DNA from: Liolophura sinensis
Taxonomy: Eukaryota > Mollusca > Polyplacophora > Chitonida > Chitonidae
DNA length: 64,000 nt
NCBI RefSeq assembly: GCF_032854445.1
Contig: NC_088304.1
Span: 3,100,001-3,164,000, forward strand
Reading direction: 5' to 3'
Shown here: piece after piece, positions 1 to 64,000 of the stretch
Layout: the number at the start of each line of letters is the position of its first letter
How positions within the stretch are numbered: position 1 is the first letter of the stretch
Translations under genes and position numbers: made by a program
The notes under the pieces: model-generated
Seen by the model: only the letters and a program-made list of their open reading frames with translations
The model's database searches: none
Told to the model about the DNA's origin: nothing

Positions 1-133
1 TGCAGTCTTAGTCAGCACCTGTACAATTTTATAGGCTGAAAAGTTCCTGAAGTTATAGATCCAACCAAAATGGCGATCAATACCTGTCTGTGCTAGAAGC
101 TAGACACAGTAGAGGGCGACAACTAGCCCATAC

Positions 134-2310
134 CTGTTTCCTGCGCCCAGACTGTGACTGTACAAAAGGTGTTTGCTCGATCACATGACAGATCTCTTCT
201 TCTTCCTCAGCTGATACAAAGTCACGGATGATATGGACCCCATCAAACTTAAATGATTCCCCTTCATGTTCTGGGTGAGCCTTAGAGTTGTCTCCCTTTG
301 GCCATGCTTTCCCACAGTCTATACAGAAAGAGAATGGCTTTCGACAAACCTGTGAAGGAAGAAGAAGTTTATGTATTGAAAAATACTATATCTGTTGTGG
401 CTCTAAGTACTGTAATTCTTCTTCTTTTTAGGACAGACATTAAAAAAAAATATAAAAAAATCTACATTTCTTCCACAATTTTTTTGGAATAGTAAAGATG
501 TGGATACGTTGTTCATTCATGTACTTGGTGGGCAACAGAACTCATAAAATATCCTAACTTTCTGGCCGGACAAGATGGTTATGGTGAAACTCAGGTAATT
601 AATGATCTCATTATGGATCTTAATTCAATGGGGAGGCGGCCTATTTTTTAATCCAATGATTATGCCAATAATGGATTGTAGAGAAACAATGGATTGTAGA
701 GATTGTATTATAACAGTGTTATAATACATCAGTTTCTGCTGTGATGTCACGCCGTCTGTGATGTAACATCATTACTATCATCTGGGAAAGGAATGTTTGA
801 CACCAGACGTTTGACACGTTCCTTTCAATCAAAACACTGGGGGTCTATTTTCATTTAATTCCTGCATGTGAACAGGAGTAAATCTCTCATCCAAAAGTGC
901 CTTGGGTAATCACAATTCAAAGTGGGACTGCCTATGTTCATTTGACTGATGCCCACGACAACACAATTCTGGCGCATATTCTGAACGATGAGTAAAGTAT
1001 GCCCCAGTGAGTTGGGTGTATGCAGTTCCACCCATGTTTATTTGAGAGACATCAATTGACTGAAACAATCAGCCCCTAGTAGATCTTTCAACTCCTCTTG
1101 TTATACTAGGATTGCAGAGTTTAATGGCCATAGCCAAAAACTGTCATTTATGGTTAATCATACACAGTTTCATGCCAGGTTTGATAAATCCTTTCTAAAT
1201 GATGTCTGCAGTCCAGAAGAGGTGTCAGCTGTGGCTCTTATCTCTCAGGTCTCCTGCTCACACAACACTTCACGAACATTCCACTCTGTGATGGCATGCT
1301 AGTGCCAAATTCACAACAAGACAAATTATTTAAATTCAGATTGTGCCATTAGGCTCTTCGAATCAGGTTTATTGTCCATGTGCGACCCAGGATAGCTTTG
1401 TCAAGCCAATTGTCCAAGATTACTCTGCGGTTAGCTTTGGTAAAGTTTTGTTCGGCCAAGGATATCCCCAAACAAATGTCAGAGCACGCTTCATTTAACA
1501 ACCTGATGCAATTGTCATGGTAGTTTGTCATGGCGTTTGAGAATAAAAATTACACATTAAATACATCTCCAAGGTCTGAAGTTTGCAGAAACTTGTGTTA
1601 TTCATATTTTTGTCTGTCGATTTATCGCTAGCACAACACAGATCAGTTACTTTCTAGTTCTTGAGATGGGTGATGCTCAAAGAGAGTTCCTGTACTAACA
1701 GCCTTGACATATTTCATAATGACAGGTAAATGCATCTGGTTTATAAATGAAGCGTGCTCTGACATTGCCAAACCTAACGTAAGAGCAATCTCGCACTATC
1801 AAGAGCCATATTAACAGTCGTGAAGGCAAAATGGATGCTGCTTCAGCGATGGCCATGTGAAGATTTCTTTGCTTGTGTGTCATTACCGAATGGAAAACAC
1901 ATGGGGTGTCCGAGAGAAAAGAGTAACAATTGCTACCTGTATTGGACTGCAGGCATCAGTTAGAAAGGCCTTGCCGGACTGGGTGAAACGGTGTAAAATT
2001 TACCATAGGTTGGCGCTGTGGACATAACACTGTATAACGCTCTGTGAGGAGCTGAAACAGCCACCTGGGGTTTAGTGCATCTATTTTAAATTCTGAACAT
2101 CATCGTAAAACACTCCATCCTGATGGATAGTGTTATCCTTCCGAGCGGATGTGAATGTGGCACAACCATCACGCCTGGTATCTGAACAGTTTCGGCTTAA
2201 ATGTCTTTAAAATTCACCTCACTGTCAGGCTTTCCGTTGGGACGCAGCTGTTCACACAACAAACACGTTCTGATTCCTTTACAGCCACACACGTTGTCCC
2301 CATTCAACAT
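134..2310 (-). CDS. ALKBH4: ALKBH4, alpha-ketoglutarate-dependent dioxygenase homolog 4 (5' part, two exons)
   Basis: Coding exons are 2310-2218 (31 codons, ATG at 2310) and 349-134 (72 codons). Both are phase 0 with GT/AG borders (donors gtgaat and gtatgg). The first exon encodes the cysteine-rich family N-terminus with CGCKGIRTCLLC; human ALKBH4 has CGCKGIRTCLIC. The second carries FCIDCGKAW, then GVHIIRDFVSAEEEEEI, and ends SQSGRRKQ, which is identical to the human segment before the dioxygenase core. The iron-binding His/Asp residues must lie in exons left of base 1. The family acts as an Fe(II)/2-oxoglutarate oxygenase, reported on methylated actin and on DNA 6mA; that is family knowledge, not seen here. 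About 103 of roughly 300 residues are present. The start codon lies only 25 bp from a transposon end. The gene is divergent from LRWD1. Confidence 0.93.
350..2217 (-). other. ALKBH4 intron 1
   Basis: This intron holds no recognisable exon. Its only structure is a diverged inverted repeat, with arms near 1420-1530 and 1715-1790, described separately. Short open frames here do not resemble known proteins. Confidence 0.6.
1420..1790. repeat. Diverged inverted repeat in ALKBH4 intron 1
   Basis: The stretch gtcagagcacgcttcattta near 1477-1496 recurs as its reverse complement near 1745-1764. Weaker similarity extends about 30 bp on each side. Both arms translate to similar peptides around the core NEACSDI, on opposite strands, so this may be a head-to-head pair of an old repeat. 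Confidence 0.55.
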
Positions 2311-2335
2311 CCTCTTGCCCTGTCGTAAAACATGT

Positions 2336-2788
2336 GGCCTCGGACCCCCATTAATTTTCCATAAGCGACAATGTTAACGTCTAGCACTGTAGCTCAGTCC
2401 CAAACATTCCGTGGCCAATAAGCTTTGGTGCATACCTGGCCCAGCCTGTGAGAAAGAAGCCATAAAAATCTTGACATAGGTTGACCGTCAAAATCTGGAC
2501 CTTTCCATGCCGGCAGCTGGGAGGCGTGCCTAGCAACGCCAAGGGGACGTCACTCGCAGCCTCATCACTACCTCACACCTTGTGTCCTCTCGCCCAGAGT
2601 TTCAAACTTTCATCAATAAAGCTCATACCTCCTCAAAGTTTAGACAGTTTCCAGCATTTTAATACCAAGCATGCACCTGTGCACCAAAAATGGACGCCTG
2701 GGAGCAAAAAAAGACTTTATACCCTAAAATTCACAGAACTACAATCGTCCCTACCGAAAAACGGAAGTTGTAATGGGGGTCTGTGTCC
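2336..2788 (+). repeat. Left 453-bp terminal direct repeat
   Basis: It appears identical to 6476-6928. It carries short inverted ends (ACCCCCATTA at the left, TAATGGGGGT at the right) and an AATAAA at about 2615-2620. It abuts the ALKBH4 5' region, so it could supply that gene's new upstream sequence. Confidence 0.9.
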
Positions 2789-3664
2789 TATCACACCAGC
2801 CACCTTTTTTCAAAATCAATAATTTTTGCACCACACAATTCCTGACACTTCTGAACCTCACAGGCAAAATTAGGGCTTGATACATGCAGAAACTTTGGAG
2901 TTGAATGAATTCAAGTTGGGGTACCCCCATCTTGGACATGTGTCTTTTTTTCAGGGTGAAAAAACTCTGAAGGGTAAACTTTGAAGCTTTGCAGTGCATA
3001 TACCGTTCAAGATATCTCCATCAGGTCAACTGTTTTGGAAAGACAAGATGTTTATCTGCAAGAAAAGTTAAAAAAATCACATTGACAGAGCACTTTAGAC
3101 TTTTCAAAAGCAACCATTTAGAGAAATATACATTTTTAAGAAGACTTTTCTACTCAGAGCAGCTTTAAATATGAAAGTTACAAGCCAAAAGTGTCAAAGC
3201 ATACATCAAAATATAGGCAATTTATCTGACAATTAAATGTCCAAATATAAGACATTTACTTCAGCAACTATGTGAAAAAAATTGACTGACAGTGTGGTAG
3301 GGGGTATCAAAGCGGATTGTCACGATTTCGGAACAATCATTTGTGACCAAAATCAAAGCAAGAACAATGCCTCAAGGTGATGAAGACCTACTCACAGGCA
3401 CTTTTTTAGTGGACAGGACTTAAGAAAAGACTAGTATCCCAGTTCCCCACTGAATAGCATGATGAAACCCTTTAAAAGACCACCCAGCCAGGCATCCCCC
3501 CCCCCCCTGCCCTCCTCCCCCATGACTGCTGATTGGCTGACCACCTCACCATGCAAAAACCTCCCTGCACCATTGCTGTTGTCTCACAGCAGGTTATTAC
3601 TCTACACAGTCACATCAAAGGGTGTCACATTGGCATCTACAACATATAAACAGAGAGGAAAAAT
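2789..3664 (+). other. Transposon 5' non-coding interior
   Basis: This is the stretch between the left repeat and the transposase ORF. It contains a C-run at about 3490-3502. A small ORF (3459-3668) overlaps the transposase start in another frame and looks incidental. No promoter motif is obvious. Confidence 0.5.
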
Positions 3665-5719
3665 ATGAATTTAACATTTCCAATCAGGCAGCCACCAAGT
3701 ACACCTATATTGGTCAGTCTGACAGTTAACAAGGCAAACAATCTACCCCAAAACACCATGAAGGGAGACAGAAAGAGGAAACAGTCTAGATTTCAAGCTG
3801 GAAAGGCCCAGGATCGCTCAAATAACCTGTCAGCAGTTACAGACATGCTGAATCCTCTGCCTGGGTGTTCCTTGATGGACACAGATTTCCAGCCCAATCA
3901 GGAGGCTGTAAGAACACACCAGCCTGACACAAAGAGAATACAGCGGCCAAGACGGTGCAAGGTAGATTCCACGGCTGGATCAGACAGAGATACCCATGAG
4001 CGGGAATGGGCTGCTGAAGGAATGCGACTCATAGACATACAGAAAATGGTGTGTATATGGAACAAAGTTATGCTTGAGCACAGTGAGACCAAGGACCACT
4101 GTCCACTGCCCAGGTTAGAGATAGCTGCAGAGAAAAAGTGGGGTTTAGCCTGGGCGTTCAGTTTTAAGTGCTGTGACTGTGACTATGTATCTGGCTTCCA
4201 CAAATTCTACAAAGAGGTAGAATGCAACAGACCTGGCCAAAAAGCTGCAGCGGTGAACCGAGCTCTTCAAGTAGGCCTCCAGGACACACCAATGGGGAAC
4301 ACCCGAGCCAGACTCCTATTTGCAGCAATGGACGTGCCGCCTGCCACTCGTAGGAACATGCATCGCACTGCAAACCATGTCGCATCTGCAATCGCAAAGC
4401 TGAACAGAGAGGATATGGCAAATAAGGTGGAAGAGGTAAAGGCATACAAAAGGCAAAGAGGAGAGGATGACAGCACAATAGATCTGGCCACAGACACTCG
4501 CTACAACAGCATTACCATAACCAGTCCCAAGAAACCGGGCCAGAATGCTTCACAAGCCATTTCCCTGGCAGTGGAGACATCAACAGACAAGCAATACATT
4601 GTCTCCGCAGCACTGAAGAATAAATTGTGTTGGACTGGGTCCTGGCTGAGAGGAAAAGGCTTCCAAGTAAAGTGCCCTGGAGGACACGAGGAGTGCACAG
4701 CGAACACAAACCCACATGCCCCCTGGTCCGAGTATAATATGGGGAACGAGATTGGCGAGGGATTGGCGAGGCAAGGTGTTTTAGCCAAGCACGTAACCAC
4801 GGACGGCGACTCCAGGTCAGCCAAGGGAGTGGAGGACGGCATCCGACTGGTCGAGCCACTGTGGGAGGTCGAACGGTTAGCAGACCCCACGCACCTTGGT
4901 AGATCCCAGTTCAAGAAATGTAACCAGGCTAAGTTCAGCGATGCCATGTTTGAAGGACAGGGCCGAACGAGGGAAGCCAGGAAGAAAGCACAGAAGGTGT
5001 TGAGTCAGGATGTTAAGGCCAGGTGTAGCTTGATATTTTCTCAACTTATGTCTGAGCACATTGGTGACATAAGGAAAATAAAAGCTTACCTACCCAGGGT
5101 TGTGGATGCAACGGTCAGGTGTTACGGTGGGGACTGTTCCAAATGCCGCAGGAACAGTGTGGTTTGCTCCGGAGGGGAAACCAGCAGCTGGTGGGAGAGA
5201 TCCCTGTTTTTATCCACCAGTAAACTCTGCCCTTTCAACATGGATGACAACGACAGGAAACTATTGACCGAAGTACTGCACATGAGGTTGAGCGAGACAG
5301 CCGTCACCAGTCTCCGGATGAACACCAGTACTCAAAAGTGCGAAGCTGTCAACAGATCACTCAGCGTCTCCTTGCCCAAGAATGTAAACTACAGCAGAAA
5401 TATGGAGGGAAGGGCGGCGTCCACAATCCACAGACTTAACAATGGCCAGGACAAGTCCACGGCTGCCAAACTCCAAGCTGTCGGCGCCAGTATTTCACCT
5501 AGGAGCGAGAAAACAGTACAACAGATTGAAAGGGTGAACCAGTACCACAAGGTTTATAAGAAGCGACAGACAGTTAAGGGGAGATCACTCCGCAATACAG
5601 CCAGAAAACTCCGAGAGCACATTGAGTACAGGCTTTCAAATCCAGAAGAGAAAACTGACTATGCCAAGGGACAACTGGACAACACCCCAACAGATCACAC
5701 ATACGCTAGATATTTGTAG
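3665..5719 (+). CDS. Mutator-like transposase (684 aa, intronless)
   Basis: A single uninterrupted ORF. The N-terminal third is basic (RKRKQSRF near residue 37) and is followed by a zinc-knuckle-like FKCCDCDY near residue 170. The order of motifs resembles the 'Mutator-like transposase' domain found in invertebrate proteins: a first acidic position in ATDTRYNS (D277), then TDGDSRS (D380/D382), a Cys-rich stretch GGDCSKCRR with a following SSWW, and an acidic residue in QKCEAVNRS (E560). I infer a DDE-type RNase H-fold nuclease from this spacing and from memory of the family, not from a search. The start could be M1 or M32, which directly precedes the basic stretch. The C-terminal tail is rich in Lys/Arg. 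The ORF lies between identical direct repeats and appears intact, so the element may be recently active. Confidence 0.75.
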   Translation: MNLTFPIRQPPSTPILVSLTVNKANNLPQNTMKGDRKRKQSRFQAGKAQDRSNNLSAVTDMLNPLPGCSLMDTDFQPNQEAVRTHQPDTKRIQRPRRCKVDSTAGSDRDTHEREWAAEGMRLIDIQKMVCIWNKVMLEHSETKDHCPLPRLEIAAEKKWGLAWAFSFKCCDCDYVSGFHKFYKEVECNRPGQKAAAVNRALQVGLQDTPMGNTRARLLFAAMDVPPATRRNMHRTANHVASAIAKLNREDMANKVEEVKAYKRQRGEDDSTIDLATDTRYNSITITSPKKPGQNASQAISLAVETSTDKQYIVSAALKNKLCWTGSWLRGKGFQVKCPGGHEECTANTNPHAPWSEYNMGNEIGEGLARQGVLAKHVTTDGDSRSAKGVEDGIRLVEPLWEVERLADPTHLGRSQFKKCNQAKFSDAMFEGQGRTREARKKAQKVLSQDVKARCSLIFSQLMSEHIGDIRKIKAYLPRVVDATVRCYGGDCSKCRRNSVVCSGGETSSWWERSLFLSTSKLCPFNMDDNDRKLLTEVLHMRLSETAVTSLRMNTSTQKCEAVNRSLSVSLPKNVNYSRNMEGRAASTIHRLNNGQDKSTAAKLQAVGASISPRSEKTVQQIERVNQYHKVYKKRQTVKGRSLRNTARKLREHIEYRLSNPEEKTDYAKGQLDNTPTDHTYARYL

Positions 5720-5828
5720 CCGCCAGTTTTGTATATAATTTGTCACTGCTGTTGTCGCTTGTGAAAGAAATTAAAAAATGATGACAGAAATTGAGCAAAA
5801 TCTGAAACACATCTGTTATTTATTATTT

Positions 5829-6223
5829 TTAATGAGGGGAAACCAACCTGCTCAGTCTTAAATGCAGCATGCACCTTGCATACTGCCCATGGCCGAGACA
5901 GCGCCCTACGTTGCAGCAGCGCTGCCTGTTATTGTTAACACAATGCGGTTCCAAGCTTGTGTGGTCCACATTTACACAGCGTGTGTTGTGGCACAATCAA
6001 GCTTGGGATCTAAATGTGACAGCCCCTGTCTGGCCATATAAACAAGTCTACTGATGTATTTCTTCTTCCATCGATGTGTGACGGGGTCTTTGTAGGAGGC
6101 AAGGCCATATCGACCATCTCTCGTCAATGGTCCAGTCCACACTCGACAGGCTCCGTTTTCGTTATAAACACTGAAACTTTCAATTTTTGCAGCAATTTCT
6201 GCTCTGAACGTCTCCATTTTCAA
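5829..6223 (-). pseudogene. His-Me-finger (zinc-binding-loop homing-endonuclease-like) ORF, broken
   Basis: The first open segment (6223-5972) encodes an N-terminal part with CRVWTGPLTRDGRYGLASY and ISRLVYMARQGL. Downstream sequence in a second frame, to a stop at 5829-5831, encodes CHNTRCVNVDHTSLEPHCV and NNNRQRC. Together these match the motif order of the zinc-binding-loop endonuclease family related to I-PpoI. The frame changes exactly where the family has its SHLCHN block with the catalytic histidine, and the SHL part is absent. The copy is therefore probably inactive. It converges on the transposase ORF, and TTTATT (AATAAA on minus) lies just past its stop. Whether it is a true partner of the transposase is unknown. 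Confidence 0.6.
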
Positions 6224-6475
6224 GCGTAGGAATACTAGAACGTTGCATGTTGTTCATTTCAGGATGCCTATACACATGTTACCCTACACTGAACAGCATT
6301 TTACCGATTTTTCATCAAAATGGATATTTTCAAAAAATAAATAGCCCCAAGAAGCTATAAAACGGCTCAATCAATGCAAAACACATCACAGACATACCCA
6401 CCAAAAATTATCAGGCTGCTGCGAAATCTAAGCGCATAGTGACATTTTTCACATTTTGGTGACTTCGTCAGTACA

Positions 6476-6928
6476 GGCCTCGGACCCCCATTAATTTTCC
6501 ATAAGCGACAATGTTAACGTCTAGCACTGTAGCTCAGTCCCAAACATTCCGTGGCCAATAAGCTTTGGTGCATACCTGGCCCAGCCTGTGAGAAAGAAGC
6601 CATAAAAATCTTGACATAGGTTGACCGTCAAAATCTGGACCTTTCCATGCCGGCAGCTGGGAGGCGTGCCTAGCAACGCCAAGGGGACGTCACTCGCAGC
6701 CTCATCACTACCTCACACCTTGTGTCCTCTCGCCCAGAGTTTCAAACTTTCATCAATAAAGCTCATACCTCCTCAAAGTTTAGACAGTTTCCAGCATTTT
6801 AATACCAAGCATGCACCTGTGCACCAAAAATGGACGCCTGGGAGCAAAAAAAGACTTTATACCCTAAAATTCACAGAACTACAATCGTCCCTACCGAAAA
6901 ACGGAAGTTGTAATGGGGGTCTGTGTCC
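6476..6928 (+). repeat. Right 453-bp terminal direct repeat
   Basis: It has the same orientation and sequence as 2336-2788. It is followed directly by the second ATGT target duplication and then the surviving LRWD1 promoter sequence. Confidence 0.9.
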
Positions 6929-7089
6929 ATGTGATGTTGTTGTTGTTGTTGTTTTGACAAATGCCGTAAAGTGGGCTGGAAAGGCCGAAAACCGGTTTGC
7001 CAGACAGCTGTGCGTGTACTTCCGGCGTGAGGGACGTTCAATTTTCCGCGGGAAGTGATAATATAATTTGCTGGTGTCAGGAAAATCGC
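6929..7089. promoter_or_regulatory. Remaining ALKBH4-LRWD1 bidirectional promoter and LRWD1 non-coding exon 1
   Basis: This GC-richer stretch contains ACTTCCGG at 7018-7025 (ETS consensus) and the near-palindrome TTTTCCGCGGGAA at 7042-7054 (E2F-like). A strong donor, gtaagt, follows at 7090. No ATG occurs between the E2F-like site and the donor, which fits a non-coding first exon ending at 7089. The promoter is TATA-less in appearance. E2F control would suit LRWD1, an origin-recognition partner; that is inference. Confidence 0.6.
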
Positions 7090-7546
7090 GTAAGTATTTG
7101 ATTGTTACACAGCGGCAGCTGGCTGATGGATATACCACGGTCTGCAAAAGAACACTGGTAGCCTTCAATTAAGAATCGGCAGTTGTGAAGACTAGGGTGA
7201 CCTATCAGTCAGTCAGCTCCTTCTCAAATGTTCATTGTGAGAAGCTGCTTCTTCAGTGAACTAACGTCACTTTACCACGTGACACCACCCTCGATGGAAG
7301 TTGAACGAGCGGAAAGACATTAACATAGTGGAGTTGTAATGTTTGCAGTTATGTTTTTCTTTATGATGACTTTACAATTCTCCACCCTCACAAGAGTAAA
7401 GCAAAAGAACAGATGTAGATGCCGTTCACGGTCAGCTAGTTGAATTAAATAAAACGTTCGGAAAGAGTAAAGAAATGGGTGCTGTGAAATCGTAGTGTGA
7501 CATCAGTTCATTGAAGAATCTAATTTTCACAATTAACATCTGAGAT

Positions 7547-7782
7547 TTATTTATGTGATTAGTGTTCTACGCCGTACTCAAGAATATTTCACTTATACGA
7601 CGGCAACCAGCATTATGGTGGGAGGAAACCGGGCAGAACCTAGGGGAAACCCACGAGTCGACCATCTGCAGGTTGGTGGCAGACTTTCCCATGTATGGCT
7701 GGAAAGAAAACCAGCATGAGCTGGACTTGAACTCACAGTGACCACGTTGGTGAGAAGCTCCTGGGTCATTACGCTGCGCTAT
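7547..7782 (-). mobile_element. tRNA-derived SINE with perfect 14-bp target duplication
   Basis: The body reads, on minus, tRNA-like B box (gagttcaagtcc), core, then 'aagaatatttc' tail and A/T-rich end. TTAACATCTGAGAT flanks it at 7533-7546 and 7783-7796. It lies in the 5' UTR intron of LRWD1. The head is slightly 5'-truncated. The perfect duplication shows LINE-type insertion and a young age. Confidence 0.85.
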
Positions 7783-8399
7783 TTAACATCTGAGATGTTT
7801 GTCATAGCCAAACACTAGCAGCACAAGACATCGTACCTGATTGCTTACTTTTCCAGTTAAATTATATTTTCAACAATTCTGGGGAATTTTAGGTGGTTTT
7901 TTGGTAATGTGGTAAAGGGTATGATGTCATTTCATTTAAGAATCTGCTTTTCACAATGAACATCAAACAGTTTAATGACCATCAATGACAGCAACATGAA
8001 ATTAACAATTCCTAGTTTCTGATACTTAGCTGTCTTAACTAAAAAACCCTAGCAGGTAGTTCTGAAAGGTGGCAAGCGGACTATAAAGTTGACTGAATTC
8101 CTCCAGTGAACAGAAGCAAAGGTCAACTTGAAATATCGAGTTTAGAGAGCAGTATTTTTTTTTTTTAAGAATCCATGGTTCAATTAATGATCAGGAAGTC
8201 TAAACAAGTCTTTGCTTCTTGTCAAAATCCTTTTGTACAGTCATTAAATCATGTAAATGCCAGAAATTGTGGAATATACACTTCATTTAATGTAATTACA
8301 ATAGCACATCTAGTTCTCCTGCTTGTCCGAGTGTAGGGCCATTGTCTCAGTCAGATGAAATGGCTTTGTCAGGTTTCCAGGTTGCAATCCAGCCTGTCT

Positions 8400-8545
8400 G
8401 TGTCCACCTTTGGTTTCCTTGTGCGAACCTGCTCCCACCTTTTTCCTCCTGTGAACCTGCTCCCACCTCTGGTTTCCTCCTGTGAACTTGCTCCTACCCT
8501 TGGTTTCCTCCTGTGAATCTGCTCCCACCTCTGATTTCCTTGTGT
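8400..8545. repeat. Imperfect ~37-bp tandem repeat
   Basis: Four diverged copies of a unit around 'cctcctgtgaacctgctccc', in LRWD1 intron 1. Confidence 0.7.
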
Positions 8546-8810
8546 GAAATCTACTTCCATTTAAAATGTTAACTTTCTTTTATTTACTGTATTTCACCTA
8601 AAGATTGGTTGGTAAAAATGCTCATTTAACAAAAGCACATGGAGGCCTAAGAACGATAGTTTTGTAGCCAACACTTAAGTTTCTCTGATAAGAAGTTAAT
8701 TAAACTGTACAAAAACCTAGAAGTGACCCTAGAAAGTGGATGAATCAGTCGGAATCAAGTGAAATATGTCACTTAAAAAGTAATAAAATTGAGATGAAAT
8801 ACAGTATTTA

Positions 8811-8935
8811 TTTGATTGGGTGTTGACATTGTACTCAAGAATATTACACTTATAATACAATGATGGCCAGCATTATGGTGGCAGGAAAGAGTAATTATCT
8901 CCGGAAGAAACCCACAACCATCCTCATGTTGCTGG
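8811..8935 (-). mobile_element. Degenerate SINE fragment
   Basis: The tail half of the same SINE family as 7547-7782, with many substitutions. It is in LRWD1 intron 1. Confidence 0.65.
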
Positions 8936-9122
8936 CAATATGATTGCTATTTATTCCTTGTAGATACCTGTGCATATTGCTTATTGGCTTGACAGCTGCA
9001 AGAATCAGTAGTGAGGTTGAGATATGAACAGCTCTGAATGTGTATCACATTGTTAAGAACCACCAGAGACAGAGTGATAGATTTCTGTGTGTTTGTGTCT
9101 TGTACAGGTTCTCCATTACAAC

Positions 9123-12100
9123 ATGTCTTCTGATGAACTGACAGAGAAAGAGCTCCTGAAGCTGGCGGGAAAATCGTCCTTAAAGGCTATTCAGACTTTG
9201 GAGTAAGTACTGACCTGAGTATGACATTAAATTACTGAGCAATTAAATCAAACTGTATGAAAACAGATATACACCTATCATTGGATGTTGAGAATGAGCT
9301 CACAGGAAGATGACCACTGAGCTTGAACGATGCTGAAGGCCTGCACGTGGAAGTGCTACATCTGGTATGAGTAGTAAGGTGACATTGATTTTATTTTGTA
9401 TTTTACCAATGAGGCGATGATCAATGGTCCAAAAAGGAATGAAGATAAAACTGAAAATCATGTATATTTTCTCAACTGTTTGGGACACAACTCTGTGTTC
9501 AGTCTTTGAACAAAAAAGACGCTTTGATAGCGAATCAGTGTTGTTGGTAAATGTTCATATCTGCCAAAGAAGATTTTAGTTTTGCTACTGTCAGCCATTT
9601 ATCAAACTTCAGACTCCTGAAAATGAAACCTGGAGACAAATTGCGTGCTTGCCTTGAAAGTAGCTGAAGATATTAACTCCACGTGACGTTGGGGAGGAAG
9701 CTATTCAGCCCGCATGCGCTCACATGCAGTCAATTGCGCTATTCTAATGTGAAAAACAGAACAATGAAAGCCGAAGTAGGTCAAATTATTTGTGAGGACC
9801 TATTTGGTACAGACAAAAGAAGCTTGCTATGTGTCATGTTTGATTTCATATGTCTGCTTCCAAAAGTTGCTTTCTTAAATCTGATCAGCCGCAGAGGGTC
9901 GTGAAAGTTTTCCGTAAAAGGGCGATAACCTATAACGCAAACAGGTTGCTTCGCAGAACTTTGGACATGGTCACATTGAGTTAATGTAAAATTTTGAATA
10001 TTTCTTTCAAAAAAAAAAAAAACCAAATTCAATAGATATAACCAGTTATTGAGTTTTTTATTCAGTAGACAGAACGATTACTGACTTGTCCAGCTCACTT
10101 ATGTGAACTCCCCATATCCATTAAACGACAGCTATAATTGGTGTCGGACTCAGTAGTACTGTAGGCAGTGGATTTCCCATCAGCTCACCATGAACTAACA
10201 CCCCCTTAAAGTCTGGCTCCTAAGGGCTTTTTCCCCCACCCCTACTATTTTAATTGTTTGGTAAGTGCTTTTTAGTCGTGTATGTTTTGTTGTGTATGAC
10301 TTGTTCAGATCAGTCACCTGTTGACATCATGGGAAGTTTGTAACTTGAATACTTTGCTCCTCTTAATGCCCTGGATCCGAGTTCCCTGAACAGTCAAGCA
10401 TTGACTAAAAGATGTAGCGTGCAAACCTTGACAGTGTGGTGATAGGCCGGGATTTGGGTCTGTGGTCATTAGCTCATAGACCACTGTTGTTATAGTCTTT
10501 CAGGGCAGGATTTGCACAGCATTGATGTGGAACTCTTCAACAAGCTGACCTCTCTGACTGAACTTGACCTCAGCAACAACCAGCTCACAGACCTACCAAG
10601 GGAGCTAACTCTTCCCAAGCTGACTTCTCTGGACCTCGCAGAAAACGAGCTGAGTTCTGTGGATTTTGTCACACAGTTTCCTCGTTTAAAGTCGCTTTAT
10701 CTGAAGAACAACAAACAGTTAAAGGTAAGAGTCCTGTCCAATAATGTAAATGCAGATGATAACATAGGAGTCAGTATGTGGGAAGATCTGGCAGCAATCT
10801 GAGGATGGTAATGGGTTTCACCAGGTTTCCTCCCACAATAATGTAAATGAAGATGATAACATAGGAGTCAGTATGTGGGAAGATCTGGCAGCAATCTGAG
10901 GATGGTAATGGGTTTCACCAGGTTTCCTCCCACAATAATGTAAATGAAGATGATAACATAGGAGTCAGTATGTGGGAAGATCTGGCAGCAATCTGAGGAT
11001 GGTAATGGGTTTCACCAGGTTTCCTCCCACAATAATGTAAATGAAGATGATAACATAGGAGTCAGTATGTGGGAAGATCTGGCAGCAATCTGAGGATGGT
11101 AATGGGTTTCACCAGGTTTCCTCCCACAAAAATGTAAATGCAGATGATAACATAGGAGTCAGTACATGGGAAGATCTTGCAGCAATCTGAGGATGGTAAT
11201 GGGTTTCACTGGGTTTCCTCCCACAATAATGTAAATGCAGATGATAACATAGGAGTCAAAATCAATAGTTCCTCTCTGGCAGTACATGGGAAAATCTGCC
11301 AGCAATCTGAGGATGGTCGTGGGTTTCGCCCTCGCTCTGCCCGGTTCCCTCTTCCCAAAGTGCTGGCCACAATCATGTAAGGGAAATATTCTTGAGTACG
11401 GCGTAAGACACCAATCAAATAAATAAATAGATCAAAATTAATAGTCCCACAGGAGCTTTTTTCTACTTGTAGTCTGATCTGGTCACTCAACACATGCCGT
11501 AAGACTAAATGTCTTCTGAATGTTCTGATCACAGATGAAAAATACGTAGAAAATAGAAGGGCTATTAAGAAACATAAAATATGTCTAAAAATGAAAATTT
11601 TATTCTCATTTTTTACCATATCTTTCTGTACTTTTCTTAAAACCATTTTCTTTGTATTAGGGTGCCTTTTCACGTATCCTTTAGCGTTTATGTTGTTTTT
11701 CAGTCAGCAGATTTGTACATCGCGGCCTATGTCTGTCCGTCTCTGGTCACTGGAGATCTTGTCTCCAGAAGCGTGGTGTCACTGCAGAATGTTGTGGAGT
11801 CCATCAGTGAAAATTTGAAATTTAAGGTTTGAAAAGAAGCCTTTTTCTGTAGGAATTAATGAGAAATGCTCGGTATTAAAATCTTGTTGAACCATCTTAG
11901 AAAATGTATAATTATTTTCTTTGTGTGAATGTTCATAAAACTACAAGGGTACTCAATATGCTTCAAGAAGCCCAGCTGGTCTGTTCATTTGCAGATTTTA
12001 CTTGCTCAGATGATGTTTACTGGCAGAACATGCAGAGTAATCCTCTCAGCCTGTTGTTACTTGCTGCAAATCAATCTTTTCAACTTCTGAAGCACTTTCT

Positions 12101-15100
12101 TCATTGGAATTTATGCGTATAATTATTGTAAAATTTACACTATAAATGATTTCTTTGTCACTGAAAATAGAAGCTTTATAAAAGTGTGCTAATTGTTTCT
12201 TGTTGCAGCATAATTTTCTCAGAATGTTTCAAAAAACAGGTGACAAGTTTTTGAAAAGATTGTAGAATTAGTGTAATTAGTTTTACTCTTGTGTAAACTT
12301 AGATGATCAAAAAGAATGTTTTGTTTCAGGTGCTGGGGGTGTGGGATGCCGTGTTCAAGGAGAGAGTCATAGGGAAGGCCTTTACAGATGAAGAGAAAGT
12401 TGAACTTTTGCACGAATTTAGAAAGGTTCTCCTCAAACAGAATTTCTGTGATGACAATACACTTTTTAAATTTTATAAATTTCTGGTAAGAAAAGTTCAC
12501 TGTCATTAGCTAAGTCATTTACTTTACCACCTTTTAATTCAAGAGTTGAAATTTTTTGATCCGTAACACAAGTATGAAAGTTCTTGAGTTATTTGCCTGT
12601 AGCCATTGGTTTATTCTGTGCACTCAAGATTCCTCTACCCATATTAGGGCTGGAAAGGTAAAACAATCATTCTCTCTGGTGACATCCAGAAAAATTCCGT
12701 CTGAAAGTTGTGGATAGTCGTGCGTCTCTCCCAAGGCTCTGCCCGGTTTCCTCCCACCAGAATATTGGTTGCTGTCATATAAGAGAAATATTTATCTGTA
12801 CCATGTAAAACACTAATGAAGTGAATAAATAAATAAGACAAACGTGAGTACAGTTATACACACACACCAGTACAATAACTCAGTAAAGGGACTCTGTGGC
12901 TCTCACTGACTCAGCGGTGTGATGGATTATTCGGCTGCAGCTTTAAGCGGCAATTTTTGCCAGGTACATGCTGAAGGTCAGTGGTTTATTCTGGACATTC
13001 TTGTTACCTGCATCCATAAACCTGACTTCCTTCATATAAGTGAAAACTCCCAGGGCATAGCACCAATCAATCAATCAAGCAAGGTTATTATGTGATAAGT
13101 TCTCTCAGGTGTCTTTCATTGCATGGTGGTTTCCTTTAGTTTAGCCTCTGCTTGGTTTCCTCCAGCCTCTGCTTGATTACATTCAGAATCTAACTGGTTT
13201 CATCCAGATTTTGCTTGGATTTGAGGCTGGATTTCACCTGGGCTTGGTTTCCTCCAGCCTCTGCTTGATTACATTCAAAATCTACCTGGTTTCATCCAGA
13301 CTGTACTTGGATTTGAGCCTGGATTTCACCTGAGTGCTTGGTTTCCTCCAGACTCAGCTTGGTTTCCTCCTGACTTCACTTAATTTCGTTCAGACAGCTG
13401 GGTTTCTTTCAGACTCGGCTTAGTTTCCTCCAGACTCATTGTTGTTTTTTTCAGGCTCAGCTTGGTTTCCTCCAAAAAACTTTTTTTTTTTTGCCTGTAT
13501 TTTTCAGCTGAAATCCATGGCTCAGGAGGTGATCGGGAAAATTGGGGACGCAAACAGTAATGTTCAAGTACCAAAACGAGTGCGGAAACGAAAATTGGAG
13601 GCAATTCCAGAAGACAATATCCTGTCAGTTCCTGCTAAAGTTTCCAGAAATAAGAAGGAGAAAGATAACAAACAGAAGAAAATGTCAACAAAAAGGAAAG
13701 ACAAAGGTTTCACAGTCATCAAACCAAAGTCCAAGCCCATTCCAAGAGATTCATTTACACTGGTGTGTGATATCTGGAAATATTCTTGAGAATGGCGTAA
13801 AATACCATATTGGAGGTAGTGGAAGGGAAACATTTTTGTCTTGTTCGAGGTTTTGCGTGAACTGTCAAGAAAATGTGTCAAGATAGGATTTGTGTTGTCT
13901 AGGTGTTATTTAAGATTAGTAATGTGTTATTTCTGGGGAATTTCTGCTGCTGTTATTGATCAGGTAAAAAGAAGCCATGTAAGGTGTGACAATGGTAAAT
14001 GACCTTAAGTTTCGCACGTGAGTTACTGTCACATGCTCTGAGTTGGTGTCAAGATGACAGAAGACAATGATTAGCCCACCCCCGCCCGTTCCATTACCCT
14101 GCACGGCACTTGACAGCTCTGGCTGCTAATCCTCGCTGTATGTGGTCAAGTCACTGACAGTGAGGTGTGCAGGTCTCCCGACTGTAAATATACACATGAA
14201 TGATACTGAAGAAAGTATTAGAACAGGTGATGTCTATTACAAACTTTTAAATTCCGAACACTGTTTGAAAGCATGACCATGCCAAACAAGGAATGTACAT
14301 GCACAATGTACGCTGCAGGCATACCGATTATTTGAACTAGACCTACGTGGAAGTCACCTCACACCATTATCTGGTGAACGGGTGTCTGCTGAGAGCCCTC
14401 ATCATGCAACCAATATGTGTACAAATGTATTTCAGCTAAAAACGAATTTCACTGAGAAATATATCATCCATGTGTCCATGTAGCCATGTAATTCCAGTTT
14501 AGTATGTCAGTATACACGCACATTTTGTTGGTGTTACAATTGGAACTGTCCTCCTATTGCAGAAGGTTTACCTTCCCTGCGTTTTGAAATCGAATACACC
14601 CCATTAACACAGAAAACACCGTGTCAGAAAACTACCAAATTAACCTGGGCCCCTTTTCGGTAGCACTGTGTGTGAGTCCGGCATATCGGGAGTCAGACAG
14701 GATATGTGTATGTTGTTGAGATGTTAGACATTTGCACAACACTGACTGGCCATATATCAAAATAAAGTGCATGTTTTATTATTACCAGTATGTAGATATG
14801 CTCAGGTGTCGCCTTTCTTCGGCCAAAATCACGCAATCAACAAGTATAATAGACATGTGGATATTTGGAGCCCTGTGATTGTTGCCAAGTTGTCGCTTTA
14901 AACGCAGTTTGAGTGATCATCTGCTGGTAACTGGCAAGTAAGGATTAGTCTGGTACTAAGTTCTATTATAGCTTTAACATAAAAAGCTCTGCATGCATAT
15001 TGACGGATATCTGACATGCCACTCCACATGTGCAAAGGTACTGGGTGGTCATGCTTACATTCATCAATCTCCAGAGAGTTTTCTCCCAAATTCCACTTTC

Positions 15101-18100
15101 GTCATAAAATGGTGATCATAAAACAATCAAGGTGCACCTTTTGTGAAGTAAACCTGTATGTACTAAATTCATTATGATTAAAACTGAGGAAAACATGAAC
15201 TGTTGGTTGCAGGAGCATAGACTGACTGCTCAGTGAAGTGTGAGCTTGATCATTACATTCGGGGACTGTCCATGTAATCCCCTGACCAAAGCCGATGCTC
15301 TCGTGCGGCCACCAGTCAGTAAGAACCACAGTCAACGCAGGGAATCCTGGGATACACTTTCCAAGTCCCAGTGCGAAACTTTAGGTCATTTACCGTAAAT
15401 GTGTACGACTTAATCAGCAATGATGCCAAGGCATTTTGTCAAAAATATAATCATGCTGATTTTTTCCATGCTCCTTGAAGGTGTTGTCAATTTGGTATGA
15501 GCTGTAGTCAGCTCTCTCATGGATCTGTTTATTTTCCTCAAGCTTTAGTTGGTTTCCTTCATGCTCTTGTCTGTTTCTTCTAAGCCTTGGTCATTTTCCC
15601 TTCAAGTTCTGAACTGTTTCCTCTAAGCTCAGGTCGTTTACCTCCACTCCGAGAATTCAGGTTTCATATTTCATCACAGTCACGATGAAGCCTTGTGTTA
15701 ATAAGTCTGGCCCAGAACATCCATAAATACCTGTATACATAAGTCACTGAATTGTTTTGTAGCCGGCAGTCCCAGATTTCAGCCCTCTCCATTTTGTGCG
15801 CTGTCACTCGTACAACAACAACGCTAATGATCAGGAGACAAAAGTGTGGCAGTGTGCTTTTGAGCCTGACACCAAAAATCCAGGTTTGTCTGATTGAACT
15901 TTTACGCCCTTTTTCTCATCGATTTTATTGCCTGTTCTGTTCTGTTTTTTTTTTTTTTTTTTGTCCTTTTCCTCTCAGGTTTTAAGAACAACAAGTTGAG
16001 GTGCTGACCACGTTCATTCAAGTGCCTCTGGTTTATCTTAAGGAATCTTAAGAAAGAAGATGTTTTTTCAGCCATTTTAAATATATCAGAAGTGTAGTAT
16101 CTGAGTCTGTGTGTGAATGATTAGCTTTTTGTTTGCAGGAAAACAGACTGACACAGTGGGCACATGTGGAGGGCTGATTGTTTGTTTACTGGACTGTAAA
16201 ACTGGCAAAGTGATGAGGCGCTACAAAGATGACTGTGATGATGAGGTAGGCAATGTTACAAAGTGATGAGGCACACCACGGTGATTGTGATGATAAGGTA
16301 GACAACGTTATGCAGTGATAAGGCAATATACAGATGAGTGATGATGAGATAGGCACTGTTACAGAGTGATGAGATGTTATATAAAAGAGTGATAATGAGG
16401 TAGGAAATGTTTCAAAGTGATGAGATGTTATATAGAAGAGTGATGATGAGATAGGCACTGTTACAAAGTGATGAGATGTTATATAGAAGAGTGATGATGA
16501 GATAGGCACTGTTACAAAGTGATGAGATGTTATATAGAAGAGTGATGGTGAGGTAGGCAATGTTACAAAGTGATGAGATGTTATATAGAAGAGTGATGAT
16601 GAGGTAGGAAATGGTTCAAAGTGATGAGATGTTATATAGAAGAGTGATGATGAGATAGGCACTGTTACAAAGTGATGAGATGTTATATAGAAGAGTGATG
16701 ATGAGATAGGCACTGTTACAAAGTGATGAGATGTTATATAGAAGAGTGATGATGAGATAGGTACTGTTACAAAGTGATGAGATGTTATATAGAAGAGTGA
16801 TGGTGAGGTAGGCACTGTTACAAAGTGATGAGATGTTATATAGAAGAGTGATGATGAGATAGGCAATGTTATAAAGGGATGAGATGTTATATAGAAGAGT
16901 GATGGTGAGGTAAGCAATGTTACAAAGTGATGAGATGTTATATAGAAGAGTGATGATGAGATAGGCAATGTTACAAAGTGCTGAGATGTTATATAGAAGA
17001 GTGATGGTGAAGTAGGCAATGTTACAAAGTGATGAGATGTTATATAGAAGAGTGATGATGAGGTAGGCAATGTTACAAAGTGATGAGATGTTATATAGAA
17101 GAGTGATGATGAAGTAGGCAATGTTACAAAGTGATAAGACTTGTGATTGTGTTTTAAAACAGAGGTAAAGATCATGGTAATACAGAATTTGGGTTCATCC
17201 TTTGTGACAGTTGTGTCAGGAAGTTTTTACAGACAGATAGTTTTATAGTTGATTGCTCTCCCAGATAGACATTTTTGCAGTTTTGTGAAGCAATGAAAAT
17301 TGCCTTTCAGCATAGTTTCATATTTATTAAATATATATTTTCTTTGTAGACCATAGATTTCATCTATAGTTGCTGTACATTTATGAAGTTCTGCAGAAGA
17401 AAGTTTGTGTCAGGGGGTATACATGTATAGTGGAGTGTGGAAAACTAAGACCAGATATCTGTTAAGTGTCTCATATTTTTTTTAAAATATTTTTTGTCTG
17501 AAAATGAAGAATATTAATATGGGCCAGTCCATCTTATAACTGCTGGAGATATTATCTGATTTTATTAAAATGCCTTCATGGCGCGTTAAAGTAAGTTGAA
17601 TTGCAGCTTAAACTGTTTCACTGAGTTTAGTCCACCTGCTGTTCTCCACACAGTCCTTCTACTGCCTGGCCTGGACGATGGTTACTATGGAAACCAAGGA
17701 TGCCACCTTCCCAACAACTTTATTGGCAGTTGCAGGTATGGCATGCAGTGGTGGTTTTATATTTGGGCATAATCGCATTGACCTAAATGACTTGTCATCA
17801 AGATGTGACAACAAACCTGTCAAGCAGAAAGAAGAAAAACTGGTGTTTGACATGGTAATATTATTATATGCAAGTATCTCCTTGATTAGTAAATAAGTAA
17901 ATAAGTACAGAAGGTAAGCTGATTGGAAAACAACCCCTAATAACATGTGAATTGATAAATATTAGCCAGATATTCTGTTTCTGCTGAATCTAGTCCCCGA
18001 CTTTGTGTTCAGATAGTCATCTTGTTCTCTGGTACTACTGCTTGTGAAAAATATGGTAAATTGTCACATTATTCAGGGATGCGAATTTTCGGCGAATTTG

Positions 18101-21100
18101 TGGATTTCCAACTTTTGCCAGCGAAAAAATATGACTCTTGGACTTGGTTTAAATTTGTAATAAAAATTTTTGTAGGATGTTACTTTTTTAACTGCCTGCA
18201 AAACAGCCTGAGTAGACAGAAGGGGGCAAAGGCCTTGATCCAGTAACGTTTTACTACCTCCTTCCACGTAAGGCTTCTTTACCTGGATAGAGGGATATGT
18301 ATATCCCTCTATATCACCAGTAACAAGACTCTATTGTGGGCGTTACTGAGTAGCCTTGAAATGATGGTGAAAGCTTTTACAGCTATAATTTATGTACTTT
18401 GGCATATATGCTTTGCAGCAACTTGCTACGGTAGCTACACATGCACATCCGAATGGCAAATTTTCTCAACAAGAAAGGCGAAAAACCATGCTCGTTTGAG
18501 AGATAAAGAGGCAGGGATTAAAAATTGCTTCAAGTGGGCTTTGCTGGAAAAGACAGCATCGCTCACTATAGGACTTTGCTGGAAAAGACTGCATCGCTCA
18601 CTATTGGGCTTTGCTGGAAAAGCGCTGGAAGTGGACATGAGAAAAGTTGATGTGCCTGGTAAAGTCACGTGCACTGTCTGTTCTGATCTTATCTGATCAA
18701 TTACGGGAGCAGGGGAGCAAGGACTATCGTGGAAGACATGCACACACGAAAACACATAAGTTAATGGACCAAATGCAAGTTGTTTTGTTGGCAATGCTTT
18801 TTGGTTTGTCTTTGGTTGGTTTTTTATCTTACTTCTCAAACATTGGGTGAACTAAATAATGTGTTGCAACAACGACATCATCAAAGTAAGTTATTTCAAA
18901 ATGGATACTGCATTGAACTTTTTTTTTTAGATAAAATTTTTATAATCTGTTTTTCAGAATGAAATTTCACTGGCTTTCTTCACACAATGCACCAAAGTGA
19001 ACAACAAGATATTCCCTCTGAAATGCTGTTTCAGCGCATCCTACCATAATCAAAACGACCAGCGTGAGCGGTGCTCGTTCCAGTGGGAATATAAAATATT
19101 TTCAGACTTTTTTTCCATTCACCATTCTCATGCCTAATTATTGCTGCCATTTCAGGAGAAGGGGAGGTAATCAAGCTGATGCACCCCAGCCAGCTGGTTG
19201 TCTACGCAGCTCTGAAAGGACACAACAAAGCCATACAGAGCCTTCTGTTTCATCCTGAGAAACCTACTCATCTCTTCTGTAAGTCATTTAGTCTCTAGCT
19301 CTGTAAGTCATTTAGTCTCTGATTGTGTAAGTCATTTAGTCTCTAGCTCTGTAAGTCATTTAGTCTCTGATTGTGTAAGTCATTTAGTCTCTAGCTCTGT
19401 AAGTCATTTAGTCTCTGATTGTGTAAGTCATTTAGTCTCTGATTGTGTAAGTCATTTGGTCTCTGATTCTGTAAGTCATTTAGTCTCTGATTGTGTAAGT
19501 CATTTAGTCTCTGATTGTGTAAGTCATTTAGTCTCTGATTGTGTAAGTCATTTAGTCTCTGGCTCTGTAAGTCATTTAGTCTCTGGCTCTGTAAGTCATT
19601 TAGTCTCTGATTGTGTAAGTCATTTAGTCTCTAGCTCTGTAAGTCATTTAGTCTCTGATTGTGTAAGTCATTTAGTCTCTGGCTCTGTAAGGCATTCAGT
19701 CTCTGGCTCTGTAAGTCATTTAGTCTCTGATTGTGTAAGTCATTTAGTCTCTGATTGTGTAAGTCATTTAGTCTCTAGCTCTGTAAGTCATTTAGTCTCT
19801 GATTGTGTAAGTCATTTAGTCTCTAGCTCTGTAAGTCATTTAGTCTCTGATTGTGTAAGTCATTTAGTCTCTAGCTCTGTAAGTCATTTAGTCTCTGATT
19901 GTGTAAGTCATTTAGTCTCTGGCTCTAAGTCATTTAGTCTCTGCCTCTGTAAGTCATTTAGTCTCTGGCTCTGTAAGTCATTTAGTCTCTGATTGTGTAA
20001 GTCATTTAGTCTCTGATTGTGTAAGTCATTTAGTCTCTAGCTCTGTAAGTCATTTAGTCTCTGGCTCTAAGTCATTTAGTCTCTGCCTCTGTAAGTCATT
20101 TAGTCTCTGGCTCTGTAAGTCATTTAGTCTCTGATTGTGTAAGTCATTTAGTCTCTAGCTCTGTAAGTCATTTAGTCTCTGGCTCTAAGTCATTTAGTCT
20201 CTGATTGTGTAAGTCATTTGGTCTCTGATTCTGTAAGTCATTTAGTCTCTAGCTCTGTAAGTCATTTAGTCTCTGATTGTGTAAGTCATTTGGTCTCTGA
20301 TTGTGTAAGTCATTTAGTCTCTGATTGTGTAAGTCATTTGGTCTCTGATTCTGTAGGTCATTTAGTCTCTAGCTCTGTAAGTCATTTAGTCTCTGATTGT
20401 GTAAGTCATTTGGTCTCTGATTCTGTAAGTCATTTAGTCTCTAGCTCTGTAAGGCATTTAGTCTCTGATTGTGTAAGTCATTTGGTCTCTGATTCTGTAG
20501 GTCATTTAGTCTCTAGCTCTGTAAGGCATTTAGTCTCTGATTGTGTAAGTCATTTGGTCTCTGATTCTGTAGGTCATTTAGTCTCTAGCTCTGTAAGTCA
20601 TTTAGTCTCTGGCTCTGTAAATCATTTACATGTAGTCTCTCATTCAGACAAGGAATTGTCAAGAATCTTACCAGTGTGTTATTCTCAGGGTTTAGCAGCA
20701 GAAACTTTCTGAAAAATATAAAAGCATTTTTTTTACACTTTTGTTTTTTTTATAATATATAATACAAAATAGTTTTTCCTCTGATCCCGTTGGAGCAAGC
20801 TTCATAAGTGATTGTTGATTGGTGGACGACCAGACCCCTGGCATGAAGCTGCAGCAGGTCTTGAATCAGAAATATTACCTCATTGGTAATCTTGTCAATT
20901 TTGGTATCTTTAGTGATGCAGGACAGCAGCTGTGATCACAGTGGGGCAAACCTGCTAGATTTGGCAATGTCAAGGTCAGATGTACTGAATGCATCAACCT
21001 TTCTGCATGTTTTAAAAGTGTTTATTTAAGCATATTCAAAAGGCGTTATTCTGTGTAGACCGATAAAATTATACTTTTCGTGAAGCCCTGAAATTGGCCA

Positions 21101-24100
21101 ATCCATCCAAAGTAGTTTTGTCTCCAAAATCTAATTATAAATATGCATAAATTGCACTGAAAGTTGATCTTTCATATGCAAAAATGTAAAGGAATTCATC
21201 GTGTTAAGATACGTTCACCTTAATACATTGACAAATATTGACTTACATATTAGTATTCATATATAATATGACGAATATTTAATGGTTTCAGGTGGCTCTG
21301 ATGACAATAGGATAACCTTGTGGGATATTGGAGTACCTGACCCTGTGAATTATTCCACAAAATACAGGTAAGATACAGGTAAAATAAGATACAGGTGAAA
21401 TAAGAAACAGGTAAAGTACAGGTTTCTAAAGAGGCAAGTAGACTTTCTGTGTGTGAATTCTGTAATTCTTCTCATTTTTAGGACAGGAAAGTTGTCTTTC
21501 AGTTTTTCAGAGAAGTGAAGATATGTGCATTTTTACGTTGGATGGACTAACATTCTAATAAAAAATAAAACTGAGTACCCTAAATGACTTAAAAATTCAA
21601 CCACAAAATAGATTATTTGGAGGCAAATAAAATGTCATTAGATATTACTTCTGGTACTAAAATTAAAGTTTTCCCACTAGGATATCATCCTACCTTCCAA
21701 ACACCTCTCAAAGCACCTCTCTAAAATCATTGAAACTCCAAGAATATGAAAAAATGAGCAAATTAGTCATGGACGAAGTTTTAGGTTGTGTAGGGTATTC
21801 ATGTCCTAATTACATGCGTAATGACTGAAATGAGCTGATTAGGTGTCATGAAATTTAGGTACAATTATGGTAATGATGTATAATAAGATATTTACTTTAC
21901 TGTATTCTTAGGCTACTAGCCTTTGTATTCCGTCATGGAAGGCAGAGTTTATTTTTGAAAAGACTATGCACATTTACAAAAGGACAAGATAGAAGAGGAA
22001 GATAAATGCTTATGTTAATGGAACTTGAGTGAGTGAGTTAGTGCTTGGGGTTTAATGTCATACTTACCAATTTTTCAGTCATATGACGACAAAGGAAACC
22101 TTAGAGTGCATGTAATGTGCCTCCTTGTTGCAGGACGGATTTCCATCGCTCTTTTATCTAGTACTGCTTCACTGAGACGCCTTACTGAAGGCAAGTAAGC
22201 TGCACCGCCCAAGCCATTTTATACTGATACGGGTCAGTCCGTTGTTGCACTATCATGCTGAACTACAAGCGAGGAAGTTGCAACTTCCTCTTTTAAGGTC
22301 TTAGGTGTGACTCAATCCAGGATTGATCCTGGATCTACGGTTCCGGAATTAATGGAACTCGATGGGAAAAATTTTGATCCTGGGGTAGAAGATTTATGTT
22401 CCCTGTTTGTTCAACTTTCTTTGCAAGCTCAAGTGCAATTTATCTTCATTAATTTTTAGATAATTAATATTTTGGTGGCTTTGCCAACATCTGGACTTCC
22501 CAGGAAATATAGTTTTTTCAGTCCAGTTAGTGAAATGCCCTCAAAATGTGCTTCAAACAACACCAGGTGAACTGGCTAGAAGGTTGACGAAATAGGCTAA
22601 GTTTGTGTACCTTAATTCCTCAACCTTTTTGCATGTTATAGAGCAGCATTCAGTACAAGTTATACGTGGTTTTAATTTGATTTTGGAGACGAAACTGCAT
22701 TGGTTAGATTCGCCAATTTCAGGACTTGACAGAAAGTATAATTTATCACTCCACACAGAATAGTGCTCTCAGAATTTGCTTGAATAAACACGTAGTATAT
22801 GTAGTTGAATTGTTGTACTTATAAATATCTCTGTTTATATCCTGTCTGGTAATCCGTCTCCCTCCAGTCAGCTTCTGCGTCTGCAGTGCCCAGGCACTGG
22901 AGTTCTGAACATGGTGTACAGCTCCCGTCTCAACTGGCTTGTGGTCGGCTGTGAGGACGGATGTTACGGATGGAATCTCAGCAGTTACAAAAACACAAAA
23001 CGGTATGTGCTTTTCAAGAAACACATTTTTGGTATTAAGATCTCAAACGTCTCCACAAAGCCATCCTTGAAAAATTCATCATTGGGTGTAACCTGACGGA
23101 TCAGAAAAAGTTGAAGGATTAGTGTCCCGATTGTGCTACTGATTCTAATTATAAAGATTATAACCTGTTTAAACTGTTACTCTGAGGGCCTCTGAGCAAT
23201 GTAATAATGGCTTTAAATCCACCAAAAACAATAGATTTACAGCCCTAGCTGACCTCCAGCCAGCCACCCAGTACTGCTCAGCGGGTGACATCATAGATGG
23301 CTAAACCAAGCCTAGCTGGCCTAAATAACCTGGGGATTCGCGTTAACACGATGTCATTTTCGAGATGGATTCTGTATACACAGAGGCAAATATACTACAT
23401 TATCAATTTGAACTTAAAGTGGACGACATTAAAGTTTCGATTTGTGACATTCACATCTGTGGGCAGACTACAGATTCCGTGTTTTCAGACGTTGAATTTG
23501 ATCTTTGTCCAGGCATTTCCAACCACACTGACAATAAGGATTGGTAAACTATAGCCTTACCCTGTGTTACACATTTCACGTTTATCTTAAGATTTAATAT
23601 TTATTTACTATTCTCTCCCACTCGCTCACAATAAATATCATTCTATTTCCCAAGGAATTCTAAATTCCTACCTAGGGCCTACATGCGATGACAACTACCG
23701 GTGTACATGTTGTTGTCGTCGGCATTCTGAATAGCCTGTGCCCATAGGGGCCTATAGTAGTGTACAATATAAATACACGCGCGATGTGGACATCAGCGTT
23801 AGTGTACAGAGATTTACTATCTATCATAGGGGCCTATGTAGTCGTGTACAATATAAATACACGCACGATGTGGACATCAGCGCTAGTGTACAGAGATTTA
23901 CTATCTATCATAGGGGCCTATAGTAGTGTACAATATAAATACACGCGCGATGTGGACGTCAGTGTTAGTGTACAGAGATTTACTATCTATCATGGGGCCT
24001 ATAGTAGTGTACAATATAAATACACGTATGATGTGGACATCAGCGTTAGTGTACAGAGATTTACTATCTATCATAGGGGCCTATGTAGTCGTGTACAATA

Positions 24101-27100
24101 TAAATACACACTCCATGTGGACATCAGTGTTAGTGTGCAGAGATTTACTATCTATCATGGGGGCCTATAGTAGTGTACAATATAAATACATGTGTGATGT
24201 GGACATCAGTGTTAGTGTACAGAGATTTACTATCTATCAAAGGGGCCTCTAGTCATGTACAATATAAATACACACTCCATGTGGACATCAGTGTTAGTGT
24301 ACAGAGATTTACTATCTATCGTAGGGGCCTATAGTCATGTACAATATAAATACACGCACGATGTGGACATCATTGTTAGTGTACAGAGATTTACTATCTA
24401 TCGTAGGGGCCTATAGTCGTGTACAATATAAATACACGCACGATGTGGACATCAGTGTTAGTGTACAGAGATCTACTATCTATCGTATGTACTTTTTTCC
24501 GGTATTTTTTACACCCAATTTAACAATGTGTACATCAGTAGGTAATTATGAATAAATAGTTAATCTGGACACTAATCCTTCAAAAAATTTTGAAGAAATT
24601 ATCATTGTGAGAAAATAAAAAAAAAAATTCTGCCTTAATCCCAGTAAAGACCTAGTAGTGGCCAATTGTGGAGGTTCATTCAGGTGATGTATAAGGAACA
24701 TATTAATAATGCTTCAGTTTAATGACCCGTACGTGGGGAAGGTCTGGCAGCAACCTATGGATGGTCGTGGGTTTCCCCCAGGCTCTGCCTGGTTTCCTCT
24801 CACCATAATGCTGGCCGCCGTTGCATAAGTGAAATATTCTTGAGTACGGCGTAAAACACCAATCAAATATATAAATAAATAGATCAGTTTAATAACAATT
24901 TGTTTTCATCACTTAACTATTTTGCCCTAAAAATTCTTCCTCCTATTATAGTGTGTTTTAGTGGCAAAGAAATGCCATGAAATATTACATTTGGTTTTTT
25001 AACATTTCCAGTAGAATGTCATCCAACCTACCAGACTAACTTTTCTCAGATTGATAGAACTCCCACAATCAGACAAAAATGAGCACATTTTGATGAAATT
25101 TTAAGTAAAATACAGTAGTCATAATTGGAACAATTGTCCTAGGTGCTGATGTCTGACTGTTTGTCTGCCTGGTTTCTGTTTATTGTAAACACATCTGTCT
25201 TTTCTTCCCACAGTGAGCCTACTCTACAGTTCTGCCTACCTGACAGCGATAACAGAAACAGTCAGGTTGATGGATTAACCATGCTGCCTAATGACATTAT
25301 AGGTGGGTGACTTTCAGTGATTATCTGACTGTCCGTAAGCAAAAATTATTAAGTACAGATTCTTGTACGTTTGTAAGATTTGGTGAACATTGTTACCTTG
25401 GCTTATAAAGGAAGAGTGAAGTTTGACCTACTTTCTAGGGTCAGAGGTCATTTAGGGCTCTTCAGCTATAGTAAACGCTCACTGAAACGTATGGGCAAGA
25501 ATTATTGTTTATTTAATCAGTACCTACTGATGTGGAGAAATTCTATTTTGGCATGACGCCAAAGTTTGATCGACCTTGCGAAGTCCACATCAGCTCGAAT
25601 TTATTCAGTAGTCTATTTATTATACATCAAACAATTTGAGTAGGGAATAAACTTCACTCGCTGAAAATGAAAATTAAGTTTAAGATAGTCAAATTTGTAC
25701 TAATTTTTTAATGAATGGTGCAAGAATATGTACAGGGAGCAGTATGATGGAGTGACCTGTTGGTGATGTCCCGATGTTAACGTCCAGTTTGTAACGTCCC
25801 GTTGTTAACGTCCTGTTTGTAACGTCCCGTTGTTGACGTCCTGTTTGTAACGTCCCGTTGTTAACGTCCTGTTTGTAACGTCCCGTTGTTGACGTCCTGT
25901 TTGTAACGTCCCGATGTTAACGTCCAGTTTGTAACGTCCAGTTGTTGACGTCCTGTTTGTAACGTCCCGTTGTTGACGTCCTGTTTGTAACGTCCCGTTG
26001 TTGACGTCCTGTTTGTAACGTCCCGTTGTTAACGTCCTGTTTGTAACGTCCCGTTGTTAACGTCCTGTTTGTAACGTCCCGTTGTTAACGTCCTGTTTGT
26101 AACGTCCCGTTGTTAATGCTGACATGCAGCATAAACGTTGATAATGGTGATGTGAATTATAAAAGATATGCAGCACAATTGCCACAACGTTGATAGATAC
26201 GCAGATGTGGAAGGTGTTTAATAATGATTAGGTGGTTAACACTGCTACATGTTGAACTGAAGAATTTCTAAAAAAAAATTTCAAGCATTTAGTTGACTCA
26301 TTAGAAATGATTTGACAGCATTGTGAATAGATCTTAATTTCAATACATCCATAGCAACCAAATGTGTTGGTCAGTCTGTGATCTGCTTGTGGCGTTTGGA
26401 GGATTATGTGACAGACAAGCCAGGGAAGAGTCCAATCAGAGCTGTGGATCCACTATGTGGACTGAGATACCCTCTAACCGAAACTGCTTACATCAACATA
26501 TCAGCAGCACAAGGTAAGTCCACAGTTCGAGGATCATGTTTTGTGGATTGGGGGAACATCGGGCAGATAGGCCTGGGAAGAGTTCAGTGTCTGGCTGTAG
26601 ATCTGCTGTGTAGAATCAGGTACCCTCTAACCAAAACTGCTTACATCAACATATCAGCTACACAAGGTAAGGTCACTGTCTGGGATTATATTTTGGAGAT
26701 TGGAGGATCATTTGACGAACAAGCCAGGGAGGATTTCATTCAGAGCTGTATATCCAGTATGGACTGAGATACTCTCTAACCAAAACTACTTCATATATGT
26801 GTTATGAGTGCATGTACACCAATAATTGTGACGTAATAAAGGAAAGAACAAAGGAGTTCACAACTTCGGACTGTCTTGTTACAAGTAGGAAGGAGTTTTA
26901 GTGGTTCCCTGTTATGTTTGCGATATGGAGGACCGTGTGATTAATGGAGGACCGTGTGATTAATGGAGGACCGTGTGATTAATGGAGGACCGTGTGATTA
27001 ATGCAGGACCGTGTGATTAATGCAGGACCGTGTGATTAATGGAGGACCGTGTGATTAATGGAGGACCGTGTGATTAATGCAGGACCGTGTGATTAATGGA

Positions 27101-30100
27101 GGACCGTGTGATTAATGGAGGACTGTGTGATTAATGCAGGACCGTGTGATTAATGGAGGACCGTGTGATTAATGGAGGACCGTGTGATTAATGCAGGACC
27201 GTGTGATTAATGGAGGACTGTGATTAATGCAGGACCGTGTGATTAATGCAGGACCGTGTGATTAATGGCGGACCGTGTGATTAATGGAGGACCGTGTGAT
27301 TAATGCAGGACCGTGTGATTAATGGAGGACCGTGTGATTAATGCAGGACCGTGTGATTAATGCAGGACCGTGTGATTAATGCAGGACCGTGTGATTAATG
27401 CAGGACCGTGTGATTAATGCAGGACCGTGTGATTAATGGAGGACCGTGTGATTAATGGAGGACCGTGTGATTAATGCAGGACCGTGTGATTAATGCAGGA
27501 CCGTGTGATTAATGCAGGACCGTGTGATTAATGCAGGACCGTGTGATTAATGCAGGACCGTGTGATTAATGGAGGACCGTGTGATTAATGGCCCATAGAG
27601 TGGATCAACAGCCCTCAGTGGACACTTCCATGAGCTGTTCCTCACATGATCGTCCAAGCTGAAACACACTAGCTTCACAAGGTAAATCTAGAGTTTAGGG
27701 ATATGATAAGTTGATTAATGGGGACCATCCCAAATGCCTGGCAGTAGCTTGGCACCATATTTGGATGGATCCAACACATTGGATGTCCCACCAACCCTTC
27801 CCCTGACAAAGTTACTTTTCATTCCATTCCTGGTGAAAGCAGTTGTGACGAATGACATCACAGAAAGTTTGAATATTTGCAACCAATGTGTCGGTCATCC
27901 AGGTGACCTATTTGCAACAGTACTGATTATTATTGGTTAATTGCGTGTTCTTGATAGACAGTTCGGAAAGGTCTATCGACGTCAGACATTCTCTTCCCAG
28001 CTCATCATTATGACATCACATAAAAAACGGACCGATGTTAGAATAAAAACCAGTACATTGTAACATTGTGGACATTGCACCACAATCAGTTTTGATGTAA
28101 CAGGGACAAGAGGTTTGTTTCACACAGGGCTAGCTCTCAGGATTGTGTTCTCATTAGAGACGACTGGCCTTTGACCAATAAGGTTGCGCCTTTGAATCAG
28201 ATTTGTTCGGCTTCATCTGAAAGGCGAAAGGGTTGTCAGGTATTAGTTGAAAAGGTGACAGTTTCCAGTATTTGTGTAGTACGGAATGTAAGTCCAGTTG
28301 GGCCTGAGGTAGTTAGCGTGGGGCAATGACCCAGGAGCCTCTCGCCAATGTGGTTGCTGTGAGTTCAAATCCAACTCATTCCAGCTCGCTCCCCTGCCGT
28401 AGGTGGGAGGGCGACCAGAGGATGGTCTTGGGTTTTCCTCGGGCTCTGCCTTGTTTCCTCCCACCATAATGCTGGCCTCGTATGAGTGAAATATTCTTGA
28501 GCACGGCGTAAAACACCAATCAAATAAGTAAAATCAAGTAAACAAATAAAAGTCAAATGAAATAAGTGAATAAATAATTTACATCACACAAGATGTAATG
28601 TATAATGTTGAATGTATTTTAGGTATTTTGGTTGCGGGAGATGACCATGGCTCAGTGTATATGTATAATTTGCGGGAAATGGCGAAAAAGATGAGTTTCA
28701 GAAAAGGTGTGGCGTCGTCTTCAAGGGTGAGTCTGGTTAATTAACATCAATGGCTCAGGCACCCAAAAATTTTTTTTAGTAGAAATGCCCTGGGAATGGT
28801 GATCCACCTGTAGAAGTGAAAGCTGTGGTTGAAGCCATTATAAATGCTCATTGAGATACTTGTGCGTGCATGTAGGTTTCAAATAAAAAACAATAAATGC
28901 AGTTTGCATATATGTACTATTATAAAAGTATATTTCGTGTGTTGAAAATCAGATTTGTGAACAACCACAAATATATAAAACAAAAAGGGCTACCCTGCTA
29001 TTGTGAAAGTCCCGTGAGTGGACAATCCTGATTCAGCTGATGTTATTGGCCAATCTTCTTGCCCAAGTTAATGGGAGTTCCTCCCTAACTTCAAATATGT
29101 CTCAAGTTTTCTGTTTCCAGAGAGCAGTACCTTAGAAAGGCCAAGCAATCTAAACCCTTTTTCTGCATTTTTAAATGATTACTGTCCACATTTTAGCTTG
29201 TGAACAAAAGATTATAACTAACTCAAACAGTATGTAACAGGGAGGGCCTCTGAGAAGTGTAATGATCCACCTAAAACAGATTCAAATTTTCTACCCTAGC
29301 CACTCTCCAGTTAACCCCTCAGTGCCTCACCTGTGAAAACGATAGTAACAACTTAGCCTGAATTGAAAATGTTGGCGCAGAAAACAAGGATGATGTTTAT
29401 AATCTTATCAGATGAATATCACAAACTGGATCAACACTGTCAAATTGTGCATTCTGAAAAGTTGTGTGAGTAGCCATTGTGTCAGTGGCTTATCAGTTCC
29501 ATTGGATCTGAATACTCAGAAAATTGAAAATTGCGGCAATATGATTTGGGCCAAAGTCAAACATCAGCTGAGAAATGGTGTTATACACATGGCTTTCTTG
29601 TATACGTAGGCCTCTTGCTTCAAATTCCTCTTCTCCCACGATAATGGTGGCTGCGGTCGTATGCGTGAAATATTGTTGAATACAGAATAAAACACCAATC
29701 AAATAAATAAATAAATATTATTCTATAAACTGACCATGATACTTGTCATACGAACATTCAAACAGCAAACAGGTGCTCTTTTTTTTTAACTAACACAATG
29801 ATGACATCCTCAAGTTGTGGTATAGTTGCTGATTGTGCTACTTATCACATTTTCTTTTTGACACCATTTCAGGAGTTGCTGTGGCCAGAAGTGTCTACGA
29901 GTAAAAACTGTCCAATAACAGATCTGAAAGATGATGTAAGTTTACAACAGTGTTCAGGCATTTGTCTGTCTTACTGTGTTATTTCTTTTAGATGCGGACA
30001 GAAAGTAAGGAATCTCTTGATGCACTATAATAAAGATGAATTTTCAAATTCTTATTTTGAATTTTCTGCAAGAGAGTTGTGTTGAATGATTCTGAGATTG

Positions 30101-30779
30101 ATTCTGTCAACAGTTGAATGTAATTTGTTGTAAATAAATATCCAGTGCAATAATTCTGTTTAGTAACTGAATTAGACCCTTGATGATTGATTCATTTGAG
30201 GTGTTGGTCTTGACTTGATTGACAGGTGCTTGACCAATGAGGTTGCATGTTCAGATCCATATCTTGTTCTTCTAATTGATGCTGCAAGTCTGAAGATTTG
30301 TCAGATGTCTTAGAAACTGTGTTGGTTTATCCCCGACACTCCGATTTATCTCAACTCATAAACCTGCTTCATCAGACAAAAGATTTTTTATAAACATGTT
30401 TATATAATTACAGAAAGAAGTTGCATTTCGTGCACATATGGGTATATTTTCTTTGATTACATACCATGATGTGTAAACTTGCATAATTGCATACCATTGT
30501 GTACAAACTTGCACAATTGCATACTATTGTGTGCAAACTTGTATAAAGCTGTTTACTGCCTATTTTTCTATCTGGTTTACTCCTGTCTAAAGCAGACTTG
30601 TAAATGAAGCGATTTTGCAGGACTAGAACACTTTCACACATTAATAAATAGATATTAAATATCTGACTTGATGTATGTTTTTGCAGGTTGTGGTGAATAT
30701 GTGCAGTTTGAGGGCAGATGGGCAATTCCTTGTGTCCGGTACAGACAACAACATAGTTTGCATCTGGAGCCGAGACTAA
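9123..30779 (+). CDS. LRWD1: LRWD1 (ORCA), leucine-rich repeat and WD repeat protein, 16 coding exons, 664 aa
   Basis: Exons: 9123-9202, 10496-10724, 11704-11826, 12330-12485, 13508-13762, 15763-15883, 16139-16245, 17654-17735, 19156-19278, 21292-21367, 22868-23002, 25214-25302, 26355-26513, 28623-28726, 29873-29935, 30687-30779. All junctions are GT/AG and in phase, and the total is 1995 nt. Residues 20-103 are LRRs (LTELDLSNNQLTDLP), 104-196 are the helical region after the LRRs, 197-281 are a Lys/Arg-rich linker (KRVRKRKLEA, likely nuclear), and 282-664 are WD repeats. Diagnostic matches to human LRWD1 are PLHFVRCHS, TVGTCGG, NRITLWDIGVP and GCEDGCYGW. The length fits (human 647). LRWD1 binds ORC and repressive histone marks at heterochromatin. 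Exon 2 must start at 10496, because the nearby AG at 10502-10503 breaks the frame. Confidence 0.95.
10739..11265 (+). repeat. 97-bp minisatellite, SINE-derived, near a splice donor
   Basis: About 5.5 copies. The unit start 'ataatgtaaatg' recurs near 10741, 10838, 10935, 11032, 11129 and 11226. The array begins 14 bp after the exon 2 donor of LRWD1. The unit includes SINE body sequence (gggaagatctggcagcaa, ggtttcctcccac) plus about 40 bp of unrelated sequence. A SINE tail follows directly. Confidence 0.9.
11276..11430 (+). mobile_element. SINE 3' half
   Basis: Core and tail ending 'gtaagacaccaatcaaataa'. It is continuous with the 97-bp array on its left and is the probable source of it. Confidence 0.8.
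12680..12838 (+). mobile_element. SINE 3' half, diverged
   Basis: Recognisable by 'gctctgcccggtttcctccc' and the tail 'gtgaataaataaataag'. It is in an LRWD1 intron. Confidence 0.75.
12885..13080 (+). mobile_element. SINE-like element, second type
   Basis: It has a weak tRNA-like start (gactctgtggctctcactgac), then 'cctgcatccataaacctgac', and ends in 'caatcaatcaatcaa'. The tail is related to the main SINE family but the body is different. Confidence 0.5.
13130..13475. repeat. Degenerate tandem repeats around 'tttcctccagactc'
   Basis: Many imperfect copies of a roughly 20-45 bp unit containing 'cttggtttcctccag'. The array ends about 30 bp before the 13508 acceptor and is rich in pyrimidines there. 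A similar weak array lies at 15530-15650. Confidence 0.65.
16246..17140. repeat. 51-bp minisatellite seeded from an LRWD1 exon end and donor
   Basis: About 17 copies. Each contains a version of the end of exon 16139-16245 followed by the donor: aaagtgatgag, then gtgatgatgag, then gtaggcaatgtt. The first two copies keep the closest match to the exon. The long minus-strand open frame here is an artefact of the unit length, 17 codons. Confidence 0.92.
18288..18311. repeat. Short perfect inverted repeat
   Basis: TAGAGGGATAT and its reverse complement, separated by 2 nt, in an LRWD1 intron. A hairpin or old element end; no other support. Confidence 0.5.
18535..18640. repeat. 37-bp tandem triplet
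   Basis: Three copies of a unit containing 'ggctttgctggaaaag' and 'catcgctcactat', in the LRWD1 intron between 17735 and 19156. Confidence 0.8.
19279..20630 (+). repeat. 24-bp minisatellite made of splice-donor units
   Basis: About 56 copies of a unit starting gtaagtcatttagtctct. The first copy is the actual donor of exon 19156-19278 (the exon ends ctcttct, followed by gtaagt). Nearly every unit therefore carries a consensus 5' splice site. Variants are interspersed as higher-order patterns (agctct and gattgt types), with a few 21-bp units. Confidence 0.95.
20990..21235. repeat. Interspersed repeat, possible MITE family copy
   Basis: It shares blocks such as 'tgaagccctgaaattggcca' and 'ttcaacct..gcatgttt' with stretches at 22595-22790, 55762-55945 and 58862-58990, and with the right window edge. 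No coding content. Confidence 0.6.
21362..21422 (+). repeat. Short tandem donor duplications
   Basis: Four to five copies of 'acaggta' with spacers of about 11-17 bp start at the real donor of exon 21292-21367. This is a small, irregular version of the donor-seeded arrays seen elsewhere in the gene. Confidence 0.75.
22036..22345 (-). mobile_element. SINE-like element with 'ttaaaccccaag' tail
   Basis: On minus it ends gactgaaaaattggtaag, then 'cattaaaccccaagcac' and a gtgagtga-type end. This tail is shared with the element at 36156-36478, though the heads differ. The body contains a conserved-looking segment 'cctccttgttgcaggacgg'. Confidence 0.65.
22595..22790. repeat. Interspersed repeat, MITE-like family copy
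   Basis: Same family as 20990-21235. It shows 'attcctcaacctttttgcat', 'ccaatttcaggacttgac' and 'cacacagaatagtgctctc'. Confidence 0.55.
23116..24577 (-). mobile_element. Kolobok-like element with internal minisatellite
   Basis: The ends are AGGATTAGTGTCCcG and ctGGACACTAATCCT, the same inverted termini as at 40990-42395. The outer flanks TTGA and TCAA look like decayed TTAA. The left 500 bp align, in reverse, to the right end of the SRRD-intron copy, including a reading frame ending FDLCPGISNHTDNKDW. The region that would hold the THAP segment is replaced by an 83-bp tandem array. Confidence 0.75.
23740..24487. repeat. ~83-bp minisatellite inside the Kolobok-like element
   Basis: About nine copies, 82-85 bp each, containing 'tgtacaatataaatacac' and 'gagatttactatctatc'. 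Overlapping open frames here are repeat artefacts. Confidence 0.92.
24725..24884 (+). mobile_element. SINE 3' half
   Basis: Well-preserved core (ggtctggcagcaacctatgg) and tail (gagtacggcgtaaaacacc). It lies in an LRWD1 intron beside the Kolobok-like element. Confidence 0.85.
25767..26117. repeat. 28-bp minisatellite
   Basis: About 12 copies of a unit around 'gtaacgtcccgttgttaacg' with a gttaacg/gttgacg alternation, in the LRWD1 intron before exon 26355-26513. Confidence 0.95.
26543..26800 (+). pseudogene. Two tandem copies of an LRWD1 exon (decayed)
   Basis: Exon 26355-26513 is followed by a second copy (26543-26666, ending ACACAAG then gtaagg) and a partial third (about 26691-26800). The offset is 153 bp, or 51 codons, so the frame stays open through the intervening sequence. 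The second copy keeps RYPLTKTAYINISATQG against RYPLTETAYINISAAQG. It retains a good donor but has lost the exon's start and acceptor, so it is probably not spliced in. The WD fold would not accommodate it easily. Confidence 0.8.
26928..27590. repeat. 19-bp minisatellite inside a further exon copy
   Basis: About 35 copies of gaggaccgtgtgattaatg, with g/c variation (gag/cag). The flanks resemble the same LRWD1 exon: left 'gcgatatggagga' against exon 'gcgtttggagga', right 'gtggatcaac...gtggac' and 'cacaaggtaa'. The unit thus seems to have grown from a fourth exon copy. Confidence 0.9.
28296..28545 (+). mobile_element. Nearly full-length SINE
   Basis: It has the tRNA-like head (gttagcgtgg...gtgagttcaaatcc as B box), core and tail 'gcacggcgtaaaacaccaat'. 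It lies 80 bp upstream of the 28623 acceptor. Confidence 0.85.
29195..29360 (-). mobile_element. Fragment of the Kolobok-like family
   Basis: It aligns to the sub-terminal part of 23116-24577 ('gagggcctctgagaagtgta', 'ccctagcc..ctccag'). The 15-bp terminus is not preserved. Confidence 0.55.
29609..29718 (+). mobile_element. SINE tail fragment
   Basis: About 110 bp ending 'aaaacaccaatcaaataaat', with moderate divergence. Confidence 0.7.
30440..30545. repeat. ~33-bp tandem repeat
   Basis: About three copies with 'gcataccattgtgtacaaac', in the last LRWD1 intron. Confidence 0.75.
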
Positions 30780-32400
30780 AGGGGAACAACTCTGGAACAC
30801 TAACTTGTGATATGCTAGAGAAATAACAAATCAGTAGGAAAGAAACTTGTGGGTAGAGCACCATTTCTGCTCTGATAATTGTCGAAGTAGAGTGAGGGCT
30901 AAAAGATACCAGTACTGTTTCAATAATGGCATACAGGTGCTGTGAGGAGCAAACGGGAGGAAATCTCACTGTCACACCTAGAGAACCAACCCACTTACAA
31001 TAATTGTATCGGCTTTGGAGACTAAAGGGGAATAACTCTGCAAGAGAGAACTCTCCTACCTGTATAGTTGATGTGAAAACTAAATGGGGAGAAAGGACAG
31101 TCGTGTTAAATAGATCCAGTTCTTTTTCAATATTTGTGTGCACCTGCAGTGAGGACTAATTCTCACTGGGAGAAATGTCCTGCCTGTGCAGATCCATTTT
31201 GAGGACTAAAGGGGAATAACTCTGTAGGACTGTCTGGGAGAACCAGTGCTGTAGTTGTGTACAGTGAACTTCATGTCCTTCAAAGCCACAAACAACCCAG
31301 TGTTACCGGGCATCCAGCAAACAGCATGATAACAGAAATGGTTATCGTGGCATTTCACCATGACAGTGATGAGGGGAAACTCTGATAGACTTTTTGCCAC
31401 TTGGCTTATTCTCCTGCCCTCTGAGTAGCATAACTAAATGTTGAATTAAGTAAGCCTATCATCTGTCATTACTTTGAATTCAGAAATGTTTTTTTTTATA
31501 TATATTTTAATGTACTTGCCCAGTGATGTGGGTTAGTACAAGGGTATTTGAGGCTAGAAGAGTGTTTTTCATTCTGGAGATGCTGAATAATGTGATTATT
31601 GAAGCATTTGTTCTGTACAAGAGATTATTTGTGGGTTTTGTTGTTTTTTTTTAAACATCAGTATTTTTAGAATCATCAAATAATTTTAGCATTGGAGTTT
31701 TTGTGCCAAATTCTGGCGTCTGAACAATCTGTTGAATTGTTATTCCATGTTCTTTCTGACTTAAATTGGTTTATAAAATACTAGTGGTATTTGTTTGTTG
31801 TTTACAGGCATGACCTTGTATCTGTATCATTGTTTTGGTATTTTTGTTATTGGAACTCTTCTTATTGCTGTATTCTAAGCATGAATTCTTCTTCTAATAG
31901 TCTACATGCTTAAGTGTTAACTAGGAGTCTGATTGGTAAAGGGGATGTGGCTGTACAACCAGGAATAGTCACAGGTAGAACTGGGAGCTAATGTTTGTTG
32001 AGAGCTATCTAGTTAGTGACAAGTCAGTATTACTATATAAGGAGCACCTATTAGATCTGGATTTAGTGAAATAAGGTATAAATGTTTTTCAGACAAGAAG
32101 ATATTGTTTTTGTTAAATAACGTCTTGAGACATCTTGTATTCCTTGAAAAGAACTTACTTTAAAAGAGGAATCAAACGAGGCTGGTTTTTATTCAGAACT
32201 TGAAATCATGCAAGACATTTTTAAAGAAATATACTTTTAAATGTTGTTATTGACATCAAAAAAGTTTGATATATGTATTATCAATGTGTAATTCAGTTAT
32301 GTATGGTTTCTTTGGTTTAAAGTTTTGAAACATAATTGTTTATTCTTCTGTACATATTATGTTTGGAAGATTGTTTAAGAATAAATTTAATTTTTTTACA
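30780..32400 (+). other. LRWD1: LRWD1 3' UTR
   Basis: The untranslated tail runs from the TAA at 30777-30779 to the poly(A) signal. Its first 600 bp contain diverged tandem copies of the stop-codon context: 'gagactaaaggggaa' recurs near 31019 and 31200, with related text near 31078. The units are roughly 180-240 bp. Confidence 0.65.
32380..32385 (+). terminator. LRWD1 poly(A) signal
   Basis: AATAAA, followed by a T-rich stretch. It is the best candidate after the stop codon before the next SINE and gene. Confidence 0.65.
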
Positions 32401-33732
32401 TGCATTTTACTATTTTATTTATTGAAATAGATACCCCAGGCACTGCTCGGTGTCCTCCCACCACAGTGATGGGTGTATAAGTGAAATATTCTTGAGTATG
32501 GTCGATAAAACACCAATTAAATAGATAATAAATACTGAAATAGATATACATTAAGGAGAGTGCTTTATGATCTACAGTAGCCACTTCAAATCATATCTGG
32601 ATGTGACAGGTCTGGATCAGCTTTCTTAGTGCTGCCAGTACCTTGATCAATGAGGTAGGATTAAATCCAGCTTTCACGTCTTTGACTGCAGCTTCAAATG
32701 AGAAGGTACCTGCCAAAGGTGGGTAGTTTACACCAGACAGTCTGATACTCTCCACCCATAAACCTGAACACCATGAAAATGTCCTGATCACCAATCTGAG
32801 AAAGAAATCAAATCATGGCTGCTGCTTTCTTGTACATATTACATAGTCCTGTTATCCTAGCTGTCATTATGAACAAAGAGTAAACTAGACATTGCTTTAA
32901 TTCATGCCAAGCATTCATGGGAAGAACAGTTGCAAGATGTGCATGGCCTCGAGTTATGTCTCGAGTTGTGGGAGGTCAAGGGGATGCTTTTAGTGAGGCA
33001 GCACTTAAATGGCAATAAATAATGTAACTTGAATAATTTAGGAAGAGGGATGGAAATTGGAAGCAACGGCGACACACAATTTTACAACATACATACTTGG
33101 TAACTCAATAAATCATCTTTTAATCTGGAATTCTTCAGAGGCCATGTTTGAGCTGATATAATATAATGTTTTTAAGCCCCAGGTTAGAGCAACCAGAATC
33201 ACAAATCGCATTGCTCACACCCCATGTACATATGGTTAAAAGGCAAACCGGACTTCAGGTGACTGGAAGCTGCTGTACTCTTGGGTTATTGACATAACTG
33301 ATAACTGACATAACTCCTGATTGGGTGAAGCTGATAACATGTCAGCGCTTTGGGTTTTTCCAATGTGTGCGATTTCGCTTATTATGAATTGCTATATCTT
33401 AGTTATATGCAACATCATAGAGACCAAAAGTTATGTTTTTTTTAAATGTCATCGATGCATACATGAATATCCATTTGGTCTGCTGTTTTTCAAATAAACA
33501 ATATTCACTGAATGAATGTATGAATAAACAATTGCATACAGTGTAAAGGAAAGTACTGCTATAACCTGCCTGTGGGAAAGGCCATAATTTGTTAAGCTAG
33601 GCTGAATTTCTGGCTTTAACATCTTACTGTGTGTGTCTGCAAGCAGGATGAAATCACGTCTTAGCGAAGTCCGTTTTCGATATTTTGAAATGGTTCTAGT
33701 TCTTGCGCAACTGTATCTGCAATCACAACAGC
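32400..33732. other. LRWD1-SRRD intergenic region
   Basis: It holds a SINE tail (32429-32540, plus) and a repeat-like stretch at 32585-32800 with 'cacccataaacctgaacacc', resembling part of the element at 12885-13080. The rest, including SRRD upstream sequence, shows no clear motif. Confidence 0.5.
32429..32540 (+). mobile_element. SINE tail fragment
   Basis: It begins about 45 bp after the LRWD1 poly(A) signal and ends 'gataaaacaccaattaaat'. Confidence 0.75.
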
Positions 33733-36700
33733 ATGTTAGACGGCGATGGTTTCGTTTTCCCAAAAAGAAAGGGTAAATCACGTAGACGGAGAAAAAATGC
33801 ACACGCAGCAAATACTGAGGTGGCTGAACCCGTCGCTGATTTGAAGTCGAAGGTAGATGACTGCTTGTAAGTTGAAATTTTCCGAGATTAATATTTCCTC
33901 CAAATCGCACCAAATACATTATTCGGAGACCAATTTTCGTTATCACTCACTCTAGTCATTTTTTGTAACAGAACAAAACACCATTCTCTGTTTTTCGAGA
34001 ATGGGGGGAAAAAAGAAGAAATCATGATCATTTTGCATTCATGTTTTGATCTAGGTTAATCAATGTATTATCAATGTACCATACTTAATAATTATATCTT
34101 GTATCTGTATATTTATAGTTATACCCGTATGGGTTTTCTCATTTTTTCAGATCCGAAATTAAAGGCAGTCAGTTTTATGCTAACTTCCGAGGTGAGAAAC
34201 CATAGTTAATCGTTCTAACCGTGAATGGACAGTTTTTGTAGCTGATAACAGTCAAAATTTCTGTTACTATAAGATACAACTGATATATTACGTATATTTC
34301 GTTTTTTTCGTTCTTTTACAGACCTACGTTAGTCAGTATACATTAGTCCTGTTTTACGCCACCTTCCCTCCAGTATTTTGATGTCACTAAGGTGGAGTCG
34401 TACATCCTTACATTTACTTTTCTCGGAGTAGTGGTTCAAGCACTTATCATGTGTATCCTAAAGCACACACTTCTACAAATATGCATGCTACCATCATGAC
34501 AGTTTTGGTAGCATCACCTTTATTTCTTGCCCCACTTAGATCATTGCCCCACGCTAAAACAAAAGCAACCCGTAATGGTGACCCCTTCATGTAAATAAGC
34601 AATGACTTTCGTAGCATTTGTACCTGTGTAAAATTTTGCAAAACATAACTAGAGAGGTTTGACCACACAGGTGGAACACTTTTCTGGCTTGTACATGTAC
34701 TTCCACTTATGTGTCAGTGAAGTATTGTAGCAGTTACATGCTTCAAAACAAACTTTTTTGAGGTGGCAGAATTGAGGCTTCACTGGGAACTCTTCACACA
34801 TGGAAGGCGGTATTGTGTACACTCTCCCAGGCCGTCGTGAGAGATAGGTTTCGTGTTAATGTGTGGCAGTAGTCTTAGGGACCAGCAGGCTGCTAATGAA
34901 AAGGTGAGAGCCCCCATCGTATAAGTGAAACGTTCTTGAGTATGGAGTAAAACACCAGTCAAAGAAATAAATATAGGTGAGGCGGGCAAAATGGTTTTCG
35001 AAGGCTTGTACATTCACAGGAGACGCAAAAGGTGACAGAACTCGGGTACTACAGTTCTCCAAGAAAAGAAAATTGTAAGGATTTGTGACTCTAGTGTCAT
35101 CAAAATATAGGAGCGAAGATGGCGTCAAGTAGAACCAAGCCTACTAAAGTTGAAGTGCAGGCTAAAAATGTAATCATCATGGGGTGAAACACCAAAGATT
35201 TGAATCACATGCAGTCAAAAACCTGCTAAACTGAACTCCCACAACCAAAATGTCTGCTATAAAAAACCGTGTATATGCAAGTACTAACTAGTGATATGGG
35301 GCCAGGATAAATATGTGCCTGCAAGCATATCCAGTAAATGCAGAAGCATTTAAGTGTTGGGTTGATGTGTAATTTAAGTATTGATAGTTTTTCTTTATGA
35401 CCCCCTCCCCTTATTTTGTTGGATAATTCAAAGTCTTCAAGACTGCCACTCTAACATCTTCTTTCAGACAGCCTGCACAGATGTTTACAAATGCTTGAAT
35501 CTTCTGTCATCCACGAAACTATGTTGCGCAAAGTTTTTGACAAACCTGGAAACACCAAAGACACAGAATTGGTAGAAACTACTAAGGACTCTTCATTGAC
35601 AGACACGTTTCCTAGAACTTTGTCTCACACGCCTACTTCAGTTGGAGTCAAGACAGGTTGCCATCCATCACAAACAAGTGACAGTCGCTCAGATGTCCAC
35701 ACAAATATCCAGGACATCATCTGCTATGGTTTGGGAAACTTCTCCACTTGTGTTATTGCTCGCTACCAGATGGCACTGCTTCTTGCTTTGCGTGAAAATC
35801 TGAACGTGAGTTTTTCTTATACACAGCGTTGTCTGCAGTAAACGCTAACCATGTACTAAATATGCTCTGCTTGTTACTCATACAGTATCCCAGTATCCCA
35901 ACATATGTTTGCACATTTGAGTGCAATCCCTTTTTGCTTTGTTAAATATGCTGTAACAAATGACATACCTGTACAGGTAGTTTAATTTAGGTACCCTGCC
36001 CAAGTCACAAGTTGATGAACACAACTCACGAGTTGATGAACACAACTCACGACTCAATGAACACAACTCACGACTCGATGAACACAACTCACAAGTCGAT
36101 GAACTCTACTCACAGCCACGAACATGTAGTTACTGATATTCTTTACAGCTCTTTATGTAAGCGCTTCGGTGGCCCAATGGTTAGAGTGTCTGCCTCAAAG
36201 TCGGGAGACTTCAGGATCAAACCCGGTGTTTGGAGCTCCCATGGAGCGCAGCACTGAGAGGTTTGAGCAAGGAAACATGACCGGTTGACTTGGTGTCAGT
36301 GTAATGTGAGTGGGTGGGGTGTCATGTCTGGTGTCTGCTGCATGATATTTTAACGGCGGCAGTGACATGTCCTAGCACCAGAAGATACAATATATGTACT
36401 CACACCTAATGACTCCATGTCGTCATATGAATGAAAAATCGTTAAGTTCGTCATTAAAACCCCAAGTATATATACATCTCATAATACATATGTGTGAACT
36501 ATAGCATTCAGTGGCTGCTTGTACAAAGTGATCACAGGCTTAGTTGATTGTAACTACCCTGGCGACACATGTTACAGACATAAGTTGCCATGATAGTTAC
36601 AGTCAATATTAGTGACGAATGCTTTGTGCCAGAGGCCTCGCATCAACAATCAGGTGTCTCTTCTGTACGATACCTTACGCTACCGCACATTATATTTTTG

Positions 36701-39700
36701 GGTTAATGCAGGTTGATTTACAACGCTGTCAGCTGTATGATCCTCGATTTACTGAGTGCGAGAAGGATTATCTCAGAGCTAGTGGAGTGAAGCTCATTGC
36801 TGAAAACGAAGTAAGCTTATAGCCGCTCTTGATTTCAAAAACCTTTTATTTCTTTGGATAAAGGAACATATGGTCACTCTTTGTTGACATAAATAGATGT
36901 AAATTATTTAATTATTGTTTGCTTCATAGCGATTTTGTCTGTCTGTCCATCTGTATTCGTGTCCGTCCATCCATATTCTTGTCTGTCTGTCTGTATTTCT
37001 GTCTCTCTGTATTTGTGCCTGTCTGTCCGTCTGTCCATCTGTCCGTCCGTATTTCTGCCCATCTGTCGATCTGTATTTGTGTCCATCTGTCCGTCTGTCA
37101 GTCCGTATTCGTGTCCGGGCTATAACTCCAACAGTTCTCTATGTAGAGGTTTAATTTTTGTGGATACATACACACATACATACATGCACAGATGACGATA
37201 TGTCATGGCTCACATTTGTCCATTTCCGCGATTGACTTGGTAACCAGATAGCCGTTTTCCTTATATATACTGTACAGATAGATGTGATTTCATGCCCAGG
37301 CTATAACTCCAACTGTTTCCTGCAACGAGTTTTCATTTTTGGTGGATATAAACATACATAGATGATGATGATTTGTCACTACTCACATTTCTTCAGGTGT
37401 GCTGTTGTCATGGTTACCAGATCAACAGTTTCCCTATACATACTATATAAATAGATATAATTTCATGTCTGGGCTATAACTCCAATAGTTTTCGACATAA
37501 AATTTTAATTTCTGGTGGATACATAGATACACAGGTGTAGATGTGTCGCGACTCACATTTGTCCATTTTCTATGTTGTCATGGTAACTAGATAGGCATTT
37601 TCTTATATATACTGTGTAAAAAGATTTGATTTTTGTATCCAGGGAACACCCTCCCATTGTTTTCCACGCAGAATTTAATTTTTGGTGGATACATAGACAC
37701 ACAGATGACGATGTGTCACGACTCACATTTATCCATTTTTATGGTTGTCATGGTAACCAGATAGCCATTTTCCTTATATGTACTACATAAATAGAAATGA
37801 TTTTGTGTCTGGGCTACAACACTAACTGTTTCCTGCATAAAGTTTTCATTTGAGGTGGACACATTTGTCCACTTGCGATGAAGATTCCCCTAAGGGGTCA
37901 TACTCAATGCTGCTGGTATTCTTTTATACATTTCAAACAAATGCATCTGTTGTGGTGTATGTTGTGTTCACCTGAACTCTTGTTTTGTTTGAATTACTTT
38001 GTAGTCATTGTAGTCTCATGTAGTCATTATTTGTTTGTGTAAGCCTGAAGTATTGTGTAGTCATTGTTTGGTTGTGTGAAGTCTCATGTAGTCTTTGTTT
38101 GCATGTTTGGAGTCTCATGTAGTCATTGTTTGCTTACATGAAGTCTCTTGCAGTCAGTGTTTTGCTGGTGTGAAGTCTCTTGTAGTCACTGTTTTGCTTG
38201 TATGAAATACCTTGTAGTCACTGTTCGGCTGTGTGAAGTCTCTTGTAATCATTGTTTGTTCTTATGAAGTCTCATGTGGTCATTGTTTGTTTGTATGAAG
38301 TCTCTTGTAGTCGCTGCTTTGCTCGTATGAAGTACCTTGTAGTCACTGTTTGGCTGTGTGAAGTCTCTTGTAATCATTGTTTGTTTGTATGAAGTCTCAT
38401 GTGGTCATTGTTTGATTGTATGAAGTCTCGTGTAGTCACTGTTTGGCTGTGTGAACCATGGTTTACTATTTTGTCACTGGTTGAATACTTGTGTGAAGTA
38501 CATGTCAGACATTAGAATCTCATCTTGTCATTAGTTACTTTGGTTGAACCATGGTTTACTGTTTTGTCTGTGGTGTAACACTTGTGTGAAGTACATGTCA
38601 GACATTAGAATCTCATCTTGTCATTAGTTACTTTGGTTGAACCATGGTTTACTGTTTTGTCTGTGGTGTAACACTTGTGTCAAGTACATGTGAGACATTA
38701 GAATCTCATCTTGTCATTAGTTACTTTGGTTGAACCATGGTTTACTGTTTTGTCTGTGGTGTAACACTTGTGTGAAGTACATGTCAGACATTAGAATCTC
38801 ATCTTGTCATTAGTTACTTTGGTTGAACCATGGTTTACTGTTTTGTCTGTGGTGTAACACTTGTGTGAAGTACATGTCAGACATTAGAATCTCATCTTGT
38901 CATTAGTTACTTTGGTTGAACCATGGTTTACTGTTTTGTCTGTGGTGTAACACTTGTGTCAAGTACATGTCAGACATTAGAATCTCATCTTGTCATCAGT
39001 TACTTTGGTTGAACCATGGTTTACTGTTTTGTCTGTGGTGTAACACTTGTGTGAAGTACATGTCAGACATTAGAATGTCATCTTGTCATTAGTTACTTTG
39101 GTTGAAGCATGGTTTACTGTTTTGTCTGTGGTGTAACACTTGTGTGAAGTACATGTCAGACATTAGAATCTCATCTTGTCATTAGTTACTTTGGTTGAAG
39201 CATGGTTTACTGTTTTGTCTGTGGTGTAACACAGGTGTCAAGTACATGTCAGACATTAGAATCTCATCTTGTTATTAGTTACTTTGGTTGAAGCATGGTT
39301 TACTGTTTTGTCAGTGGTTTAACACTTGTGTCAAGTACATGTCAGACATTAGAATCTCATCTTGTCATTAGTTACTTTGGTTGAAGCATGGTTTACTGTT
39401 TTGTCAGTGGTGTAACACTTGTGTGAAGTACATGTCAGACATTAGAATCTCATCTTGTCATTAGTTACTTTGGTTGAAGCATGGTTTACTGTTTTGTCTG
39501 TGGTGTAACACTTGTGTGAAGTACATGTCACACATTAGAATCTCATCTTGTCATTAGTTACTTTGGTTGAAGCATGGTTTGTTGTTTTGTCAGTGGTTTA
39601 ACACTTGTGTGAAATACATGTCAGACATTAGAATCTCATCTTGTCATGAGTTACTTTGGTTGAAGCATGGTTTGTTGTTTTGTCAACGGTGTAACACATG

Positions 39701-42700
39701 TGTCAAGTACATGTCAGACATTAGAATCTCATCTTGTTATTAGTTACTTTGGTTGAAGCATTAGTTACTTTGGTTGAAGCATGGATTACTGTTTTGTCCG
39801 TGGTGTAACACATGTGTGAAGTACATGTCAGACATTAGAATCTCATCTTGTCATTAGTTACTTTGGTTGAAGCATGGTTTACTGTTTTGTCAGTGGTGTA
39901 ACACTTGTGTGAAGTACATGTGAGACATTAGAATCTCATCTTGTCATTAGTTACTTTGGTTGAAGCATGGTTTACTGTTTTGTCAGTGGTGTAACACATG
40001 TGTGAAATACATGTCAGACATTAGAATCTCATCATGTCATTAGTTACTTTGGTTGAAGCATGGTTTGATCTTCTTGAAGACCACCCTATCATTGTTTATT
40101 TTAATGCAGCACTATTGACTGCGATTAGTTTTATGTTTTCATGTTTTCATTTTTTAATTGTTTTAATCTTGGGTTTTACTTGGACTTTAACATATCATTA
40201 CTGTCATGAAATGTGGTATGCTTTTCAGGTCTAGAGACTTTCTCATAATTTATATATATTTTCATGATTGGTCCAAATGACTTTTGTTTTTCTATTTTAG
40301 GAGGGAAAACGGACTTGCCATGAAACGATGCTGTTTTACATGCCTCACTGTGATAAACCCCTGTACAACAACCTGCTGTATGCAAATTGGGGTCTGGGCC
40401 TTCGTAATATTATAATTATCGGGAACAGTTTTAGCACCACAGTTCAAAAGTAAGTTGTGATGTTAGCTCCCTAAATTAGATTTTTGTGCCTGTACAAGAC
40501 ACATATTTTGGCATGCATCATGTGATATGACAGGTAGAATTCAGTTTTATTCCTCTGCTTTCACTGTTTGTGGATACTTTTGTTAAAAAACACTAGTCTT
40601 TCAGTATTAATATGGTGTGCGTATCAGAAAGTCACACGTGTGAAGTCTGAAAGGCTGATGGTTTACCCAAGTACTCTGGTTTCCTCCGTCCTTAAAACTG
40701 ACTACTATGTATAACTGTGATAAGTGAAAAGTTTTTGAGTACTGAGTTCAACGACAATAAAATAAATACCTACATGTAAATAAAATTAAATTTGGTTTGA
40801 ATCGAGTTGTTAAATGTTGAGGGGAAAGGGATTGATAGTCACATTATGAAAGCTACTGATTTTTTGCATCCAGTGTAAAGATATCTTTAAGATCAGAGAG
40901 TTAAAACACATTTTATGTCTGTTTGGTTTTACACATTGCAGTGTTTTGATTTAACAACTTTGTGTTGTTAATTGCTGTTTTGGTGTTAAAGGATTAGTGT
41001 CCAGGTTGGTTATTTATTCATAATTGGCTACCCCTGTATATATTGTTAAATTAATACATACATTAATCTAAGTAATATGGCATTAAAATCACTAGAAAAG
41101 GAGGCTGAGTTTATGACTTTTTTCCGCCAGCACTTCGTAGTCTGGGTAGTCTTTGCAGAATGACATCATACAAGTCCAGCGAGCTGTCAAAGCTTCGCCA
41201 TTTGGTTCGGTTTTAAGAAAGCTACAAGCATATCAAAATTCTCCACAAAATGGTTTGCTGTTCTGAATACGTAAAAACAGAAAGAAGGTGGAAGAACTGT
41301 GGAGTTAGCTTTTTCATGTTTCCAGACAATTTGGCCCTCAAGAAAGGGTGGATTCACAGCACAAGACAGAAGGGTTTTATACCTACGGAATACAGACGTA
41401 TCTGCTCTCACCATTTTCCATCGGAAAGCTACGAGAGGAATACAGATGAACTCGAAAGATCTGGCTATTATGGGGGGCAGCAGTCAACTAAAACCTGAAG
41501 CTATACCCATGGTATCCACCACACTGACGTGCACAACCCAGGAAGTCTTTTTTGAGACAATTTGACCGAAACCCCCGATGTTGACGTCTGCACGATAATT
41601 GACCCACTTCGATGGCTTTCCTTTCAATTTCGCTGACTTCTACATAACACAGACATTCCAATTCCATCAGCATTTTCCATTTTCACAACGACACCTGCAC
41701 ACAGTGGTTATGAAATACCATTACAGCGTACTAAACTGAACTGATAACAGATAGATAGCAAATCTCTATACACTAAATCTGACGTCCACATCGCACATCG
41801 TACAATAACTTGTACGGGTAGTTCTCATTGCATATGTGTATGAATTTATAATCACTTGGGGAATAGAATGATTATTTGAAGTGGACAGAAGGAAAGCATA
41901 GTAAATATTAAATCTGATATACACACGAAATGTAGGCCAGCAGTGTAAGACAAGCTACAGCTTACCAGTCTGTATTGCCAGCGTGGTTGGAAATGCCTGG
42001 ACATAGACCAAAGTCAGCGTCTAAAAACTCGGAATCTGAAGTCTGGCCAGAGATGTCAGTGTCATAAATTGGAACTTCAATTCGTCCATGATGGGTTTAA
42101 ATTGATACAGCTGTATGTTTGCTTCGGTGGAGCTAGAATCCATGTCCAAAATGACATCGTTTTGTATGAATTGCCACATTATAAGGGCCAGCTAGACTTG
42201 GTAAAGCCATCTGTGAGGTTATCCACTGAGCTTTACTGGGTGGCCGGCTGGAAATCGGCTAGGTTAGTAAATCTGTCGCTTTGGTGGATGTAAAGTCATT
42301 ATTACATTTCTCAGAAGGCCTCCAGGTAACATCATGTTTAAACAGGTTATAATTTTTATAATTAGGAGAAGTTGCTAGATCTGGACACTAATCCTTTAAG
42401 GTGTAAAAAGTCCTTGTCAGATTTACAAGACCTCTACAAAGACATCCTAGTATTCATTTGGTCCACATGTATCTTAACTGAGATGTGGTTGTTTTCAGTT
42501 TACCTTCAAAGATTCTGAAATCTCAAGCTAATTACATTCATCAGGTCAGTGAAAATGTGTGATAAAAGTAAATATAAGATTCATTTCTGTCTGTGTTTTA
42601 TGGAACTATTTGAAATCCAAAGATTTCGTGCTGGAGTATCAGAAAATTATCACTTGGTTAAAAAATTATCACCCAGTGAATTAATTTATTGCCAGGTTTC

Positions 42701-44748
42701 CTCCCACCATAATGTTGCTGCCGTCATATGAGTGAAATATTCTAGAGTACAGCGTAAAACACCAATCAAATAAATAAATAAATAAAATTAATTTAGTGTT
42801 AAAGGGTCACTTTTAAATTCAGAGTCAAAAGTCAATTGTTTCATGCCTGCCTTAATTTATAAATACATATTAAGAAGTTGGTTAGGTGGAAATCAGGGCT
42901 GGCGTCTTCAGCATGTTCTTCTAGTGTGGCAACACTATGAACACATATAGAGAAGTTGGTTTGGTGTCTGTTTGTAGGGACTAGGTGGAAATCAGGGCTG
43001 GTGTCTTCAGCATGGCCTTCTAGTGTGGCAGCACTATGAACACATAGAGAGAAGTTGGTTTGGTGTCTGTAAGTAGGGACTAGGTGGAAATCAGGGCTGG
43101 TGTCTTCAGCACGGCCTTCTAGTGTGGCAGCACTATGAACACATAGAGAGAAGTTGGTTTGGTGTCTGTATGTAGGGACTAGGTGGAAATCAGGGCTGGT
43201 GTCTTCAGCACGGCCTTCTAGTGTGGCAGCACATTAAACACATATAGAGAAGTTGGTTTGGGGTCTGTCTGTAGGGACTAGGTGGAAATCAGGGCTGGTG
43301 TCTTCAGCACGGTTTTCTAGTGTGGCAGCACTGTAAACACATAAAGTGAAGTTGGTTTGGTGTTTGTATGTAGGGACTAGATGGAAATCAGGGCTGGTTG
43401 CCCAGTGTAACTGTCTATCTTGTAGACAACTTTTATACAGACCAGCATGTCATGTGTAACATCATAGATGGCGCCTCTTGTAGTATGAGATCTTTACATA
43501 TTAATGGGAAAGATGTAATCGTCCGTTACTTTTGAATCACAATCTGATCGGTTAAGGTCTGTAACGCTCATCATTTACGAGGGACTAGGTGGAAATCAGG
43601 GCTGGGTGTCTTCAGCACAGTCTTCTGGTGTGGCAGTACTTTAAACACATATAGAGAAGTTGGTTTGGTGTCTGTTTGTAGGGACTAGGTGGAAATCAGG
43701 GCTGGGTGTCTTCAGCACAGTCTTCTGGTGGGGCAGAACTTTTAACACTTATAGAGAAGTTGGTTTGGTGTCTGTTTGTAGGGACTAGGTGGAAATCAGG
43801 GCTGGGTGTCTTTACCGTCTTCTAGTGTGGCAGCACTTTAAACATGTATAGAGAAGTTGGTTTGGTTTCTGTTTGTAGGGACTAGGTGGACATCAGGGCT
43901 GGTGTCTTCAGCACGGTGTTCCAGTGCAGCAGCACGGTTAACATATACGGACTGAGACAATTCCTTGAAGGGGACACCTTCATAAAATCATTAATTTGAA
44001 AGTGCTTTAGAACCTTGACCAACCAAAACAAACCAGCGTTTAAGACGGAGATTGAATAAGTTCAATTTCTACTGTATTAGTCAATCAATCAATTGCTGAT
44101 TTGCTAAAGCTATACTCTCAGTGTTATTGTTTGTCCTTTATGTAAACCTGACAGCCATCACAAATTATGGATTTTTTCACATCTTGGGTTTGAGATAATG
44201 GATGAAATTAAAACAATACATAAAATGTGTACAGTAACATCTTTTTTCTGTTAGGGACCTCTGTTTGAGGTGGTTAGCTTGCCAGCACAGAGCAAGGACC
44301 CAGGAGCCTAACACCAATATGGTAGCTGAGTTCAAGTTCAGCTCATGCTGGCTTCCTCTCCGGCTGTACATGGGAAGGTCTGGCAGCAACCTATGGATGG
44401 TTGTGGCTTCTAACGAGCTTTGCTCGGTTTGCTCCGAGCATAATGCTGGTCGGCGTCCTACAAGTGAAATATTCCTGAGTATGGCATAAAATACCAATCA
44501 AAGAAGTGAATAAAATAAATTTTCTGTTATTGCCCTGAATGGATATTCCACACTTCCTTTTTCAGATTGTACCTTTCACTCACGAAGAACCAGTGGAAAA
44601 CAACTTTTGTTATTCAGACATTTTCAACGACACCTCTATTCACTGTTTTCCATGTGACAGATTCAGTGTGGCAGACAGGGGATTGTGGGAAATTGCACCT
44701 GAACCGAAGTATGACTCAGACAATTTAGGAATAATTTTGAAAATGTGA
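33733..44748 (+). CDS. SRRD: SRRD, SRR1-like protein, 7 coding exons, 329 aa
   Basis: Exons: 33733-33866, 34151-34191, 35468-35805, 36712-36810, 40301-40449, 42499-42544, 44566-44748. Phases are consistent and the total is 990 nt (human SRRD 339 aa). The N-terminus is basic (KGKSRRRRKN). The SRR1 domain starts near residue 141 with ICYGLGNFSTCVIARYQ (human CYGIGNFATCIIARNQ). It continues through LYDPRFTECEKDYL, LFYMPHCDKPLYNNLLYANW, IIIIGNSFST and YSDIFNDTSIHCFP, all diagnostic. The family is implicated in circadian regulation and heme-related control; its biochemistry is uncertain. The ATG is the first in the frame and precedes the basic stretch. The gene follows LRWD1 on the same strand and converges with PHKG. 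The intron at 36811-40300 is swollen by tandem arrays. Confidence 0.95.
34890..34973 (+). mobile_element. SINE tail fragment
   Basis: About 85 bp ending 'gtaaaacaccagtcaaag', in SRRD intron 2. Confidence 0.6.
36011..36115. repeat. 21-bp tandem repeat
   Basis: About five copies of 'gatgaacacaactcacga' plus three bases, in SRRD intron 3. Confidence 0.9.
36156..36478 (+). mobile_element. Full-length tRNA-SINE of a second family
   Basis: The A box lies in 'ggtggcccaatggttagag' and the B box in 'ggatcaaacccgg'. The 3' end 'cattaaaaccccaagtata' follows the segment 'gtcgtcatatgaatgaaaaa'. The tail is shared with 22036-22345, suggesting the same LINE partner. Confidence 0.8.
36935..37120. repeat. 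TGTC/TCCG-type degenerate microsatellite
   Basis: Runs of 'gtctgtctgtcc' and 'gtccgtccatcc' in about 180 bp. Open frames in all three plus frames are artefacts. Confidence 0.85.
37118..37870. repeat. Diverged ~170-180-bp tandem repeat
   Basis: About 4.5 copies, each with 'gggctataactccaac', 'ggtggatacata' and 'atggtaaccagatagcc'. Divergence between copies is high, so this is older than the other arrays. Confidence 0.8.
37990..38450. repeat. Diverged ~40-bp tandem repeat
   Basis: Roughly 11 imperfect copies around 'gtgaagtctcttgtagtcat'. Confidence 0.8.
38450..40065. repeat. 93-bp minisatellite, ~17 copies
   Basis: Units contain 'gaaccatggtttactgtttt' (or gaagcatgg), 'gtacatgtcagacattagaa' and 'catcttgtcattagttactt'. 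The accatgg form is in the left half and agcatgg in the right half, showing segmental spread. The array ends about 235 bp before the 40301 exon. Confidence 0.95.
40655..40775 (+). mobile_element. Diverged SINE-like fragment
   Basis: It shows 'ctggtttcctccgtcc', 'gataagtgaaaagttttt' and a tail 'aataaaataaata', in an SRRD intron. Confidence 0.5.
40990..42395 (+). mobile_element. Kolobok-like DNA transposon with THAP remnant
   Basis: Perfect 15-bp terminal inverted repeats AGGATTAGTGTCCAG are bounded by TTAA at 40986-40989 and 42396-42399. TTAA targets plus a THAP-type segment define Kolobok-like elements. The left part encodes a THAP-like stretch (about 41250-41450: FFMFPDN, KGWIHSTR, RICSHHF). 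The right part, on minus, matches the conserved frame of 23116-24577 (ending CPGISNHAGNTDW). At 1.4 kb it is too short for a full transposase, so it is a non-autonomous derivative. Confidence 0.8.
41250..41498 (+). pseudogene. THAP-domain-like fragment
   Basis: An 82-codon frame with C-x-C-like start (MVCCSEY), a Trp at the 'KKGWIHSTR' position and the closing C-x2-H pattern in RICSHHFPSESY. The AVPTM-type box is not clear, and no transposase follows. It lies inside the Kolobok-like element. Confidence 0.6.
42688..42787 (+). mobile_element. SINE tail fragment
   Basis: About 100 bp, well preserved: 'gccaggtttcctcccaccat' to 'caccaatcaaataaataaat'. Confidence 0.8.
42880..43960. repeat. ~99-bp minisatellite, interrupted
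   Basis: About nine copies with 'agggactaggtggaaatcag', 'ggtgtcttcagcacgg' and 'agaagttggtttggtgtctg'. A non-repeat insert lies at about 43395-43580. It is in the last SRRD intron. Confidence 0.92.
44254..44522 (+). mobile_element. Full-length SINE
   Basis: The head 'gggacctctgtttgagg' with A box, B box 'gagttcaagttcagc', core and tail 'cataaaataccaatcaaaga' are all present. It ends about 44 bp before the last SRRD exon. Confidence 0.88.
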
Positions 44749-44779
44749 TTATCATATGTCTGAAGTCCAAAGTCACTTA

Positions 44780-44785
44780 AATAAA
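44780..44785 (+). terminator. SRRD poly(A) signal
   Basis: AATAAA 32 bp after the TGA, giving a very short 3' UTR. Confidence 0.7.
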
Positions 44786-44814
44786 GGTATTGTAATATTT
44801 CAGTTGTTCCCATG

Positions 44815-45025
44815 TTTATTTTATTTATGTATTTAAGTGGTCTTTCAGGAACGTTAGACTTCACTAACGGCCTCGTTACAGCTTGTTGCCACCGAGGCCC
44901 CATGAACATTGAGAGCCAGGGAATCTAAATTTTTGTCCCAGGCCGGGTTTGAAACTTTACCTGGCTAAGAAGTTGAAAGGCAAGGGTATCCACCACTCAG
45001 CCAAGGCCTTGCCCCACCAATACTG
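44815..45025 (-). mobile_element. tRNA-SINE of another family
   Basis: On minus the head reads 'aaggccttggctgagtgg' (A-box-like), then B-box-like 'gtttcaaacccggc'. The A/T-rich end is at 44815-44835. It is immediately downstream of SRRD. Confidence 0.65.
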
Positions 45026-45372
45026 ACCCTTGACCCCAAGGCAGTTATGACTTCAGTTTAAGCTCCTCGATCAACAGTTGCTTTATATTGAGATGGTAAT
45101 GGCTAGTGGCCCTGTTGTGAACAGGTTTGTCTTTCTGTCGCCAGGACACGCAAGATGCAGGTTCAACCCCAGTCTTGGGCAGGTTTTTTTTATAGGTTCA
45201 CAAAATTCACTGAGGCTTTTTCACAGAGAAAAAAACTCTTCAGTTAAACAGCAATTCAATTATATGAAGACATAAGATTCTGTTAGTATATGAAGCTTAA
45301 AACCATAAATCACATACTCCTCCAGTCCATCAAGACGAGACAAACAACAGTTCACAAGTGAATTGCCAGGGT

Positions 45373-45378
45373 TTTATT
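45373..45378 (-). terminator. Candidate distal PHKG poly(A) signal
   Basis: AATAAA on minus, followed by a GT-rich stretch (tgttgtttgtctcg). If used, the PHKG 3' UTR would be about 8.2 kb. Paired signals at about 50643-50657 are an alternative. Confidence 0.4.
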
Positions 45379-46854
45379 ACCAAAAAAACAAAAGCTGAAG
45401 CAGTTCTTCAGGTAGGGAAGAAGGGATTCATACACACTAATACAGTAGGACTTTAAAATGCTTACTGTATTTCACCTAAGTACAACATTTTTCAAGGGAC
45501 ACATTTTCCTTGATTCAGATCGATTCATCAACCTTTTGTGAAGTTAGATTTTGCATTGCCTTGTATTTCTGTATACCAAACACCAGGTGAAATGCAGTTA
45601 TACTAATATGGACAGCTGGGATCACAGTATGCATTGTTGTCAAATTAGCAATGCTCTATTACCAATGGGGAACACTGCCTGCTTAAAACATACTGATTCA
45701 AGCTGTGTACTTTTTTTCTTTTCTTTGTCTATAATACACGCCACTGTTTCTATACAGTTGTGCTGATAAAGCAGAGCTTGTCCACAAGCATTGTATCGTG
45801 ACAGCAGAGGTTTTTACACAGCCTGGAACAAACCTGTGTAGGCAAGAAATGTTGATTTTATGCCCACTGCACATTACCATGGGCACGTTAATGGACCTAA
45901 AACAGCCCCATGTCAGCAGGGAAACTTGTACCAAAAACATACGGCCAGGCTGGCTCATTGTTCCCCAATCCCGCATTATACACAAAGGATGTACCAGTAG
46001 CATATTTTTTTAAAATTTACATTTAGTGTGCAACAACACAGCAGTCAGTGTCAGAAAAAAAATCTGTTGTCATGGCAACCATATAATCTTAACAAGCTGA
46101 CAGCTTCAGTACAGATACTTAGGTTTTTACAGCACCGGTATAAAAATCTTTGTTGTACGTTAAAAAAAAAAAAGAAAAAAAAAAGGTTCTTGTGCTAACA
46201 TAAGGTGAATAAGAACTCAGAAAACTGAATGTGATATCCAAATGCCACACCTGTACAATCTTAATTACAGTTCTGTCAAACCTGGCTGGGAACAGATAAA
46301 TGAACCCTTTGTACAGTCAATACCAGCTTACATTACCATTCAAATGAACTGTCACATCATCATGCTGATGACTTAATGAGCACAACTGACTGAGCATTAG
46401 AAACCAAAGTATACTATATATGTACGTTCATCACCACAGGTAAGACTAACATACACTGTATTACATCTAATTAACCATATTAATTAAAAGGATATCTGGG
46501 GCTTTCAGAAAAAAAAAAACACAACAAAAAAATAATCCTTGTGATGAATCCCCAAATACAGATGTGACACCATGACAGTGTGACTCCATGCTGATTGTAC
46601 AAAATATACATAGGGATATGTCTCCATAACATGCTGATGTGAATGTGCTGACACCAGATTTCGTGTGCAGAATATTTCACGTGTAGATGAATGTATACAT
46701 GAATAGCATATTACTCACGATCACGTGAAATGTATACGAACAACCACCAGTGTCGTGGTTACCCTGCTTACATGCATGTGAGCACACAAACCTGATTTCA
46801 AAAAGATGAAAGACTTAAACAATAAATTACACACAGCAAAAACATACAAACTCG

Positions 46855-47466
46855 TGACACACAAGATACAAGCAATGACTTCAGACAACATCCTCATCCT
46901 AGACCCATTCTACATGTACGCTCTCCAAGAACAAAACTCGGGGACACACAAGATACAGGCAATGAATTTGTACACCTTGTTCATCCTAGACCCATTTTAC
47001 ATGTACGCTCTCCTGGATGAAAACTCAGGGACACACAAGATACAGGCAATGAATTTGTACACCTTGTTCATCCTAGACCCATTTTACATGTACGCTCTCC
47101 TGGATGAAAACTCAGGGACACACAAGATACAGGCAATGAATTTGTACACCTTGTTCATCCTAGACCCATTTTACATGTACGCTCTCCTGGATGAAAACTC
47201 GGGGACACACAAGATACAGGCAATGAATTTGTACACCTTGTTCATCCTAGACCCATTTTACATGTACACTCTCCTGGATGAAAACTCGGGGACACACAAG
47301 ATACAGGCAATGAATTTGTACACCTTGTTCATCCTAGACCCATTTTACATGTACGCTCTCCTGGATGAAAACTCGGGGACACACAAGATACAGGCAATGA
47401 ATTTGTACACCTTGTTCACCCTAGACCCATTTTACATGTACACTCTCCTGGATGAAAACTCAGGGA
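46855..47466 (+). repeat. 87-bp minisatellite, ~7 copies
   Basis: Units contain 'acacacaagatacaggcaat', 'ttcatcctagacccatttta' and 'ctcctggatgaaaactcggg'. The unit is 29 codons, so a plus-strand frame stays open for 221 codons with the motif TLFILDPFYMYALL. Low divergence points to recent expansion. Confidence 0.95.
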
Positions 47467-47989
47467 CATAAAAGAAAAATGCTTGAAATGTGTTCAAGTG
47501 CCTCATCTTCGATATGCAGACCAAAACGCATACCTACCAGCTCATTACTTGCTCACACTCGAGATTTCAGACATGCCCTACACAAAACTACAGGTAGACT
47601 GCATTTTATTTGCAGACTTTTTAGCAAAATTCTAACTAGCATACTTCAGAAGCACACATATGGGCAAAGATTTCTGACTTTTAAGGCAAAAATCTGAAAC
47701 TCCACTCACTGAAAAAATTGACTTACAGCTTTGTCACACTGATAAAATCCACAATAATAACCTGTAATAATTAACTACCTGAATATTACACATACCCAGA
47801 GTACATGTAATTGTAAATTATCTCCTCATACCTACAATAAATTTTATCACCATGCAGACTAGTGACTCCAAGCAATAACCTGCACGCCAATGTTTACACA
47901 CGCCACTGTCTAATGATGCACAAAGCCACGTTCTAAAGTATCTTCCAACCACACAAATGTTACGAATTCAATGTAGGGTAGTTCACACA

Positions 47990-48720
47990 TGCATCCAATA
48001 TGTATCAGTACTTCCAAACTCCTTGTACAACCACAAAACTTTCACGCACTCACATGTAGTTCACATTACAACCAATATGTCAGTATTTCTCAACTCCTTG
48101 TACAACCACAGAACTTTCACGCACTCACATGTAGTTCACACTACAACCAATGTCAGTATTTCTCAACTCCTTGTACAACCACAAAACTTTCACGCACTCG
48201 CATGTAGTTCACATTACAACCAATATGTCAGTATTTCTCAACTCCTTGTACAACCACAGAACTTTCACGCACTCACATGTAGTTCACACTACAACCAATG
48301 TCAGTATTTCTCAACTCCTTGTGCAACCACAGAATTTTCACGCACTCGCATGTAGTTCACATTACAACCAATATTTCAGTATTTCCCAACTCCTTGTACA
48401 ACCACAGAAATTTCACGCACTCGCATGTAGTTCACATTACAACCAATATTTCAGTATTTCCCAACTCCTTGTACAACCACAGAAATTTCACGCACTCGCA
48501 TGTAGTTCACATTACAACCAATATTTCAGTATTTCCCAACTCCTTGTACAACCACAGAAATTTCACGCACTCGCATGTAGTTCACATTACAACCAATATT
48601 TCAGTATTTCCCAACTCCTTGTACAACCACAGAAATTTCACGCACTCGCATGTAGTTCACATTACAACCAATATTTCAGTATTTCCCAACTCCTTGCACA
48701 GCCACAGAACTTTCAAGCAA
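47990..48720. repeat. ~73-75-bp minisatellite, ~10 copies
   Basis: Units contain 'caactccttgtacaaccaca' and 'cacgcactcgcatgtagttc'. Long open frames over it are artefacts. Confidence 0.95.
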
Positions 48721-49949
48721 TATATACAGTACACATACAACCAAAATTTTCATATCCCCAAACAAACTGTACAACCCAGTATAGTACACATACACAACCA
48801 CATCTAGTACACATACAATCAAAATGTCCATGTTTCTACACTCTTCATATAACATTTCACATAGCTACATGTAGCCCACATACATATATAAAACCCAGAT
48901 ATACATCATATTCCAAGTCTGCCTACAACATACAAATTTCACACAGTCACATCAACTGTTCAACACATAAAAGCCATTTCGCAGCCACATAAACACACCT
49001 TTAAAACACTGTATGTACATTTACCTTTAAAGCAACCTTTCACGCATGAAATATTTAAAGCTGTTGGAGTATATACAAGCAGATATGTACAAACATACAC
49101 ACAGGTTGGCAACATTTGCAATCCTTACAAAATTTTGTCTCAAATTTCAAAAGCCTTCGAAAAATTATGAATATCCCAGCTTGACTCGCAGAAAAAAAAA
49201 CAAACAAATGAGCAAACCCTTGAAAGAAAAGTTCACAATCTGGAAGTATAAACTGTTTTGCCCACACACACAAGTTTTAGTCTTATAAGTTGTCACCGTC
49301 GTGATTTCAAACCACAAGAAGTGAACATAAATGACCAATACATGTAAGCCAGGCAGATCTTCTGACACACAAACCAATTACGAGTGATGACAAGCCTTTG
49401 TTGTCATGTTTACACGATCAATTGACTTAAGCTGAACATCACTGGCACAGTATTTCAGACACGTCCTAGAAAACGTGGTAGCAGCCCAAAAGCAATGTTT
49501 ACTTAATTCAAATCCCTAGCTAAAGAGCAAATCCTGCAAACTTACATCGAGACTAGTCGCAAAATGGAAGCTCAGAACCTGATGCCCACGTAAAAAAATG
49601 CTCCGTCATAGATTAGTTAGATTATTAAACACATCTGATTAGCACCTTCCACAACATGTTTGCACGGCCTTGTTCAAATTTATGTGATTCAAAATCTTTT
49701 GAAGCTGGACTGTATTTGACCTAAAATTTCACCCTTGAGTAAGTCACTTTTTCCTGACGCTAAGAGTTCTATTCATCTAAAGAGAGGTGTTGTGAGGTTT
49801 GTTTGGATGATAGGATAGTACCCTGTATCCTACAAGAAAAGTGTAAGTTTCAGCACTTTAAAAAAAAAATGTGGGGGAATAGTAATACTGGAAACATCAA
49901 ACCAAACAATAGCATTTATACACTAATCTACTAATCCATTCTCTAACTT

Positions 49950-50095
49950 CTACTCTCTCTAAATAAACTGGTTTACTGAAGGCTAGGTAGTTGGCATATC
50001 CCCTGAAGACAACATTCTCTGAAGTCAGTTGACGTATTCCCTGAAGACAACACTGTTTGTAGTCAGTTGACATATCCCCTGAAGACAACACTGTA
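49950..50095. repeat. ~38-bp tandem repeat
   Basis: About three copies of 'cctgaagacaacact' with 'gtagtcagttga'. Confidence 0.8.
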
Positions 50096-51463
50096 GTCAA
50101 ATATCAACAAAAATTCCACAGATCAACTTGATGACCCACATGTATAACACTGTTTCTCCTTCCTCAAAGCCCCATGTAACTTGTCAGAGTTGTCAGAGGT
50201 AACAGAACAACAGCACCACTACACCATTAATGGCATCTCTACGTCTTCGTAGAAGAACTCAGAACCATTTTTCAAAACTTCTGAAGTTTTTTTGCTTAAG
50301 CAAATGTGTTTTCTTTAAGCAACAGAATACTATATTTGTCGAGCGTTTGACTTCAGTTTTCTTTTTAAAAACCTCCATGTGCGACTTACCTCTATAGGTC
50401 TTGAGCACTGCAAACTGTTCTGAAATTGCCGAAAAATTTAACCAATGAAAATGAATATAGTCAATCAAATGGAAAGTAGCTCAGCCAATACGTGAATTGT
50501 TGTCTCTAGTCCGAAGTCTAAGTTGTCAGGCTTGAGTGAAATCAATCTGAAGACTGACAAAATTTATAATTCAGTATTCATGACCCTGATCAACTTTGTG
50601 AAACCAAAGCACTACACCTGTTGCAAATGACGCCGAAAAATGTTTATTGTTTTATTTTGGTCATCACATCTCCCTAATGATGTGATTTCACGGCAGATTA
50701 ATTACTGTTCAAGTTTCTTACATCGTAAGTTCATCCACATCGAGGAGACGAGTGTGCCTGTGCGGTCGATGTACATCTATGTGTCTGTATAGTCTTGCTG
50801 CACAAAACTGGACATTGTCTCCTTCACCTCTGCGCTCTTATGTTACAGGCTAAAGCCTAATGGACACAGACAACTGGCTGTTCTATTACTCTCACAGCAG
50901 AATATCCAGGTAACACAGCATCACTTAACATGGGGAGCAAATGGGAGAAAAAAACATTTCTGAAGTTCATATGAACAACTTTTAATAGGAAATTTCTAAT
51001 TTCAAGTTACTATATTCTTCTGGACACACTAATGATATAAAAACTACGTGTATCTCTCTGTTTAAGTTTTGTATCTCGTCACAAATTTTTATACTGCATC
51101 AGACACATGCAGCGTCACTGACTAATGACAGGGTGACTGAATGATTGGGGCCTCATCTGCAATATTTCAGCCGGATCGTGATGACATGGACAGAACAGCT
51201 AGAGGCTAATACCACCCGAGTCACTATGAGGCTATAGCATACTAACCATGTGCATTTCCCAATGCACTGATTCAAAAGTTCAGACCAAGTGATATTACAT
51301 GTACATTACCTACATACTCCTTGTAGAACAGCCACATACATGTTAAAAGAAAGAAATAGAAATCCCCAAACTCTCAAAACTGCATGCCCTCCAAATTAAA
51401 CACAGCAAAGTTTCCCCATTCCCCTCCAATACCACTAGTTGTAGGTTTATCATGTAAATTAAT

Positions 51464-52060
51464 TTATTTATTTGATTGGAGTTTTATGTCCTAGTCCAGA
51501 ATATTTCACTTACTCTACTGTTGCCAGCATGATGGTATCAGGAAACCTTCACTTACTCTACTGTTGCCAGCATTATGGTATCAGGAAACCTTCACTTACT
51601 ATACTGTTGTCAGCATTATGGTATCAGGAAACCTTCACTTATTCTACTGTTGCCAGCATTATGGTATCAGGAAACCTTCACTTACTATACTGTTATCAGC
51701 ATTATGGTATCAGGGAACCTTCACTTACTCTACTGTTGCCAGCATTATGCTATCAGGAAATCTTCACTTACTATACTGTTGCCAGCATTATGCTATCAGG
51801 AAACCTGGCAGAAACCTTGCAGATCTTCCCACTCACTCTACTGTTACCAGCATTATGGTATCAGGAAACCTTCACTTACGCTATTGTTGCCAGCATTATG
51901 GTACCAGGAAACCTGGCAGAAACCTTGCAGATCTTCCAACTCACTCTACTGTTGCCAGCATTATGGTATCAGGAAACCTTCACTTACTCTACTGTTGTCA
52001 GCATTATGGTATCAGGAAACCTGGCAAAAACCTTGCAGATCTTCCCACTTACCACCAGAA
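51464..52060 (-). repeat. 43-bp minisatellite grown from a SINE tail
   Basis: The left end is a minus-oriented SINE tail ('tttatttgattggagtttta', 'agaatatttcacttactcta'). From there 'ttgccagcattatggtatca' with flanks repeats about 12 times. Two or three longer units also include 'ggcagaaaccttgcagatct', which is the next part of the SINE. Confidence 0.9.
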
Positions 52061-53039
52061 AAGAAGCCGGCATGATCTGGACTGTTCATCATGTAAAGCC
52101 TCGCCCTTGTTTTCCGTTGATGTAAACAGGATGACACAGATTTTCACTGCTAAAATGTCCGCCATTCTATAAGAATATCTTGCATGGGATGAAGAACTGG
52201 ATCTGAGCAGATTTTGACCATGACATGTATATGTATTAACCAGTCTATATGAGTTCTTGAGACCCTGTGTACACCGGGTTACAGTTTTAAAAACAAAGCT
52301 CTGATGAACAACAGATTGATAAAATCAATAACCAGTCTAACTTTTAGCACTTTTCACAACAAATATCACAACAAACTTTACCATATCTTTTGCACTAAGC
52401 AAAAAAAAAAAAAAAAAAGACACGTACAGCTAAAATAAAAAAAAATCAAATATACCAAATTAAAAGATGGAAAAATCTGCTATAGTGAGCTTCTGGAATA
52501 TTTACTGTCTCCCCTAAACTTCTCCAGCCTATTTGTTAGTATTTAGTGCAAGGATTTATATATTTTGGAGAACAAATTGTGAATAACCTTTTGAAGCTGA
52601 GCAAGTTTGCTCAATCAAAGTAACAGTCACTCATGAAAACAAAACATAAAAGCAAATAAGTCCACAGATGTCCTGCTGAATTATTCATAAATTAAACCTT
52701 TGGATAACATTTGTTCAAATGATTAGTGTTCAAGTTTTGTGCTCAAAATGTTTCACAAAGAAAAGAGACAAAAAAAAAACGGGTAGCAACCCACATTATA
52801 CCCAGAGGGTCATAATTGTTAAGTTTTATATAGGAGATCAACAAGTTATAAAGGTGAAGAAAGTAAAATTTCTTGAAACTGAAAACTGCAGTTGAATTTG
52901 AGATATCTACGACAAATGTGTAAAACTAAATAAAACAAGCTTATTCCACCATTTTCCCCCCCACATATCTCACATATAAACACAAATATGGTACAAAATG
53001 TAATGTGAACACTGAGGGAGTTGGCACCTCAGTACACTG

Positions 53040-53205
53040 GATTTCACTCCACGACCACCCCTACTTCACCCCCACCCCCACCCCCAATTCACCCCCGCCC
53101 CCCCAATTCACCCCCAACCCACCACCCACCCCTAATTCACCTCAACCCCCCACCAATAATTCACCCCCCCCCACCCCTACTTCACCCCAACACCCCCACC
53201 CAAGC
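53040..53205. repeat. C-rich microsatellite-like stretch
   Basis: Degenerate CCCCA/CACCC runs with 'aattcacccc' spacers, giving proline-rich artefact frames. Confidence 0.9.
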
Positions 53206-53538
53206 TCTCTTTCACAAATGCAACTGAAATATCAGCAGCACGTGAAGATCACATATTTATGTTAAAAAGCAATAATTTAAGAATAATAAAAATGAGCTCC
53301 ACAGTTCTTCATGCACACACTTCAAGACAGAATACACAAATGTAAACATTGTTGCGGTTATTGCCGTGTTAATATTTAAAAATAACTTAAGAATACAGGA
53401 GTAAAAAACAGCATGACATTGACAGTGGTGGTTAAAACTTGGTGGCTAACCTATCCCTCTCGTTCAAAACACAGTAATATATAAAACCAAAAGAAAAAAA
53501 AAATTAATTAAAAAAAAAATAGCTAATTTCTCAGAGGA

Positions 53539-56500
53539 TCAACTTTTATCCTCGCTCTTCCAGTCGACTTTAAGCAGGTGTTCGAACAGCGCTGCGCGAT
53601 TTTGATTATCTCCCTTCTTCACCCAATGTCCGTATATGCGGAATGCACAGCCGTCGATCACTTTACGAATGTTCTTCACAACGTACGGATTGTGTGTGAC
53701 GGTCTCCACTGAAATCGGCGGCGGATGAAGGTAATAGTGTCGTAGCCGTAAGAAGAACCGCACCGACAAAATTCCAACCTGAAAGAAACCAAATCGTGCA
53801 ATTAGGCACTATAGAAGCTACTGATGATTTATTAGATTTCACCTGATGATTATTTAACACCTTACTCAAGAACTGTTTACTTACGTCATATTTAAGATTG
53901 GAGGAAATTGGCGTGTCCGGGGTAAACCACCAACCTTTGACAAGTCACTGATAAACTTTTCCACAAGTGACACAAGATATCCATACTATATTGGTGGAAG
54001 TCAAGTGATCTTTAACGAATGTTACACAGCGCAAACAGTACAAACTTCCTGGCCATGTCCGGATTTGAACCTGCATCTTGTGGGATGCCACTCTGCCATG
54101 TCTCACCCCCACTAGCTCATCTAGCTATGAATGCTAGATAACTCCAGTCAAAGAGAACACATAGATATCCACAAGGAGACAATTATTCCAAACAGCAACA
54201 GTTACTGTTCAAAAGAAAACCACAACTTCATAAAGGAAACCAAAGTTATTATGAAAGAAACCATATATACATACATAAAAGGAAACCAAAACTATTACAA
54301 GGAAACCACGACATGTATATTACACAAATAACACAGAGTATCTGATAGAAAATTAATATGAAATATAACTATCAAAAAGGAAACCGAAATAGCTCAGAAC
54401 CGGAACAAACAACATTTGTGAGTTTTGGTGTTTTGTTTGTCCACATTTCTTACCCTGAACTTTCTTTTGGCATCAAACTTCTTCTTTATAACCGCCTGAA
54501 AACAGCAAAAGAAAAGTGTATGGGTCCAATGTTTTAATGGCAAAATCTGAGGGAAAGAAAGCTTTTGAATCAACAAAATTGCCACCACATAAGCTAACAA
54601 GTTGATGGAAAGTTGGTTTCTTCATGTAAATCTACAAAACCCATTTAACGAATGACATTATTAATGACATTATCACGACAGTAGCGTGATGCTGCCCTGT
54701 GAAATGACGTCCTCACAACTTGCCTATCTCTTCACCTTATATCATTCATGTAAGACATAGCCACAGCTAGAGTACCATTTGTATTCTCGCACATATTTGA
54801 CACACTCAAAAGTTTTACACATTGAATTTTTTGGGAAGGGAACTATTTAAAACTCAAGTGATCAGTCTCAAAATGCAACTGACATTTCTGTTCACAACAT
54901 AACACAAACAAGCAAAATTTGTGAAAACTTTGAAAACCAAAAAAAAAAAGAAAAAAAAAAGCAAACAAAAAGAAACCGAAAAGGGTGTTTCAAAATTTTA
55001 TGTTTTTTTACTTCACTTCACATGAAATGTACAAAATGTTGTCCTTGTCTGCCAATGACCACAAATGTTTTCCACCAAAGAGTATTGGCTCCTGGGAAAT
55101 TTGAGGAGTCATTTCAACTGTGTATCTCAAGGAGTCTCACTTCAACTGTGTATCTCAAGAAGCCTGATTTATTTATTTATTTATTTGATTGGTGTTTTAC
55201 ACCGTACTCAAGAATATTTCACTAATACGACAGCGGCCAGCATTATGGTGGGTGGAAACCAGGCAGAGCCTGGGGGAAACCATCTGCAGGTTGCTGACAG
55301 ACCTTCTCACTTACGGAAGGAGCCTAATTAGGTATCAGAAATTTGAGGAGTCTCACTTCAACTGTGCATCTCAAGGAGTCTCACATGAACTGTATATCTC
55401 AAGGAGTCTCACTTCAACTGTGTATATGAAGGAGTCTCACTTCAACAATGTATCTCAAGGAACCTAATTAGAAATCAAATGTCACTTCAACTGTGTATAT
55501 CAAGGAGCCTAATTAGTTATCAAATGTCACTTCAACTGTGTATCTCGAGGAGCCTAATTAGATATCAAATGTCACTTCAACTGTGTATCTCGAGGAGCCT
55601 AATTAGATATCAAATGAATCATTGGATCCTTCCGTCACACTGCATGTTTTCAATCTCTGAGTTACAATTATGGCTGTTTTTAATAATTATTATAATTATT
55701 CTCTTACCAACAGGTGACCAAAAGATATACTTTAATTCATCAAACTTTGCAAGGTTGTTATTTAGCCATATTCTCAGGGCATAAATCTGTATAGGCTAAT
55801 AGAAGTATACTTTTTGTGAAGCCTTGAAATTGGCCAACCCAACCTTGTTCTTTTGTATTCAAAATCAAATATAAAATAAACATAAATGGCGCTAAACTCG
55901 CTCTTTCACATGCGAAAAGTTTGAGGAAAGGTTGAGGAAATAAGGTGCCTGTGCTATTCAAAAAGCGAATGAATGGCTATGGCTTATTAATAATGCCCCT
56001 TTCGCAATTTTTCAGCCTTCTCACGACAACTATAGATAGAGAATGTTTGTGAAAAATGAATGTCTGCATAACCCCGATTCTAATGTTTTTATCAACTTTA
56101 TATCTAATTTTGACTTCAGTCCAAAACTCTTCCATGGAAGATGTCAAAGTTAATCATTTGTTTTTGGTCATAAAAGTAAGACACACCGTCAGAAATATGA
56201 GGGATTAAATACAGATCACAAACTTACAAATAGAAATGAATTTGTGAGATTTCATTACTCAATTTCACTTTCTTCTTCATAAAACCAAATTAATATACAT
56301 GTATGAATGAAGTATTTTATATCCGTAGGGTGACACAAATTTATTCTGTTTTAAGGACACTAAAAATCCAAAAATGGAATAAAAATATAACCGACATTCC
56401 ACCATTAATTATGTCTGATCTTTACATTTCTATGATTTTTTTGTTTTTCAAGGCTTTCTGATCATGTAATGATGTCTTCAATAGTAAAAAAAATTGCTGT

Positions 56501-59500
56501 GACAGTCTGCATTTCCCACCAATTAGGTGAGTTTTATTAAGTTTTACTTTTATATCCTCCTTCGACAATGGATTCTCTGTGTAAAACAACAAACTGAATT
56601 GATGGGGCCTAATATTGCTTTAAATGCTAGAAAAATATCTTACCTCTCTGCGGAAAAATGGATGAGCTAGAGCTTCTTTTGCAGTTAACCTTTGACGAGG
56701 GTCTACTTTCAGGAAGTTTGAGATCTGATAGAAAAAAAAACAACAAGTGAAAAAACATGTACACAACACATTTTACATGTACTCATTTATTTCATAGTCA
56801 CCTGAGAAATTATACAATGATCAGTTTTATCGCTCATATGATGGTGGTCGTATTAGTGTGAGAGGCAACCAGGCTCACGGAAATCCATGACCATCCGCAG
56901 GTTGCTGCCATACTTTCCCACATACGATCGGAGAGGAAGCTGGCATGTACTGGACTTGACCTCAGAACAGTTACATTGGTGAGAGGCATGCGAGTCACTG
57001 TAGTCAGAACTCACAATCTAAGATAAATGAAACTGTCGGAATCAGGAAAATGACTGTCTTAGTCACAGACAAAATTTACAGTGAATTACAGTAATAATAT
57101 AAAGCCACCACATGCATGGTCAGCAATTAGTGACACGCAATGAGAATACTCTTTGACTCGCAATGAGAACACTTTGTGACTCGCAATGAGAATACTTTGT
57201 GACTCGCAATGAGAACACTTTGTGACTAGCAATGAGAATACTTTGTGACTCGCAATGAGAATACTTTGTGACTCGCAATAAGAACACTTTGTGACTCGCA
57301 ATGAGAACATTTTGTGACTGGCAATGAGAATACTTAGTGACTCGCAATGAGAACACTTTGTGACTCGCAATGAGAATACTTTGTGACTGGCAATGAGAAT
57401 GAGAATACTTTGTGACTCGCAATGAGAACACTTTGTGACTCGCAATGAGAATACTTTGTGACTCGCAATGAGAACACTTTGTGACTCGCAATGAGAACAC
57501 TTTGTGACTCGCAATGAGAATACTTTGTGACTAGCAATGAGAATACTTTGTGACTCACAATGAGAACACTTAGTGACTCGCAATGAGAACACTTTGTGAC
57601 TAGCAATGAGAATACTTTGTGACTCGCAATGAGAATACTTTGTGACTCGCAATGAGAACACTTTGTGACTAGCAATGAGAACACTTTGTGACTCGCAATG
57701 AGAATACTTTGTGACTAGCAATGAGAATACTTAGTGACTCGCAATGAGAACACTGTGACTCGCAATGAGAACACTTTGTGACTCGCAATGAGAACACTTT
57801 GTGACTCGCAATGAGAACACTCTGTGACTCGCAATGAGAATACTTTGTGACTAGCAATGAGAATACTTTGTGACTCGCAATGAGAACACTTTGTGACTCG
57901 CAATGAGAATACTTTGTGACTCGCAATGAGAATACTTTGTGACTTGCAATGAGAACACTTTGTGACTCGCAATGAGAATACTCTGTGACTCGCAATGAGA
58001 ATACTTTGTGACTCGCAATGAGAACACTTCTTGACTTGGAATACTTACCAAATCTTTAGCTAGGACGCTGACATCGTCCCACTCTGGGCTGCCAAATCTG
58101 TAACTGCCCTGCATGATAGAGCGGATCATGTACATCTGCTTCCTGTGCCAGAATGGTGGAGCCCCAACCAACCTGAGGAAACAACCACTGAGTGAGTGAG
58201 TGACCTAATGTTAAGATTAGTTACATCTGGCTAACAGTTATCATCAATCAATTGCCTGTTACAAACAAGACGACAGCCCTGTCTTTAACAAGGGAATGAC
58301 ACAGCATAGACTTGTTCAGTGACTGGATTGGGTTTTAATGCTAAAGGTATTGGCAGTCAGCTTTATGAGTGGAGGAAACGTGGCAAGAGCTCACGCAGGT
58401 GAATTTGCCAGAGCTGAAGTTAAACACTCGACCTGTCAATTGTATATTGTCTTCAGTGAGACTGGGGACAATTCCACAAAGTCATTTCTAAATTAGGTCA
58501 AAATCTGAAATATGATCTCACAGCTTATTTTGGGGTTTTAGAAATTAAAACTTTGTACCCCTCATCACTGTTACCTAAAGACAAAGGAGTCCGAATTTCA
58601 ACTTCCAGCACCAAAAACTAGGCATTGTACATAGTTTTTAAATTTTGGCTTTAGTCAAAAAATACTTTGTGGTACAGTCATCTGAAGTATTGGAGCTGAT
58701 TTCACAAAGGACAGAATACAATAGGAGTGGCACATCATTACGACAAGCCAAATACAAGCCAGAGTGTACAGGACGTACTCATGTCTCAGGCAAGATAACG
58801 TGTCCCTGTGTTAAGGCATTGTGACCCATCAAGTCGCACTTTATCAGTGAATTTCAAGAATGTTTGTGATACGTTACACAAAAAGTATAATTTTATGAGT
58901 CTACACAGAATGATGCCTTCAGAATATGCCTGAATAAACACTTTGCAAACATGTGAATTTTTGAAGAATTACAGTAACTCAACTGCCTGATTTAGGTTTG
59001 CTGTTAATTAATATTTTTTAACAGTTAACAAATATGTGCAATTTAACTGACTTTTCCACATATTGTTGTTAGCTTCTCAATCATTATGATAAAGAAAAAG
59101 TTAAAAACTGGTACATTTTTTCATGTGCTCAGACCACAGCTACAATCTATTGGTTGTGCAAGTGGGACCACAGCTACAATCTCTTGGTTGTGCAAGTGGG
59201 CCCAGAACTAAACTCTTTGTACTTAACATAAACTGTACATGTATTTGTGCAGGACAAATACATTTCTCAGGACATATCAACACATCTGATATACTGACAA
59301 ACAAATAGTGAAGCCCTTACAACTGTAGCATACTGCAGGATCATCTGTACAACTACTAGACAGGATCCATTGTTTTCCTGCTCTGTTGTTGACTATGACT
59401 CTCACAATGAAACAACAACACACCAACACATGTCTGCACTTGCACTATCCAGTATGAAAACACCTCTAACAAACTGGTAAACACTACAGGTAAATAGTAT

Positions 59501-62500
59501 ACTTACAGGGTGTACATTATAACACCACAGGCCCACCTGTCAAAGAAAACATGAAGGAGTTTACCATAAACAGCATCCTACCTTTGACATACCAGACACA
59601 ACATGGTGGCCAGACAAAAAAAAAACAATATCACTGCAAACTGTTTCCTTATATTCATATATTCTCTTGACATAAACTGAACAACTTGGATGAAAACTAT
59701 GATCTTTTCACCTTCCCTCCACCTCACTTTAATAAAGGTAAAGATAACACTAACGAAAGTACCCATGTTTCAAACAAAAAAAACAAAACAAAACCATTTA
59801 GCACTATCCTGCAAAATAGTTCAACTTATTTTTCTCACAATTTCTTCCAAAAAACAAAGATAAATGTGAAATATTTAATTCTACCATGTTATTACTGTGA
59901 TCACTGTTGTTACATGAGGTTATTTCCACTCAACACATAGACAGACTACGAGGCTTCTGCACTGAATATACAGCCATGACAGCTGAGTGCATTTCCCAAA
60001 TGGACTATGAATAGATATCTTAAATGGACTATGAAATGAACTGTTTAAAGCAAACAACACTAATATGACGACACTGATACCCACTGGGTCCCAATAAACC
60101 ACTGTAGAATCTCATGTTTTAAATGCATTTTACTTGGTTTGAAAGTTCTACAACACTTTTGCATTTTCTTTGCCTTATTACAGCATCCTCTGAACACCAA
60201 AAAAGAGTTCTACAATGTCACATTTACTTCATTCACAAATACATCTGAACTCTGAAGAGTTAGTTATTTTTCACATTCTGAGGAAGAGCTTTTGCCATTG
60301 GCTGGGTGATCCAAATTGCATTAGAAAAGACAGATTTAAATTGCATTCGAAACAATAGATCCATATTACACTAGAAATAATAGATCCATATTGCATTCGA
60401 AACAATAGATCCATATTACACTAGAAATAATAGATCCATATTGCACTAGAAACAATACATCCATATTACACTAGAAATAATAGATCCATATTGCACTAGA
60501 AACAATAGATCCATATTACACTAGAAATAATAGATCCATATTGCACTAGAAATAATAGATCCATATTGCACTAGAAACAATAGATCCATATTACACTAGA
60601 AATAATAGATCCATATTGCACTAGAAACAATAGATCCCTATTACACTAGAAACAATAGATCCATATTACACTAGAAATAATAGATCCATATTACACTAGA
60701 AACAATAGATCCATATTACACTAGAAACAATAGATCCATATTACACTAGAAATAATAGATCCATATTGCACTAGAACTAATAGATCCCAATGGCATTAGA
60801 AAAAATGTAGCCAAAGCTGCCAAAAATGAAAATCTAAATTTATATTTTGCTGACATGTATATCACTGTACATGATCCGAGCACTCAAATGAACAGTTCAG
60901 GTCTATGTCAGGCAAACTTACATGTCCACTTCTTTGCCATACCCAGGCACATTTTCATACATAGAGACAGCCAGAACCTCAGGGGCCAGGTATGCCGGGG
61001 TGCCACACAGGTCTGTAAACAACAGTGGCATCACAAGAGGAATACAAAACAATCCATACTGCTGGAGGCTAAGCACTTATTCTGAAACTATTGGACTGAC
61101 TGCACATTATGTCTCACTCTACTCCTGTGTTTTCATGATACGGATTTTGGTAACACATGTATCTTAGTAAATATTAAATTTATTTATTCATTTGATTGGT
61201 GTTTTACGCCATACTCAAGAATGTTTTACGGCAGCCAGCATAATGATGGAAGGAAACTGGGTAGAGCCCAAAGGAAACCCACAAACATTACTGGCAGACC
61301 TTCCTACATATGGCCGGAGAGGAAGACTTAACTCATGGAGACTGCATTGGTGGGAGGCTCCTGGGTCATTGTGCCTTGCTGGCATGCTTACCTCCCTTGG
61401 CCACAGAGGCCTCCCTAAAAATTCAATATTCTTTCTACTAAAATACAGGTACATGCATGAACTCTGAATTCAGATCTGATTATAGTGCCATGCAGTATGA
61501 TTACTGCTGGTAGTTGCCAACTAATTATCAGGTACAATGAAATATAGTCATCCTGATTATCATATGGTTCTATTTAATTGATTATCTATCCATCCCAGAA
61601 AAGTGAACAATAAAACAATTTGTTCTGAGTTCATTTTTTTCTGCTCTATCAGAGATAAAATGCTTTAGAATGTATTTCATTTGTTCCAATATGTTCCTCT
61701 CTATCGATCTGACCACTTACTCCACCGTAAGTACACAGCATTTTTTATTCAACTATTGTTGATGAACAAAACCTGGAAGGGGCGGGACCAAACCGTCACT
61801 CACCTGTAAGCTCCTCCCCCGGGGCAACATGAGTGGCAAATCCGAAGTCTGAGAGTTTTATGTTGAGATTGTCATCCAGGAGTATATTTTCAGGCTGGTA
61901 GTAAAAAATTATCAATTTACAAAAAAAAAATATTGGCAATTAAACAAGAAAGACAGAGCCAAAATGTTAAGTCATGATTCTGTTATGATAGATTGCATAA
62001 AATAATCTACCCAGAACAACTTGCTGAAGTTTCAGATATACAAACGTAACAGCGTTATCTACAAACACAAAGAGTTGACACAGCCGCAATACACAGTGTA
62101 CAACATATTGTACTTACCTTCAGATCACGATGTACTATATTTTTACAATGTATAAACTCCACAGCTTCTATCAACTGTCTCATGATTAACCTGCAAGCAA
62201 AATGGCAATTTCTTAAATGTTTGGAATAAAGTTCCTAAACTGAATAAAATGCCTGTACCAGTGTGCTCCTTTTTTAAAAATATATTTTAAACCACAACAA
62301 CAAAGGTTTTGACATTTATGTAATTTTATGACAGGTAAAGCTCAACCCCCTGAGTCAAATTACAGTCAAATTTTAAACATCCATGTACATGTAATGTGAA
62401 ATTTAGACTATGTCCTGAGTGTATCAAAATTTGATTATTTTGCATGAACTTTAACAAGTGTTAAATAAGTGTATCCAATTTCAACTCTTCTATCAGTTAA

Positions 62501-63462
62501 AAAGTATGCACTGACATCAAATTCTGAATTTTGATTTGAAGTCAAACATTGCTAGGACGAATCAACCCTTAAGCTCAATGGTTGTGTTTTCTATACATAA
62601 GCTGAATCAGTTTGATCTTACCTGGTTCTTTTTTCTGATAAAGTCACAACTTCTGTTAAGTAGTCAAATAGCTCCCCCTTTTTACATCTGCAATATCAAA
62701 ATCACAAACCAATCAGGTGACCAGATGTACACAAAATGTCAAATGAGATTAATGCTGTTTAGACATGCATATTAGCACTGTAGAAGATTGCTGTTCCATG
62801 CCATATTTAAGAATTTTTCGCTGTAGATGTAAATCTTCAACCTTTTCAAACACTAAAGCACTTTTTTCTCAGTGGAATTTAAGCATATAGTTATTATCAA
62901 AATGATTTCTTTGTGTCACTAAAGATGCAAGCTTCATAAAACTGTGCAAAGTATTCTTCTACATCCCATAGTTCTCTCGGATTGTTTTGAAACAAAATAT
63001 TGGTTGCAGAGGCGGTTGATAAGGTTGAAGAATGAGGGTCTATGGTGAGGGTCTATGATGAGGGTGAATTTTATCAGTGGAGGAAACCTTACGGAAGTTA
63101 CTTAGGAACTTTCCCATATAAAATGTACAGGTATGCACGACATATTGGTGACAAGTAGGATTTAAGGTGGGATTAGACTGGGAAACCAGCCCCATGAGCA
63201 TCAAGGTCCCACTACAGAAAGCGAATCTTCCCACTGCCTGTCCAATGTCAGGTTTGAACCCACAGCCCATGTGTCACAGTGACTGGAAAGTGAACACTCT
63301 AACCACTTGGCTATGGCTTGCTTCAGTATGGTATTTGAACAATCAAGTAAATTTATGTACATTCTTCACAAAAATTAAAATAAATAAGCTGCTACATGTA
63401 TACTTACAGTTCAAAAACTAAGAAAATAAATGTGGGTGTCTCATATGTATCATGGAGTGCAA
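53539..63462 (-). CDS. PHKG1: PHKG, phosphorylase b kinase gamma catalytic chain (3' part, 10 exons, 296 aa)
   Basis: Exons (minus order): 63462-63408, 62687-62622, 62190-62118, 61894-61804, 61012-60922, 59536-59507, 58172-58049, 56724-56644, 54495-54454, 53778-53539. All phases join. Kinase motifs: [18 protein letters not shown] (catalytic loop), DFG in [27 protein letters not shown] and ALAHPFF. The tail [14 protein letters not shown] and [19 protein letters not shown] match the calmodulin-binding C-terminus of PHKG1. An Asp (GEELTDLCGT) sits where human has Glu182, keeping the acidic activation loop of a constitutively active kinase. The subunit phosphorylates glycogen phosphorylase under Ca2+/calmodulin control. 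The first ~90 residues (ATP-binding lobe) are right of the window. The paralogue call PHKG1 over PHKG2 is by similarity and may be pre-duplication. Confidence 0.93.
55080..55612. repeat. 28/45-bp compound tandem repeat
   Basis: Units 'gtctcacttcaactgtgtat' and 'aggagcctaattagatatca' are arranged in blocks. A SINE (55168-55330) sits between the first units and the rest. In a PHKG intron. Confidence 0.85.
55168..55330 (-). mobile_element. SINE inserted in a tandem array
   Basis: The tail 'tttatttatttgattggtgt' and core to 'gaccttctcacttacgg' are well preserved. The head is missing. Confidence 0.85.
55762..55945. repeat. Interspersed repeat, MITE-like family copy
   Basis: It matches 20990-21235 through 'tgaagccttgaaattggcca' and the ending 'ctctttcacatgcgaaaa'. 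Confidence 0.6.
56828..57005 (-). mobile_element. SINE, head-side part
   Basis: It includes 'ccatccgcaggttgctgcca' and 'ggagaggaagctggcatgta'. The A/T tail is lost. Confidence 0.75.
57129..58035 (-). repeat. 23-bp minisatellite starting beside a PHKG splice donor
   Basis: About 39 copies of 'attctcattgcgagtcac' plus five bases (minus). The donor of exon 58172-58049 reads gtaagtattccaagtcaag and runs directly into the first unit. The unit resembles it (aagtattc...agtca). The open frames over the array are artefacts. Confidence 0.93.
58321..58450 (-). mobile_element. Diverged SINE-like fragment
   Basis: It shows 'ggattgggttttaatgct', 'gagtggaggaaacgtggc' and a weak B-box-like end near 58425. 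Support is limited. Confidence 0.4.
58862..58990. repeat. Interspersed repeat, MITE-like family copy
   Basis: It matches 22700-22800 ('cacacagaat') and the right window edge at 63947-64000 (gtaattcttcaa and acatgtttgcaa, in reverse). Confidence 0.55.
59125..59205. repeat. ~35-bp tandem duplication
   Basis: 'ccacagctacaatct' and 'ttggttgtgcaagtggg' occur twice in tandem. Confidence 0.8.
60330..60790. repeat. 25-bp minisatellite, ~18 copies
   Basis: Units around 'aatagatccatattacacta' with ttaca/ttgca alternation, in the PHKG intron between 59536 and 60922. Confidence 0.94.
61178..61415 (-). mobile_element. Nearly full-length SINE
   Basis: From tail 'ttgattggtgttttacgcc' to head 'ttggccacagaggcctccct'. 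It gives the best view of the head of the main SINE family on minus. The B-box area is partly deleted. Confidence 0.85.
62830..63005. repeat. Interspersed repeat shared with an LRWD1 intron
   Basis: Aligned to about 12065-12235 through 'atgatttctttg..tcact' and 'agcttcataaaa..tgtgc'. No coding content. Confidence 0.5.
63040..63325 (-). mobile_element. tRNA-SINE of another family
   Basis: On minus: the A-box-like 'tagccaagtggttagagtg' and B box 'gggttcaaacctgac', followed by a body that ends near 'tccactgataaaattcacc'. In a PHKG intron. Confidence 0.7.
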
Positions 63463-63946
63463 CTGAAAAAAGAGAGAAAGAAAACATGCTCAGGTAAGTA
63501 GAGTTACATGTATTTATGAAAAAAAACTCTAAGAGTGATCTCCCTTTCCATGTTATAAACAATGAAACCCCACCATTCCCCAAATAGTTTTCTTCCACTG
63601 TGAGAAGCTTTTTCAAACACAACTTAAAACTGCTATATATTACTTCCACCATTTCCTTCAAATTTCCAATAAATCCAACAGAGGAATTGTAATACATATC
63701 TCTTGAATTAAAAAGCAGATTGAAATGTATATAACCCTAAATTACTTACACATAACAATGAAAAATACACAAATATTTATTAGTGTGAGAAACCTCAAGT
63801 CTTTCACAAAAACAAAAAATAACCAAATTATACTACATGTGATGTATATACAACTTACGTTCAGTAGCAAGAGCTTTTCAGGTTAATACATAAGCTATGC
63901 CTGTACTCCATACAGCCGAGCTAAAACTGGCTGAAGCCTGCACACA

Positions 63947-64000
63947 GTGTGTAATTCTTCAACCTTTTCACATGTTTGCAATTCGTTTATTCAAGCATAT
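63947..64000. repeat. Interspersed repeat running off the right edge
   Basis: Matches 58930-58975 in reverse. It belongs to the MITE-like family. Confidence 0.5.

What the first reader, a model, noticed from the sequence alone, without database searches (positions are those of the whole stretch)
10725..27590. Minisatellites repeatedly nucleate at 5' splice sites of LRWD1
Five introns of one gene have tandem arrays starting at or within about 15 bp of the exon's donor: 10739 (97 bp), 16246 (51 bp), 19279 (24 bp), 21362 (short) and 26543/26928 (exon copies plus 19 bp). A sixth case is in PHKG (58035, minus). In four of them the unit contains exon end and/or donor sequence. Chance seems unlikely. 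Possible causes are replication-transcription conflict, R-loop or U1-linked breakage, or slippage at exon-intron junctions.
Basis: seen in the sequence. Interest (0 to 1): 0.86.

Follow-up and report, generated by a model that had tools for sequence, protein, structure and literature searches.

The report
Splice-site-spanning minisatellites in a chiton
In a chiton gene, several repeat arrays begin where an exon meets its intron because copies of the exon end and splice signal were multiplied into the intron; the same thing, called 'mirages', is known in amphioxus, and whether splice sites attract such repeats could not be tested here.

Summary
The observation largely holds. The gene is LRWD1 of the chiton Liolophura sinensis; 16 exons read from the window give the public protein exactly. 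In introns 7, 9, 10 and 13 the repeats carry the exon end and/or the donor. PHKG intron 7 has an array 12 bp inside the donor whose unit resembles the donor-proximal bases. Two items fail as donor cases: the 97-bp array of intron 2 grew inside a dispersed SINE-like element that lies 14 bp from the donor, and the 19-bp array starts 411 bp from the donor with no shown relation to the exon. Array starts are in excess at donors: 5 of 17 intronic arrays against about 1 expected when arrays are collapsed to their founding unit, P about 0.002, post hoc, one window. But minisatellites are as dense between the genes (28%) as in them (24% and 19%), and donor segments recur no more often than random intron segments (4 of 24 against 87 of 242). 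The kind is known: 'mirage' minisatellites of amphioxus. Most likely these are tandem duplications tolerated at the donor because the exon-proximal site stays in use. The genome-wide test could not be run.

The parts
9123..30779 (+). LRWD1-like gene, 16 coding exons
   Evidence: Exons joined and translated equal P0001 (664 aa, Liolophura sinensis) exactly
10739..11258 (+). 97-bp array, intron 2, 14 bp past the donor; grown inside a dispersed SINE-like element
   Evidence: TRF; unit matches dispersed copies at 24729, 44366, 55317 and 56925 (best E per place 8e-11 to 6e-7)
11282..11443 (+). Rest of the dispersed element, directly after the 97-bp array
   Evidence: 80% identical to the copy at 24720-24895
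16206..17139 (+). 51-bp array starting in the last 40 nt of exon 7 (copy zero) and crossing donor 16246
   Evidence: Exon tail against first copy: score 50, 0 of 500 shuffles reach it; TRF 16287-17139
19275..20628 (+). 24-bp array of intron 9; nearly all units carry the donor core TCT/TGT|GTAAGT
   Evidence: TRF; 54 donor-type cores found, 47 with the score of the real donor 19279, which is one of them
21359..21415 (+). Short 11-16 bp array at donor 21368; exon end (A)TACAG/AACAG plus GT(A/G)A repeated
   Evidence: TRF; donors at 21368, 21379, 21395 and 21411, scores 11.0, 6.5, 7.1, 7.6
26387..26526 (+). End of exon 13 plus donor 26514: source of the duplicated segment
26541..26679 (+). Exon-13 copy 2 with donor-like site 26667; extension to it stays in frame (153 nt)
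   Evidence: 77% identity, 105 bits against a best of 22.6 in 60 shuffled introns; frame test
26671..26798 (+). Exon-13 copy 3, donor end lost
   Evidence: 79% identity, 98 bits
26925..27590 (+). 19-bp array, 411 bp from donor 26514; no shown relation to the exon
   Evidence: TRF; distance; 192 of 500 shuffled units match the exon as well
27663..27695 (+). Possible remnant of a further exon-13 copy with a donor-like site at 27682
   Evidence: 76% over 33 bp, 26.8 bits against a best of 22.6 in 60 shuffled introns
58049..58172 (-). PHKG exon whose donor (at 58048) lies beside the array
57130..58036 (-). 23-bp array in PHKG intron 7, beginning 12 bp after the donor in sense direction
   Evidence: TRF, distance; first 19 intron bases resemble the unit, 6 of 1000 shuffles as good

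Best explanation
These are 'mirage'-type minisatellites in a minisatellite-rich stretch of a chiton genome. A local tandem duplication, by slippage or microhomology template switching (inferred), sometimes spans the exon end and its 5' splice site. The copies fall on the intron side. The original exon and its donor stay together and go on being used (the deposited protein model uses the first donor in every case), so the duplication is nearly neutral and can grow to dozens of copies, while duplications that alter the exon itself are removed by selection. One of the six cases (intron 2) is instead an array grown inside a dispersed SINE-like element. No donor-specific nucleating machinery is needed. 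Shown: anatomy, exon-to-intron direction, first-donor use in the deposited model. Inferred: duplication mechanism, neutrality.
For: Exon tails are copy zero of the repeats in introns 7 and 13. In the alignment of 11 LRWD1 proteins (8 molluscs with the chiton, 2 mammals, a tick) the exon-7 end is aligned in all, and at the exon-13 end the eight of the other ten that extend past it have no insertion (P0008 lacks the region, P0006 stops there), so the intron copies derive from the exon. P0001 uses the first donor at every LRWD1 array. Of eight downstream donors tested, seven give a premature stop or frameshift and one (26667) stays in frame. In the 51-bp array the two copies next to the exon are the least homogenised (0.75-0.76 to consensus against 0.90-0.98 for the other 15), as reported for mirage edges. 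Exon definition favours the donor nearest across the exon when introns are large (abstract of PMC9225289). Minisatellites are as dense between the genes as within them. The same structures are published in amphioxus with normal splicing.
Against: The seed model still shows about a five-fold excess at donors (P about 0.002), which tolerance alone does not explain, since intron interiors should tolerate duplications at least as well. The copies next to exon 7 are not closer to the exon than the inner ones (0.82 and 0.78 against 0.76-0.84), so no gradient of descent is seen. No transcript reads were examined, so first-donor use rests on the deposited protein model. No second genome was compared.
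Confidence: 0.72

Rival explanations
1. 5' splice sites are true initiation points for tandem arrays in this genome: paused or R-loop-prone transcription or U1-bound nascent RNA at exon-intron junctions provokes breaks or fork switching that duplicate the junction.
For: 5 of 17 arrays touch donors against about 1 expected in the seed model. 4 of 24 donors lie in repeats where founding units cover 3.5% of the collapsed introns (exon-13 unit included), P 0.009; P 0.004 if that unit is left out of the coverage although its donor is among the four.
Against: Post hoc, one window, one of the five arose in a dispersed element. Donor segments do not recur more often than random intron segments (z 3 or more: 4 of 24 against 87 of 242; z 5 or more: 3 of 24 against 73 of 242). 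Donor-like sites that are not real donors are in arrays at about the general rate (38 of 173 at 7 bits, 9 of 41 at 9 bits). Intergenic arrays are as dense. No direct evidence of breaks or R-loops.
Confidence: 0.13
2. Coincidence: many arrays in long introns, a few of which happen to start at donors, selected by a reader looking for pattern.
For: 31 arrays in 64 kb; several thresholds and gene boundaries were open to choice; the element-derived case looks like a coincidence of insertion.
Against: P about 0.0006-0.01 under the null models tried at 15-20 bp, weaker at wider limits (for example 0.0145 for 5 of 17 within 50 bp in the seed model); in four cases the repeats are made of the junction itself.
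Confidence: 0.1
3. The donor arrays are functional: dozens of U1-binding sites near the intron start tether U1 and protect the transcript from early polyadenylation, or tune splicing; the in-frame exon-13 copy is an alternative exon end.
For: 46 further donor cores with the score of the real one in intron 9; extension to donor 26667 is in frame and adds 51 aa.
Against: At 8 of 17 unit junctions of the 51-bp array the donor core is broken (GAG|AT). Eight of the other ten aligned proteins extend past this point and none has a 51-aa insertion. An open 153-nt extension is not improbable by chance. No expression data were read.
Confidence: 0.03
4. Assembly artefact.
For: Tandem arrays are a classical source of misassembly (general knowledge).
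Against: The published assembly is PacBio HiFi (14x, mean read 8.3 kb) plus Omni-C (passages of PMC11068029), reads longer than every array here; copies differ from each other. That this window is that assembly is inferred from species and scaffold size.
Confidence: 0.02

Closest known systems
'Mirage' minisatellites of amphioxus (Adh3, globins BflGb6/BflGb9, troponin C; PGBD5 compared with them)
   [quoted passage not shown]).
   Different: Here in a chiton, with donor-side cases only shown in this window, up to 54 donor cores in one intron, and several cases in one gene. In amphioxus both boundaries are affected and somatic instability was detected at Adh3 (as stated in PMC3087553); the original paper, Canestro et al. 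2002, is not held.
Intron gain by tandem duplication of AGGT-containing segments (Rogers 1989; potato RdRp, PeerJ 2016)
   Same: Tandem duplication across an exon-intron boundary multiplies splice signals (12 passages of PMC4974935).
   Different: No new intron is created here; the copies sit inside one intron of the deposited model.
Internal tandem repeats at exon-intron boundaries of human segmental-duplication genes
   Same: Minisatellite expansion at boundaries that can shift splicing (12 passages of PMC2812944).
   Different: There about half of the repeats lie in coding exons and many are used; here the deposited protein ignores them.
Minisatellites grown from SINE-like elements (kind recalled, not looked up)
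   Same: Explains the 97-bp array of intron 2: the unit is part of a dispersed element whose remainder follows.
   Different: Not made of donor sequence. No tRNA and no Rfam match at gathering score was found in the window, so the SINE label rests on dispersed copies and tail only.

Membership tests
Mirage minisatellite | Tandem repeats span an exon-intron boundary | tested here: met
   Introns 7, 9, 10, 13 of LRWD1, in intron 9 with only 3-4 exon bases; not met by intron 2; PHKG intron 7 only by a degenerate partial copy inside the intron
Mirage minisatellite | Many repeat units keep splice signals | tested here: met
   54 donor-type cores in intron 9, four in intron 10, two strong ones at exon 13 and its first copy, 9 of 17 unit junctions with GT in the 51-bp array
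Mirage minisatellite | Unit length 10-160 bp | tested here: met
   11-16, 24, 51 and 153 bp; amphioxus range
Mirage minisatellite | Edge copies escape homogenisation | tested here: met
   51-bp array only, exon-side edge only: first two copies 0.75-0.76 to consensus, other 15 copies 0.90-0.98; other arrays not tested
Mirage minisatellite | Regular splicing is undisturbed | tested here: inconclusive
   P0001 uses the first donor at each LRWD1 array; no transcript reads examined
Mirage minisatellite | Length polymorphism or somatic instability | not testable with these tools
   Needs reads or other individuals
Intron gain by AGGT duplication | A new intron appears between the copies | tested here: not met
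   All copies lie inside one intron of the deposited model; age of the introns not tested
SINE-derived minisatellite (intron 2) | Unit matches a dispersed element, whose remainder adjoins | tested here: met

The most novel reading that the evidence does not exclude
In chitons, and perhaps other animals with mirage-like repeats, 5' splice sites are genuine hotspots for founding tandem duplications (about five-fold over intron interior), so that splicing-linked events in the nascent transcript leave a mutational signature in the DNA and feed intron growth.
Probability: 0.13. Interest if true: 0.75.

Novelty: new member of a known kind. Interest (0 to 1): 0.36.

Why it matters
It extends the mirage type of minisatellite to a mollusc, with several cases in a single gene. 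In my searches of the open-licence PMC library the name turned up in this sense only for amphioxus, and boundary duplications of a related sort for human, potato and fission-yeast genes (long result lists were capped, and only nine papers were opened). It also gives a natural set of competing, nearly identical donors (54 donor-type cores in one intron) for testing how the spliceosome chooses the exon-proximal site. If a genome-wide excess exists, it would link splicing or transcription to local duplication.

Tried and rejected
Genome-wide test: the same genome search was sent eight times and never answered; one stretch asked of the fetch from genomes did not complete too. Relatives' introns: the DNA collections offered are viral, prokaryotic, phage, plasmid and E. 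coli, and metagenome scans are capped at zero; I did not search them for chiton DNA. Only proteins were compared.

Relation of the 19-bp array to exon 13: not supported (192 of 500 shuffled units as good). A tRNA head for the dispersed element: none found by ARAGORN or by Rfam at gathering score. The acceptor of LRWD1 intron 7 scored z 3.7 with a low raw score of 23 and was not followed. The array at 13149-13492 ends 15 bp before the exon-5 acceptor and is the only acceptor-side case at TRF score 50 or more. An abalone gene with an intronic 27-bp minisatellite was looked at (four passages of PMC6905558); the passages do not say that it spans a boundary.

Rows dropped: TRF rows with score under 50 were left out of the 31 merged arrays, except that the start of one intergenic array (38019) was taken from a row of score 48. 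A rerun at score 30 (120 rows) gave near donors one more row for an array already counted, and near acceptors two low-scoring rows. One search used 40 shuffles for each probe and one search used 12 with a floor on the spread, so the two z scales differ slightly. The shuffle control ran 60 shuffles, although its printed label says 200.
Full report
Identity and gene model. Sixteen exons read from the window translate exactly to the deposited LRWD1-like protein of the chiton Liolophura sinensis (P0001, 664 aa). A second gene on the minus strand is the phosphorylase kinase gamma chain (P0121); ten exons match its carboxy-terminal 296 of 361 residues. That gives 24 introns, 28,693 bp. The published genome of this species (first named L. 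japonica, corrected to L. sinensis, PMC12441733, whole text) is a PacBio HiFi and Omni-C assembly (12 passages of PMC11068029). That the window comes from that assembly is my inference.

Observation. Thirty-one merged tandem arrays with TRF score of at least 50 lie in the window, 17 of them in the 24 introns. Coverage is 24% of LRWD1, 19% of the PHKG part, 28% of the intergenic stretch 30780-53538 and 2% of bases 1-9122. Arrays are therefore not a speciality of introns or donors here.

Case by case. Intron 7: the last 40 nt of exon 7 and the donor are the zeroth copy of the 51-bp array; none of 500 shuffled exon tails aligns as well to the first copy. Intron 9: the 24-bp unit is the first 24 nt of the intron with its donor; 54 donor-type cores were found, the real one included, 47 of them with its score. 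Intron 10: exon end ACAG with GT(A/G)A, four sites in 43 bp. Intron 13: the exon end and donor are copied at 26541-26679, the exon end without the donor at 26671-26798, with a possible remnant at 27663-27695. PHKG intron 7: the array starts 12 bp past the donor, and the first 19 intron bases look like a shortened unit (6 of 1000 shuffles as good). Intron 2 is different: stretches of 49-73 bp of the 97-bp unit match a dispersed element at four other places in the window, and its remainder follows the array. The 19-bp array of intron 13 begins 411 bp from the donor and shows no relation to the exon.

Chance. With uniform placement of whole arrays, 4 of 17 start within 20 bp of a donor where 0.42 are expected (P 6e-4), and 1 of 17 ends within 20 bp of an acceptor. 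Arrays grow by insertion, so the founding unit is the fairer object. With arrays collapsed to one unit and units allowed to span the boundary, 0.9-1.0 are expected and 5 are seen (P 0.0015-0.0024 at limits of 15-20 bp, 0.0145 at 50 bp). Leaving out the element-derived array, 4 of 16 (P 0.007-0.010); adding the exon-13 duplication to that, 5 of 17 (P 0.0018-0.0028). Seen from the donors, 4 of 24 lie in repeats where founding units, the exon-13 unit included, cover 3.5% (P 0.009). A measure that does not use TRF: 4 of 24 donor-spanning 50-mers recur in their own intron at z 3 or more, against 1 of 24 acceptor-spanning ones. But 87 of 242 random intron 50-mers recur at z 3 and 73 at z 5, and 3 of 31 exon 50-mers at z 3, all in exons 7 and 13; grown arrays fill much of the introns. 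So donors are not more repeated than intron sequence in general; they are hit by founding events more often than their small length would predict. Donor-like sites that are not real donors lie in arrays at about the general rate (38 of 173 at 7 bits, 27 of 100 at 8, 9 of 41 at 9), so the motif by itself does not draw arrays. All of this is post hoc, in a window chosen for the pattern.

Direction and consequence. In an alignment of 11 LRWD1 proteins (8 molluscs with the chiton, 2 mammals, a tick) the exon-7 end is aligned in all; at the exon-13 end the eight other proteins that extend past it have no insertion, one lacks the region and one stops there. So the exon is the source and the intron holds the copies. 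Of eight downstream donors tested in LRWD1, seven would truncate or shift the protein; one, 26667 in exon-13 copy 2, stays in frame and would add 51 aa. The deposited protein uses the first donor at each LRWD1 array. The abstract of PMC9225289 reports that with large flanking introns the donor nearest across the exon is preferred, which fits.

Known kind. Passages of PMC3087553 describe 'mirages' in amphioxus: minisatellite-like tandem duplications of exon-intron boundaries with units of 10-72 and 150-160 bp, splice signals in many units, regular mRNAs, length instability, and edge copies excluded from homogenisation. [quoted passage not shown] PMC3902484 (one passage) adds troponin C and likens PGBD5 duplications to them. 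The original paper (Canestro et al. 2002) is not held. The chiton arrays meet the structural features; instability could not be tested. In the 51-bp array the two copies beside the exon are the least homogenised of 17, though they are no closer to the exon than the rest (0.82 and 0.78 against 0.76-0.84).

Mechanism. I hold that tandem duplications, common in this stretch of genome, are tolerated across donors because the exon-proximal donor stays in use, and then grow inside the intron (0.72). A true donor hotspot is possible (0.13) and is not excluded by the data. The duplication step itself (slippage, template switching, unequal exchange) is inferred; nothing here shows it.

Limits. No second genome, no reads, no genome-wide count. 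Donor scores use recalled human-like weights, so they serve for comparison within this window only.

Noticed in passing
window 4283-5020, +: Open frames 4283-4774 and 4817-5020 match the Mutator-like transposase family PF20700 (E 1.9e-28 and 1.4e-06); frames on either side (3689-4111, 5099-5533) match nothing in Pfam at E up to 0.1.
   Followed up: partly
window 26514-26666, +: The stretch from the real exon-13 donor to the donor of its first copy is open and in frame (153 nt), so an alternative 51-aa extension of LRWD1 is possible.
   Followed up: partly
window 13149-13492, +: Array with units holding TTTCCTCCAG, resembling 3' splice sites, ends 15 bp before the exon-5 acceptor: a possible acceptor-side counterpart.
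   Followed up: no
window 51505-52049: The 43-bp array here also matches the dispersed SINE-like element on the minus strand, so that element seems to have founded at least two arrays in the window.
   Followed up: partly
window 24720-24895, 44366-44514, 55164-55316, 7545-7698 and others: Dispersed element with an A+T-rich CAATCAAATAAATAAATA-type tail, more than ten places in 64 kb at E up to 1e-5.
   Followed up: partly
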